Shown: piece by piece, positions 1 to 64,000 of the stretch
Layout of the letters: every line of letters begins with the position of its first letter
Numbering within the stretch: position 1 is the stretch's first letter
Assembly (NCBI RefSeq): GCF_027942865.1
Contig: NC_134524.1
Coordinates: forward strand, 2,826,536 to 2,890,535
DNA from: Odontesthes bonariensis
Lineage: Eukaryota > Chordata > Actinopteri > Atheriniformes > Atherinopsidae
Direction: 5' to 3'
Length of the DNA: 64,000 bases
Translations under genes and position numbers: made by a program
The notes under the pieces: generated by a model
The model's input: only the letters and a program-made list of their open reading frames with translations
The model's database searches: none
Told to the model about the DNA's origin: nothing

Positions 1-465
1 GAGTGTATTGGTCTAAATGCATCACTCTGCTCTGCAATGTCTTTTACTGCGATTTGTGTGGATCCACCTCAGCAAAGGATGTGTTTTATGATCATCTTCA
101 GACAATCTTAAATCACTGCAACTCGAAGAAGGAAATCATCCTACTCGCTGATTTTAATATCAACTGGAACATCAAGTCAGGGAAAAAATTACAATTTGAG
201 ACAAATTATGAAAGGAGCGACAAGAATAACTAATACGTCAAATACAACAATTGATCTTATATTTACTAATAATCCTGAAAGACTCTGTAAGACTTTTAAT
301 CTATTATCTGGCCTGTCAGATCACAATTTTATCTTGTGCTCATGGAAAATTAAGAGGAAGCATTTAATGGCATCCACCAGAGGTCACCAGTTCTACTTCA
401 TACCCAAAAGCCAGCAACAATTCCTGAATGAGGAAATCCAAAATCTAGAAGGTCTAATATTCTGA
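1..465 (+). pseudogene. LINE endonuclease-domain fragment (L2/CR1-like)
   Basis: Two overlapping frames together read as the C-terminal part of an apurinic-type LINE endonuclease. The first contains LLADFNINW (the GDFN-like catalytic block). The second contains TIDLIFTNNPER and LSGLSDHNFIL (the SDH catalytic block). The frame switches near 200, so the copy is broken, and it is cut off on the left by the window edge. The same segment occurs in reverse orientation at 43505-44090, including the shared stretch around the words 'gtctaaatgcatcactctgc', so this is a repeat and not a host gene. The clade was judged from motif style only. Confidence 0.75.
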
Positions 466-483
466 AAAATAACGACATTGAGG

Positions 484-800
484 CTCGCTCAGATAATAAT
501 AATAATAATAATAAATTTATTTGTATAGCACCTTTCACAGAAAATAAAATTCACAAAGTGCTTCACAATACGATGCAAGTCAACATTTCATATACACACA
601 TAAGAAAACACAGTAAATGCAGAAAAGCATGAGGCTACAGAGCAGATGGGCACTTTAAGAACAGATAAAAGCTATTTTAAATAGGTGGGACTTCAGATTC
701 TTTTTGAAAATGTCTAAAGAAGTTGCAGACCGTAGACAGAGAGGAAGAGAGTTCCAAAGAGTTGGAGCCACTACCTCAAAGGCACGATCACGCTTTGTCT
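484..800. repeat. Interspersed repeat beginning with (TAA)n
   Basis: A short TAA run (about 497-512) leads into an AATTTATTTGTATAGCACC-type stretch and a segment about internal exon-like words (GAGAGGAAGAGAGTTCCAAAG). From memory this composition is common in fish interspersed repeats. No open frame of any quality is visible. It separates two LINE fragments. Confidence 0.45.
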
Positions 801-923
801 TTAGACATGCTGCAGCTTGGGGATGTCGTCAGGAGACATGGCATTAGTTTTCACAGCTATGCTGATGATACACAGCTTTACATTGCCGTGTCTCCTGATG
901 ACCTAGAACCAGTTAACGTTCTT
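800..923 (+). pseudogene. L2-like LINE reverse transcriptase, left half of a split copy
   Basis: The frame reads [15 protein letters not shown], the YADD block (RT motif C) typical of L2/CR1-type LINEs, followed by DLEPVNVLL. It stops abruptly at TTAA (924-927), where the Kolobok-like element starts. The reading resumes after the element's second TTAA (7494-7497) with CILDIKS and then MAENFLQLNQ. The two halves therefore belong to one LINE copy that was the insertion target. Confidence 0.8.
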
Positions 924-927
924 TTAA

Positions 928-945
928 AGATCCTATGACATGAAA
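928..945 (+). repeat. Left TIR of the Kolobok-like element
   Basis: This 18-bp terminal segment matches the reverse complement of 7476-7493 at 15 positions. It lies directly inside the TTAA at 924-927. Confidence 0.8.
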
Positions 946-1206
946 ATAAATGGAGGCTTTTATATATTTTTAGAGGCTTTAGTGGTCCCCTTATACTGTA
1001 TTATACTGTATATAGGCAACATTCTGCCTTGGTGCAGAATTACAGCCAGTCCCAAAATGAGTTTTTCTTAGGATCCTCAGAATGAGCTGTTTAGGGCCTG
1101 CAGCTTTAAATGCAAATTAGGAGGAGAAAGACGGGGCAAAGCGGAGGGTGGGGGTGTGGCCTTACTTCCGCCCTTGGTACCATGCGCAAATGCGTTGTGA
1201 ATCGCT

Positions 1207-2368
1207 ATGGCACGTAGAACAGCAGTCGTTCAAGCTTTTCAATTTGACCCAGAGTCTGATCCAGATGGAGAAGAAGTTGAAGAAGTTGAAAATCAGCGAC
1301 TACAGCAGGACGTCTCTGAATGGTTAGTTAAGTATTTCGCCGTTAATTTAGTTTGTTTTGCTTATGTGTTGTTACAGATATTATCATGTGGGCTTAGCTA
1401 CCTATGCTGAAGTAGTTGTATGTCTAGTTATATCAGTAATCTTTGTCATAAAAAAGAGCTATGCAGCCTTCACATCCATGTAAATCATGTTGCACATTAC
1501 TCATGATTTATTCCTGAAGATAAATGTTCACCGTATGAAAAATAATATTTGATTTACTCCAGAGCACATTTGATGTTTACTTACTCAACAGCCACAAGCT
1601 AGACACTAACAAGCCATTATACCTTTTTATGTTGTTTATATCCACCTACATTTTTTACATAGGTGCCATTGTGGAAAATGTGCAACTATGCCCACAGAAG
1701 TGAAGAATATTTGCTGCCTTGAGATACCACAGGTAACATTCTCACCACCTCACTGGAAAATAATTTGTCTCTTCTTTCGGCAACTAATTTTGCTAATAAA
1801 TGTCACTTACCGTTTCTAATTCTAAAAAAGGTTACTACACGACTTCGGGAGGTCGAAGAACAGCTCCCATGCATGGTAGACCATCCTGGATTGGAGCCTG
1901 TCTGCCTAAATGTCTACTCACTTCAAAATGCCAGCCAAATATACAGAGCAGACTATGGTCCTCTACAGTTCAGAGAAATACACCGGTAAATTGTGCATTG
2001 TTAGATAAGTTAATAACAGAAGTTTAGAGTTTTGACTTTGTATTCCAATAATTTATTTATTTTTGTACAGCGAGGGATGGGGTGGGGGGGGGGGGGGGAC
2101 ACAAAACAGACCGAATATGATCCATTGGTGCATAGAATTATTTTTTCACACACACAATGATACATTCAGAATTTAATATCTAAAATTTCTGAATCAATTG
2201 TTCAGTCGCTACAGGTATCTGTCCTGTCGCAGTTTTGTGAGCTGGTGCTGGGGCTTCTTGGGACGCAGAATCCGGGTTGTAATTCCAGCCTGTGTGGTCC
2301 TGCGCATCCGCTCGGAGTTTCCTGATGAGGAAGGCCACTATGTTGGGTTTAAACGGCCCCCTGTTTGA
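1207..2368 (+). CDS. P2X7 C-terminal (ballast) domain protein, four exons, apparently intact
   Basis: Exons 1207-1322, 1663-1732, 1831-1985 and 2206-2368 join in frame at GT-AG junctions to give 167 residues with no internal stop. The N-terminus is acidic (DPDGEEVEEVE). Exon 2 starts with WCHCGKC and has NICC, cysteine groups like those that bind zinc in the P2X7 ballast domain. Exon 3 ends LQFREIHR. Exon 4 contains SFVSWCWGFLGRRIRVVIPAC, IRSEFPD and YVGFKRPPV, which follows the C-terminal end of P2X7 closely. There are no transmembrane segments or channel ectodomain, so this is the cytosolic domain alone. It sits inside the TTAA-flanked element, convergent with the transposase and overlapping it by 20 bp. 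A poly(A) signal lies at 2620-2625. The role in transposition is unknown; nucleic-acid or protein binding is only inference. Confidence 0.8.
2052..2057 (-). terminator. Candidate poly(A) signal for the transposase gene
   Basis: TTTATT on + is AATAAA on -, about 290 bp after the transposase stop. If used, the transcript would cover the last coding exon of the opposite gene. Confidence 0.45.
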
Positions 2369-2619
2369 ACCTTGAAACAAAGCTGGCAATGACCTCCTCC
2401 TTGTCCGGCCTCTCATACTGCGCTGATAAGTTTTCTGGGACAGAGATGGCCAACAGCGCATCGTTGTATGGTGTCGGGTTAAAAAAGACTTCATCGAAGA
2501 TTAGGTCCATCATGTCAGAAACATAACCTGTATCATAAAGCACAAGCAATATCTCCATTTAATTGGTTGAGTTTTGTTTTTACTGTGCATTTGTATGTAA
2601 TCCATTTTTCTTCGAGAGA

Positions 2620-2625
2620 AATAAA
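2620..2625 (+). terminator. Candidate poly(A) signal for the ballast-domain gene
   Basis: AATAAA lies about 250 bp after the stop at 2366-2368 and is the first such signal downstream. If used, the transcript would run antisense through the last transposase exon. Confidence 0.45.
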
Positions 2626-3544
2626 TGTTAAAATTCCAAACAATGTGTCATTTTAATTGATTTGAACCATTACCAAAGGTCGCCTTCGTCTTTACTGGTT
2701 TAGCTCTGCACTCTCCCTTCCGAGACTTTGGAAAGGAGAGTTTAAAGAGGGGTACACCTTCCTCCGTTTCGGCCTGTGGTCGTTCCGCATTTTCATTGAA
2801 ATGCATAGCAGCCAGGTAGAGTCTGGAAGTACAAGATAAAAATATTTGTTCATATTGACAGATATTTTAAACTAAAATTCCTAAAAGTATTGAGTAAAGA
2901 TTTGTTTTACCTGCACAGCATTCCAATAAAGGGAAACACTACATTTTTTGGAGCAAAACGAAGGATGACTGCATGGAAAGCCTCCAAAGATGACGTTTGG
3001 TGGTGGGGGCTCAGTTTTTCCACATCCTTCAGCGTTCTTTTCTTTGTCAGCAGAGACTCCAACTTGTAGAAAGCTGGAGTTGCTGCAAACAATAACAAAA
3101 TATCTTATTAGAAAACAATACAGTAACAAATATCACAGCAATGACCTCGTTGTTTGCTTGTCTGTTTGCTGTTTTAACATTTTGCCTGCATATTGGTTGA
3201 GATACCTGCTTGGAGCCATTTCTTTTTGTCCGTTGTTGTGCGGATTGCATGCTCACACTTGGGGTAAAGAGGATTCTCATGCGTGTGGATATCTTGCACA
3301 TGGTTGAGGATCGCGTTCCACTTGGCAATTCTCTCTGGCCCTGAGGTTGAATTAGCTGCAGTCCAGTATATGTGGTTGTTGATGCTTTTCATCCACTTGT
3401 TCAGTTTCTCACAGTCTTTCATCTTACATAGGACTTCCAGTTTCTTTGAAATTCCTAAAATGAAAGCAAACAACATTCCACTTAGTAAAGAGTAAGAGTG
3501 ACAACTATGCTGTAGCAATTCAAAAACAATTTCAAAGCATTTGA

Positions 3545-3925
3545 TAATATTGACTCATAATGTCAGCATTTGACTGTCCAACATCACTGCTGTCAATTTT
3601 TCTGATGACACAGCAGTAGTTGACCTAATTTCTAAGAACAATGAGCAGGCTTACTTGAATGAGGTAGATAGACTTTCAAACTGTTGCCAAGACAACAACC
3701 TACTCCTATTGTTACCAAGACTAAGGAGATATATATAGATTTCAGGCAATATCAGCAGAAAGTCTACCAACCAGTCCAGATTAACGACTCTGAGGTGGAA
3801 AGAATAGATCTTGGTGTTGATATTTCTGAACATCTGACTTTGACCAAACATGTTGATTCACTGGTGAACGCCAGCGTCTTTTCCACCTCAGATGCCATAA
3901 GTACTTTAGGTTACCTGAAAACCTG
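3545..3925 (+). pseudogene. LINE reverse transcriptase fragment in transposase intron 7
   Basis: The frames read SDDTAVVDLISKNNE, then a segment like YQPVQINDSEVERIDLG and LTLTKHVDSLV. This is the RT motif C and following region of a non-LTR element, with several shifts. It lies between exons 7 (ending 3935) and 8 (starting 3454) of the transposase, in the opposite orientation, so it enlarges the intron without touching the splice sites. I did not find a clear target duplication. Confidence 0.6.
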
Positions 3926-5823
3926 AATAGTTACCTTTTGCGAAGTGCCACACATCGTAGTACTGGGTGATGTTTCTCTCCCTGAGGAACTTTTGAACTT
4001 GAGGATGACGATCGGTGACAATGCAATCCAGTTTGACGTCACGCGACTCGAGCAAGGCCAGACTCCTCGTCAGGCCCTCTTTCTCCATATAGCAGCTACC
4101 ACCAACCTCGTTGCTCTGTCACCACAGAAAAAAAACACATTAGTAGACAATGTATTATGGACCTTGATTTTTAAATTACAACAAATAACCCCTTTACAGA
4201 GTCAATTTCAACAACTCACCTGGACCAACTGAATGTCCACAACGGTGTTAGTTTGGAGATCCATCATGGTGTAACTCCCATATTTGCAGAGTGACCTGTT
4301 AAAAATTGGGTTTAAATAATGACACTTGGAATCACTATTCAATACATATTATGTATTCTTATATTTAGGTGCAATTCATAACTTCACATAACAACACACT
4401 GCTTAGAGCCATCAGACCTGGTCCCTGGCTTTTGTGTGTCTCAGAGCCAGCACTATTACACTCTGATTGCTGGCCTTTGGCTACAGATAGTTGGAGCTAA
4501 AGACCTTGATAAAACCACCCCCTGCCTGCTGTCATTCCTTTGAACTTCAAACAATATCACTGTACAAAATACAATACTTCAGTCAAGTAACAATACCTGG
4601 AGAATCAGCCCTCATGTCACCACCGAGTATGACTTTTTCCTCCCGAGTAAGCCGCTGCAGATTCACATCCTGTGTGACTTTCCAGTGGTGAATAACTGCA
4701 GGTTCAATGAAGGCTCTGGCATGCCGGCGAAATGTTTCATACCGAAACAACTCCAGCTTCATTGCCTTGAAGACCTGGGTGTGGAGGGGAGAAATAATAC
4801 ATGTAATTTGATATAAATACAAGTATTTCAGTTACGGTATCTACAGTTGCACATACTTTACCTTTTCTATTTGTATGAAAGATGCACCACTCAGGTACAC
4901 AGCGGCAGAAAGGTGCAGGTTTCCAGCTGGCGTGCTACCCAGGATAGGGTGGCTATTCCATTGTCTTCTAAATGTGCAGTGGGGACACCGCTGCTTCACA
5001 GACAGGAATGTCCCCAGCCTTTGAGTCTTCACATCACATGCCCGTGTGCAGACCGGACATGCATTAAACAACTGCATGATGCAGTTCTCGTACACTATGT
5101 ACTTCTTGATGTGGGTGGAAGTGGAGGACTCCTCTCTATATAAAACCACAAAGAAAGCAAAACACATTTTGAGTTGATCAGATTGAGCTTTCATCTGGAC
5201 AGTACTTTAAACCAGCACACTCCTTGAAGCCGGATGAATAATCTGTATGCACATAAATAATCCTAAAAGTAATGCTATAAACAACAACAGTCTCGCTGAG
5301 ACCAATCCTTCATGTTGGAATGCCATACAATTAAAAAAAAATTATGAAAGTTCTCACAATCCCTACATTTTCTTCACACTCACACACAGATAATGATAAC
5401 TTACAGCCTCAGTGTAGAGTTTTCGGACGCTGTGACAGAGTCTGCAGGGTCATAAGTGGAATCCTGTCCCTTTGGGGTATCCACTAAAGAGCTTCCCTCC
5501 AATGCATCATCTTCCTGCTCCTCCTCAAGATCCAATCGAGGTCTTTTGGATGGTCTCTTTACTGGTGTTGATGACAGGAACAAAGGGTCTACCTTGGACG
5601 TCCCAACACCAAAGTCTTTGCAGGAGACAGTTGCCTGGACACCTGCAACAAATATCACCATTGTACCGTCAGGATGTATGTTTGTTTGATATGTCAAGTC
5701 ATTCATGTGTATGACATATGATGTATTCATACAGTGACAGCACTCTTCTAACCCAATTTCACATGTGGGACAATAAAGTTAATCTCATCTTATTGAAGGT
5801 GGCTAGAACATACCTTCACTTCT

Positions 5824-6302
5824 TTCTTTTTTTTACTTTATTGCCAATAACGTATAGGCAATACAAACAAACACACCACACAGAAACAGACAAATAATAA
5901 TAATAACAATATTATACATAAAACACACATATACAAATAAAATTGAAAATTAAAATAAAATTAAAATAAAAATACATTAGAAAAAAAAAGGTTCACCTTG
6001 ATTGCAAGCTTATGTTACATTCGTCTTATACAATTATATGCTTAACCAATATAAAGAATGACAGGTGTCCATCTCCTAAGGAAAAGGGGTAATTTTAACT
6101 GTAGAATGGCAGTCATATTTTCCATCACTTGGACTTGATTACACCTCTGTCTCCATTGAGCCACTGTATGAGGCTCAGGCTGCATCCAACGCATTGTAAT
6201 AATTTTTCTTGCGATCATTAGTAAGACATGCAAAATATAACACTGGTCTTTAGTAAAGTTTTGTTCTGTTGTTTTCTCAAGCAAAATAAATACAGGGTCA
6301 AA
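5824..6302 (-). mobile_element. 5'-truncated L1-type LINE insertion at a splice donor
   Basis: This is a - strand LINE 3' end. Its coding tail contains the words YILHVLLMIARKIIT and VMENMTAILQL, the C-terminal region of fish L1-type ORF2, followed by AATAAA and an A-rich tail (T-rich on + at 5824-5836). It is flanked by a perfect 14-bp duplication ATACCTTCACTTCT at 5810-5823 and 6303-6316. The duplicated target contains the 5' splice site of transposase exon 2, so the donor now exists twice. Confidence 0.85.
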
Positions 6303-7475
6303 ATACCTTCACTTCTGATGTGGGCCTTCAAAGTCCTAAAGGATAGCTGTGTGGCTACAGTATGTGTTTCCAGTTGGTCTGTCTGGCAGGCAACATCCCT
6401 TGAGAGAGGCAGCTGAATAAAAGCACTTGATGTGCTGGCCTGTGTAGATACAACAAGGTCAAATTAGTACAAGTTATTACTTTGTATATCTTCCAAATGC
6501 AAGTTTGAAGACTTAGCCCTATGCTAATCGCGATTTTGACATTCTCAGCTGATTGCTCTGGTTTGCAAAGATGGACGTAGTGCTAGTCATTTTAATCAGG
6601 GGAAAGGCAGATATCGTGCGCGCCATAACACCAACAGCAGGACGGCTATCAAAACAACAAATAAGTACACAACACTGGCGTTACAGTAAATGAGGTGTCC
6701 ACTCGCATACCTCATGCTATTTACAGTTACATTAGCGACAGTAGCTGCATTAGCTATTAGCTGCAGAGCTAACGATACTTTCAGGACACTTTCTTGTGGT
6801 AACAAGCTATTTAACTATACTGTACATACATAAAAGCAAGACAATTATAGAGCGTTAAATTACTTACTTGTCCGAGGTCTGTAGTTGGGCCAAAGAGAGT
6901 TGGTACTGATCCAGGGTTCATTTTAAGACGATCGGCAAGGCCAGCTCGGTATTGCCCCAAGTTTTGGAAACAATCCTCCGTGAAATGTTTGGCGCACACA
7001 TACACAAATCTCTTCTGTTCTTTGGTCACTTTCCCAGAAAAAACAAAATCTGACCACTGGCTCTTTAGGGGTTCTGATGCAGGAGCTTTAAAAAGATTTT
7101 TTAGATCCGTTGTACATCCATGTACAGAGCAAATGTTATGCTTTCGATCAGCCATGGTGTGTTAGATATCCTACGCAGAAAAATCAAGATGGCGTTGCGC
7201 AGACTTTCAACTGATTTTACAATGAGCTGGCCAAAGAGCTGTGGGCGGGGAAAGGCAGTTTATTGGCTCTGGGTGGAAACAACCTCCACGTCATAAGCGG
7301 GCACACGTCATAAGCGGCGGCTTTCTCGATCAGGCCTTCTGCATGGTCACATTTCCAAAGGCAGAGAATAATTTCCAGTGCATGGTTTAGGTCTATCGTC
7401 ATTTTTAGACACTGGGGGACCGCAAGCAGGCTAGAGGAACTCATATTAATGTTAAAAAACCTTAAAAAGTGAAAA

Positions 7476-7493
7476 TTTCATGCCATGGGACCT
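7476..7493 (-). repeat. Right TIR of the Kolobok-like element
   Basis: This is the inverted partner of 928-945, ending in GGGACCT directly before the TTAA at 7494-7497. Confidence 0.8.
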
Positions 7494-7497
7494 TTAA

Positions 7498-8240
7498 ACT
7501 GTATTTTAGATATAAAGTCATGAATGGCAGAGAATTTCTTACAGCTCAACCAGGGCAAGACTGAAGTTTTGATTATTGGTCCTGAAGACAAGAGAGAGAT
7601 AATTTTACCCAAACTACAACATTTTAAATCTTCTCAACATGTAAAAAATTTGGGTGTTCTTTTTTACTCTGAGCTGGATTTTATCCAACATATTAGAAAT
7701 GTAACAAAGACAGGATTTTATCATCTTAAAAATATTGCCAGAGTCCGCCCATTTCTCTCTCTTACCAGCACGGAGGAGCTGATGCAAGCTTTTATTTCTA
7801 GTAGAATAGATTATTGTAATGCCCTGCTTTCTGGTCTTCCCAAAAAAGTATTCATTACCTACAATTAATACAGAATTCAGCTGCACGTGTGCTGACGAGG
7901 ACCAGAGGGCGGGAACATCTTACACCAGTTTTAAAATCGCTGCATTGGCTCCCCGTGCGTTTCAGGATTGATTTTAAGGTTCTTTTAGTTGTTTATAAAT
8001 GTCTTAATGGTCTTGGGCCTTCTTATCTATCTGATCTGCTTTTAAATTATGAGCCCTCGCGGACCCTGAGGTCCTCTGGTACCGGCCTTTTAGTTGTTCC
8101 TAAAGTTAGAACAAAAACTTATGGTGAGACGTCGTTCCACTATTATGGACCTCGTCTGTGGAACAGCCTGCCAGAGAACCTCAGGGCTGCAGAGACTGTT
8201 GATGTTTTTAAAAAAAGGCTCAAGACCTTTTTAGTTTAGC
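7498..8240 (+). pseudogene. L2-like LINE reverse transcriptase, right half of the split copy
   Basis: This continues the LINE begun at 800. It reads MAENFLQLNQGKTEVLIIGPED, then RIDYCNALLSGLPK. The frame then shifts near 7850-7890 and resumes with LTPVLKSLHWLPVRFRIDFK and RLWNSLPENLR, ending in LKTFLV with a stop near 8240. These blocks are the thumb and C-terminal region of L2-type fish LINEs. A W-to-stop change just before MAENF and the later shift make it a pseudogene. The A/T-rich 3' tail runs to about 8350. Confidence 0.85.
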
Positions 8241-8667
8241 TTACAGCTGAATTTTATTTAATTAATTATTTAATTTATTATTTTATATATATATATTGTT
8301 TGTTTGTTTTGTTTTATAGCAACTGCAGTTGCTATAACTTTTACTGTCAGTTATTGTCAGCCCGGGAGGAAATCTGCTCGCACAGTCTCAGCGCACAAGA
8401 AAATCTATGCAGAGCATAAAATAAATTCACCATAAACGTATTAATTCATATCTAATACTAGACCTAATCTAATGTAATTAATTAGACCAATACTGTGTTT
8501 TTCTGTACCATTTTTCAATATAACGCAGTGAGTGACAGGTGTTCAGCCAATGATACGGCTTACTTGCGCTATGCAGCCAATCAGAGCATTGATGGTGCTT
8601 GCATATGTGCCCTGCCCATATGCGCCGTGCAGGTTAGCTAGCTAACAGTGAGACGCAACCCCTTATC

Positions 8668-8787
8668 ATGGCGAAACGAACAGGCAGCGCCAGCGACACA
8701 TCCACTCACCGAGCCAAAGTAAAAAAGAAATGCGGTTCTTTTAGGATGGAATGGCTGTCTGAGTGCAAACAGAAGAACAAGCGCTGA
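8668..8787 (+). pseudogene. Possible hAT-type transposase first exon remnant
   Basis: A 39-residue frame starts MAKRTGSASDTSTHR and continues KKKCGSFRMEWL before a stop. From memory this resembles the N-terminus of zinc-finger/hAT transposase-derived fish proteins. The mirror copy is at 34466-34347 on -. No downstream transposase domain is present in either arm, so the arm is at best a nonautonomous derivative. The family call is tentative. Confidence 0.35.
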
Positions 8788-9870
8788 AACTGGGTCAGAT
8801 TTTTTCTTTTTCGAGCGAGAAAGGTCTACTCTGCAAAACAAGGCTGCAAGCATGACTCTCACATATAACAGATAACATACTACACATCTCATGAACAACA
8901 AGATTTTTGTCTTTTTCATTTTAAGTGGGCCAAATCGCTTTTATTAAAAGTAAACTAATGAAAACTGCTGCTGTGATTTGATTCTTTTAATAAGCCATGT
9001 AACTGGCTATGATCCAGGGTTTTGAACAGGTGTGATACAGGTGTGTGGCCACAGCGTGCACATCTGATGCTGCTCACAGTGCTCCTCAGTGTGCTCAGGG
9101 AGCTGGTGTGTTTGCCCAGACACATGAAAAATTAGAGGGAAGGCAGCTAAGTATGATGGAGTATCCCTCACTACTTTTGCCTCCCTTCATATCAATGCTA
9201 ACAGCCACCTAGCGATAGCCGCAGCTGTTACGGTGTTTGCTGCTCGGAAGCAGGGGAGTGCTCGGGCTGCACTTCGGTCTGCACGGTTTACACAGCAGGC
9301 AGTGATACGAAGGGAGAGAAAATAGGGCCAAGCGATGTGAGCTCTGACTTTTTCTGGAGGGAGGGTTTTGTGATGCAAATGTATTACTCTTTGGAACGCA
9401 TATTGTTTTGAGAAGCAAAACGCTTTATTTTCGGGACCTTAGCAAACTAGCCGGACTACTTTCATCAACACCAAAACGAGGCTGGAACTCTGCTCACAGG
9501 ACGCAGCAGGGGGAAGAAGATGTTCAGAAATGATGTTGCTGATATGGGATGTCATACAGCTTCATGTCAGAAGAGGCGAACTGTCCCTTTAACTTTGATG
9601 TGAATCTTTCTAAATATTTTCTGTTTGTTTGTTCTTTAGTTTTTTGTCATGGTGTATTGTCTGTATGTTTTTATGATACCTGCCTGAGGACAACGGATGA
9701 AATTTAGCAGCTGTGCTAACTCCGGCATATTTACATGGATGCTTTGCTGATATGTTGATTAATGTGCAGAGTCCTAACCAAATAAATAAGAAATAAAATA
9801 AAAACCTCCTCCACACTGACCTGTGGCCCGGTGGACCCAGAGGATGAGCCGGCTCTGTTCCTGGTGGAGG

Positions 9871-10230
9871 GGTTCTGCTCCTGGTTCAGCTCCTGGTTCA
9901 GCTCCTGGTTCTGGTTCTGCTCCTGGTTCAGCTCCTGGTTCTGGTTCTGCTCCTGGTTCAGCTCCTGGTTCTGCTCCTGGTTCAGCTCCTGGTTCAGCTC
10001 CTGGTTCAGCTCCTGCTTCTGCTCCTGCTTCTGCTCCTGGTTCAGCTCCTGGTTCTGCTCCTGGTTCAGCTCCTGGTTCAGCTCCTGGTTCAGCTCCTGG
10101 TTCAGCTCCTGCTTCTGCTCCTGCTTCTGCTCCTGCTTCTGCTCCTGGTTCTGCTCCTGCTTCAGCTCCTGCTTCAGCTCCTGCTTCAGCTCCTGCTTCA
10201 GCTCCTGCTTCAGCTCCTGGTTCTGCTCCA
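9871..10230. repeat. 12-bp-unit minisatellite in the left outer arm
   Basis: About 30 tandem copies of a CTCCTGGTTCAG-like unit with single-base variants (ctggttctg, ctgcttcag). All frames stay open because the unit is a multiple of three, which creates long artificial frames rich in Gly/Ser/Ala/Pro or Glu/Gln. The right arm has a longer array (32712-33262). Confidence 0.95.
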
Positions 10231-10583
10231 TTCTGGTCCGACTGATGGACTCTGCAACTGTCAGCACATACGATAAGATCCAGCTGTGGCGTGCAGCGTG
10301 TTAAACCACACCCACTTTTCTTCTTCTCTTAATAACCTTTCTGCACAGTTTTTCACTGTGCAGAAAACTCATTACTGTGCTTTTTATTTAAATCCCTGTG
10401 AACTTTAAAATGCTTCTTTAAAGACCCACTAAGGTCACATATTTGTAGCTTTTTGATCAAATTCAGAAAAAAATGTAATAATAACTCTGTAGACCGACAG
10501 CCACTGTGTGCAATATCCCATAAATCTCATCTGAGTCAGTGGAACACCATCAACTTAAATCATTTTACTACATTAAGACAATA

Positions 10584-11671
10584 GCCGCTTTCGGACAGAC
10601 CGTTCTAAGAACGCAGTTATCAGAACTGTGGAAATAAGGGACCCCTCATTAGAAGGGCCGGCCGACCCGATTGCCTTCTCCCTTGCTGGCCTGATGAATT
10701 TTTTAGCCCCTTTTTTTGTGAGTGAAACGATTTTTTAACTATTTAACTCGAACCTGAATTGAATTAGATGCATATTTTTTGAGTGACATGAACACATGGA
10801 AAACAAATTATTATTCAGGAATTCACTTTAATACAAAATCAACTGAATAAATAAAATAAGTATCTTTCTTAAAAGGGACATTATGTAATTTCTTCCCCCA
10901 TCTAGTGGTGCAATTTTATTTTGCAAAGTCGAATGAATTTGCTCTCTAGCGCCTCACGTTTTCAAATGTGCGTTGCAACTTCTTGAACTACGGCAGGTGG
11001 CATGTGTCAAGATTCAAGAAGCTATAGCTTCAGACTCAAGGTCCATACAAACAAAAAGATATCAAGACACACAGTACAAAGGATTACATAACACACATAC
11101 AATAACACTATAAATACAGATGACAGATAACATGTCAGATAACAGAAGTTGACATAGCTTTTGGTGTGCAAGCAATGCAATTAGTCATATTCCAGGAGTT
11201 ACTGGAAGTGACGTCGACGGAGCGTTAGCAGCACTGTTGCTGTCTGGAAAGTGTTCTTTTAAATAAACTCCCGGTAAACTTGCAAACTTTCTAATGCCTC
11301 GTTTTGTGAGTTAAGAGCCTATGTGTACTACGGCAGAAGTTTGGTAACAATCAATGCATTATTAGTGGGATAATTTACCAGATAAAATCTATTTAGCATT
11401 AGCGCCAGTAATAAGCCATTCGGTGGATAGCCCTATCTTGACCAGTGTTGACCATTGCTAAAGATGCGTCTGATGGGGTATTTGGCTGGATGTCATGGTG
11501 GAAATGACGCTAGGTCATCGCTTTAACGGGACCAGGTTGAAGTGATGTATACACATTATTTTGCTAGGAGTTAGCTCCTTAGCTACCCGACCTAGCAGAC
11601 CATGCCTTTCAGGCTGAGCATTCTTACGGTGTTAGACACATATATGTGTATGTATATATATGTATATATAT
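10584..11671. other. Unassigned A/T-rich sequence between the outer arm and a DNA transposon
   Basis: No convincing coding sequence. A stretch from about 10873 (gggacattatgtaatttctt) through the words CCCCCATCTAGTGGTG looks like a fish interspersed repeat, and 11640-11671 is a (TATA)n-rich insertion target. Nothing else recognised. Confidence 0.4.
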
Positions 11672-11693
11672 GAAGAGTTTGGTTCCAAAACGC
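11672..11693 (+). repeat. Left 22-bp TIR
   Basis: Starts GAAGAGTTTGGT; identical to the reverse complement of 16851-16872. Confidence 0.9.
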
Positions 11694-12038
11694 GATAAAC
11701 GCCGTTTAAAAAAAAATCGAGTTTGAGCCAGAATCAGAATGGTATGTGACCACTCTTGAAAAGGCAACATTCAATTTTCATCAAAACGCCACATCCGCCG
11801 TGTAATACTGCCCTGCTTTCTCCCTTTCCTTCCAAAATGCAACAAACGCCAATCCTGATTTCCCCCAGAACGCCACATCTCCACTCACCCAATCACAGTG
11901 CAACATTCCACGAGATATGGAACGTAAACATCATAGCACGCGACCGGGCGGTTTTAACAGGTCGCGTGCGCCCGGCATTTCTTGTTTCCTACTTTGAGAG
12001 TGACAAACGATAGATATAATTTAACAAAGTGCGCGAAA

Positions 12039-14817
12039 ATGAACGGATTCGATGTTATAGATGAGCCTGTCCGTTTAGCAGTTTTTGGGAAAAAGAGAAA
12101 GCCATCCAAAGAGTGTCATGTACGTGAGAAGGTGAAGAAGATGAGGCATTCAGGAGGTGGAAAAATGCCAGCTGTCATCTGCCGTCACAGTCAAACTTCT
12201 CGTCTCTGTCAAGCTGAGCGATTAACCGAAAGAGATCTACAGAAAAATTTCAAGTGTTTTTACAAATATGAGACTAAGGTCGAGCAGGATCACGGATTAT
12301 TACACCTGATCACGGTCAAAAACGTGCAGCGGAGACGGAAGAAAGTGGAGAACACAGACAGGCAAAAGGAGAGGGATGTCACGAACGAGTACCACTTACT
12401 TGGGGAAAATCATCCATCAAAGATTCCCGTCTGCAAAGCCACCTTTTGCAGCGTATTGGGTGAGTAAAATGTGATTTTACTACCGTAGAATCCAACATGT
12501 TACCCTCTTTATTTACTATTCTGTGCCCACTTTGCGAGCTGTATGCGGCTGTGTTTTGATTCAGCGGTAACGCCCCTTTCTATCAGAATAGTGTTACCTA
12601 TAAATAACTAGTGTTCCCCCATTTATAGTCGACATGACTAAACACCCATCATATTTAAAGTATTGTTGGTAGGCTACATGGGTCTTACAGCTAGGGGAAA
12701 GCCAATTTAACCCATTTTGACCGGGAGACGCATCTGGGTGTCTTTTTTCATGCCGCATCTTGGCTACTATTAACACCGCTTAACGTGACGTTCATGCGAT
12801 TTTCAACGATGGTGTTGTCTGATGCCTGAAATGCAGATTGGGGACATACATGGGTAGGACTATGCACCTTCAGGTCAAAATGGGTTAAGCATGATATTTG
12901 TTTTGGTTTGTTTTGGTGGCTTTTCAATCGGCCAATCATGTTAGTAGAGGCGGGGTTATCCTATCTCGCGTGTGTGCAGAGCCCTCTGCCACCCATTAGC
13001 TTCTTGGTCAGGAAAAGACACCAGATGCTTGAAACTAATATCCTATCAGAGAAGTTAACCAAAACGAAATGCAACTAAGATTAACAAGAATACACTTTTA
13101 TGTAAAAGTGTACTGCATATCGTTTATCCACCAAGGCACAAGTGAAAGGGCACCTCTACTTTTGTGGAGTTTCTTCATCAGCTCTTCTGCTCCATCATAT
13201 ACAGTGTCTCACAGCCTACATACAGTGGGCCTGTGTTAGATGCCACTTACTGTAAATGTTTTATGGACTTGCATAAACATTTGAATATGTCTTTGAATGC
13301 ATAATACCACTACTGTATAGATTAAAGTATTATTATTATTATTTGTCTTAAGTGCATTATCTGAGAAGCATATTCATTACAGTACATTAATTACCAATTA
13401 CTAATTAATGTATGTGCTTTGTTGTTGTATTTGGTAAATACGCATTCAAATGTCATTATCTTATCTTGCAGGTATCAGCAAAGACCGTGTGTCTCGAGTG
13501 GCTAGGTACTACGCCGTCAATGCTACAGCCAGACCAGAACAGAGAGGTGGTGCACGGAAAGTGGATGAGTTTGAGGCCAAGAAACAGCTGGTAAAGGACC
13601 ACATTCAAACTTTCACATGTCGGGCCAGGCATCATGGGAGAAGGGGAGCTCCTGGTCGCAAGTATCTACCCAGTGACCTCAGCGTGAAAACAATGCACAA
13701 GCTCTTTGATCAACAAAACCATGATCTACTCAGCTACTCCCTGTATTACTCTGTTTTCCGTCACAGCTTCAACCTAGCGTTCGGCCATCCAGCTACCGAT
13801 GCATGTTCATCATGTGCCAAGTTTCATTTCAGAGTTAAAGACCCCAGCTTAGGTGAGGATGAAAAGCGCAGAGAGACCGCAATGTACATTTTGCATAGAA
13901 GGAGAGCACGAGTCTTTTATGATATGCTGGGAAAGGTGGAGCATGATGCTGTGACAGTGTGCTTTGACATGATGCAGAATTTAGTGCTCCCTAGAACCCC
14001 TATCGGTCAGGCATACTACTCACGCCAGCTATACATGTATGTCTTTGGTGTTGTTCTCCATCATGGTAAGGGCAGTAGGCAAGCCACAGATGACGTCCAT
14101 CTGTACACATGGATGGAGCATGAAAACACAAAGGGGAGTAATATGACAGCTTCTGCCCTTGACCACTGCCTACGCCACGAGCTGAGAGATGCACTTCACA
14201 GCACTCAAAAGCTCCGCCTCTTCAGCGATTCCTGTTTTGGGCAGAACAAGAACATGAACATCCTGAGCATGCCGTTTGCTGTTCTCAAACAAGAATTCCC
14301 ACAGATCACCGCAGAGTATGCCTTCCCCATCAGGGGGCACAGTTTCCTGCCGGTGGATCGTGTTTTTGGGAGAATTGAGCAGCAGGTCCGCAAGCAGGAG
14401 ACAACTCTTATGCCGGAGGAGTACTACGACATCATGAGAAATCACGGGCGTGTCCGTATCTACGGGCAGCACTGGCAGGCCTTTGATTTCAAAAAGGAAA
14501 CGCAGTGTTTTGTGAAGGCCCAAAAGTCCTTCAAGCTGAGCGAGGCTAGAATGCTCCAGTTGCAGAATGACAAAGTCGGCTTCAAGCCTGTGTAAAGCAG
14601 TGACTACTGCTACCACTCATTTTTGAAGAGAGGGAAGACATGGGCCAGCTTCAGACCAAGTCTTCTACCGAGACAAAGCACTGTGAAGGACGCTAAAAAA
14701 AGAGACGTGTTACGCTTGCTTTCGGAAATGGGTGCCAGTGACCATGTGCAGGCCTTCTATCATGATGCACTTCTATCACATGTTGCTGATGGGCAAGGTA
14801 GTGAGAGTGATGAGTAG
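12039..14817 (+). pseudogene. Two-exon DDE-type transposase with one nonsense codon
   Basis: Exon 1 is 12039-12459 and exon 2 is 13472-14817. GT-AG junctions join in phase (VLG to ISKDRVSR). The combined frame is 588 codons, with one in-frame TAA at 14593-14595 (codon 515) after which the frame continues to a stop at 14815-14817. The N-terminus is basic and Cys-poor (KKRKPSKE, RRRKKVENTDRQKERD). The core has CSSC, VCFDMMQNLVLP (candidate first Asp), LRLFSDSCFGQNKN (candidate second Asp) and GHSFLPVDRVFGRIEQ (candidate third acidic residue). The SDxCxGQNKN and GHSFLPxDRxFG words recur in a widespread transposase-like family of animals, but I could not place it in a named superfamily with confidence. 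The element is probably recently inactivated. Confidence 0.75.
12711..12884. mobile_element. 174-bp TTAA MITE, piggyBac-like
   Basis: Ends are CCCATTTTGACC (12711-12722) and its perfect inverse GGTCAAAATGGG (12873-12884), flanked by TTAA at 12707-12710 and 12885-12888. The CCC start plus TTAA suggests a piggyBac-type family. It lies in the transposase intron (12460-13471). Confidence 0.85.
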
Positions 14818-14827
14818 TTGCCTTTTG

Positions 14828-14828
<1 letters not shown>

Positions 14829-14858
<30 letters not shown>
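14829..14858. repeat. (CA)n microsatellite
   Basis: An uninterrupted CA run 12 bp after the transposase stop codon. Confidence 0.95.
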
Positions 14859-14861
<3 letters not shown>

Positions 14862-14899
14862 TACAATACACACTATACTACACTACAGTACAGTACAAT

Positions 14900-16010
14900 T
14901 AGGGCTGTCGCGGTGAGGGAATTCCCACCGCGGTGACTCATAGCCGCTCAACAGCGCGGTATGCAGTGATATCGCATTTTTGTTCATTAGGCTACTTTCG
15001 ATGACATGCAATGTTAGATGAAAATCGAGCGCATAATCCGTCTTTTTTTCCCAGCGATTCTGACATTTCACTTTGCTTTGCCTGTCATTTACTCGCTCAC
15101 AGACCAACATAGCGGAGATCAAGCAGCGCATACCCCAGTTCTGCATTGTTGCCAGTGCCACATGGCAAATATCAACATTGTTGCAGACCTGCGCACGTTT
15201 CGTTTAGTAATGACGGAGAAAAACGAAGCAGATCAGGGCAGCAGTTGAGCTCACGTGTCCGGGATACAGTTTTTTTAAACAGACTAACGCCGACCAACCA
15301 ACCCAAGCTGAACTTTAACTGTTTCCACGAAGTTGTTAGAGCTTATTTCTGGCACGGCACATTTTTTAAACTTTTTTTTTTTTTTTTTTTTTTTAATAGT
15401 TTCACCTACACAGTTTTGTTGAAATGATCAGGTATTTCCCAACAGCAAATGTGCACACCAAGCTGTGGTTCTGTGGAAGCTAGTTTATTGTTGATATTAG
15501 ACGGTCGCATTTACAACGTTAAACATGGATAATAAGGGAAGATTCAAAGCCATAAAGTGTCCGGACTAGGCAGAAGAGTAAAGCCGAGATAAAGGTAGGC
15601 CACTGCATTTTATTTTAACTTCTATTGCTACGACACTGAGTAGAAATATTCTTGTAATATCAGCTGCCGAGGGAGAATGAGACCACAACGAGTAGCATGC
15701 AGACGTGTGTGCGTGTGCGGTGCCTATATGCAAAGATGACGACAGAAACGCGGCACCTCGCTGTGTTAATGTGTTTCTCCTGCCTTGCGGGGAATATACA
15801 ATGTATCATTATTACTGTGCTGGCTTTAAAAAGTATCAGTTCTGTCAGTCGCTTTGTATCTACTGTGCAGTCTTAAAAACTCTTTTAGTTTCTCGAGTTG
15901 TTCTGCTTGTGCAAGCGGGCATGCGGTGGGCGGTGGTGGCCTGGACACGCACCGCGGAGGGCCTCTCAGCACCGCGGTGATTGCATTTTGCGGTTATCGC
16001 GACAGCCCTA
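14900..16010. mobile_element. Nonautonomous hAT element with 8-bp TSD
   Basis: Ends TAGGGCTGTCGCG and CGCGACAGCCCTA are inverted repeats. The perfect 8-bp duplication AGTACAAT flanks the element at 14892-14899 and 16011-16018. The 1.1 kb interior has no transposase, only short frames and a 20+ T tract near 15370. It is inserted in the 3' flank of the 12039-14817 gene. Confidence 0.9.
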
Positions 16011-16030
16011 AGTACAATACACACCACATT

Positions 16031-16580
16031 ACACTACACTACATTACTTGAATGTAACATGTGATTTTTGGGATTTTATTGTCTTGAAAATTTGCGCTTT
16101 TTCTAAATGTTTTGAATTTTGTGTTTTTAGGCCCAATGGTCAAACTATTATTCAGATGTACAATTTACTGTTATTTATTATTGTATTTTGCATTGCACAG
16201 TAAAAAAAAAAAAATGTTAGTGATCACAGTGTGTCACCTCAGCACTGGTGCTCTCTGAAATGTTCATGGTGTGTGTTTACAGTGGACGTGGTCATGTGCA
16301 CACACTTCCACATTCTCACCCCACCCCTTCACACACACACACACACACTACACTACACTAAATTACACTACACTGCAATACACCCTACACTACACTACAG
16401 CACGTGAATGTAACATGTGATTTTGGGAATTTTATAGTCTTAATGTCTTGTTCGTTAATTAAAAATGTTGCACTTTTTCGAAAATAAATGTTTTGAAATT
16501 TGTGTTTTTAGGCCCAATGGTCACACTATTATATTAAGATGTACAATTTACTGTTATTTATTATTGTATTTTGCACATTT
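16031..16580. repeat. Diverged tandem duplication in the transposon 3' region
   Basis: A segment containing GAATGTAACATGTGATTTT, TTTTTAGGCCCAATGGTCA and TGTACAATTTACTGTTATTT occurs twice, starting near 16050 and 16400, about 350 bp apart, with CA/ACACT-rich tracts before each copy. No coding content. Confidence 0.8.
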
Positions 16581-16850
16581 TCAGTCAAAAAAATAAAAAT
16601 TCTGTTGATGCCAAAGGATATAAGACATTTGGGGAAAAAACATGGCATGGATTTATTGCGTTTTGCGAAAAAACGAATTGTGTTTTAAAAGAAAATCTTT
16701 AAATATTAAAATCTTGATTTTATTTGTTTGTGAAATTTTAACCTTAGTATGGTATTTGATAGTTTGAAACAGAAAACAGTGGTTTTCAGCTGACCACTTT
16801 CTTGCTAAAGAAAACACATTTTTACTCCAATTGATCAAAATGGATTTATA

Positions 16851-16872
16851 GCGTTTTGGAACCAAACTCTTC
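16851..16872 (-). repeat. Right 22-bp TIR
   Basis: Perfect inverted partner of 11672-11693, followed by a (TA)n tract. Confidence 0.9.
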
Positions 16873-16873
16873 G

Positions 16874-16934
<61 letters not shown>

Positions 16935-16935
16935 T
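16873..16935. repeat. (TA)n microsatellite at the transposon right flank
   Basis: A nearly pure TA tract with two GTATAT interruptions directly after the right TIR. It is part of the insertion target. Confidence 0.9.
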
Positions 16936-17029
16936 GGCCACTATAAACACACTCTGACCTCCACAATCTTTTATTTTGGTACTTCCTGTTACCGCCATTT
17001 GATTTTGCATATTAGCTAAATACTTAGTT

Positions 17030-17170
17030 TCACATTTAGATTCAGATTTAACATTTAGATTTAACATTTAGATTTAACATTTAGATTTAGATTTACATTT
17101 AACATTTAGATTTACATTTAACATTTAGATTTAGATTTAGCATTTAAATTTAACATTTAGATTTAAATAT
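17030..17170. repeat. ATTTAGATTTAAC minisatellite
   Basis: Imperfect tandem array of short units (6, 13 and 19 bp variants) built from ATTTAGATTTAAC. No coding content. Confidence 0.85.
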
Positions 17171-17460
17171 TAAAATTTCTCTAAGTTGACAAATATTGTT
17201 GTAAATGTGCAAAAAAGTGAAGCTCAAAAATTCACACCAGTTTTTCAAACATTGTTTAAAGCTAAATGTGACAAAATGTAGCTGTTATTTTCAGCGTGAG
17301 CCGCTTTACAAACGGCGCCCCATAATTTCCATATAACAGGGCAGAGACAATACAGCCTCTAAATAAGGCATTATCTGTCTTTATTTCACTGAAACTTTAA
17401 GACCAATGAATGAATGAACGCGTACTATTCCTCTGTTAGCTCAGAGCTGTCCTGTTTACG

Positions 17461-18052
17461 TGTACGTTAAACACATCAAATCACATGTTTTGGCTGCACA
17501 CTTCTATAAAAAAGCCAAATGATGCTCAGATAAGTCTGGAAAGAACCATTCTACATTTGACATTGATCATCAAACTTTTTAAATCACAAAAGATTTCAGC
17601 AAAACTGCAGAAAGAAGTTAAGAAAACTGCAGCTTTAGTGGGAAATGTGACAGGATGGTCAAAAAGTGCCCCAAAAGGTTAGAAAAGAGGAAGAAAAGGG
17701 CCCAGAAGTATGTTTCACACACAGCTAAAAGGATAAAGCTCCATTTTATTTGGCCATCTGGCCGGCTTATTGAAATCTATAGCTGAGGTTGTGTTTCTGG
17801 GATGGTTTAGCGCTGTAACGGTTAGCATTAGCTTTAGCGTTAGCAGGCCGGGCTAACTGTGAATAGCAGCCAGGTTATCTGAACTTTTTACTCTCTGCTG
17901 CATGTTCTGACTGCCCGTGTCCAGCAGCAGGAATCAAACCAATGACACAGAGCACTTTGAAGAGATTTCTGCTAACGTCTGACCGCTAAATTCATTCTTT
18001 TCTGGACTCACCTGCATGCAGCTTTCTGTTGCTATGCTACCAGATGTTCCGA
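17461..18052 (+). repeat. Inner inverted-repeat arm, left copy
   Basis: Matches the reverse complement of 28637-29226 with very few differences (for example aactgcag versus aactacag). Starts TGTACGTTAAACACATC and ends CCAGATGTTCCGA. It lies inside the outer arms in mirror order. No transposon termini or TSD recognised, and no gene. Confidence 0.9.
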
Positions 18053-20781
18053 GATGTTCCGAGATGAGCCGAGATGAGCCGAGGCTTCGCAGTGTGTGTC
18101 GGGTAATGGGCCGTTTCTCAATGTGAGTATTTTTTTTTTATTTTTTTTTATTCAAATGTCACATAGACAAAACAATGACATACTCAGAAGTAAACAATTA
18201 TTATTTTTAACTTTACATATTTACACCTCCACATATAGAAAAAACAACTTGAAGGATCTTAAATGCCCAAGATAAAAATAAATAAATAAATAAATAAATA
18301 AAATAAAAAGGGGGATAATAAAAAATAAATGAATAAAATAAATAACTTCTAAACAGTTACAAGAGGTCAGGACAGGTTAAGATCTTCTATGAGTGTGTAT
18401 AATTTATTTGCATGGGGATTATTTATATGTTTCAAACAGTTTTGTAATGAGGATATATTATTTTTTAATGCAAGCCATGAAGGTGGGGATTTGGCATATC
18501 GACACTTGTGAATATAAAATTTTGTGATGATGATGAGGTTATTTATCAAGAACTCTGTTTTCTTATCTTTGAGGATTACGCCTACTTGGATATCTTGAAA
18601 AGACCAAAAATCTGTGCTCATGGAACTGGATGATGATAAGTCATGTAGAGATTTCCACAAATTGTGGACAGTCTCACATTCATAAAATAGGTGTTCTGTT
18701 GTTTCCAAATTTATTTTGCAGTTTTCTACAACAAATTTAAATCTTCTTTTTAAAAATTCATTTGAGGGATAGATGTTGTTTATACTTTTGAAATGAACTT
18801 CTTTACATTTTGGGGGAACTGGGAATTTTAAGTATTTTGTCCGAATATTTTATTTTTCACATTTGTTATAATTTCTAAGAATGAATGAGCTTCTTGCTAT
18901 ACCTGGGTATAAGGTGTTTACTGAGTACTGTCTTAAAAATTTATTATTACATTTATCACTTACTAGGTCCAAATCATCTAACTTTATTTGATGTAAATTT
19001 GGAGTTGGAATGATCAAGATATTGTTCTTTATTGATTGGATAAGGGCTTGTGGGATATTCTGTATAACTTTCCTATAAGTCGCACTGGAACAATACAAGC
19101 TATATTTAGCATTAAAATAATTCAATTCAAGAATGTTTCCATTATCATCCATTATGTGTCTAACAGACCAAATTTGTTTAGTCATCCAGTCTTCCATAAA
19201 CACAGACTTCCTTCCACTCAATATTACCCGATTATTCCACAATGGTACATTATGAGGGCTGAAATTATGCTTGAACATCAGTTTCCAATTCAACAAAAGC
19301 TGTTGATGAAATTTGGATAATTTTATGGGCAGTTTTGAAATTTCAAAATCACAGACTAAGAGAAAATCAATGCCTCCAACTTTCTTAAAAACAAGAGAAG
19401 GTAGCGAGAACCATATCTCATCATGATTTCTTAAGAAAGAACGAAGCCATTTGATCTTCAATATACCATTCATAATTTCAAAATCAATTGCTTTTAAGCC
19501 ACCATCCTCATAATCCTTTATCAAATCTCCATTTTTGATGTAGTGATGCTTATTTTTCCATATGAAATTAAAGTTCATTCTATTGATTTCTTTTATAATT
19601 CTAGGTGGGATGGCGAGGGAGTATGCTGGATAAATGAATCTGGATAATGATTCAACCTTGGTTAACATGGTTCTGCCGAATAGCGTTAAGTCTCTTTGTA
19701 GCCAATTATTTAAAGTTTTTTTGCACTTGTCAATAGTATTTTGAATATTCTTTTTTTCACTAACTTCTTCACATTTAGTTATCCAAATCCCTAGATATCT
19801 GGTCTCCCTTTTGACAGGCATATCATACAACGAAGAATCAGAACAGTCATGGATACTCATGAGTTCACATTTGTCCAGATTCAGGTGCAAACCTGAGTCC
19901 TGAGAAATTTTTTTTATTGTTTCTAAGGCTAATGGAATTTGATCCTTATTTCTTAAAAATATAGTTGTATCATCAGCAAGCTGACTTATAATCAATTTGT
20001 GGTTGTTTATGTCTAACCCTTCAATATTTGAATTTAAAACAGTAATAGCTAGTAGTTCAGTGGCTATAATGAATAAAAGAGGTGAAATGCTGCAACCCTG
20101 CCTGATGCCTCTTTCTACCCTGAATCTGGAACATGTACCTTCTGAGAGAGAAACACAGCTGTTAACATCAGTGTGTAACATTGTAATCATATCAAGAAAT
20201 ACTTTACCAAACCCAAAATGTTTAAGTGTGTTAATAATGAAAGCATGTTCAATTGAGTCAAATGCTTTGCGGAAGTCCAGGAACATCATAAAACCATCAT
20301 CCTTAATTAGATGATTGTAATCAATAAGATCCAGAACCAGACGGATATTATTATGGATCGACCTTCCTTTGAGGAATCCTGATTGTGTTGGGCTAATTAT
20401 TTTAGAGATACCGGTTTTTAATCTTGTAGCCAAAACTTTTGTAAATATCTTGTAGTCCGTATTTAATAGTGTTATAGGTCTAAGGTTGTTTAAATTTTTT
20501 TTATCTTTTCCAGGTTTTGGAATCAATTTTATTACCCCTTGTTTCATTGTTTCTATGAGCTCTTTTTGATTAATGCATTCAACTAAAGCTTGAGACAGTA
20601 AGAATTTGATATCTTCCCAAAAGTGTTTATAGAAGTTTGTTGTTATTCCATCCGGCCCTGGTGATCGATCAGAAGCCATGTTTTTAATAGCAAGATCAAA
20701 TTCATTGATAGTCAAATTTTCGTCACAAATATCTTTAAAGTTATCATCAATTACCGGAATTAAATTCTTGATTTTGTCAAA

Positions 20782-23700
20782 TCCTCCTTCCTATGGGCTC
20801 ACCACCCGTGGGAGGGGCCATGGGGGTCGGGTGCAGTGTGAGCTGGGCGGCAGCCGAAGGCAGGGACCTTGGCGGTCTGATCCTCGGCTACTGAAGCTGG
20901 CTCTTGGGACGTGGAACGTCACCTCTCTGCTGGGGAAGGAGCCTGAGCTGGTGCGCGAGGCTGAGCGGTTCCGGCTAGATATAGTCGGACTCACCTCGAC
21001 GCATGGCTTGGGCTCCGGAACCAGCCTCCTCGAGAGGGGTTGGACTCTCTTTCACTCTGGAGTTGCCCGCGGTGAGAGGCGTAGAGCAGGTGTGGGCATA
21101 CTTATTGCCCCCCGGCTGTGCGCCTGTACATTGGGGTTTACCCCGGTAGACGAGAGGGTAGCCTCCCTCCGCCTTAGGGTGGGGGGACGGGTCCTGACTG
21201 TTGTTTGTGCTTATGCACCGAACGGCAGTTCGGAGTACCCACCCTTTTTGGAGTCCCTGGAGGAGGCACTAGAGAGTGCTCCTCCGGGAGACTCCCTCGT
21301 CCTGCTGGGGGACTTCAATGCTCACGTGGGCAATGACAGTGAGACCTGGAGGGGCGTGATTGGGAGGAACGGCCCCCCCGATCTGAATCAGAGTGGTGTT
21401 TTGTTGTTGGACTTCTGTGCTCGTCACGGATTGTCCATAACGAACACCATGTTCAGGCATAAGGGTGTCCATATGTGCACTTGGCACCAGGACACCCTAG
21501 GCCGCAGCTCGATGATCGACTTTGTAGTCGTATCGTCGGACTTGCGGCCATATGTCCTGGACACTCGGGTGAAGAGAGGGGCGGAGCTGTCAACTGATCA
21601 CCACCTGGTGGTGAGTTGGCTCCGCTGGTGGGGGAGGAAGCCGGTCAGACCTGGCAGGCCCAAACGTATTGTGAGGGTCTGCTGGGAACGGCTGGCGGAA
21701 TCCCCTGTAAGGAGGAGTTTCAACTCCCACCTCCGGCAGAGCTTCAACCATGTCCCGGGGGAGGTGGGGGACATTGAGCCCGAATGGGCCATGTTCCGTG
21801 CCTCCATTGTTGAGGCAGCCGACCGGAGCTGTGGCCACAAGGTGGTCGGTGCCTGTCGTGGCGGCAATCCCCGAACCCGCTGGTGGACCCCAGTGGTGAG
21901 GGAGGCCGTCAAGCTGAAGAAGGAGTCCTATCGGGCCTTTTTGGCCAGTGGGACTCTGGAAGCAGCTGATGGGTACCGACAGGCCAAGCGGAACGCAGCC
22001 TCGGCGGTTGCTGAGGCAAAAACTCGGGCTTGGGAGGAGTTCGGGGAGGCCATGGAGAACGATTTCCGGACGGCCTCGAGGAGATTCTGGTCCACCATTC
22101 GGCGGCTCAGGGGGGGGAAGCGGTGCACCGTCAACACCGTGTATGGTGAGGGCGGGGCTCTGCTGACTTCAACTAGGGACGTCGTGAGTCGGTGGGGGGA
22201 ATACTTCGAGGGCCTCCTCAATCCTACCGACACGCCTTCCGATGAGGAAGCAGAGTTGGGGAGCTCGGACGTGGGACCTCCCATTTCTGGGGCTGAGGTT
22301 GCCGAGGTGGTCAAAAAACTCCTCGGTGGAAAGGCCCCGGGAGTGGATGAGGTCCGTCCTGAGTTCCTCAAGGCTCTGGATGTTGTGGGGCTGTCTTGGT
22401 TGACACGCCTCTGCAGCATCGCGTGGACATCGGGGGCAGTGCCTCTGGACTGGCAGATCGGGGTGGTGGTCCCCCTCTTTAAAAAGGGGGACCGGAGGGT
22501 GTGTTCCAACTATAGGGGGATCACACTCCTCAGCCTCCCTGGTAAGGTCTTTTCGGGGGTACTGGAGAGGAGGATCCGCCGGATAGTCGAATCTCGGATT
22601 CAGGAGGTGCAGTGTGGTTTTCGTCCTGGCCGTGGAACAGTGGACCAGCTCTATACCCTCCGCAGGATCCTGGAGGGAGCATGGGAGTTCGCCCAACCGG
22701 TCTACATGTGTTTTGTGGACTTGGAGAAGGCGTTCGACCGTGTCCCTCGGGGACTCTTGTGGGGGGTGCTCCGGGAGTATGGAGTGCCGGACTCCTTGAT
22801 ATGGGCTGTTCGGTCTCTGTATGACCGGTGTCAGACTTTGGTCCGCATTGCCGGCAGTAAGTCGGACATGTTTCCTGTGAGGGTTGGACTCCGTCAGGGC
22901 TGCCCTTTGTCACCGATTCTGTTCATAATTTTTATGGACAGAATTTCTAGGCGCAGCCAGGGCGTTGAGGGGGTCCGGTTTGGCGACCTCAGAATCGGGT
23001 CTCTGCTTTTTGCGGACGATTTGGTTCTGTTGGCGTCGTCGGGCCGTGACCTTCAGCTCTCACTGGAGCGGTTCGCAGCCGAGTGTGAAGCGGCTGGGAT
23101 GACCATCAGCACCTCCAAATCTGAGACCATGGTCTTCGGCCGGAAAAGGGTGGAATGCTCTCTCCGGGTCGGGAATGAGATCCTTCCCCAAGTGGAGGAG
23201 TTCAAGTATCTCGGGGTCTTGTTCACGAGTGAGGGACGAATGGAGCAGGAGATTGACAGACGGATCGGTGCGGCGTCTGCAGTGATGCGGGCTCTGCACC
23301 GGCCCGTCGTGGTGAAGAAGGAGCTGAGCCAGAAGGCGAAGCTCTCGATTTACCGGTCAATCTATGTTCCTACCCTCACCTATGGTCACGAGCTGTGGGT
23401 AGTGACCGAAAGAACGAGATCGCGAATACAAGCGGCCGAAATGAGTTTCCTCCGCAGGGTGGCTGGGCTCTCCCTTAGAGATAGGGTGAGAAGCTCGGTC
23501 ATCCGGGAGGGGCTCGGAGTAGAACCGCTGCTCCTCCGCATCGAGAGGAGTCAGATGAGGTGGCTCGGGCATCTTGTGAGAATGCCTCCTGGACGCCTCC
23601 CCGGTGAGGTGTTCCGGGCCCGTCCCACTGGGAGGAGACCCCGGGGAAGACCCAGGACACGTTGGAGAGACTATGTCTCTCGGCTGGCCTGGGAACGCCT

Positions 23701-23828
23701 CGGGGTCCCCCCAGAGGAGCTGGAGGAAGTGGCCGGGGACAGGGACGTCTGGGTCTCTCTGCTCAAGCTGCTGCCCCCGCGACCCGATCCCCGGACCAGC
23801 GGAAGATAATGGATGGATGGATGGATGG
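20782..23828 (+). mobile_element. RTE-like LINE inserted in L1 ORF2, antisense to it
   Basis: Flanked by ATTTTGTCAAA at 20771-20781 and 23829-23839. The 3' tail is a short ATGGATGG tandem run, not poly(A), as in many RTE-type fish LINEs. The 5' end is truncated: a longer 5' region for this family is seen at 59385-59720. Its coding frame is fully open. Three other copies lie in this window (35038-37138, about 50711-51075, and 59385-64000). Confidence 0.85.
20800..23809 (+). CDS. RTE-like LINE endonuclease/reverse transcriptase, open frame
   Basis: The frame is open from inside the L1 antisense sequence to the stop at 23807-23809; the LINE part is about 1000 residues. Order: endonuclease ([57 protein letters not shown]), a linker ([19 protein letters not shown]), RT ([59 protein letters not shown]), thumb ([16 protein letters not shown]), and a basic C-terminus ([15 protein letters not shown]). 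All catalytic words are present (GDFN, SxDHH, FADD). The true start is not visible because the 5' end is truncated, and the first ATG of the long frame lies in L1 sequence. This is the best-preserved LINE frame in the window. Confidence 0.85.
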
Positions 23829-25251
23829 ATTTTGTCAAAAAAGGATGTGACATTTTGCTCTGAGTACGAGGATTTGTAAAGGTTACTATAAAACTTAAAA
23901 ACTTCATTTGAAATGCGTTTAGGATCTGTGCATTCTTCTCCATTGATCAATAAACTACAGATTGAATTATGTTCTTGTCTGCGTTTTTCAAGGTTGCAAA
24001 AATAGGCTGTGTTTTTTTCTCCTTCTTCTATCCATCTGGCGCTGGACCTCACATAGGCACCCTTGGCTTTATTCAAGTACATCACATCTAATTGGCATTG
24101 CAGGTTATTAATTCTTTCTTTTTCTTCCTCAGTCCAATCTAACTTGCTATAAAGAGTCATAAGTTCTTTAACCACATTTGTTTCTTCTTCTCTCTTTTGT
24201 TGGTTTAGTTTTTTACTAAATGAGATTGAGAATTTTCTAATACTAAATTTGAGAAATTCCCATTTAGATATTGATGTGCTAATGTTGTCATCATTTTTAA
24301 TATCCAAAATTAGTTTTTTAATAGAGTTACAATATTCCAAATTCCTTAGCAATTGGGAATTAGATTTCCAATAATCTTTAAATTTATTACTTGGATCTTT
24401 GTTTTTTAGTCTCAGATTAATAGTACAATGGTCACTCAAAGGACAATTAGAGATCATCGTCTCTGTAACATGCTGTGAAATTGAATAAGATATCAACCAA
24501 TAATCGATGCGTGATCTAATTTGACCATTGGGTTTGTACCAAGTAAATTGTTTGATATCTTTATTCAAGGTTCTCCAGATATCTATCAAATTGTTGCTGT
24601 TAGTAAAGTTTTCTATGATAGGGTTTTTACACTCTCTTAAAAGTCTTGAAGGCCATCTATCCATCCATTCATCAGGGGTTAGATTAAAATCACCTCCAAC
24701 CACTATATGATCAGTAGGAAAATTTGTATTAAGTTCTCTTATGACTGTTGATATCTCATGTAACAAACATTTATTATTTTGATCACTATTGTACCCATAG
24801 ATATTAACTAGAATAATGAGGATGTTATCAATATTCAAAACACAAGCAACCCAATGTCCATCCTTATCCACCTTGTTACACAGGATCTTACCAGGGCATC
24901 TGTTGAAACAAATGGCAACTCCAGCTGAACGGTTTGTGCCATGACTGAAAAGGATTTTGTCACCCCATTGTTGTGACCAAAACTTGACATCAGATTCATT
25001 AGAATGAGTTTCCTGGAGAAAGATGCAGTTTGCTTGTTGCCCCTTGCAGAACAAAAAAACAGCTTTACGCTTAATTGAGTCTTTAAGTCCCCTTGTATTG
25101 AAAGAAAAAAAAGAAATGTCAGTTTTCAACTGGAACACAGAACACATTAACAAAGTTTAAGAAAAGTTTAGGGAGGTGGAGTAAAAAAACCTTGAGATTA
25201 AAGTCCCATTTTCAGGAATGATCCACATTGTATTCAATTCACCTTCATATA

Positions 25252-26133
25252 TCAGCCCACATCGGGAGTCTCAACCGTAATGCGCTTGCCTTCTATGAAA
25301 CCAAATGGGCCCCTGAAGCCCGCAGCTTTGCCTTCCTTCCTTGCCTGGTCGATTCTGGGCCACATTGCTTGTCTGTACTTCCAGTCCTCTTGGGTCAGGT
25401 CTTCAGCAAAGCGGATTCCTTCATCTTTACACACAGGAGAAGCTCTTGTACGCCTCCAGATGTCATCTCTCACTGTACGTCTCACAAACAGGATGATAAT
25501 TGGTCGAAACCTGTTCTCCGTCGCACGCCCCACTCTATGAACAATGTCAACTGCTTCGTCCATTTTCGTCTTCAGGTCTGGTGCAATTTTTCCCAGAAGC
25601 TCAACCACCTCTGCTCTGATGTTTTCATTCACTTTCTCTTTTTTTCCTTTGATTCGAAGGCACCATCTTCTTTTGTATCTTTCTTGATTCAGCACACGAC
25701 CTTTCATGTCTTCATTATCTTTTGTGAGTGATTCGACCTGTTTTCCCAGGTGTTGTATTTTTGTTTTGCACTCTGTTAACTCCTCTGAATTGAACTGCAC
25801 CGACTTAGCAATAGCAGCCAGCATGGTGCTATGTTGTTGCATTTGTTTGCTAACTTCCTCCATGCGGTCGTCAACACGTTTTCCAAGAGTGGCAATAGCA
25901 TTAATTATGGATTCGGTAGAAGATTTAAGTTCGTTTTCCTGAGACGTACCTTTCGCTTTCTTCTCCATTTGTGCTTTTTCTGGAGTGTCGGGGGTTGTCG
26001 AGTTTCTGTCACGTTTGTTGTTGCTAGCGCCAGCGCTAGCCGTTTCCATCGGAGCTGAGTAGTCATGTTCATTACTGACTGCGAGTTGGAGGATTTTCGC
26101 TGCCGAAGGTTTCTCACTGTTGTTTTTTTCCAT
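25252..26133 (-). CDS. L1 ORF1 protein
   Basis: 293 residues, intact. ORF1p is the RNA-binding chaperone that coats L1 RNA. The N-terminal third is low-complexity and basic (NKRDRN, EKKAKG). Residues around 80-150 form a heptad-rich coiled coil (VDDRMEEVSKQMQQHS to VESLTKDNEDMKGRV). An RRM-like segment follows (RRWCLRIKGKKEK, VDIVHRVGR), then a C-terminal domain (RPIIILFVRRTVRDDIWRRT, AEDLTQEDWKYR). This order is standard for L1 ORF1p. The next gene, ORF2, starts 98 bp downstream on the same strand. No inactivating change is seen. Confidence 0.85.
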   Translation of the reverse strand: MEKNNSEKPSAAKILQLAVSNEHDYSAPMETASAGASNNKRDRNSTTPDTPEKAQMEKKAKGTSQENELKSSTESIINAIATLGKRVDDRMEEVSKQMQQHSTMLAAIAKSVQFNSEELTECKTKIQHLGKQVESLTKDNEDMKGRVLNQERYKRRWCLRIKGKKEKVNENIRAEVVELLGKIAPDLKTKMDEAVDIVHRVGRATENRFRPIIILFVRRTVRDDIWRRTRASPVCKDEGIRFAEDLTQEDWKYRQAMWPRIDQARKEGKAAGFRGPFGFIEGKRITVETPDVG

Positions 26134-26277
26134 GTTCGGGCTGATTTTTTTCGTTTTAACTGGAAATAAAGTGGATTGTATAAGTTCAAAGACTGTTACA
26201 TCAGGACTTTAGTTGGAGCTCAGACGGATGCGACTGTTCAGATCGCCATCTTGCCGGAACCCCCTCAATGTGAGTAT

Positions 26278-26807
26278 TTGTCTTGACTCTGAAGCGCGTG
26301 TCCAGTAACTTCGGATGTATTTTGTGAAGCTCGTACCGAGGCGCGTGTCGATGACTATGTGGTGACGTCAGAGGCCTTTCGAACCGGCCGTACCATGTGA
26401 CCGGTTTAGGAGGGTTTTTTTCAGTAAAATGTATTGTTCTATGTAAATGTACAAAAAGCATGGCATACAAAACATTGTACAGATATCTGTAGTGTTGAGC
26501 TGACTGTAGAAATATCAACATAATCAACATGTTATTCTGTGTATGATTAAGTTGAAAAATGAAGAAATAATATATTATACATATAAACACAATAGACAGA
26601 AACTATTTATCAGAAAAAAAATATATCTATATCTACATATATCTCAGAAGAAATTAATATATATATATTTATCTATATATATAAAATGTCAGTCTGCTGT
26701 AGTTCCCCTACAATCCAGCAGAGGGTGCTGTGACTAAGAGGAGCTGAATAAGTGGAATCTGTGAGATGCAGTTTGATCTAAGAAGCAAATGATGTTCTGG
26801 TAGAAGA

Positions 26808-26810
<3 letters not shown>
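26278..26810. other. Non-coding flank after the L1
   Basis: After the L1 right target copy, sequence continues with GTCTTGACTCTGAAGCGCG, then A/T-rich DNA. No gene or recognised repeat apart from AT-rich tracts near 26630-26690. Confidence 0.4.

Positions 26811-26866
<56 letters not shown>
26811..26866. repeat. (AT)n microsatellite
   Basis: A pure AT run of about 28 units directly before the Rex1-like LINE fragment. Confidence 0.95.
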
Positions 26867-26867
<1 letters not shown>

Positions 26868-26870
<3 letters not shown>

Positions 26871-28170
26871 AAGACATTTGAGCGTGTGTTGCTGCTCAAC
26901 ATCCTGAAACCCCAGGTTCACCAAAGCACTGGACCCCTTACAATTTGCCTACCAGGAGAATGTGGGAGTAGAGGATGCCATCCTGTACCTGCTGCACAGA
27001 GTGCATTCTCACCTGGATAAAGGAGGCAGTGCTGTGAGAATCATGTTTTGTGATTTTTCCAGCGCCTTCAACACGATCCAGCCACTCCTGTTGAGAGACA
27101 AACTGCTGCAGATGGAAGTGGAGACAGGGCTGGTGACCTGGATTACTGACTACCTCACAGAACGGCCCCAGTTCGTCAGACTGGGTGACCTCACATCAGA
27201 GACCGTGGTCAGTAGCACTGGAGCTCCACAAGGAACGGTGCTCTCCCCGGTGTTGTTCACCCTGTACACCACTGACTTCACCTACAACTCAGAGACCTGC
27301 CCCATGCAAAAGTTCTCGGATGACACCGCCATTGTTGCATGCATTATGGATGGGCAGGAGGGGGAGTACAGGGGAGTGGTGGAGAACTTTGCCGGATGGT
27401 GCAGGACCAACCAGCTGCAGCTGAACACCACCAAAACAAAGGAAATGGTGGTTGACCTCAGGCGAACCACCCCGCCCCTGGTGCCTGTCTCTATCGAGGG
27501 GGAGACGATGGAGACAGTCTGCACATACAAGTACCTATGGGTACTTCTGGACAATAAACTGGACTGGTCTGCAAACTCACACGCACTCTACAAGAAGGGT
27601 CAGAGCAGGCTCTACTTTCTGAGGAAGCTGAGATCCTTTAATGTCTGCAACAGACTCCTGCTGATGTTCTACCAGTCTGTCATGGCCAGTGTGCTCTCCT
27701 ATGCTGTGACATGCTGGAGGGGTAGCATTAGGAAGAGAGATGCTGGACGCCTGGACAGGTTGGTGAGGAAGGCTGGGTCTGTTGTAGGCACAGAACTGGA
27801 GGCTCTCACTTCCACAGCTGAGAAGAGGACACTGAGCAGACTCTTCTCTATAATGGACAACCACAGTCACCCTCTGCACTCTGTGTTTGCCAACCAGAGA
27901 AACCTGCTCGGCTACAGGTTCCGTGCAGTCCCCTGCAGGACGGACAGGCTACGGAGGTCCTTTGCCCCCCCCCCCCCCCAATAACCAGGAACAATTTCTC
28001 TGCACCAGGACTCTTTTTACTGCTCTTTACTTTGGACAATATATACATACTGTGTGTGTGTGTGTGTGTGTCATATGGCTGTTATATGTGCAATGTTGTG
28101 TATAGTGCCTTGTGTATATGTTTATATGCTACTGGACACCTTAATTTCCTTCGGGATTAATAAATAGTAC
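26868..28170 (+). pseudogene. Rex1-like LINE, 5'-truncated reverse transcriptase
   Basis: An open frame of 340 codons (26962-27984) begins in the RT palm: GVEDAILYLLHRV, MFCDFSSAFNTIQP, STGAPQGTVLSPVLFTLYT, KFSDDTAIVAC (motif C as SDD), LNTTKTKEMVVD, YLWVLLDNKLDW, GQSRLYFLRKLRSF. A shifted frame upstream (26868-26960: KTFERVLLLNILKP) is the preceding RT segment. The 3' end has AATTTCCTTCGGGATTAATAAA, a Rex1-type terminus. It ends with a C-tract (27966-27978) that may disturb the last codons. Related to the longer copy at 37353-40520. Confidence 0.8.
28051..28070. repeat. (TG)n microsatellite
   Basis: A short TG run in the LINE 3' untranslated region. Confidence 0.9.
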
Positions 28171-28636
28171 TCTACTCTCTCTCTCTACTCTATATGTAGT
28201 GTATGTATATACACACATATCCAACAGAACAATTTTTGCTAGTTTTATGTACATTTATGTGCAGGAGTCCACACGCATATAGTCAAAGAGGTTATTGCTG
28301 CTCAGCACACAAAGCTGAAAATGAAGCTTCTCTTCAGAGTGAACCAAGGCCAAAATGATTCAACAAAACAAACTAGATCTTAAAGCTTTGGGGCTAGTGG
28401 TGCTCACGGTGTGGTACACACTATTTTGTAGGAAATATTTCATTTCTTCCTAAAAGCTCTCCATAGCTGCTGCCGATCACCGAAAGACCGAGAAAAAAAC
28501 TCTCCTAGTTACGGTTACTATGGCTACTACAGCCAATCACAATGTACTCCCATTCAAGCCCACAGCCATATACTGTGACGTAATCAGCAGGCGACGGAAG
28601 CCGAGCCGATTCGACCAAACAATGCGTTCTGCGCTT
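28171..28636. other. No gene seen
   Basis: A CT-rich start (ctctctctac), then mixed sequence with no frame, TIR or recognisable repeat up to the inner inverted-repeat arm. Confidence 0.4.
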
Positions 28637-29226
28637 CGGAACATCTGGTAGCATAGCAACAGAAAGCTGCATGCAGGTGAGTCCAGAAAAGAATGAATTT
28701 AGCGGTCAGACGTTAGCAGAAATGTCTTCAGAGTGCTCTGTGTCATTGGTTTGATTCCTGCTGCTGGACACGGGCAGTCAGAACATGCAGCAGAGAGTAA
28801 AAAGTTCAGATAACCTGGCTGCTATTCACTGTTAGCCCGGCCTGCTAACGCTAAAGCTAATGCTAACCGTTACAGCGTTAAACCATCCCAGAAACACAAC
28901 CTCAGCTATAGATTTCAATAAGCCGGCCAGATGGCCAAATAAAATGGAGCTTTATCCTTTTAGCTGTGTGTGAAACATACTTCTGGGCCCTTTTCTTCCT
29001 CTTTTCTAACCTTTTGGGGCACTTTTTGACCATCCTGTCACATTTCCCACTAAAGCTGCAGTTTTCTTAACTTCTTTCTGTAGTTTTGCTGAAATCTTTT
29101 GTGATTTAAAAAGTTTGATGATCAATGTCAAATGTAGAATGGTCTTTCCAGACTTATCTGAGCATCATTTGGCTTTTTGATAGAAGTGTGCAGCCAAAAC
29201 ATGTGATTTGATGTGTTTAACGTACA
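28637..29226 (-). repeat. Inner inverted-repeat arm, right copy
   Basis: Reverse complement of 17461-18052 at very high identity. Spacer between the inner arms is about 10.6 kb and contains the L1 and the Rex1-like fragment. Confidence 0.9.
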
Positions 29227-29609
29227 CAATATGCCATATTTCATGATTAGATGTTAAAATGGGACTTAATTCTGCTCAATATAAAGAGTTTAAGTTGTGT
29301 GAAGAGGAGTCATAGCATTATTATAAAGACTTGTGGGTGATCCAGGAAAGTATCACAGGAGCAGTAGAAATCCAGTTCTCCTCAGTATCAGTGTGTGATT
29401 TCTCAGATTTACACTCAGAAGCCCATTAAAAGACAGTCTGACTGTCCTCTTCAGAAGTGTCTCATGAAAGCTTCATTATTCACTTTCCTTTACATATCCA
29501 ATATTTTCTGTTATCCACGAACCAACAAGGACTGAGCACATGATAAAAAGGTTCTGGAAATGAGAACAGGTTTAGAAACGGAGAGAATCTGAACCTCAGT
29601 CTTTGGGAT
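29227..29609. other. No gene seen; ends at a hAT target site
   Basis: Mixed sequence without open frames. The last 8 bases (29602-29609, TTTGGGAT) are the left target duplication of the following hAT element. Confidence 0.5.
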
Positions 29610-32404
29610 TAGGGCCCGACCGATATGGTTTTTTCAGGGCCGATACCGATAATTATGGAAATGGGAGGCCGATAACCAGCGGCGTCGAACAGGGGGGAAA
29701 AGTCAGACTGATTCACAGGGTCCAGCCTACAGGGGGGGCCCTAAGGGAAATTTTCTTCTTCTTTCGTTTTTTAAAAATCATTTTTTAAATAATATCAATA
29801 TATGTTGGTAATTTATAAAAATCCAATGTTCTCTGGAAATACATCTGTTGAAATGTATATCCCAGCCTGCAAATAGGCTATAATCTATATCAGACACCCC
29901 CATTATCAGTGCGCATTGGTTTAGTCCGCCCTCTGGCGGACTTTTGAATGTACATGCGCCTTAAATTTCACTCACTTCATTATTAGGCATTAAACGCTGC
30001 AGCCGGCATATGAAAGATGTCATCCAAATAAAAATCAGGCTTTCAGAAAAGAAAAGAAAGGCAAGAGAGAAAAAATGAAGGAAAGCAACTGCTTACTGAT
30101 TTCTTTCCCAAGAAAGGTGAGCCCAAATGTCAAAATTACAGCCTACAGTAACTGATTATCCCATTCACCTTCCATTGCATAGCCTACCACGGTGATACCA
30201 GCCATAGCCGTAGCCAGCTATGAGGAAAGCGAGGTCTGGACCTCGGCAATTTTCAGGGATTTTTTTATTTATTTATTTTTTTAATCTCGGTTTTCGCATA
30301 CACGTTTCAATTGACGTTTGTGTTGACATCACTTTCGTGAATGTGTGACTGCGTCGTACCATTTGAAAGGTCTGTTTCTGCCCTTTCCAACGGTGTGTAT
30401 AACACGTGTAAGTACCGTCAACATAGTAGCTGCATACCAGTAATCAGTAATAGAAAAATTGGACGAATTTGATGAACGATTTCCTCGGCCACTCTGCAGT
30501 GCAGCGGCGATTGCTATATACTGACGGAAAGCTCAGCTCGAGCTCTTTAGAATGATATGATTGTTATATCGATGTCATATATGGTTCATGAATAAAGAAG
30601 ACAGCACCTTGTTATAGCAATGCACATTTATGTAGGCTGGAGACAGTTTTTCACATCCAATTTAGTAATGAATTCAATATAGCCCATAAATCTTTATAAG
30701 TTGTTTAGCAACAGCTATAGCCTACAATATGCATCCATCCATCTATATTTAACTCTATTTTTTATATTGGTTAGTTAGCCTTACTCTATGCCTGGCCAAA
30801 TGGCCTTTGCTTGTACCAAACATTTGTATAGGCTTGCATTGGGAAATAATCAGGTTCTTTTTAGCTATGGGTTCTTGTTACATTATAATGGTTTATTTTG
30901 CTACTAGCCTCAATGTGCAACACTGCTATATATTAAAAACTATATAATTTAAAATATATATGTTGTAAAAAATTTCGGACCTCACCTATTCCTAAATCCT
31001 GGCTACGGCCCTGATAGCAGCCGAAGTCAAATAATTCAAAAACAATCTCTCATTTTGTTGGCTACCACATAATTGTGAAATAGAAGCCATATTTGTCTTA
31101 AATGTATTTATTTTCGTAATAACTATTAGCCAATACAAGTGTCCCAAAAGCCTAACATAGGGTCGATGTTGGTTCAAATATGCATGGTAGTGGTTGTTCC
31201 TGGGGCCCCAAATTTGGTGCCACGCCCCTGCCGATAACCGATATGTGCAACCGATAAATAGAAACATTATTCACGATAAATTAAGAATAGCATGCCCTGA
31301 CACAAACTTTCATATCCATTAAGTCTTTTTAATTGTAAAAATGAAAAGTGCAGGGAGCTGCCAGCAGCATTTGTAAAATAAAACCAAACATAACTTATAA
31401 AATAATAATATAAATACATAATTATCAATAAGAAATAAATCACTCCCTGCTATGAGAATACTTGAATATATGCTATTTTTATATTAAGAAGTAATAGAAA
31501 ATGAACTGACTGAGAACTGAAAAGCAAGTGTAGGGAGCTGCAGCATTTTTAAACAGCAAAATAAACATAAACATCCCTGTACAACTTTACAATGAACCAT
31601 CTGAGTCGCGTCGCGTACGGCTTCATGAAGTTGTTCACCTAACACCATGGCTGTTAGCACAAGCCTGCTAGCTACTTGGTGGTGGTGTGACGGCCTGTCT
31701 GGCTACCCGTAACAAGATGTTACTCCAGATGTTTGAAACGCAGCGACTGGCCAAAACTTAATTCTATTAAAGTTAAGGAGAGAGGGACATTACGACCAAT
31801 CACCGTTGGTTCTGACGTGCTGGGTAACCAGTTGTTACGGAACAAGATAGGCTCTCACACCGGCAGGCTACCAAGTAGCTAGCAGGCTTGCGCTAACACA
31901 TGGTTAGTCTCAGGAACAAACACAAACACGTTTTATTTGGTCTCCATTGACCATGGCTTTCAGTCAACCTTTCGTGTAGAACTACAGACACGTTCACGTT
32001 GCCATGTGGGGGTTTAAAAATGACCGTACACTATGCTGAGACTGCTTTATGGACAGCCGTTCCAGTGAGGAGTATTCGCCGTCATTCTGGCTATCCTTAC
32101 GTGAGCTAAAGGTTTGCGTCGTTACACAGATCAAATGGACCATTTTCACTAGTTGTATACACTAATAAAGACGTTGTGGTGCCGTGCTTTTGCAACGTTG
32201 GTGTGTTTGTGACTTATTGCAGGGGATAAGGCTTCGTATATGCTTACCTTGAAGGGAGTTTGTTCTCTCTGCTTCAAGTAGTACGGCCACCACCGCGGCC
32301 CAACTTGCGGATATAAACTTATCGGTGGAAATTTATGGAAAGTATGGCCGATGCCGATATCCCCAAAATGCTAAATATCGCCCCGATATATCGGTGGGGC
32401 CTTA
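29610..32404. mobile_element. Nonautonomous hAT element with 8-bp TSD
   Basis: Ends TAGGGCCCGACCGATAT and, inverted, TAAGGCCCCACCGATAT match at most positions. TTTGGGAT flanks it at 29602-29609 and 32405-32412. Interior words CCGATAACCGATAT and ATATCGCCCCGATATATCGG are terminal-region repeats. No transposase is present. A second hAT is inserted in it (29677-31230). Confidence 0.9.
29677..31230. mobile_element. Second nonautonomous hAT nested in the first
   Basis: Ends CAGCGGCGTCGAAC and, inverted, CAGGGGCGTGGCAC match at 11 of 14 positions. The 8-bp duplication CCGATAAC lies at 29669-29676 and 31231-31238 and belongs to the outer hAT, so this is the later insertion. The 1.55 kb interior has no transposase. 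Confidence 0.9.
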
Positions 32405-32711
32405 TTTGGGATGATATTTGGACCCTTTCCTCAAACAGGATCATTGCCTTAATGTGCTAAAATGATTTAAGTTGATGGTGTTCCACTGACTCAGATGAGA
32501 TTTATGGGATATTGCACACAGTGGCTGTCGGTCTACAGAGTTATTATTACATTTTTCTCTGAATTTGATCAAAAAGCTACAAATATTTTGAACTGTGACC
32601 TTAGTGGGTCTTTAAAGAAGCATTTTAAAGTTCAAAGGGATTTAAATAAAAAGCACAGTATTGAGTTTAATGGAATGTGACTGGATGGTTAAAAACTGTG
32701 CAGACCAGAAT

Positions 32712-33262
32712 GGAGCAGAACCAGGAGCAGAACCAGGAGCAGAACCAGGAGCAGAACCAGGAGCTGAACCAGGAGCTGAACCAGGAGCTGAACCAGGAGC
32801 TGAACCAGGAGCTGAAGCAGGAGCTGAAGCAGGAGCAGAACCAGGAGCAGAACCAGGAGCAGAACCAGGAGCTGAACCAGGAGCTGAACCAGGAGCTGAA
32901 CCCGGAGCTGAACCCGGAGCTGAACCCGGAGCTGAACCCGGAGCTGAAGCAGGAGCTGAAGCAGGAGCTGAAGCAGGAGCTGAAGCAGGAGCAGATCCAG
33001 GAGCTGAACCCGGAGCTGAACCCGGAGCTGAACCCGGAGCTGAACCCGGAGCTGAACCCGGAGCTGAACCCGGAGCTGAAGCAGGAGCTGAACCCGGAGC
33101 TGAACCCGGAGCTGAAGCAGGAGCTGAAGCAGGAGCAGATCCAGGAGCTGAACCCGGAGCTGAACCCGGAGCTGAACCCGGAGCTGAACCCGGAGCTGAA
33201 CCCGGAGCTGAACCCGGAGCAGAACCAAGAGCTGAACCAAGAGCTGAACCAAGAGCAGAACC
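32712..33262. repeat. 12-bp-unit minisatellite in the right outer arm
   Basis: About 46 units of GAGCTGAACCAG and variants. A GAGCTGAACCCG variant is common here but not evident in the left array, so this array changed after the two arms separated. All three frames on each strand are open over the array, which is an artefact of the unit length. Confidence 0.95.
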
Positions 33263-34346
33263 CCTCCACCAGGAACAGAGCCGGCTCATCCTCTGGGTCC
33301 ACCGGGCCACAGGTCAGTGTTGAGGAGGTTTTTATTTTATTTCTTATTTATTTGGTTAGGACTCTGCACATTAATCAACATATCAGCAAAGCATCCATGT
33401 AAATATGCCGGAGTTAGCACAGCTGCTAAATTTCATCCGTTGTCCTCAGGCAGGTATCATAAAAACATACAGACAATACACCATGACAAAAAACTAAAGA
33501 ACAAAGAAACAGAAAATCTTTAGAAAGATTCACATCAAAGTTAAAGGGACAGTTTGCTTCTTTTGACATGAAGCTGTGTAACATCCCATATCAACAACAT
33601 CATTTATGAACATCTTCTTACCCCCTGCTGCGTCCTGTGAGCAGAGTTCCAGCCTCGTTTTGGTGTTGATGAAGGTAGTCCGGCTAGTTGGCTGGGGTTT
33701 AAAAAATAAAGCGTTTTGCTTCTCAAAACAATATGCGTTCCAAAGAGTAATACATTTGCATCACAAAACCCTCCCTCCAGAAAAAGTCAGAGCTCACATC
33801 GCTTGGCCCTATTTTCTCTCCCTTCGTATCACTGCCTGCTGTGTAAACCGTGCAGACCGAAGTGCAGCCCGAGCACTCCCCTGCTTCCGAGCAGCAAACA
33901 CCGTAACAGCTGCGGCTATCGCTAGGTGGCTGTTAGCATTGATATGAAGGGAGGCAAAAGTAGTGAGGGATACTCCATCATACTTAGCTGCCTTCCCTCT
34001 AACTTTTCATGTGTCTGGACAAACACACCAGCTCCCAGAGCACACTGAGGAGCACTGTGAGCAGCATCAGATGTGCACGCTGTGGCCACACACCTGTATC
34101 ACACCTGTTCAACACCCTGGATCATAGCCAGTTACATGGCTTATTAAAAGAATCAAATCACAGCAGCAATTTCCATTAGTTTACTTTTAATAAAAGCGAT
34201 TTGGCCCACTTAAAATGAAAAAGACAAATATCTTGTTGTTCATGAGATGTGTAGTATGTTATCTGTTATATGTGAGAGTCATGCTTGCAGCCTTGTTTTG
34301 CAGAGTAGACCTTTCTCACTCGAAAAAGAAAAAATCTGACCCAGTT

Positions 34347-34466
34347 TCAGCGCTTGTTCTTCTGTTTGCACTCAGACAGCCATTCCATCCTAAAAGAACC
34401 GCATTTCTTTTTTACTTTGGCTCGGTGAGTGGATGTGTCGCTGGCGCTGCCCGTTCGTTTCGCCAT
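34347..34466 (-). pseudogene. Mirror copy of the possible hAT first exon
   Basis: Starts MAKRTGSASDTSTHR as at 8668-8787, inside the right outer arm. Same caveats as the left copy. Confidence 0.35.
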
Positions 34467-34735
34467 GATAAGGGGTTGCGTCTCACTGTTAGCTAGCTAA
34501 CCTGCACGGTGCGTGTGGGCAGGGCACATATGCAAGCACCATCAATGCTCTGATTGGCTGCATAGCGCAAGTAAGCCGTATCATTGGCTAAACACCTGTC
34601 GCTCACTGCGTTATATTGAAAAATGGTACAGAAAAACACAGTATTGGTCTAATTAATTAGATTAGATTAGGTCTAGTATATCTAGTATTTTATTTTATGC
34701 GCTGCATAGATGTTCTTGTGCGCTGAGACTGTGCG

Positions 34736-35023
34736 AGCAGCTCAGAGGGAACGTTGCTTAGCTGCACAATCAAAGACGACACGCACCATTCCAGGCTTGC
34801 GGGGATGAGTCGCTGGGTGATGTGGGAGGTACCAGATCTTGCTATCGCTGCGGTCAAGTGACGAAGCTGAGACCTCTTCTGCATAACCTTTGTCGATGGT
34901 CGACTTCATCGCCTCCACATACTTCTCTTTCAGGTCTGTGTTCTTTCGTAGTCTGCGCTCCAGTAATCGTAGTCTGTGTTGCTAAGTTGATGTTGTTTGG
35001 TAATGTCACGGTTTCCTTTTTGA
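34736..35023 (-). pseudogene. BEL/Pao-type pol fragment, downstream part
   Basis: Reading on -, after the RTE-like insertion: TLPNN, then in another frame LKEKYVEAMKSTIDKGYAEEV and KIWYLPHHPATHP, RVVFDCAAK. These are the N-terminal landmarks of the reverse transcriptase of BEL/Pao LTR retrotransposons (YLPHHPV and VVFDCAA). It stops at the outer-arm boundary with no LTR seen. Frame changes make it a relic. Confidence 0.7.
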
Positions 35024-35037
35024 AAGGTATGTCTAAG

Positions 35038-37138
35038 GATTGAGGAGGCCCTCAAAGTATTCCCCCCACCGACTCACGACGTCCCCTGTAGAAGTCAGCA
35101 GAGCCCCGCCCTCACCATACACGGTGTTGACGGTGCACCGCTTCCCCTCCCTGAGCCGCCGGATGGTGGACCAGAATCTCCTCGAGGCCGTCCGGAAGTC
35201 GTTCTCCATGGCCTCCCCGAACTCTTCCCAAGCCCGAGTTTTTGCCTCAGCAACCGCCGAGGCCGCGTTCCGCTTGGCCCGTCGGTACCCATCAGCTGCT
35301 TCCAGAGTCCCACTGGCCAAAAAGGCCCGATAGGACTCCTTCTTCAGCTTGACGGCCTCCCTCACCACTGGTGTCCACCAGCGGGTTCGGGGATTGCCGC
35401 CACGACAGGCACCGACCACCTTACGGCCACAGCTCCGGTCGGCCGCCTCAACAATGGAGGCACGGAACATGGCCCATTCGAGCTCAATGTCCCCCACCTC
35501 CCTCTGGACATGGTTGAAGCTCTGCCGGAGGTGGGAGTTGAAACTCCTTCGCCTTCCGATGAGGAAGCAGAGTTGGGGGGCTCGGACCTCCCATCTCTGG
35601 GGCTGAGGTCGCCGAGGTGGTCAAAAAATTCCCCGGCGGCAAGGCCCCGGGGGTGGATGAGGTCCGTCCTGAGTTCCTCAAGGCTCTGGATGTTGTGGGG
35701 CTGTCTTGGTTGACACGCCTCTGCAGCATCGCGTGGACATCGGGGGCAGTGCCTCTGGACTGGCAGATCGGGGTGGTGGTCCCGCTCTTTAAAAAGGGGG
35801 ACCGGAGGGTGTGTTCCAACTATAGGGGGATCACACTCCTCAGCCTCCCTGGTAAGGTCTATTCGGGGGTACTGGAGAGGAGGATCCGACGGATAGTCGA
35901 ATCTCGGATTCAGGAGGTGCAGTGTGGTTTTCGTCCTGGCCGTGGAACAGTGGACCAGCTCTATACCCTCCGCAGGGTCCTGGAGGGTGCATGGGAGTTC
36001 GCCCAACCGGTCTACATGTGTTTTGTGGACTTGGAGAAGGCGTTCGACCGTGTTCCTCGGGGACTCTTGTGGGGGGTGCTCCGGGAGTATGGAGTGCCGG
36101 ACTCTTTGATACAGGCTGTTCGGTCCCTGTATGACCGGTGTCAGAGTTTGGTCCGCATTGCCGGCAGTAAGTCGGACATGTTTCCTGTGAGGGTGGGACT
36201 CCGTCAGGGCTGCCCTTTGTCACCGATTCTGTTCATAATTTTTATGGACAGAATTTCTAGGCGCAGCTAGGGCGTTGAGGGGGTCCGGTTTGGCGACCTC
36301 AGAATCGGGTCTCTGCTCTTTGCAGACGATGTGGTTCTGTTGGCGTCCTCAGGCCGTGACCTGCAGCTCTCACTGGAGCGGTTCGCAGCCGAATGTGAAG
36401 TGGCTGGGATGACCATCAGCACCTCCAAATCTGAGACCATGGTCTTCGGCCGGAAAAGGGTGGAATGCCCTCTCCGGGTCGGGAATGAGATCCTTCCCCA
36501 AGTGGAGGAGTTCAAGTATCTCGGGGTCTTGTTCACGAGTGAGGGACGAATGGAGCAGGAGATTGACAGACGGATCGGTGCGGCGTCTGCAGTGATGCGG
36601 GCTCTGCACCGGCCCGTCGTGGTGAAGAAGGAGCTGAGCCAGAAGGCGAAGCTCTCGATTTACCGGTCAATCTATGTTCCTACCCTCACCTATGGTCACG
36701 AGCTGTGGGTAGTGACCGAAAGAACGAGATCGCGAATACAAGCGGCCGAAATGAGTTTCCTCCGCAGGGTGTCTGGGCTCTCCCTTAGAGATAGGGTGAG
36801 AAGCTCGGTCATCCGGGAGAGGCTCGGAGTAGAACCGCTGCTCCTCCGCATCGAGAGGAGTCAGATGAGGGGGCTCGGGCATCTAGTGAGAATGCCTCCT
36901 GGACGCCTCCCCGGTGAGGTGTTCCGGGCCCGTCCCACTGGGAGGAGGCCCCGGGGAAGACCCAGGACACGTTGGAGAGACTATGTCTCTCGGCTGGCCT
37001 GGGAACGCCTCGGGGTCCCCCCAGAAGAGCTGGAGGAAGTGGCCGGGGACAGGGACGTCTGGGTCTCTTTGCTCAAGCTGCTGCCCCCGCGACCCGATCC
37101 ACGGACCAGCGGAAGATGATGGATGGATGGATGGATGG
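35038..37138. mobile_element. RTE-like LINE with inverted 5' segment (twin-priming structure)
   Basis: Perfect 14-bp duplication AAGGTATGTCTAAG at 35024-35037 and 37139-37152. The right part (about 35550-37138) is in + orientation and ends in the ATGGATGG tail. The left part (35038 to about 35550) is the adjoining upstream piece of the same element, but inverted (on -, [16 protein letters not shown] to FEGLLNP). In the reference copy the two pieces are neighbours (about 21740-22225 and 22233-23828). Inverted upstream piece, normal 3' end and one TSD are the signature of twin priming. Confidence 0.85.
35617..37119 (+). pseudogene. RTE-like reverse transcriptase, one nonsense codon
   Basis: Open from the RT start ([15 protein letters not shown]) through [22 protein letters not shown] and, after TAG at 36268-36270, in the same reading frame, SLLFADDVVLLAS and [10 protein letters not shown] to a stop at 37117-37119. 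The TAG replaces CAG of the reference copy (a C-to-T change). Except for the stop the frame is intact. The endonuclease is missing from this direct part; the piece just upstream of the direct part is inverted on the left. Confidence 0.85.
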
Positions 37139-37152
37139 AAGGTATGTCTAAG

Positions 37153-37350
37153 CTATAGTGTGAGCCTTCTTTGGAGAATGAATTTTCCCACAGTTTAATG
37201 ACTTTGTGGTCATTGATTGATAGATTGTTCTTGTGTGTGGGGTCATCAAGTTTCCAAAACCTTTCCACCTTAGTTTGCAGGCTATGATCAGACTTGAGGA
37301 AGTAGGCCCTGGCCTTCCTTCTCTCCTTGTAATCAATTGGTCCATTTCAA
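37153..37350 (-). pseudogene. BEL/Pao-type pol fragment, upstream part
   Basis: On -, KVERFWKLDDPTHKNN, HKVIKLWENS and GSHYSLDIPF. The VERFWKLD and HYxLxIPF words precede the RT in BEL/Pao elements. It is the same copy as 34736-35023, separated by the RTE-like LINE at 35038-37138; joining across the duplicated target AAGGTATGTCTAAG restores IPFKKETVTLPNN. Confidence 0.7.
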
Positions 37351-37352
37351 TT

Positions 37353-40300
37353 CAATTCAAATTCAAAAATACATTATTTATCCCAGAGGGAAATTAAATG
37401 TTGATGTAGCTCAATTAAATCAGGGAGTTATTTTAGATGCTGATGGCTGTGGGCAGGAAAGATTTCCTGTAGCGGTCCGTTTAGCATCCAAACTGAAGAA
37501 GCCTTTGACTGAAGAGACTCTGTTTTCCGATAACAGTCTCATGGAGAGGATGTTCAGGGTTGTCCATAATTCTCTTGATTTTATGCAAAATCCTTCTTTG
37601 CATTATTGTCTCCAGAGGTTCCACAGTCGTCCCCAGAACAGAACCAGCCTTCCTTATCAGGTTGTTGAGTCTTTTTAGGTCCCTGGTTCTGATGCTGCTG
37701 CCCCAACAGATGACGCCAGAGGAAATGACGCTCTCAACAACAGACTTGTAGAAGATCTGCAACATCTTGTTGCAAACCTTGAAGGACCTTAGCTTCCTCA
37801 AGAAGTAGAGTCTGCTCTGTCCTTTCTTGTATATGGCTTCACTGTTGTGTCTCCAGTCCAGTCTGTTGTCCAGATGAACACCAAGGTATTTATATTCCTC
37901 AACCACCTCCACTTCTTCTCCCATGATGGAAACAGGGTTTGATCTGACCCTGTTTCTCCTGAAATCTACAATCATCTCCTTTGTTTTGTTAACATTCAAG
38001 ATGAGATGATTGTTCCCACACCATGCCACAACGCGGTCCACCAGCTCTCTGTCCTCAGCTTCTTGTCCATCTCTGATACACCCGACAACTGCAGAGTCAT
38101 CTGAATATTTCTGTAGATGACAGGAGTCTGACTTGTACTGGAAGTCTGAAGTGTACAGAGTGAAAAGGAATGGTGAGAGTACAGTCCCCTGTGGTGCTCC
38201 TGTGCTGCTGATCACCTGGTTAGACACACAATTCTTCAGTCTGACAAACTGTGGTCTGTTTGTCAGGTAGTCATTAATCCAGGTGATTGTTGAGGCCTCC
38301 ACCTGAGTCTTCTGGAGTTTCAGACGAAGCAGATCAGGCTGGATTGTGTTAAATGCACTGGAGAAATCAAAGAACATGATCCTCACAGTGCTGCCTGCTT
38401 TGTCCAGATGACAGTGGGTTTGTTGAAGCAGGTGTATGATAGCGTCTTCAACCCCAACTCCATGGCGATAAGCAAACTGCAGGGGGTCCTGATATGTGCT
38501 GGTTTGCTTACACAGGTGGGTCAACAGGAGTCTCTCCAGGACCTTCATGATGTGGGATGTCAGGGCAACAGGTCTGTAGTCATTGATGTCTGAAGGGTGA
38601 GTTTTCTTTGGTACCGGAACCAGACAGGATGTCTTCCACAACAGTGGTACCTTCTCTGGGGTCAAGCTAAGGTTGAAAAGGTGTTGCAGAATCCCACAGA
38701 GCTGCTCTGCACAGGCCTTCAGGACTCGGGGGCTGACACCATCTGGACCTGCAGCCTTGTTCCGGTTCAGTCTCTCCAACTGCCTCTTCACCTGACTTCT
38801 AGAAACAGAAAAGTGGGAGGGGGAGGCAAAGGGGACAGCAGCATCTCCTGATTGGGTTGATGACAAACTAGTGGAAGCAGAAGAATCCATGACTGAGGTG
38901 GAGGTGGAGATGTTACAGGAAAGCTGTGGGTCAGAGGAGAGTGGGATGTCTCTTTGGCTGGGAACAGGAGGGGAGGATGGTAAGCTTGTTCCTGAACTGA
39001 ACCTGTTGAAGAATGTGTTCAGCTCATTTGCTCTGTCCAGACTTCCATCCATCCGATCCTCCCTCTGCTTGAGGCCTGTGATCTTCTTCCTTCCTGACCA
39101 CACATCTCTGATATTGTTCCTCTGCAGTTTACTCTCAAGCTTCTTTCTATACACCTCCTTGCTCTCCCTGATCTTGACTTTGTGCTGCTTCTGTATACTC
39201 CTCAGTAACTCCCTGTCTCGCTCCCTAAAGGCTCTTTTTTTCCTGTTCAATAGTTCTTTTAGCTCACTGGTGATCCAGGGTTTGTTATTAGGGAAGCATC
39301 TCACTGTTCTGGTGGGGATGGTGTTGTCCACACAGAAGTTTATATAGTCAGTCACACACTCAGTCATGGCATTAATGTCCTCTCCATGTGGCTTACAAAG
39401 AGAAATCCAATCGGTTGCATCAAAACAACCCTGTAAGGCTTCTTCAGCTTCCTGTGACCACTTTCTAACAGTCCTTTTTGTGACAGGTAGTCTCTGGACA
39501 AGGGGTTTATATGCAAGGTTGTGATCTGATTTTCCCAGGGGAGGTCTTGATTTGGAAATGTATGAATCCTTGACATTTGTGTAAAACAAATCCAATGTCT
39601 TGTTTTCTCTGGTAGAGCAGCTGACAAACTGTTGAAAAGTTGGCAGTGTAGCAGAGAGTGAGGCATGATTAAAATCACCAGATATTGCCACAAAAGAATT
39701 GGGGTGTCGTGTCTGTATCTTAGCAACAACGGAACTGATGACATCACATGCAGTGTCGGCAACAGCTGAGGGTGTAATGCAAACAGCCACCAAAAAAACA
39801 CTGGTGAACTCTCTTGGCAAATAATATGGATGAAAACTTACTGCCAATAGTTCAATGTCAGGACTGCAGAGACGACTCTTCACAGTAACATGTCCTGGGT
39901 TACACCATCTGTTGTTGACGAGCACTGCCAATCCACCCCCTTTCCTTTTCCTGCTACTCTTTAAATCTCGATCTGCTCGTACAGTCAGGAAGCCCGGCAG
40001 AGAGACGCTGGAGTCAGGTATATGATCCTGTAGCCATGTCTCAGTAAAACACATAATGCTACATTCCCGATATTCTTGCTGAGTCCTTGTCAAGGCTTAA
40101 AGTTCATCCAACTTGTTAGCTAACGATCTTACATTTCCCATGATGACGGATGGCAGAGATGGTTTGAACTTCTTCTTTCTTTCTCTCCTCTTTGCTCCTG
40201 CTCTGCATCCACGACGCCTCCTTTTCAATTCCAGTGGGATTTCTGGCTTCAGTTGTCGAATTATTTCTGCTTTTCCAATGTTATTCAGCTGCTCCCTGTT

Positions 40301-40520
40301 GTAAAACACCTTGTTGCTATGGTTATGCATCATGACAAAAGAGTAAAATATACAAAAGTATTGGGAAAAATTAATCCAGCTGCACAGCATCCAAGGCAGG
40401 AAGGAACAGTTGTCCAAAAAAATGCAATTTCTTCCAAGAAATAGCAGGAATGAAATTTTGAAAAAAAGAAAAATATCAATGTGAGGTACAGAGCTACTCC
40501 AACGTGCTGCCACCCTCAGA
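37353..40520 (-). mobile_element. Near full-length Rex1-like LINE
   Basis: On -, the 5' region encodes a basic segment (ELKRRRRGCRAGAKRRERKKK), followed by the endonuclease and RT, ending in the AATTTCCCTCTGGGATAAATAATG-type terminus and an ATTCAATTCAA tail at 37353-37400. It lies between the BEL/Pao relic and an L1 relic. The target duplication is unclear because the tail is repetitive. Confidence 0.75.
37481..40455 (-). pseudogene. Rex1-like endonuclease/reverse transcriptase, one nonsense codon
   Basis: A frame of 870 codons from 40093 continues in frame upstream across one TAA (40097-40099) into MGNVRSLANKLDEL, the usual start of the endonuclease. Endonuclease words: MCFTETWLQDHIPD, AISGDFNHASL, LGKSDHNLA. 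RT words: NKAAGPDGVSPRVLK, FFDFSSAFNTIQP, TGAPQGTVLSPFLFTLYT, KYSDDSAVVGC. A Ser/Thr-rich stretch (SSSTSLSSTQSGD region) precedes the RT. The C-terminus RRILHKIKRIMDNPEHPL matches the smaller copy at 26868. Only the single TAA separates it from an open frame. Confidence 0.85.
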
Positions 40521-40529
40521 TAGATTCAG

Positions 40530-43220
40530 ATCATTCTAGAACAATTTTTTTGGATCAGACCCCGGGAATGTCGTCCTCAATGGTTTGGGAGTCATTGAAG
40601 GCATATTTAAGGGGACAGGTCATATCTTATTGCGCAATGCGAAGGAAAGCTAACACTGTACGCCTTAAGCAGTTGACAGATGATATTTTGAAGTTTGATA
40701 TAATGTACAGCTATTCACCCTCAGATGACATACTCAAACAATGCCTGATACTTAAAATGGAGTTTGACCTCCTCTCGACGCGCCAAGAAGAACATTTTAT
40801 TTTAAAATCTAGACACAGCTCTTATGAACATGGGGAGGAGGCTGGAAAAATTTTAGCACATCAGTTGCGTCAGAGAACCGCCAATCATTACATATCTGAA
40901 ATTAGTGATGAACAAGGTTTGAAGCATACCGACCACTTGGAAATTAATTCATGCTTTCATCGCTACTTTTCCTCCCTCGACACTTCAGAGCCACCAAATG
41001 ACAGATCTGCTTTGGATATGTTTTCCACAATATTGACATCCCCAGAGTAGGTCCGGAGCTGTCTGCTGAGCTGGAGGATGATATCTATCGAGGAGGTCGT
41101 AGAGGTGATTAGGAGTATGCAAAAATGCAAATCTCCAGGGCCTGATGGGTACCCGTCTGAATTCTTTAAAACATTCTCAGAAGCACTTGCCCCTCTTTTG
41201 CTCTCTGTTTTCAAGGAATCACTCTCTTCAATTTCTCTCCCCCCAACTATGTGCGAGGCGACCATTTCACTTATCTTAAAGAAACACAAAAATCCGTTCA
41301 GTGTGGCTAATATCTCCCAATGTCTCTCCTGAACACAGATGTAAAGCTTCTTGCAAAGGATGTCCAATGTCTCCACTCCTCTTCGCAGTTGCTATTGAGC
41401 CGTTAACACTAGCTATTCGAAAGGATATTCATATTAAATGAAACGACAGAGGAGGTCAAGAGTGTAAACCAAAGCTTTACGCTGATGATTTGCTATTGTA
41501 CCTGTCGGATCCCCTGTCAAACCTCCCTAGAATATTGGACCTATTAAAGAGATATCCGGTGATAAAACTAATCTTCAAAAAAGTGAGTTAATGCCAATCA
41601 ATCAGAACCTCAAACGTTGGGATTTTCTGCCTCTTTCCCTGAGTGGAAGGATCAATACCATCAAGACGAATGTATTACCAAGACTCCTTTATCAGTTTCA
41701 AAGTCTTACTATATTTCTGACCAAATTCTTCTTTAACTCCATAGATCTTAGATCCATAGACTTATATCAGCCTTTATGTGGAATAATAAAAACCCCGTAT
41801 ACGTAAATGCATACTGCAGAGGCCTCGTGTCCTGGGTGGTATGGTACTTAAAGTGTTCAGTGTTTCCCACAGAATTTTTGGAAACTATGGGAGGGGGGGT
41901 AAATTCACGCGACTGCAGATTTTATTTTATTTGATTGATTTGCACACATTCATTCAAATATAACAAAAAAATACACAATAAAACACAACAAATTAAAAAA
42001 AAGGAATGTGTGCTGGAGATGTCAGAAACCCTTGTGGGCTTATAAGGAAACCTCATCTTGTCATTAAAACCCAATGATAACAATTGTAATAGAAAATATT
42101 TACAGGTTAAAACTAAACTTCATGAAAAATATGAATGGATCATATACAGTGAGGACTTGTGCCTTTTTGAGAAACTTGAAAAGGTTTTCCTTGATAACAA
42201 AGGGTGTGGGAAGTACACAACGAGTTCAGGAACACATCAGAAGTGGTTTGGTGTTGATATCTTTAAAAACAAGAGAGCTATTACAAAATAAAAATCTAAA
42301 ATGGAATTAACTATGCACACTGAGTAAATGTTCTACCTAAAATGATTTTTCTGGAAACTAAAAGACTGTGAAAGCTTTATAGTGAGTTCACAAACCCATC
42401 CGAAGTGGTTTGGTGTTCATTGGTTGAATATCCAGTGAGAACAAAAAAAGGCGTTGCACTTTTGCGACGGTCCCTAAGCGCTCCGGCTGCCGTAGTTCAC
42501 TTAGAAGTATATTCGGTGCGGTTACTCTGATCTTTCAGGCTTACTTTGGTGAGTTGATAAAGCCTGTGGTATGTTAGTCTTAGTTTTCTGTAAATATTAA
42601 TACCATCCTGAGGCTAATTGGTGCGGTTTTCGTGACGCTATTACAATTAGAAAGCCGGAAAATAGGCGAATGTCGAATATAAAACCAACTTCACCCCGCT
42701 CTGCCTAGTCGGAATGGTTGAACCACACATGCGGGACGGATGAAACACCTTATTTTAAACAGAAACTATTGAGCTTACTATTTTTTTAAGCAACATACCG
42801 GACAACATACTAGTGTACTCGTCATTGCTCAAATTTCACATTATTTCTCATAATATAAATAGGTCAAAAAAATATGTTTGTCAACGAAATCACGATGATT
42901 ACAGCTGATCTTTATGCACACGCACTCACTGATCTATAACGTGTGTCAATCGCCCCGACAGCGACTAATAACACAAACCTTTTTTGCCACTAAACTTCAA
43001 AACTCTGACATTGCACACTTTAGGACATGTTTAATTACTAATTCACCTGTTGTATAGTCATATCGGTTGGTTTTCGAGGAAATTGCTGTGTTTCAAACGA
43101 TTGGGATTCGGAAACTATGGCTGCCAAAAGGAAACTATGGCGGGCCGCCATAGTTTCCTCAATGTATGGGAAACACTGAGTGTTGAACCACATCAAGTTT
43201 CTCCTCATCCACCATGACTG
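40530..43220 (+). pseudogene. Decayed L1-type ORF2, split by a MITE
   Basis: Frames on + read GMSSSMVWESLKAYLRGQVIS, SPSDDILKQCLILKMEFD, then CKSPGPDGYPSEFFK (RT), LYADDLLLYLSD (motif C), LSGRINTIKTNVLPRLLYQFQ and, across the MITE, MVLKV to LNHIKF. Several frame changes and stops show age. The word order (linker, SPGPDG, YADD, GRINTIKM-like) is that of fish L1/Tx1-type ORF2. Confidence 0.8.
41858..43178. mobile_element. MITE or nonautonomous hAT-like element with 6-bp TSD
   Basis: Ends CAGTGTTTCCCA and TGGGAAACACTG are a perfect 12-bp inverted pair. AGTGTT flanks it at 41852-41857 and 43179-43184. Removing the element and one AGTGTT restores the L1 reading MVLKVLNHIKF, so a 6-bp duplication is real. 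The interior has no transposase. The right end also carries a short inverted GGAAACTATGGCGG/CCGCCATAGTTTCC hairpin. Confidence 0.85.
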
Positions 43221-43504
43221 ATGGTTGCTGTCCTTCTGTTGGCTGCCGGGAGTAAAACATACAGACTGTTTATTTTTTTTTATTCAAATCTAAACAACAG
43301 TTTTGGAGCCAATGGGACACTGGCACCGTGGCTCCTGAGAGAATTGCAGCAGCTTCTTGAATTGAATTGGCATGACAGTATAATACAGGATTTTATGGAT
43401 TTATTAAGACTTTATCTCTATTTTTCATTCATTGTATCATTTCATTGTTCAACCAGGACAGATTATTTCTATGTTTTTTGGATTTACCTTTTTTTTGTGA
43501 ATCG
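43221..43504 (+). other. Possible L1 3' remnant or unknown
   Basis: An open frame of 100 codons starts at 43221 and extends to 43523, but its composition (FFYSNLNN, YFYVFWIYLFFVNRV) is A/T-driven and I do not recognise it. Nothing else is seen up to the endonuclease fragment at 43505. Confidence 0.3.
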
Positions 43505-44090
43505 TGTGAAGATAAAATTGTGATCTGACAGGCCTGATAATAGATTAAAAGTCTTAGAGATTCTTTCAGGATTATTAGTAAATATTAGATCAATTGTTGT
43601 ATTTGACGTATTAGTTATTCTTGTCGCTCCTTTTATAATTTGTCTCAAATTGTACTCATCCATCAGCTGTTTAATATTTTTCCTGACTTGATGTCCCAGT
43701 TGATATTAAAATCAGCGAGTAGGATGATTTCCTTATTCGAGTTGCAGTGATTTAAGATTGTCTGAAGATGATCATAAAACACATCCTTTGCTGAGGTGGA
43801 TCCACACAAATCGCAGTAAAAGGCAGAGCAGAGTGATGCATTTAGACCAATACACTCAGCGTTAACGTCTTTACGCCACCTTATTAGTTCATGTTGAAAC
43901 TTCTCTCTGACAGATTAATACTCCCCCACCTCGCCCTGCTTCTCTAGCCTTTCTAAATACATTATATCCTGGAATGCTGGTAGCTGCTGTAGATGATGAT
44001 GAATGTGTCAACCAACTTTCACATATTCCAAGTATATCAATATTAGAGTCACTTAATGAATGTTCAATTGCTCAGTTTGTGTTTTTCCCG
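43505..44090 (-). pseudogene. LINE endonuclease fragment, inverted copy of 1-465
   Basis: On -, the sequence around 43520-43870 repeats the 1-345 segment (SGLSDHNFI, LADFNINW), extended upstream to about 44090. It has breaks, and is a relic of the same LINE family. Confidence 0.75.
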
Positions 44091-44924
44091 GTTAAGAACA
44101 GCAAAGTGTTTCCTGGTTTCATCTCCTCTCTCTGAGCTGCAGATCCAGATGTGCTCAGACTCAACATGTGCTGCAGGCTGAATGATCTGCTGGAAGAAAA
44201 TCAGTGGGCAGATTGTTGTGGTGGGACGTTTTCTGGCTCTGTCTGCAGATTTGAGAGGTTCAGGAGCTAATCTTCATTATATGCGTTTAAAGTCTCTGGG
44301 TTACATGAATTGAACCTGGTGGTGGTAATATTCTGGCTCTTTAATGGTTAGATGACAGGTTTGTAGAGTTGTTTTAACAAAGAGAAACAGGTTGAGTTAA
44401 AACGGACTGTGTTTCCCTGATGGCTGTTGAGCTGAATGGCTGCAGACCTCTGAGTTGTAAGCTGGAACAGAGGGTTAGTGTAAAGAATGTCATGTATTAC
44501 CACCGCTGTTACTTTTATTCCTTTAAACCAGCGGTCATCAACCTTTTTCAGCCCAACCTCTACATGGTGTTTAAGTGAACAACTTGGACAAGACTCTGGT
44601 TCCTTCCATCATTTAGAAATATTGTAGCTCAAGTTCCTTTTCAGAGTTTCATCATGACAAAAAGAATTAGTAAAAGAGCAAAAAGCAAGAGTTTACTGCT
44701 TAAAAAGCTGAACGTGTGCAGAACACATCAGAGCACAGTGCTGATAGCTGAGGGCACTTATAAACGCACCCTCAGCGTTTACGTTTAATCTGAGATATTG
44801 AGACCTGTGTGGCTCAGTCTGTCTAGCTCCAGTTAGAATATGTTGGTTAGCGTAGGTTAGCTTAGAGAAAGCATTTGTGTGAACATCAAAAGGATTTAAG
44901 TCTTCTTCCTCTCTGTCGTTGCAG

Positions 44925-45875
44925 AAACGTAGAGCCCAAGAGGGATCCAGATGGCACTGCTGTAAGGACTGTGGGAAAGTTATCAAACGATCAAATCTGA
45001 GGTATCATCAGATAATTCATACTGGAGAGAAGCCATACAGCTGTGACCAGTGTGGGGCAGCTTTCACTACATTAGGTGGTCTAAAGACACACCAACGTAT
45101 ACACACAGGAGAGAAGCCTTTCAGCTGTGGTCAGTGTGGGGCAGCTTTCACTCAATTAGGTAGTCTAAAGAAACACCAAAGTATTCATACAGGAGAGAAG
45201 CCATACAGCTGTGGTCAGTGTGGGGCAGATTTCACTGCATTAGGTTATCTAAAGACGCACCAACGCATTCACACAGGAGAGAAGCCATACAACTGTGGTC
45301 AGTGTGGGGCAGCTTTCACTCAATTAGGTAGTCTAAAGAAACACCAACGCATTCACACAGGAGAGAAGCCATACAGCTGTGGTCATTGTGGGGCAGCTTT
45401 CACTGAATTAGGTAATTTCAAGAGACACCAACGTATTCACACAGGAGAAAAGCCATACAGCTGTGGTCAGTGTGGGGCAGCTTTCACTGAATTAGTTCAT
45501 CTAAAGAATCACCAACGCATTCACACAGGAGAGAAGCCATACAGCTGTGGTCAGTGTGGGGCAGCTTTCACTCGATTATCTGGTCTAAAGAGACACCAAC
45601 TTATTCACTCAGGAGAGAAGCCATACAGCTGTGGTCAGTGTGGGGCAGCTTTCAATCAATTAGGTAGTCTAAAGACACACCAACGTATACACACAGGAGA
45701 GAAGCCATACAGCTGTGATCAGTGTGGGGCAGCTTTCACTCAAATATCTCATCTAAAGACACACGAACGTATTCACACAGGAGAGAAACCTTTCAGCTGT
45801 GGTCAGTGTGGGGCAGCTTTCACTCAATTATGTAGTCTAAAGACACACCAACGTATTCACACAGGAGAGAAATGA
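44925..45875 (+). CDS. C2H2 zinc-finger protein, last exon with 11 fingers
   Basis: The exon begins after GTTGCAG at 44918-44924 and stops at 45873-45875. It encodes a first finger CCKDCGKVIKRSNLRYHQIIH, then ten fingers of the CGQCGAAFT type with TGEKP linkers. Residues at the DNA-contacting positions vary (TGGT, QGSK, AGYT, EGNR, EVHN, RSGR and others), so fingers are not simple copies. It ends directly after a linker (HTGEK) with no C-terminal domain. Upstream exons are not recognised. The inverted paralogue at 57635-58165 has six fingers. Likely a nuclear DNA-binding protein of the fish-specific expanded finger type; targets unknown. Confidence 0.8.
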   Translation, partial: KRRAQEGSRWHCCKDCGKVIKRSNLRYHQIIHTGEKPYSCDQCGAAFTTLGGLKTHQRIHTGEKPFSCGQCGAAFTQLGSLKKHQSIHTGEKPYSCGQCGADFTALGYLKTHQRIHTGEKPYNCGQCGAAFTQLGSLKKHQRIHTGEKPYSCGHCGAAFTELGNFKRHQRIHTGEKPYSCGQCGAAFTELVHLKNHQRIHTGEKPYSCGQCGAAFTRLSGLKRHQLIHSGEKPYSCGQCGAAFNQLGSLKTHQRIHTGEKPYSCDQCGAAFTQISHLKTHERIHTGEKPFSCGQCGAAFTQLCSLKTHQRIHTGEK

Positions 45876-46745
45876 TTGGCTTAAATCAACAACATTTTTT
45901 ACGGGTGATAAGCAAACATTCACCTGAGAGCAGCAACTGGAACTTCCAATCAGAAGCCTTTCCTTTGTTCAGATTAAAAATCTTCTTTGTGGATTACCAC
46001 CTTCTCTTGTAAGGACTTTAGTTCTGAATGTTCTGTGGGGAGCACATGTTTGAAGAACCATTGAAAGTGCTTTATGATTTGTTGGGATTGCTTTTACTGG
46101 GGACGGATCTCCCGACGTTCAAGACAAACATGGCATCAATTGTGAGTTGATGGACAGAACAAAATGTAGTCTGTTTGATAGTAGAAACATGTTTATTCTG
46201 TTATACTGAACATATTTGTTTTGTTTAAAGTTAAGATCCACAAAGTAGCTTTGCACCAGCTGTGGGTATTTCTGTAAACATCTGAAGAAGCAATATATCA
46301 TTTCAGTTTGATGTGAAGTCGAGCTTTACACTCGTCTGTATTTCATTGTTCTGCATTTCATTAAAGGGCAGATGTTAACTTTTCTCATGCTTTTCATGTT
46401 CTTGCTACACAGATATTTTTGAAGAAAATGTGTGTTTGGTTACGAGGGAAAGTTGACCCTTATCATCTTCCCCAAAGACCCAGAAATCTTTAACGCAGTC
46501 TGAAAAAGGTTTGGAGTTGTTCCCTGTACTTCCCAGACAGCTGTATGATGCTGATGACTGAAGCTGAAAGTTAAGGCTGTTCCAACACTAAAAGGGCACG
46601 AGGCTAAATTTCAAGCTGTGAAACTCTTTCAAATGTCTGTTGTGTTGGAATCAGATGTGTGAACGCATTTTAGTCCAAACGTCATGGCTGCACTGAGGGG
46701 AAAGGTAGCTAAGCAGGCTAACGGTACTTTGAATTGAACCGTTTA

Positions 46746-49037
46746 CAGTTTTTTACGATTGAATAAACACTAAAATCAAAAGTATTACACAATTATCAAA
46801 AGCTTACACTCAACGAGCAAAACTCGGCCCAGATTTGCACCACTATAAGCACAAAGTCAGTTCACACTTTTTGCAAAACAATACACACAGTGATTTGCAA
46901 AACAATACACAGTTGCATGCATTAGACACAGAAGTATATCAAGATGTCACTTCCTTGCAATTCTAAAGCACTGATTGTCAAATGACCACACCTATGTGCC
47001 AATTGGTTAAACACAGCCATCAGGTGTGCAAACACAAGATTGCTTAATTGTAGACACACCAATCAGGTTTAAGCACTATAAATATGCAGCAAGTGAGGAG
47101 GAGGAGGAGGACGACAAAGACAAATTTAACAAATGAAATTCGTGCAACTCTTGTGGACCATGTTGTAAACCATGGTTTGACGATGAGGGAGGCTGGACTG
47201 AGAGTCCAGCCAAATCTCAGCAGATACACCGTGGCATCTGTCATAAGGGCTTTCAGACAAGAAAACAGGTAAGAAATAACCGGTTTACAGCTGTTATTGT
47301 ATGCACCATATCAGCACTTTTGATATGTTTGGTGTGACATTTTACAGTAGGTTACATGTATTTTGCTCTACGTAGGCTTGAGGGGCAAGTGCAACGAGGA
47401 GGAAGGGCTCCCATTTTTACACCACTGCAGGAGAGAGAGATTGTGAGCATGGTTTTGGCAAATAATGCCATCAGGCTTTGGGAAATCCAGGCCAACATTC
47501 TTGGAGACCAAACCATCTTCCAGAACGTGAATCAGGTCTCTCTGTCCACTATAGCGCGCATCCTTAAGACCCATCAGGTTCAAAAGAAGCAGATCTATCG
47601 GGTGCCTTTTGAAAGGAACTCGGAGAGGGTTAAACAGCTTTGGCATGAGTATGTGGAGGTATGTATTGTTCACTTTAGCACTCTAATGTTACATACTGCA
47701 CACATAACCTTTTTACATGTAAATGCACCGTACACTAAATCTATGCTGAGCTACACAATCTTGTCTTTCACTGTATTTTAGAGAGTTTTACAAATGGATG
47801 CTGAGCCAATTCCACATGAGTTCATCTATATTGACGAGGCAGGGTTCAACCTCTCAAAGGTGAGGAGGAGAGGAAGAAATATAATTGGCCAGATGGCAAT
47901 TATCAGTGGGCCGGGGCAACGAGGGGGTAACATCACCCTGTGCGCTGCAATTACCCAGAATGGGGTCCTCCACCGTCATGCCAACATGGGTCCCTACAAA
48001 ACACCCCACATCCTCACATTTCTGGACAGATTACACAACCTCATAGCCGCACAACAGATGCAATACATTGTCACCTGGGACAATGTTTCATTCCACCGCT
48101 CTGCTCTGGTTCAGAATTGGTTTCACCAACATCAACAGTTCTCAGTCCTATTCCTGCCACCGTATTCTCCTTTTTTGAACCCAATTGAGGAGTTTTTCTC
48201 GGCATGGCGGTGGAGGGTTTATGATCTGCACCCCCAGGCTCGCTTACCCCTCATTCAGGCCATGGAGGAGGCCTGTGACCTGATTGAAGCCACAGCCATA
48301 CAGGGAAGGATTTGGCATTCAAGAAGATTCTTTCCACGCTGTCTTGGAAATGATTATATTGCATGCGATGTCGACGAAATTCTCTGGCCGGATCCAGCGA
48401 GGCGAAGAGATGACCAGTAGTGATTTCTGTACTGTTTTTTTTATTTTATTTTTTATTATTATTTTTTTTTTGGTTATTGTTTTTGTACAGGATACAATTT
48501 TATGTTTGTCAGAAGCATGGAAAATGGGGCATGTTTTTTGTTTTGTTTTTTATGTCTGTTGACTAAATTCAGTTTTTGGAGAAATAAATTACATTTTCAT
48601 CAGTCTGCAGCATTGGTCTTGTGTCGTGTCTAATGCATACAAGTGTGTTTAGTGTTCACTGTGTGTATTGTTTTGCAAAAAGTGTGAGCCGACATTGTGT
48701 TTATAGTTGTGCAAATCTGGGCGAGGTTTTGCAAATTCACTGTGGACTTCACCTATACTACTCTATTCACTCAGAAGCAGAATTAGCCAAAAGTGTTTAA
48801 GGTTTTCAACAGCAGTGTGTAACTGTTACAAACAGAGTTAAGTCATATGCAACGTGTGTGTTTCATATGGTAACAAAATATGGTTTTGATAAATGAGCGT
48901 ATAGTTTTTACAAGAGTGTTTCATTTTGCAAAGGATCCAAGGTGTTTTGCAAATTGGGTTTGTGGTTGTGATAATTGTGTGTAGGTTTTGCAAAAAAACA
49001 ATGCTCAAAATTGTGTTTAAGCAATTGAGAAAAACTG
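46746..49037. mobile_element. Tc1/mariner element with TA TSD and long imperfect TIRs
   Basis: The TA at 46744-46745 and 49038-49039 flank ends CAGTTTTTTACGATTG and, inverted, CAGTTTTTCTCAATTG. The paralogous arm at about 56760-56770 has the uninterrupted sequence GAACCGTTTAACAGG, so the exact empty site is present in the same window. Subterminal words such as TTTGCAAAACAATACACA recur at both ends (46873-46921 and 48660-48690); the right end has about 250 bp extra. It encodes a complete spliced transposase. Confidence 0.92.
47084..48420 (+). CDS. Tc1/mariner-type transposase, three exons, intact
   Basis: Exons 47084-47268, 47376-47658 and 47782-48420 join in frame at GT-AG junctions to give 368 residues with no stop. 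The N-terminus is a paired helix-turn-helix (LTNEIRATLVDHVVNHG, LTMREAGLRVQP, then TPLQEREIVSMVLAN and SLSTIARILKTHQV). The catalytic core reads FIYIDEAGFNL (first Asp), VTWDNVSFHRS (second Asp) and SPFLNPIEEFFSAW (Glu), with 35 residues between second Asp and Glu, so a DD35E-type core. Two introns in a Tc1/mariner transposase are uncommon. It may be able to work, although activity cannot be read from the sequence. An A/T-rich tract follows the stop. Confidence 0.85.
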
Positions 49038-49505
49038 TAACAGGAGAAAACTGAACTGATCTGTGTGTTGCTTCTGCAACTGCTCAGTTACTCACACAAT
49101 CAGGTACTGAGCAGATTTACCAAACAGACATTCTGCTGTAATCTCAGATGCTCTCAGTCGCGCTGCTCACCTTGTTTTAGTCCACAACTCTTCTTCTTCT
49201 TCTTCTGCCCCGACGGCTACACAACTTACCCAGAACACCTGGTGGCAGAGTGTGCACATGACACCCTTATACTTTATTGGATTGTATCTACAAACTGAAA
49301 CGCTGATCATTTAAACCTGCTTCAGGCTGTTTCTGTTCCCTTTAGTTTTAAGCTGACTGTGTTTGGCGTACCCTGAGCATTTCAGTGGAAAATGTTCAGC
49401 ACAGACTTGGAGTTGTATTGTGTTCTTGTGGTAACTACGTCCCCACAGCTATTATGTCCTTAAGAGTTTCTTAGAACGCGCTTTCTGTCGCACACAGTGG
49501 GAGGA

Positions 49506-50140
49506 TTAATGAGTATTGTTGAGTTGAATTCAACTGAGCTCATTTACAAAACTGATTTTGTGTGATTCATTGAAATGTTGATAAAACTTTAGCATAAAAT
49601 CACATTCACCTAGTTAATGATAAAGTTTCCCGTCTCATGGCCTCCCCGTCCCAACGAGATGCTGTAAGGTGTGGTTGAGGTGCAGCTTTGAGCTTTCTTT
49701 CTGAGGCAGAAACTGAAGTGTTTTACCCTCTGTCAGTGTGAGGTCCCAGCCTGGAGCCCTGAGGCGCCCCTGAGTGTGAGAGTCTTTCCCCTCGCCATCC
49801 TGGACACATGCCTAAAGTCTCTGAAGGATAGGTGGAGGCTCTAAGTTATGGGGAAATGTCTTCATTTGTAACATTCAGTCACAAAACAAAAGAAACTCCT
49901 TAAGGCTAAAATATCTTTAATGATTACAAATCAGTGGAGGTCTGCTCGGGGCCCAAATGCTAATTACTCCTTTCAACAGCGGCATTCCTCATCAACTGTA
50001 ACAAACGGGCATTTGTAAAGTCATTAATAAAAATGTAGGAGGATCTCCGGGTGAGAAGGAGCAGGAACAACGAGCGCACAAAGACAAAAAGTGATGGAGC
50101 AGAGCTGATGACCTCCAGGTGAACTCTGAGGGATGGCAGA
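49506..50140. other. No gene seen
   Basis: Mixed sequence after the duplication boundary. No frame, TIR or repeat recognised. Confidence 0.4.
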
Positions 50141-50154
50141 GAAGATTAGCGAAG

Positions 50155-50245
50155 AATAGATAGCATAGAACAGCGCAGCATAGCATAGCATAAAAGGGCA
50201 TATAGCATAGCATAAAAAGTAGCACAGCATAGCATTGAAGAGGAG
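50155..50245. repeat. Imperfect AGCATAGCATA tandem repeat
   Basis: About ten AGCATA/GCATAGCATAAAA-like units with drift. Confidence 0.8.
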
Positions 50246-50710
50246 CGTAAGGGTCAAGTGGAAGGGAAAGGTATATAGAGAAATACCTCAATGTAAGATT
50301 AAGTATTTAAACCATAACGTAAGTAAAAAAAAAACTTATGAAAAAAGGTGAACATTTATGTGACCCTGTGAACAATGGAACCCTATTATCCCAATAGTGT
50401 AGTTTCCAGTGAACTAACTCGGTTAATCCACCAGTGTACAAAGTAATAATAACCCTGTAAAAGTGAATTACCTGTACTCAAAATACGCTGAGCTCAGGGT
50501 TAGAGCTCTGGTCTTGTGACTTTAGGCTCAGGGTAAGTGGAAGGGAAAGGTATGAAAAAAGAAGAGGAAGATGGTATAATTTAGGGTCAACAAGTTTTTG
50601 GGAAAAATGATTAAAAATTCATTTTTCCAATCGTGGCATGGAGGGGGGGCTTAGGGTTAGGTTTGGAGTGTTTACTCAGTGGTCTCCCTCTGCCGTGGAG
50701 TTTGTTGTTA

Positions 50711-51075
50711 TCCATCCATCCATCCATCATCTTCTCCGGGGGTCGGGTCGAGAGGGCAGCAGCTTGAGCAGAGAGACCCAGGCGTCCCTGTCCCCGGCCA
50801 CTTCCTCCAGCTCTTCTGGGAGGACCCCGAGGCGTTCCCAGGCCAGCTGAGGGACATAGTCTCTCCAACGTGTCCTGGGTCTTCCCCGGGGTCTCCTACT
50901 ATTGGGACGGGTCACCACCTGGTGTTGAGTTGGCTCCGCCCCTCGGGGCCCCAGGGAGAAACAAATGGGAATGACCTGTTCTTACTGATTCCAGGTGGAT
51001 ATCCAGAGCAGAGGGGAGGATGCTGGCTGCGCTGGTTGGGAGCCGGCCACGGGCCGAGCAGGCCGGTAGGTGAAC
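50711..51075 (-). pseudogene. RTE-like LINE 3' end fragment with inverted upstream piece
   Basis: 50711-50918 is the antisense 3' end of the RTE-like LINE: the CCATCC tail, then on - [14 protein letters not shown] and [13 protein letters not shown]. From about 50915 the sequence (CACCACCTGGT, GTTGAGTTGGCTCCGC) is the endonuclease region of the family in + orientation, that is, inverted relative to the 3' end. This resembles the twin-primed copy at 35038 but with a large internal loss. No TSD could be set. Confidence 0.75.
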
Positions 51076-52344
51076 AGGAAGGCGTTAGGTGTTAGATGGA
51101 GTTAAAACACAAACTACTTCATGGAACATTTCTGGTTTATACGGCTCCTGATTTACATGAGAAAATATTTTATGTCTCGTGAATGGTGAACATAAATAAC
51201 AGGAAAGACACTGAAGACATTCATTTGTCTTTAATTCTGTCAGACAGAAATACATTCATGAGGCCAGATTGGCACATTTGTTGTTTATGAAAATATCAAA
51301 GAAGTCAAAATGTTTAAAAAGTGAATGTAAACTGGTTCAGTGAGAGGCTGCTGGCCTCAAACTGGTCCCAGCAGCTGGACATCAGTGGGTGGACTGGTGG
51401 ACTACCTCAGTGAAGAGTAGAGGACATCTGGCTCTGCTGGAGACTCTGAAAACAAACACACACAGTTCCAGCTGCAGGAAACACAACTCCAGGAGAAAGG
51501 ATTGCTGAGACACTTCTTCAGAGTCAGTGAAGGCAGTCAGCTGCTCCAGTTTAAGAAGCAGAAGGAAGAGCAGCACAGCAGCTCCCAGAGTCTGCTGGGA
51601 GTGTGTGTTTCTGCCTCCTGAAGAGAAGAAGTGCCCCAGCAAAGCAGCTGTTTGTAACAGTGAACTGAAGCAGCTGCAGCTTTACTCTGTGCTGCTGCAG
51701 AGGCAGAGGTGGACCTGCACCTGCAGCGTGTTAAAGGCCTAAAAGCACTTTGGAAGCTTATAGAACGGCCTCAGTTCCCCAGTGAAAAGGGCTTCAGCCG
51801 GATGAAAGAGTACAAATGTTCCAAAGCATAGAGATAACCCATTCAGAGTTTTAGCAGCTGATACACACGGAGATCATGGAGACATATATACTTAGATATG
51901 AGATCAATAAGTGCTGCCAGCACACTGCACAGGACCCAAACTCTGAATGCTGAGCTGGAGTCAGGTTGGGTTATCTGAGCATAGAGGCTGGAAGCAGGGG
52001 GAACAGCTGCCCTGCTTCTGTCCAGAGTTGGGAATAAAGAGCAGCTGTACCTCTGGTCCTGTTGGATCTGATGACTGTTTGTCCAGAAGTGAGCTGCTCT
52101 GTCCTGACTGCAGAGCAGACTGCAGCTGGATGGCTTTCTGCAACATGAAATACATCCAGATTATATCCCTGCAGGTAAAACTTTAACAGCACTGCTGCTG
52201 GGGAAAACATTAGATTTTCCTCCTGCAGCAGGATGAAGAAGACGTGATAAGACGTGCTGGTCCCACTCTGTACTACAGCAGAACTAGAGAACAATAACTG
52301 ACAACAGCTGATGTGTCCTGTTGGATTTTTATTTGGGTAAAAAG
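51076..52344. other. No gene seen
   Basis: Several short frames but no recognisable domain. A CAGCTG-rich region (51380-51760) looks repetitive. Nothing to annotate. Confidence 0.35.
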
Positions 52345-52520
52345 AATAATGATTCATTCATTCATCTTCTTTGCCTCCTGTATCCATTGAAGGTGGCCTG
52401 GAGTCTATCCCAGCTGCCTCTGGGCAGGAGGTGAGGTGCACCCTGGACATGGGACCAGCTGACCTAATCTGCAGGGGAAGGATGCTGGGAGGACCCGGAG
52501 AGAACACAAGGGGGAACATG
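52345..52520. repeat. Fish interspersed repeat (TATCCCAGCTGCCTCTGGG type)
   Basis: Contains an ATTCATTCATTCATCTTC start, GGAGTCTATCCCAGCTGCC, GGTGAGGTGCACCCTGGAC and CGGAGAGAACAC, words I recall as typical of a widespread fish repeat. Non-coding. Confidence 0.6.
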
Positions 52521-53639
52521 CTATAACTGAGGGAAATAATCCTTTAGAAGTCTTTGTTTTTGGGATGTTTATTTCTGCCACCAGGGGGCGAAGTGAGCCC
52601 ACACATTTCCCTGACACCTGAGACAGCGGAGAGGACAAAGGTCTGTGTCCAGCTGCTGTTTCCCTCTTTGTCAGGTCCTTGTTCTTCCATCCATGGAACC
52701 CAGCAGAATGAAACTTTCTCAGCAGGATAAACCAGCAGCAGCACATGAATAAAAGCCTAAAAAATCAAATAAAAACTGATCCGATCTCCTCGTGTTTTAA
52801 TGATCCATCACTGATATCCATCCTCTTATTAATTTACACATGAACACAGTCTCACCGACCCGCTGTCCCTGAATGCCATCAGGCAGGCTGAGGGGCGCCA
52901 TCAGAGGGGCGGAGCCAGGAAACCACGTGATGACAGCATGATGTGTGTGTGTTCCAGGTGTTCTGAGCTAAAGCTGCTCAGTGTGTGTCAGCAGCTCCTG
53001 AAACATCCCCGTCATGTCTCACTTTGGGCTGAAATGAACTTCAGCAGCAGCAGAGGAGGCTCTGACCATGGGCTGCTTCATGCTGACTGCAAAGGCTCAT
53101 GGGAACTTAGTCATTAGATTATCAGTGTTGTCATCATTGCTTTAGCTTCAGTTTGGCCTTTAATTTAAAGCACTTCTGTGGCCACCAACAGTTTCCTGAG
53201 GGAGCTTCCTGTGGATGAAGCTGTGCTGTTTTCCTCTTGTGGCAGAAAAGTGACAAAAACAACCTTCAACCCTGAGAAAAACCAGCTGCAGTCTGTTGCT
53301 GTTTGGCCTCACAGCTCATAGAATGATAGAAAAACATGATATCTGACACGACTTTCCTCTCAGGGAGGGAACGCTCCCTGTTCCATGCTGAGGAACATGG
53401 AAATAAATACACAACACAGAGAGTTACAAGTACAATCATTTATTGGCAAAACAACAGCAACAAAGTGCAAAATAATGAGTACATTTGAACATTTACAGAA
53501 ACATTTATTCTTATTTTAACACTGATGCAGCAACAAGCCTAAAAAGCCTGAAAAAGATCAAAGATAACTTTCATCACATGATCACAGTAACATGATGACA
53601 TCATCAGACTGAGTCAGAAAAAAGAGCAAATGTTCTGAG
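52521..53639. other. No gene seen
   Basis: No open frame with recognisable domains, no TIR or tandem repeat. Confidence 0.35.
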
Positions 53640-55640
53640 ATATTTTTACAACGGTGTGGTTCATGAGAGCTTTCTGGAGTTTGAAGTGGCAGAGCACCTG
53701 GATGCTGCTGCTTTAAGTGACAGGATGATATGCTTCCTGGAGTACAAGAAAAACCTTGTACACTCTTAACCCGAACTAGTTGAGTTTACTAGAAAATCGC
53801 GTGGAAACCCGTTGCCTTATCCCGTTTAAGTTTTTACAAAACATGAAACTAAACCTTTTAAGTTGTATTGGCATAGATAACTTAGACATATTCAAGTTTA
53901 CATTAGTAGTCTTTACTCAAAACCATTAGTTCACATAACTTCTCTTTTCTGAGGTCTAGCCAATCATTTTAGGTCAAATGCACATAAATATGTATAAAAG
54001 CAAACTTAACATCATTTGTTAATATAAGTAATGTATTGTCTTCTAATTTAATTAATGAATGATACTGTTTTGATTTAGAGATTGTATAAAATATTGTAGC
54101 AATGGTAGAGGTGGAGACAGGAAAAGTCTCAGTCCAGACTTTCTTGTGCAGCAAGCACTTTTATCTTGACAGACAATTCACAGGAAAAATACTGAATTAC
54201 AATTACCTCACATATGTTCGAACAAGTGGGGGTAACTTTCTGTCTCACCACTTTCAGTTATGGTGCAGATTTAGTTAAAATGCAACACGAACAAAAACCT
54301 TGTACTACACCGTCACTGCGTACAGAACATAAACATAAACCCATACAAACTCTACCACAGCACTAAATACAGCACATAACGGGGAACAGAGAGCACCCAT
54401 AATGCAATGCGGCAACACACCCACAGCACGCCACATTATATTGTTTAAAAAGAAAATTGTATGGGAAGGAAGAAATTAAAAAATACATTTAAATTGTTCA
54501 AGTTCTTTTATTTCAGAAAACACTGAAATTAACACAAATAATTCACTGCAGCAATAATGAATTAAGACTGGTGCAGTCTTAAGCTAACCTTTAGCAAACG
54601 TTTAGCAACCAGACCGATCTTAATAATTGCTTTACACGCTCTTCCGTCTACTTAGTGTAGTTAAAACTACTTTAAAACATCCACAGTTTATTTTTAAATA
54701 CACAATTCAGTTTTCTCCAAAAATCGAGCAGGTCACGCTCTCACACAGGACAGGTCTTGACTCTCAGTCGAACTTCAAATAGGCTCCGCCCCTCCCTCAC
54801 AGAACGTAACTTTATATGTAATCTCTGCCTAACATGATCATTGCAGTGTATATTTTCAAATTTCTAATCCAAAGAACTAATTTGATTTAGTAATTACATA
54901 GATTTTTACAAAACATAATAGAATAAGTAATGAACACTAAAACGTTTAATTGAAAACAAAATCCGGGTTTACAGTGTAGGCTACGATGGCACATGCAGGT
55001 GTTCAAGCAAAAACAAAAGAAGTAGCCAAACATGCCTTCTATGCTCACTGTAGCTTGAACTTGGTTATAGCAGACGCTGTGAAAAGTGTGGCAGATGCAG
55101 GAAACTTCTTCTCATTATTGGAAGGACTGAATGTTTTCATCTCTGGGTCTTATGTACATAACAAATGGCTGGAAGTGCATGAGATGTTTGATGGTGCACC
55201 GAGGGAACTCCAACGGCTAAGTGATACATGTAGGCCCACAGCATGTCTCAATGTTCTGGACAGGTTGCCTTGAAGGTGCCTGAAGAGATCTGAGAACCAT
55301 CCACAGAGAGCTGCTGAAGCAAGAGGGATGTTGGCTCAAATTGATGTGAATTTAGCTGGATCTCTTGTTCTGTTCAGAAAGGTCCTGAGTGACTCCACAT
55401 TTTTATCAGACATGCTCCGGTCTAAAACAGTGGACCATGCTAAGGCTGCAGAACTTATTAAAGCACTTAAAGAGACACTGGTCCAGTACCGTAGTCAAGC
55501 CTCTTTTGGGGAAATGTGGAGTGAAACAACTGATTTATGTCAACAAAGTAACATTGACATGACTCAGCGAAAACCAACGAGGCCGAGACAGACAACGAAG
55601 GCGCTTCAGGATACTGTCGTCCACCACACCTTGGGACAGT
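53640..55640 (+). pseudogene. hAT-derived transposase relic (ZMYM/DUF4371-like), split by a MITE
   Basis: Upstream part: VVHESFLEFEVAEHLDAAALS and EYKKNLV just before 53759. After the MITE (53761-54976), GYDG resumes, then KTKEVAKHAFYAHCSLNLVIADAVKSVADAG, LYV-like SGSYVHNKWLEV and ELQRLSDTC, and in a third block (55328-55640) MLAQIDVNLAGSLVLFRKV and LIKALKETLVQYR. The HCxLNLVIAD-like and GYDG words belong to the RNase-H-like core of vertebrate hAT-type transposases. Frame changes and a stop (55273) show it is not functional. Confidence 0.7.
53761..54976. mobile_element. Nonautonomous TA-flanked element (MITE)
   Basis: TA at 53759-53760 and 54977-54978. Ends CACTCTTAACCCG and, inverted, CACTGTAAACCCG match at 11 of 13 positions. 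Its removal joins KKNLV to GYDG of the hAT relic. The 1.2 kb interior is A/T-rich with no transposase. Confidence 0.8.
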
Positions 55641-56294
55641 ATGTAGTTCAAGATAGCAAACACACGTTTGTGTCTCTGTGTACTATCCGGTTCTGGATAT
55701 CATGTTTGGAGATCAAACTGATTAAATTCAGTTTATATACACATCTGCCATTTGTTGCCACCCCTCAAAAATTCATGAACCCAAAACATTTCATCCGGAG
55801 CCAAAAGCTTCCATCCAATTTTTCCATTCCGATTTTGATTAGTTTCAGGTGTAGTCTGAGAAAGAGGAGAGAATAATGCAAAACAAGAAACTGCAGCACT
55901 GCTCAGACACGGCTGGATCTCAACAGGAAACACTCCCTGAGAACCAGATCTAACATGTGACTTCCACTGTGAGTCAGCTCAGTTACAAACTGGGTTTAAC
56001 TTCTGAGGTTGGTCTCTGACTGAGGGACTGTCTCTGTCAAGCTAACAGCCCCCCCGGCTGGCTCGCCATGTTTTGCCACATATACACAACATGACGGGGT
56101 TCATTCGGGGGAGGTGACTTCACTGATGACCATCTGCATTCAGGAAGACCGTCCTGTGTAACATTCAGTCGCTACAGCGACTGTCTTGCATTTCTGGTGG
56201 CTACTTCCTGTTCAGCCAGGACCGTAGCGCCAGTCGCTAACACACAAAAATCCCCGCTGATCACATCTTTAGGCCAAAGTGGGATTTGTCAGTG
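55641..56294. other. No gene seen
   Basis: Sequence after the hAT relic up to the right duplication arm, without recognised features. The + frame that runs to 55876 loses transposase similarity after about 55640. Confidence 0.35.
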
Positions 56295-58469
56295 AGATTC
56301 TCCCACTGTGAGCGGCAGAAAGCGCTTTCTAAGAAACTCTTAAGGACATAATAGCTGTGGGGACGTAGCTACCACAAGAACACAATACAACTCCAAGTCT
56401 GTGCTGAACATTTTCCACTGAAATGCTCAGGGTACGCCAAACACAGTCAGCTTAAAACTAAAGGGAACAAAAACAGCCTGAAGCAGGTTTAAATGATCAG
56501 CGTTTCAGTTTGTAGAAACAATCCAATAAAGTATAAGGGTGTCATGTGCACACTCTGCCACCAGGTGTTCTGGGTAAGTTGTGTAGCCTTCGGGGCAGAA
56601 GAAGAAGAAGAAGAAGAGTTGTGGACTAAAACAACATGAGCAGCGCGACAGAGCATCTGAGATTACAGCAGAATGTCTGTTGGGTAAATCTGCTCAGTAC
56701 CTGATTGTGTGAGTAACTGAGCAGTTGTAGAAGCAACAAACAGATCAGTTCAGTTTTCTCCTGTTAAACGGTTCAATTCAAAGTAGCGTTAGCCTGCTTA
56801 GCTGCCTTTTCCCTCAGTGCAGCCATGACGTTTGGACTAAAATCCGTTCACACGTCTGATTCCAACACAACAGACATTTGAAAGAGTTTCACAGCTTGAA
56901 GTTGAGCCTCGTGCCCTTTTAGTGTTGGAACAGCCTTAACTTTCAGCTTCAGTCATCAGCATCATACAGCTGTCTGGGAAGTACAGGGAACAACTCCAAA
57001 CCTTTTTCAGACTGCGTTAAAGATTTCTGGGTCTTTGGGGAAGATGATAAGGGTCAACTTTCCCTCGTAACCAAACACACATTTTCTTCAAAAATATCTG
57101 TGTAGCAAGAACATGAAAAGCATGAGAAAAGTTAACATCTGCCCTTTAATGAAATGCAGAACAATGAAATAAAGACGAGTGTAAAGCTCGACTTCACATC
57201 AAACTGAAATGATATATTGCTTCTTCAGATGTTTACAGAAATACCCACAGCTGGTGCAAAGCTACTTTGTGGATCTTAACTTTAAACAAAACAAATATGT
57301 TCAGTATAACAGAATAAACATGTTTCTACTTTCAAACAGACTGCATTTTGTTCTGTCCATCAACTCACAATTGATGCCATGTTTGTCTTGAACGTCGGGA
57401 GATCCGTCCCCAGTAAAAGCAATCCCAACAAATCATAAAGCACTTTCAATGGTTCTTCAAACATGTGCTCCCCACAGAACATTCAGAACTAAAGTCCTTA
57501 CAAGAGAAGGTGGTAATCCACAAAGAAGATTTTTAATCTGAACAAAGGCAAGGCTTCTGATTGGTAGTTCCTGTTGCTGCTCCCAGGTGAATGCTTGCTT
57601 ATCTGCCGTAAAAATTGTTGTTGATTTAAGCCAATCATTTCTCTGCAGTGTGACTACGTTGGTGTTTCTTTAGACTATCTAATCGAGTGAAAGCTGCCCC
57701 ACACTGACCACAGCTGTATGGCTTCTCTCCTGTGTGAATACGTTGGTGTCTCTTTAGACTAGATAATGTAGTGAAAGCTGCCCCACACTGACCACAGATG
57801 AAAGGTTTCACTCCTGTGTGAATACGTTGGTGTGTCTTTAGACTACATGATGCAGTGAAAGCTGCCCCACACTGACCACAGCTGTATGGCTTCTCTCCTG
57901 TGTGAATACGTTGGTGTTTCTTTAGATGACCTAATCCAGTGAAAGCTGCCCCACACTGACCACAGCTGTATGGCTTCTCTCCTGTGTGAATACGTTGGTG
58001 TGTCTTTAGACTAGATAATACAGCGAAAGTTGCCCCACACTGACCACAGCTGTATGGCTTCTCTCCAGTATGAATTATCTGATGATACCTCAGATTTGAT
58101 CGTTTGATAACTTTCCCACAGTCCTTACAGCAGTGCCATCTGGATCCCTCTTGGGCTCCATGTTTCTGCAATGACAGAGAGGAAGAAGACTTTGATCCTT
58201 TTGAAGTTCACACAAAAGATTTCTCTAAGCTAACCTACGCTAACCAACATATTCTAACTGGAGCTGGACAGACCGAGCCACACAGGTCTCAATATCTCAG
58301 ATTAAACATGAACGCTGAGGGTGCGTTTATAAGTGCCCTCAGCTATCAGCACTGTGCTCTGATGTGTTCTGCACATGTTCAGCTTTTTAAGCAGTAAACT
58401 CTTGCATTTTGCTCTTTTACTAATTCTTTTTGTCATGATGAAACTCTGAAAAGGAACTTGGGCTACAAT

Positions 58470-58470
<1 letters not shown>
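56295..58470 (-). repeat. Zinc-finger inverted duplication, right arm
   Basis: Reverse complement of the left arm 44625-49505, without the Tc1/mariner element and with five fewer zinc fingers. It contains the empty TA site at about 56765. Confidence 0.9.
57635..58165 (-). CDS. C2H2 zinc-finger protein, last exon with 6 fingers
   Basis: The exon starts after CATTGCAG (58166-58173 on -) with KHGAQEGSRWHCC and stops near 57635. The first finger is the same as in the left copy (CCKDCGKVIKRSNLRYHQIIH). Five further fingers have different contact residues (VSST, GGHK, ASST, TSSR, RDSK). It ends RSHTAEK, so the final linker has decayed from TGEK to TAEK. The flanks of the arm match closely, whereas finger content differs, so unequal recombination or selection on fingers is likely. 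Upstream exons are not recognised. Confidence 0.75.
   Translation of the reverse strand, partial: KHGAQEGSRWHCCKDCGKVIKRSNLRYHQIIHTGEKPYSCGQCGATFAVLSSLKTHQRIHTGEKPYSCGQCGAAFTGLGHLKKHQRIHTGEKPYSCGQCGAAFTASCSLKTHQRIHTGVKPFICGQCGAAFTTLSSLKRHQRIHTGEKPYSCGQCGAAFTRLDSLKKHQRSHTAEK

Positions 58471-58535
<65 letters not shown>
58470..58535. repeat. (TAGA)n microsatellite
   Basis: About 16 TAGA units at the right edge of the inverted duplication. Confidence 0.95.
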
Positions 58536-59153
58536 CACATAAAACTATCAAAGTCACCTATAAAGCCTCACAGTATTCTAAGAAAAGATACAATTCCAAT
58601 AAAAATGGTCCTGTCACGTTGGCAAGGGTCCAATTAATGTACTCCATTAAAATAGTTAGTCTATAACAAGTATTTCACCCACAAAGACACAAAGTCTGCG
58701 GCAGCTAACTTTCAGAATTTCTGTCGGAAGCATATTTTTCCACACATTCTTGATCATAACTTCAGTTAGCATGCATGTTTTAGCCCCAACGTCATACCGA
58801 AACAGCTCTGGTCTTTTAGCTTTTGAATGACATCTTACTTGTTCCAATAGATGACTGTTTACCCTGTCTGCTGGGGCACAATAATCAGTTACTCACTGAT
58901 GCGTCAAAAGTATCTGCACTACTTGTTTCGTGTGCGGCTCGAACCAGTTTACTTTGGAGTGGCGGATTGAATAGCAAATGGCATTCTGAAAAAAACGGCA
59001 TGACGCGCGATGGGTGGGATTTCTCCCATAAACAGCCACAGGTGTGCGTAAACATTTCCTGTGCAAGTAGCCGCTGATTTCAGGAGTTGCAAATTACGCA
59101 TCGCTGTGCGTAATTCGAAATTCTGCAGTTATTAGTCTTCTTGTGTCTACAAA
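58536..59153. other. No gene recognised
   Basis: A - strand frame at 58847-58656 (PELFRYDVGAKTCML) is not recognised. The stretch before 59154 may be the 5' region of the following exon. Confidence 0.3.
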
Positions 59154-59329
59154 ATGGCTAAACGGACTTGGAAAACTAAATATACTATGGAGAAAGCCTT
59201 GGAGGTTTGTCTACGGCGGGACAGTGATGCTTCTGACGAGTGTGTGTCAGAGGAAGACAGTGATGTGTCGTTCATTGACTCTGAAGAAGAAGAAGCATTT
59301 TCTGATGACGGAAACGTTACTCTTGACAA
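59154..59329 (+). pseudogene. Possible piggyBac-like (PGBD) transposase first exon
   Basis: ATG at 59154 opens MAKRTWKTKYTMEKALEV followed by an acidic Asp/Glu/Ser stretch (SDASDECVSEEDSDVSF, SEEEEAFSD), the composition of the N-terminus of piggyBac-derived proteins. It ends at a good donor (GACAA/GTAAGT). The next exon is not present: an RTE-like LINE begins at 59385. The family call rests on composition only. Confidence 0.35.
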
Positions 59330-59384
59330 GTAAGTATTATTTACATTTTATTGTTATTTTATTTAATATTATTGTACTCATAGC

Positions 59385-60370
59385 CCCCCCATGAGCTGTC
59401 ACCTTACCGTGGTGGTGGGGGTTTGCGTGTCCCAATGAGTCTGGGAGCTATATTGTCTGGGGCTTTAAGCCCCTGGTAGGGTCACCCATGACAAACAGAT
59501 CCTAGATGAGGGACCAGACAAAGAACAGCTTATAAAACCCCCATGATGAAGAAGATTTTTGGAGAATGTGTTCCCTTGCCCAGACGCGGGTCACCGGGGC
59601 CTCCCCCTGGAGCCAGGCCCAGGGCTGGGGCCCGCCGGCGAGTGCCTGGTGGCCGGGTCTGTGCCCGTGGGGCTCGGTCGGGCACAGCCCAAAGAAACTA
59701 CACGAGTCCCCCTTCTGACGGGCTCACCACCCGTGGGAGGGGCCATGGGGGTCGGGTCAGTGTGAGATGGGTGGCAGCCTTGGCGGTCTGATCCTCGGCT
59801 GCTGAAGCTGGCTCTTGGGACGTGGAACGTCACCTCTCTGCTGGGGAAGGAGCCTGAGCGTGTGCGCGAGGCTGAGCGGTTCCGGCTAGATATAGTTGGA
59901 CTCACCTCGACGCATGGCTTGGGCTCCGGAACCAGCCTCCTCGAGAGGGGTTGGACTCTCTTCCACTCTGGAGTTGCCCGCGGTGAGAGGCGTAGAGCAG
60001 GTGTGGGCATACTTATTGCCCCCCGGCTAGGCGCCTGTACATTGGGGTTTACCCCGGTAGACGAGAGGGTAGCCTCCATCCGCCTTTGGGTGGGGGGACG
60101 GGTCCTGACTGTTTGTGCTTATGCACCGAACGGCAGTTCAGAGTACCCACCCTTTTTGGAGTCCAGGGAGGACACCCCCCCCCGATCTGAATCAGAGTGG
60201 TGTTTTGTTGTTGGACTTCTGTGCTCGTCACGGACTGTCCATAACGAACACCATGTTCAGGCATAAGGGTGTCCATATGTGCACTTGGCACCAGGACACC
60301 CTAGGCCGCAGCTCGATGATCGACTTTGTGGTCGTATCGTCGGACTTGCGGCCGTATGTCCTGGACACTC
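59385..60370 (+). pseudogene. RTE-like LINE, 5' part, with the best-preserved 5' region
   Basis: Begins CCCCCCCATGAGCTGTCACC and runs through a 5' untranslated region of about 330 bp to the endonuclease: [41 protein letters not shown]. Compared with 20782-23828 it lacks about 125 bp near 60165, which removes the GDFN catalytic block, so this copy cannot make an active endonuclease. It breaks off at 60370 inside DLRPYVLDT and continues at 63567. Confidence 0.8.
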
Positions 60371-61190
60371 CATCGTGCTGATGGCTACATGCGATGCACG
60401 TTATCGATTCACGATGGTGGATGTTGGTGCTTTTGGCCGCGAAAGTGATGGAGGAGTTTTCCAGAGGAGCCGTTTTGGGTCTGACCTGCTAGAACGCAGC
60501 CTTCAGCTTCCACAGCCTGTTGCCCTTCCAGGGACGAACATCACCATACCCTTTGTGTTCGTGGGAGATGCTGCCTTCCCTCTACATGAGAACATGATGC
60601 GGCCATATGCAGGTATGTAAACAAATACACATCGTGCTATGTCCTTACATTTACTTTAAAATGTGTCAGTTTTATGTATATGTAAACTAAATTTTGAATA
60701 CTGCTTTAAGTAATGTACAACCACTTTCTATTCAACAGGTATCAACCTGGAAGATGCCAAAAAGGTGTACAACTACAGACACTCCAGGGCCCGCAGGATG
60801 ATCGAGAACAGCTTTGGCATCCTTGCTGCACGCTGGAGGATTCTTGGCAGGCCCATTGAATTCTATCCGGACAAAGCAGAGGCCGTAGTGAAGGCATGTA
60901 TTGCGCTCCACAACATGCTGGCATACACAGATGCTGCAGTGGCACCACAAAGAAGCTACATCCCTCCCGGCATTGCTGATACTGTGACAACTGCAGGTGA
61001 CATTGTGCCTGGTGAATGGAGGAGACTTTGCCAAGCTGACACAAACCTGACAGATACTGCTGGATTGTCGACAGCACATGCATCCCGTAGAGCAGTGGCA
61101 GTGAGGGATGACTTCAAGACTTTTTTCCAGACGCCACAAGGAAGTGTTCCTTGGCAGGACGCTGCCATCCGGAAAGGATGCCTGAACTAG
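60369..61190 (+). pseudogene. PIF/Harbinger (HARBI1-like) transposase, N-terminally truncated
   Basis: Exons 60369-60612 and 60739-61190 join at GT-AG (PYAG to INLEDA). Words: [40 protein letters not shown] (catalytic Asp in GDAAF), NYRHSRARRMIENSFGILAARW (catalytic Glu in IENSFGI) and EAVVKACIALHN. The helix-turn-helix N-terminus and first catalytic Asp are missing because the left part was deleted, so the protein cannot be an active transposase. The C-terminal stop at 61188-61190 is normal. Confidence 0.85.
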
Positions 61191-61389
61191 TTCATGACAC
61201 CATTGTGACCCGGACAGTAATCCTGAACTAGTTGGTGTGGTTCAATGTACATATTGCATTGTGAATATCATGTGATTCTTCTGTTCTTATGTTTGTACTA
61301 ATGTGTCATGCATACAGTTTGGGTAATAAATTCTGACTGCTTCGTACACTGCTTACGTTGTGTGGTGTTTTGCATGATGTAACACAATA

Positions 61390-61575
61390 ACAGCTGTATG
61401 GCCATCTCTTATAAACAGCTGTGTAGACATCTATTATAAACAGCTGTGTAACCATCTCTTATAAACAGCTGTGTAGCCATCTATTATAAACAGCTGTGTA
61501 GAGATCTATTATAAACAGCTGTGTAGCCATCTATTATAAACAGCTGTGTAACTATCTCTTATAAACAGCTGTAGG
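61390..61575. repeat. About 29-bp minisatellite
   Basis: Six to seven units of a TATTATAAACAGCTGTGTAG/CCATC type with small changes, beginning CAGCTGTATGGCC. It lies 3' of the transposase. Confidence 0.9.
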
Positions 61576-61867
61576 GGAGAGCGGGTAATGTGAGGCACTT
61601 TTGTATTATTTAGTATTGTACTTGAGTAGCTTTTATGAGTACTTTGTACTTTTCAAGTAGTTTTTAAAATTAATACTTTTGCATTTTGACCCAAGTACTT
61701 TACTCAATTACACTGGAACCTGGCCTGAGTACTGAGTTTTAAAAAATTAGACTGAGAGACAAAATGCCATGCAAAATAATACAACAATCTGCCAGAAATG
61801 AAAGATTATGCAGGATTGCACACAGCATTTCCACTATTGTACTTGTCCCACCTATCTTGGATCACCA

Positions 61868-62092
61868 TCACCTGCCTATTCATAGCTGATGGTCCAGGGC
61901 AGGCAGGTGGTTACCATGTGAAAGGATGGCATTCCTGAAGTTAGCACCTTCCTCCAGAGTTCATTGACACATATGACTCATGGCCATGACGCCACACCAT
62001 CACCTAACTATTCATAGCTGATGGTCCCAGGGCAGGCAGGTGAAAGGATGGCATTCCAGATGTTAGCACCTTCCTCCAGAGTTCATTAGATA
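61868..62092. repeat. Diverged tandem duplication of about 130 bp
   Basis: TATTCATAGCTGATGGTCC, GGCAGGCAGGTG, AAAGGATGGCATTCC and TTAGCACCTTCCTCCAGAG occur twice in the same order (from about 61878 and about 62008). Confidence 0.9.
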
Positions 62093-62404
62093 GAAAACAA
62101 CCATTGTGTTATCACACAGCCAACAGTGAGCTCATGTAATAAGTGTCTCACATAACCTACACATAAGATTCATGTTGGCTTATTTTCGCCTTTGCTTATG
62201 TCTTTATCGCTGTTTATGTTTCGCCCTACACAAGACCTACAAAAGATCGCCAAACACATTTTGAAGTTACACAAGGGCTTTATTGCTAAATGGAAGGGCA
62301 CAGTGTTTCAAATAAGAGCAACAATAAATTCAAAAATTACAAAAATACAAAAAACATATGTACAAAAAAAATGGGAGATGTCTTCATGTCACATCACTGG
62401 TGGA

Positions 62405-63357
62405 TCACTGCTTCTTCTTGTACTCCAGGACGATACCCCACACCTTGTCCATCACCTCGTCCCGGTAGCGTGGTGGCACGTCGTTGTCGACCCACCCTGA
62501 CAGGATCGTGAACAACTGCATGGACGCCGACTGGGGCACCTGGGGCACCTGGGGCTGCTGTGGCTGCGACAACATTGCCAGCACCGAGTTGTCCATCTCC
62601 ACTGCTCTGTCCTTCAGCCACTGAAGCACCTCAGCGTCCTGGTCCTCAGCTGCCTGGCGTTTCCTCCTCTTTGTTGTCGAGGCAGCGGAGACGCTCGGCA
62701 CGGGTGCTGCAGCAGGTGTCACAGGCGTTCCTCTCGCTACCCGAGGCACTGGGGTTGGAGGGCATGCCCGGGGCGCTGGTGTTGGGGGGCCGGTCCGGGG
62801 CATGGTGGCAGGTGTAGGAGCTCCCAGACAGAAGGCGGCGGGTGACTCTGGGAAGAGCTGTCTGCTGCTGGAGGTTGGGCGGTGGCAAGGTGTTGCAGCC
62901 TCCTCGCTGTCTTCCTGGGACAGCGTAATCTACGACAATAAGCAAAATAAATAAATAAATAACCTGTTCCGTTGCCATCACACAAACCAGACTCTGATTT
63001 CAATGAGATAGGTGATCGCCTATGAACCAAATAGTTTATGCTTACCACAGGGTAATTCGTGGAAGTTTCGCGATGTTTAACAAAATCGTTCAGCCATGCC
63101 AATTCGGAGAGGATTGCAGGAGGCCTGCTGTATCCGTCGCCACTTCTGTGCGCAACCTTCTTCTTCGCCTTCACGAATCGGTCACGGATGCATTTCCATG
63201 TTTTCTTCACCTCCACCACCGACTGCCCCAGATGCCTGCCGATTTCCCCCCAAGAATTCGACACTGCCGTGTTGTCCCAGTGTAACTTCATAGACGTGTC
63301 GTACAGATGTTTGTAGAGGCGCACCCTCTCGGTCACCGCGGTCTCTGCAGTGTTCAT
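62405..63357 (-). CDS. Harbinger partner protein with MADF/Myb-like domain, intact
   Basis: Exons 63357-63046 and 62929-62405 join at GT-AG to give 278 residues. Exon 1 is a MADF (SANT/Myb-like) DNA-binding domain: RLYKHLYDTSMKLHWDN, SWGEIGRHLGQSVVEVKKTWKCIRDRF, SELAWLNDFVKHRETS. Exon 2 is a Pro/Ser/Ala-rich linker, then a basic patch (KRRKRQ) and a C-terminal segment (QLFTILSGWVDNDVPPRYRDEVMDKVWG). In PIF/Harbinger elements this protein binds the ends and carries the transposase to the nucleus. It is intact although its transposase is truncated. Confidence 0.8.
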
Positions 63358-63566
63358 GTTTCCTTTCTCTTGGTCAGCTGTTTCCGGTTGAGCTCGCGCG
63401 AAGTCAGAAAAAAAAAAGTTGTGTGCACGACCTTGTGACGCGCGAGGATTTTTTAGCTTGCGACGGGGGGCGTGGCAGAATTTTGGGTCACGTGACCGTT
63501 TGCGCCATTTGCGACCAGCTAGTAAGAATGGGTCAAAGCGAGGTTGCGCCGAGTAAGAATCAGGCT

Positions 63567-64000
63567 TTAGGTGGTCGGCGCCTGTCGTGGCGGCAATCCC
63601 CGAACCCGCTGGTGGACACCAGTGGTGAGGGAAGCCGTCAAGCTGAAGAAGGAGTCCCATCGGGCCTTTTTGGCCAGTGGGACTCTGGAAGCAGCTGATG
63701 GGTACCGACAGGCCAAGCGGAACGCGACCTCGGCGGTTGCTGAGGCAAAAACTCGGGCTTGGGAGGAGTTCGGGGAGGCCATGGAGAACGACTTCCGGAC
63801 GGCCTCGAAGAGATTCTGGTCCACCATCCGGCGGCTCAGGGAGGGGAAGCGGTGCACCGTCAACACCGTGTATGGTGAGGGCGCGGCTCTGCTGACTACA
63901 ACTAGGGACGTCGTGAGTCGGTGGGGGGAATACTTCGAGGGCCTCCTCATCCTACCGACACGCCTTCCGATGAGGAAGCAGAGTTGGGGAGCTCGGACGT
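63567..64000 (+). pseudogene. RTE-like LINE, continuation at the window edge
   Basis: Resumes at [29 protein letters not shown] and reads to FEGLL, the linker before RT. A one-base loss near 63950 relative to 22211 shifts the frame. The copy continues beyond the window, so its 3' end is unknown. Confidence 0.85.

Follow-up and report, generated by a model that had tools for sequence, protein, structure and literature searches.

In inflammation, the P2X7 receptor serves as a drug target, and its C-terminal ballast domain carries nucleotide and zinc sites whose role is described as unknown in the cited part of PMC9859053. Rump et al. (2020; PMC7016195) regarded the ballast as an ancient host domain present in fewer than 10 genes per species, and recorded P2X7-type ballasts without a P2X body in sponges, cnidarians, molluscs and arthropods; the strings 'transpos' and 'Kolobok' each occur 0 times in their main text. 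In the sections cited here, Kojima and Bao (2022, Mob DNA 13:24; PMC9587614) named the second protein of Kolobok transposons of the Kol0 lineage KolX, reported Kol0 elements from vertebrates, annelids, cnidarians and sponges, and concluded that P2X7 was born by fusion with KolX; the superfamily is defined there by termini 5'-RR ... YY-3', unlike piggyBac. The Xenopus XKol Koloboks (Zoological Lett. 2018, PMC6004289) have TTAA sites, AG termini and THAP plus DDE motifs; the part of that report used here makes no mention of a second gene, and the string 'P2X' is absent from its main text.

We analysed a 64,000-nucleotide stretch of the Odontesthes bonariensis genome (hereafter the window), in which positions 924-7497 hold a 6,566-bp element bounded by TTAA duplications. 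It resembles XKol in its TTAA sites, AG termini and THAP and DDE motifs, and shares with the Kol0/KolX elements, as presented in the cited part of PMC9587614, the TTAA duplication, the RR termini and a DDE transposase accompanied by a second protein that, judged by its sequence, is of the ballast fold. Taken as a whole, we consider it highly probable that the element is a Kol0-type Kolobok copy, that KolX is needed as an accessory and that the P2X7 ballast is a domesticated KolX. The features of the element are as follows.

924..927, no strand: left target-site duplication TTAA; all 20 further fetched copies start at TTAA
928..945, + strand: left terminal inverted repeat AGATCCTATGACATGAAA, with 15 of 18 bases the same as at the right end
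1207..2368, + strand: ballast (KolX-type) gene of four exons (1207-1322, 1663-1732, 1831-1985, 2215-2368), 164 aa; spliced reading, Pfam, PDB search and copy comparison
2349..2368, no strand: overlap of the coding ends of the ballast and transposase genes, which lie on opposite strands
2349..7155, - strand: THAP plus DDE transposase gene of 11 exons (7155-6868, 6439-6307, 5642-5405, 5135-4862, 4774-4597, 4295-4220, 4115-3935, 3454-3206, 3082-2911, 2822-2674, 2527-2349); GT/AG borders, Pfam and copy comparison
3560..3926, no strand: LINE reverse-transcriptase-like fragment in transposase intron 7, judged by eye; in 18 of 18 aligned copies
5824..6299, no strand: retroelement-like fragment in transposase intron 2, its nature judged by eye; in 18 of 18 aligned copies
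6868..7155, - strand: transposase exon 1 with the THAP domain (Pfam E 4e-9)
7476..7493, - strand: right terminal inverted repeat, reverse complement AGGTCCCATGGCATGAAA, pairing with 928-945
7494..7497, no strand: right target-site duplication TTAA; found in 17 of 17 copies that reach the right end

The original prediction, a Kolobok-like transposon coupling a THAP transposase with a ballast-domain protein, was correct almost to the base: its observation is confirmed and its interpretation, overall, supported. The TTAA duplications are where it placed them and recur at the ends of other copies, and the 18-bp inverted repeats are present, if imperfect. The termini of the window copy, AG...CT, agree with the 5'-RR ... 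YY-3' definition of the superfamily. When the element was removed in silico and its flanks were joined, a single LINE reading frame ran through the joint to an in-frame stop, the ninth codon past it.

The two predicted spliced genes were both recovered, with 11 and four exons; the transposase gene of the window copy is frameshifted by one base missing from exon 6. The Kolobok C/DxxH signature reads DVWH in the window transposase and DIWH in that of a second family (L054 and L059, hereafter family 2), in both translations downstream of the presumed second D, as judged by eye; a run H..H..C..H fits, also by eye only, an H2CH zinc finger preceding the final E. Against the PDB, the transposase had just two matches, both weak and to THAP (E 0.055 and 0.48). 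Binding of the terminal repeats would fall to the THAP domain, and cutting and joining at TTAA to the DDE domain. Membership of the P element superfamily, which makes an 8-bp target duplication, was also considered and rejected, the duplication found being TTAA.

The 164-aa ballast protein contains all four of the predicted words (WCHCGKC, ICC, GRRIRVVIPAC and YVGFKRPPV) and matches the Pfam family P2RX7_C (PF20478; E 6.9e-12) and P2X7 in the PDB (E 4e-5), which together point to a second protein of the ballast fold, as in Kol0. It has the cysteine pattern and the Pfam family of the P2X7 C-terminal ballast and the Nanor proteins (PMC7016195), and a Pfam scan of the spliced protein found no P2X channel body. 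Unlike KolX in the cited description (PMC9587614), the ballast domain of the window family is split over several exons and is without C573. An alternative acceptor would start one exon at 2206 and add three codons. No relatives of either protein were found in IMG/VR viral contigs, nor of the ballast protein in GTDB genome contigs, as expected of an animal element.

An independent insertion of the ballast gene into the Kolobok element could be suspected, since the gene has its own exons and lies on the opposite strand. Its stop codon, however, lies inside the last coding exon of the transposase (overlap 2349-2368), a repeat search of positions 500-8200 found no matching repeat pair around it that could mark boundaries of its own, and whole copies with one pair of ends carry it. 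The ballast and transposase matches likewise abut or overlap at three loci whose transposases are 62-68% identical. We therefore regard a separate insertion as exceedingly improbable.

Comparison with 20 further copies fetched from the same genome showed that the whole unit, with its two genes together, has inserted at many TTAA sites. The left flanks of these 20 copies are of 17 kinds, and mean divergence is 0.35% (14 copies of >6,500 bp, the window among them), as would befit a recently spread autonomous, KolX-bearing Kolobok DNA transposon. With the window counted, 12 of the 18 two-ended copies have a transposase frame open throughout and 11 have both frames open. Because two-ended copies with the same ends lie between differing TTAA flanks with both frames open, the ballast gene travels as part of the element. 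It is lost or truncated in three of the 18 (L018, L019 and L028) and is 18 nt shorter in L020.

The pairing of the two genes was surveyed in this one genome, which has at least 150 P2RX7_C matches (exon pieces counted singly), compared with the fewer than 10 genes per species of PMC7016195. Pairing distances were 1.5, 3 or 10 kb, and the transposase side consisted of listed matches, typed in part. A Kolobok-type transposase exon lies near 87 of the 150 listed matches, and the genes are convergent in all 87; at 25 of the 30 best P2RX7_C loci the exon is no more than 1.5 kb away. The coupling that had been proposed is thus recurrent in the genome examined. Among the transposases listed and typed, no pairing was found for the other 63 of the 150, two of which belong to the host P2X7 gene, and none lay within 10 kb of nine of the 41 typed rows (P2X7, L030, L041, L042, L056 and four lower-ranked ones); L041 had a weak transposase match in the separate survey of the best 30 loci. 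Conversely, among the matches listed, no ballast lay within 3 kb of 39 of the 97 transposase rows. Many of these 39 are copies of the window family, the ballast of which is not among the matches listed.

The best 30 loci and the window fall into 10 element families, each with at least one convergent pair, although in the L042/L043 family the pair is seen only at 6 kb. In family 2 the two genes likewise form a convergent pair, lying between TTAA-flanked AGGGACA ends, which begin with 5'-RR as in Koloboks. Its transposase is 24-36% identical and homologous to that of the window (tblastn E 6e-17); no THAP domain was found in its 68-aa N-terminal piece, the sole piece scanned. Between families, pN (0.16-0.39) against pS (0.59-0.88) shows purifying selection on the ballast gene.

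The original prediction left the choice between cargo and transposition factor. The reading as passive cargo, with one element capturing a host gene that is then simply carried along, would accord with the three two-ended copies that lack an intact ballast and the shorter L020. Against it, the convergent pair recurs in all 10 families, whose transposases differ widely, and purifying selection acts between families, whereas cargo captured once should decay; we consider it very unlikely. Because of the selection between families, an accessory transposition factor is favoured on sequence grounds: KolX would be a zinc-folded protein without which the element could not spread, and its most likely role is that of a partner or regulator within the transposase complex.

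Six cysteines are conserved in 30 of 30 element rows covering those positions, and C572 in 31 of 31. With an end branch of 2.93 in the unrooted tree, the window ballast is strongly diverged; it has V at the C573 position and its match to C506 hinges on a 12-residue alignment gap, so its zinc binding may be partial. As for the guanine-nucleotide residues, all 31 element rows have R578, 26 have R546 and 24 have H547, the other seven having Y at that position. It could be imagined that KolX senses zinc and guanine nucleotide as the transposase partner, so that the two proteins together would match the GTP-dependent transposase of the P element, that P2X7 inherited its guanine-nucleotide pocket from a transposition factor and that the convergent, partly overlapping genes, whose transcripts are predicted to overlap over 2050-2625, let the element limit itself via paired transcripts. 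This we regard as unlikely, and it is weakened by rat R574 and K583, found in none of the 31 element rows.

In the host, P2X exons precede a ballast on C7 (6.145-6.163 Mb); among the matches listed, no P2X locus other than this P2X7 gene has a ballast match, and no Kolobok-type transposase exon was found within 10 kb of the gene among the typed transposases. That the elements acquired KolX from P2X7, and not P2X7 its ballast from KolX, is compatible with our tree, which is unrooted and gives no direction. It is nevertheless very improbable in view of the single P2X locus with a ballast among the matches listed, the ballasts without a P2X body (PMC7016195) and the broad occurrence of Kol0 in the cited account (PMC9587614). 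The direction of descent thus rests on the literature; the P2X7 ballast would be a domesticated KolX, as argued earlier in print and as the original prediction had also proposed. Since the Kolobok-KolX-P2X7 link was published in 2022, the surprise is limited, and what is added here is the convergent layout, the overlapping coding ends and the copy counts, for which we found no mention in the cited part of PMC9587614. Ten families in one genome keep a protein of the P2X7-ballast kind beside the transposase under selection, and some copies have both frames open, which makes the role of the ballast before P2X7 accessible to transposition and binding assays.

The fragment in transposase intron 2 is flanked by a 17-bp repeat pair (5807-5823 and 6300-6316, 94% alike), and this repeat spans the splice donor of the intron.

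The original prediction of a THAP/Kolobok transposon coupled to a P2X7 ballast-type gene held up: we found a TTAA-flanked unit with terminal repeats and two genes. Its termini, AGATCCTATGACATGAAA and AGGTCCCATGGCATGAAA, are identical at 15 of 18 positions, and its insertion target, judged by eye, is a decayed LINE; the flanks of the unit, when joined, give a single reading frame running through the joint. The features of the element (window positions) are as follows:

924–7497: 6,566-bp unit flanked by two TTAA copies
near 2052–2061, minus strand: complement of a poly(A) signal, by eye
2349, minus strand: end of the final transposase coding exon
2366–2368, plus strand: stop codon of the ballast gene
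2620, plus strand: AATAAA poly(A) signal, by eye
5824–6299: retroelement-like fragment

A second copy of the insertion site and its near flanks (window 1–9000) lies 53 kb from the first, on the window's own contig (C24:2773700–2782500; locus L010).

The ballast gene (plus strand, four exons) encodes a protein of 164 aa that matches the Pfam domain P2RX7_C (E = 6.9e-12) and four PDB sequences of P2X7 (best E = 4e-5). The transposase gene lies on the minus strand in 11 exons with GT/AG borders and encodes, in open copies, 705 aa that include a THAP domain (Pfam E = 4e-9); the motifs GDMRADSPG, VTDRH, DVWH and SLEAF, read by eye, probably represent the D, D, DxxH and E of Kolobok transposases. 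A single base is missing from exon 6 of the window copy. The flanking repeat of the retroelement-like fragment has copied the splice donor of transposase exon 2, so that splicing can survive, and the presence of this fragment in all 18 aligned copies makes it older than their spread. Since the ballast stop codon falls within the last transposase coding exon, the two coding regions share 20 bases at their ends, and the positions of the poly(A) signals suggest that the two transcripts overlap by some 550 bases.

In the one genome searched (945 Mb), the best 40 of 578 candidates for a 377-bp left-end probe were scored, and at least 26 copies (including the window) match the whole probe. Among 20 of the 39 other listed loci, which we examined, the left TTAA is present in every copy and the right TTAA in all 17 that reach the right end. 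The left flanks of these 20 copies are of 17 kinds; that of L010 is identical to the window's and three further flanks are each common to two loci, and therefore some copies are duplicated loci. The unit is mobile as a whole and many copies keep open frames: of 18 two-ended copies (with the window), 14 encode the full 164-aa ballast protein, 12 have an open transposase (703 aa in L016) and 11 have both. Most of the ballast gene is missing from L018 and L019, L028 is truncated, and the ballast gene of L020 is 18 nt shorter. The mean difference among the 14 copies longer than 6,500 bp is 0.35%, and the spread of this family is recent.

Repeated adjacency of the two genes, the second part of the prediction, was borne out in this genome. 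We scored and listed the best 150 of 595 candidate matches to P2RX7_C, the first of which is the host P2X7 gene (L029), with P2X body exons upstream on the same strand (C7, 6.145–6.152 Mb). When the best 30 loci were compared with pieces of two transposases, a transposase exon lay no more than 1.5 kb away in 25 cases, always downstream of the ballast on the opposite strand; the others were L029, L030, L042, L056 and L043, the last with such an exon at 6 kb. Exons like those of the window transposase lie within 3 kb of 54 lower-ranked matches out of 120 (0.07 pairs expected from random placement), in convergent orientation in all 54, and seven more of these matches pair with exons resembling those of a second family. 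Overall, at least 87 of the best 150 matches are paired, all convergently. No paired transposase was found for 63 of the 150 (two of them P2X7) among the partly typed transposase matches listed, and none within 10 kb for 9 of 41 rows among the matches listed. Starting from the transposase side, a listed ballast lies within 3 kb of 58 of the 97 typed rows; the other 39 include window-family copies that do hold the gene, its exon ranking below the best 150. Since copies within a family are not independent of each other, the 30 loci and the window were clustered at 80% identity, which gave 12 clusters, namely P2X7, an orphan (L030) and 10 element families, each with a convergent pair at least once.

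The orphan L030 (C17:5404018–5404491), the best P2RX7_C match after P2X7, retains all eight cysteines in an intact frame of 168 codons, has no transposase within 10 kb among the matches listed, and is a candidate domesticated (Nanor-like) gene.

The second family (L054 and its overlapping neighbour L059) carries a convergent ballast gene, its domain within one exon, and a transposase only 24–36% identical to the window's. The same convergent pair in such divergent elements makes the pairing old compared with the divergence between the two transposases. The left end of the second family, TTAA|AGGGACA, occurs in three copies with differing flanks, and its right end, TGTCCCT|TTAA, was seen in one. 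L060 represents a third family; its exons are window-like, and its ballast and transposase matches touch. Contig C28 (0.94–5.07 Mb) holds at least 44 matches, at least 30 of them at 4.5–5.1 Mb, to the last exon only of the second family's transposase (query residues about 55–143 of 145, 38–56% identity, E down to 1e-13), and no match to its DDE part; this may be a host gene family that carries the tail exon of a transposase, or vice versa.

The ballast coding region is under purifying selection. In ten between-family comparisons, one involving L030, pN was 0.16–0.39 and pS, near saturation, 0.59–0.88, a pattern not expected if the gene were passive cargo; another two pairs were too nearly identical to be informative, and P2X7 versus L030 gave pN 0.45 and pS 0.86. 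Cysteines C477, C479, C482, C498, C499 and C506 (rat P2X7 numbering) occur in all 30 element rows covering them; among 31 rows, which include near-identical copies and L030, C572 occurs in 31 and C573 in 29, with V at the latter in the window family. V574 is common to the fish P2X7 of this genome (L029) and all 31 rows, with R in the two PDB chains. In an unrooted tree the three P2X7 rows group together, and the window ballast has a very long branch.

The predicted origin of the P2X7 ballast from such an element matches a conclusion already published, in the available parts of Kojima and Bao (2022; PMC9587614): there the Kol0 group combines a DDE transposase with KolX, a protein of P2X7 ballast fold, P2X7 derives from a P2X4-like gene fused to KolX, and zebrafish Nanor is likely a domesticated KolX. 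By title, this seems the only one of the literature matches listed to use KolX in that sense. In the parts available, Rump et al. (2020; PMC7016195) report the ballast domain from across the animals, together with an Ixodes model that includes a THAP domain (printed TAHP) and a linked pair of markers among invertebrates; the words 'transpos' and 'Kolobok' are absent from the main text, and we would guess these linked markers to be parts of a transposase. The convergent layout was not found in the available literature on these elements, supplements aside, and the convergence counts and selection results usefully extend the known KolX–P2X7 link.

By analogy with the Kolobok family, the THAP domain would bind the terminal repeats and the DDE domain would cut and join at TTAA, and KolX, putatively a small protein folded around zinc, would be an accessory component of the transposition complex. 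P-element transposase needs GTP. Because of this need and the nucleotide site of the P2X7 ballast, KolX might, on a bold reading, supply guanine-nucleotide sensing in trans. The residues of that site, reported in PMC7016195, are only partially conserved in the element rows.

Other mobile elements abound in the rest of the window, which also has C2H2 zinc-finger frames; all were named by eye from the ORF list:

47.3–48.4 kb (47338–48420): Tc1-like transposase frame
near 18–25 kb: one of several LINE frames, apparently interrupting another
rest of the window: C2H2 zinc-finger frames

The spans holding these LINE, C2H2 zinc-finger and Tc1-like frames are 18367–26208, 37481–40096, and 44883–45875 with 47338–48420.
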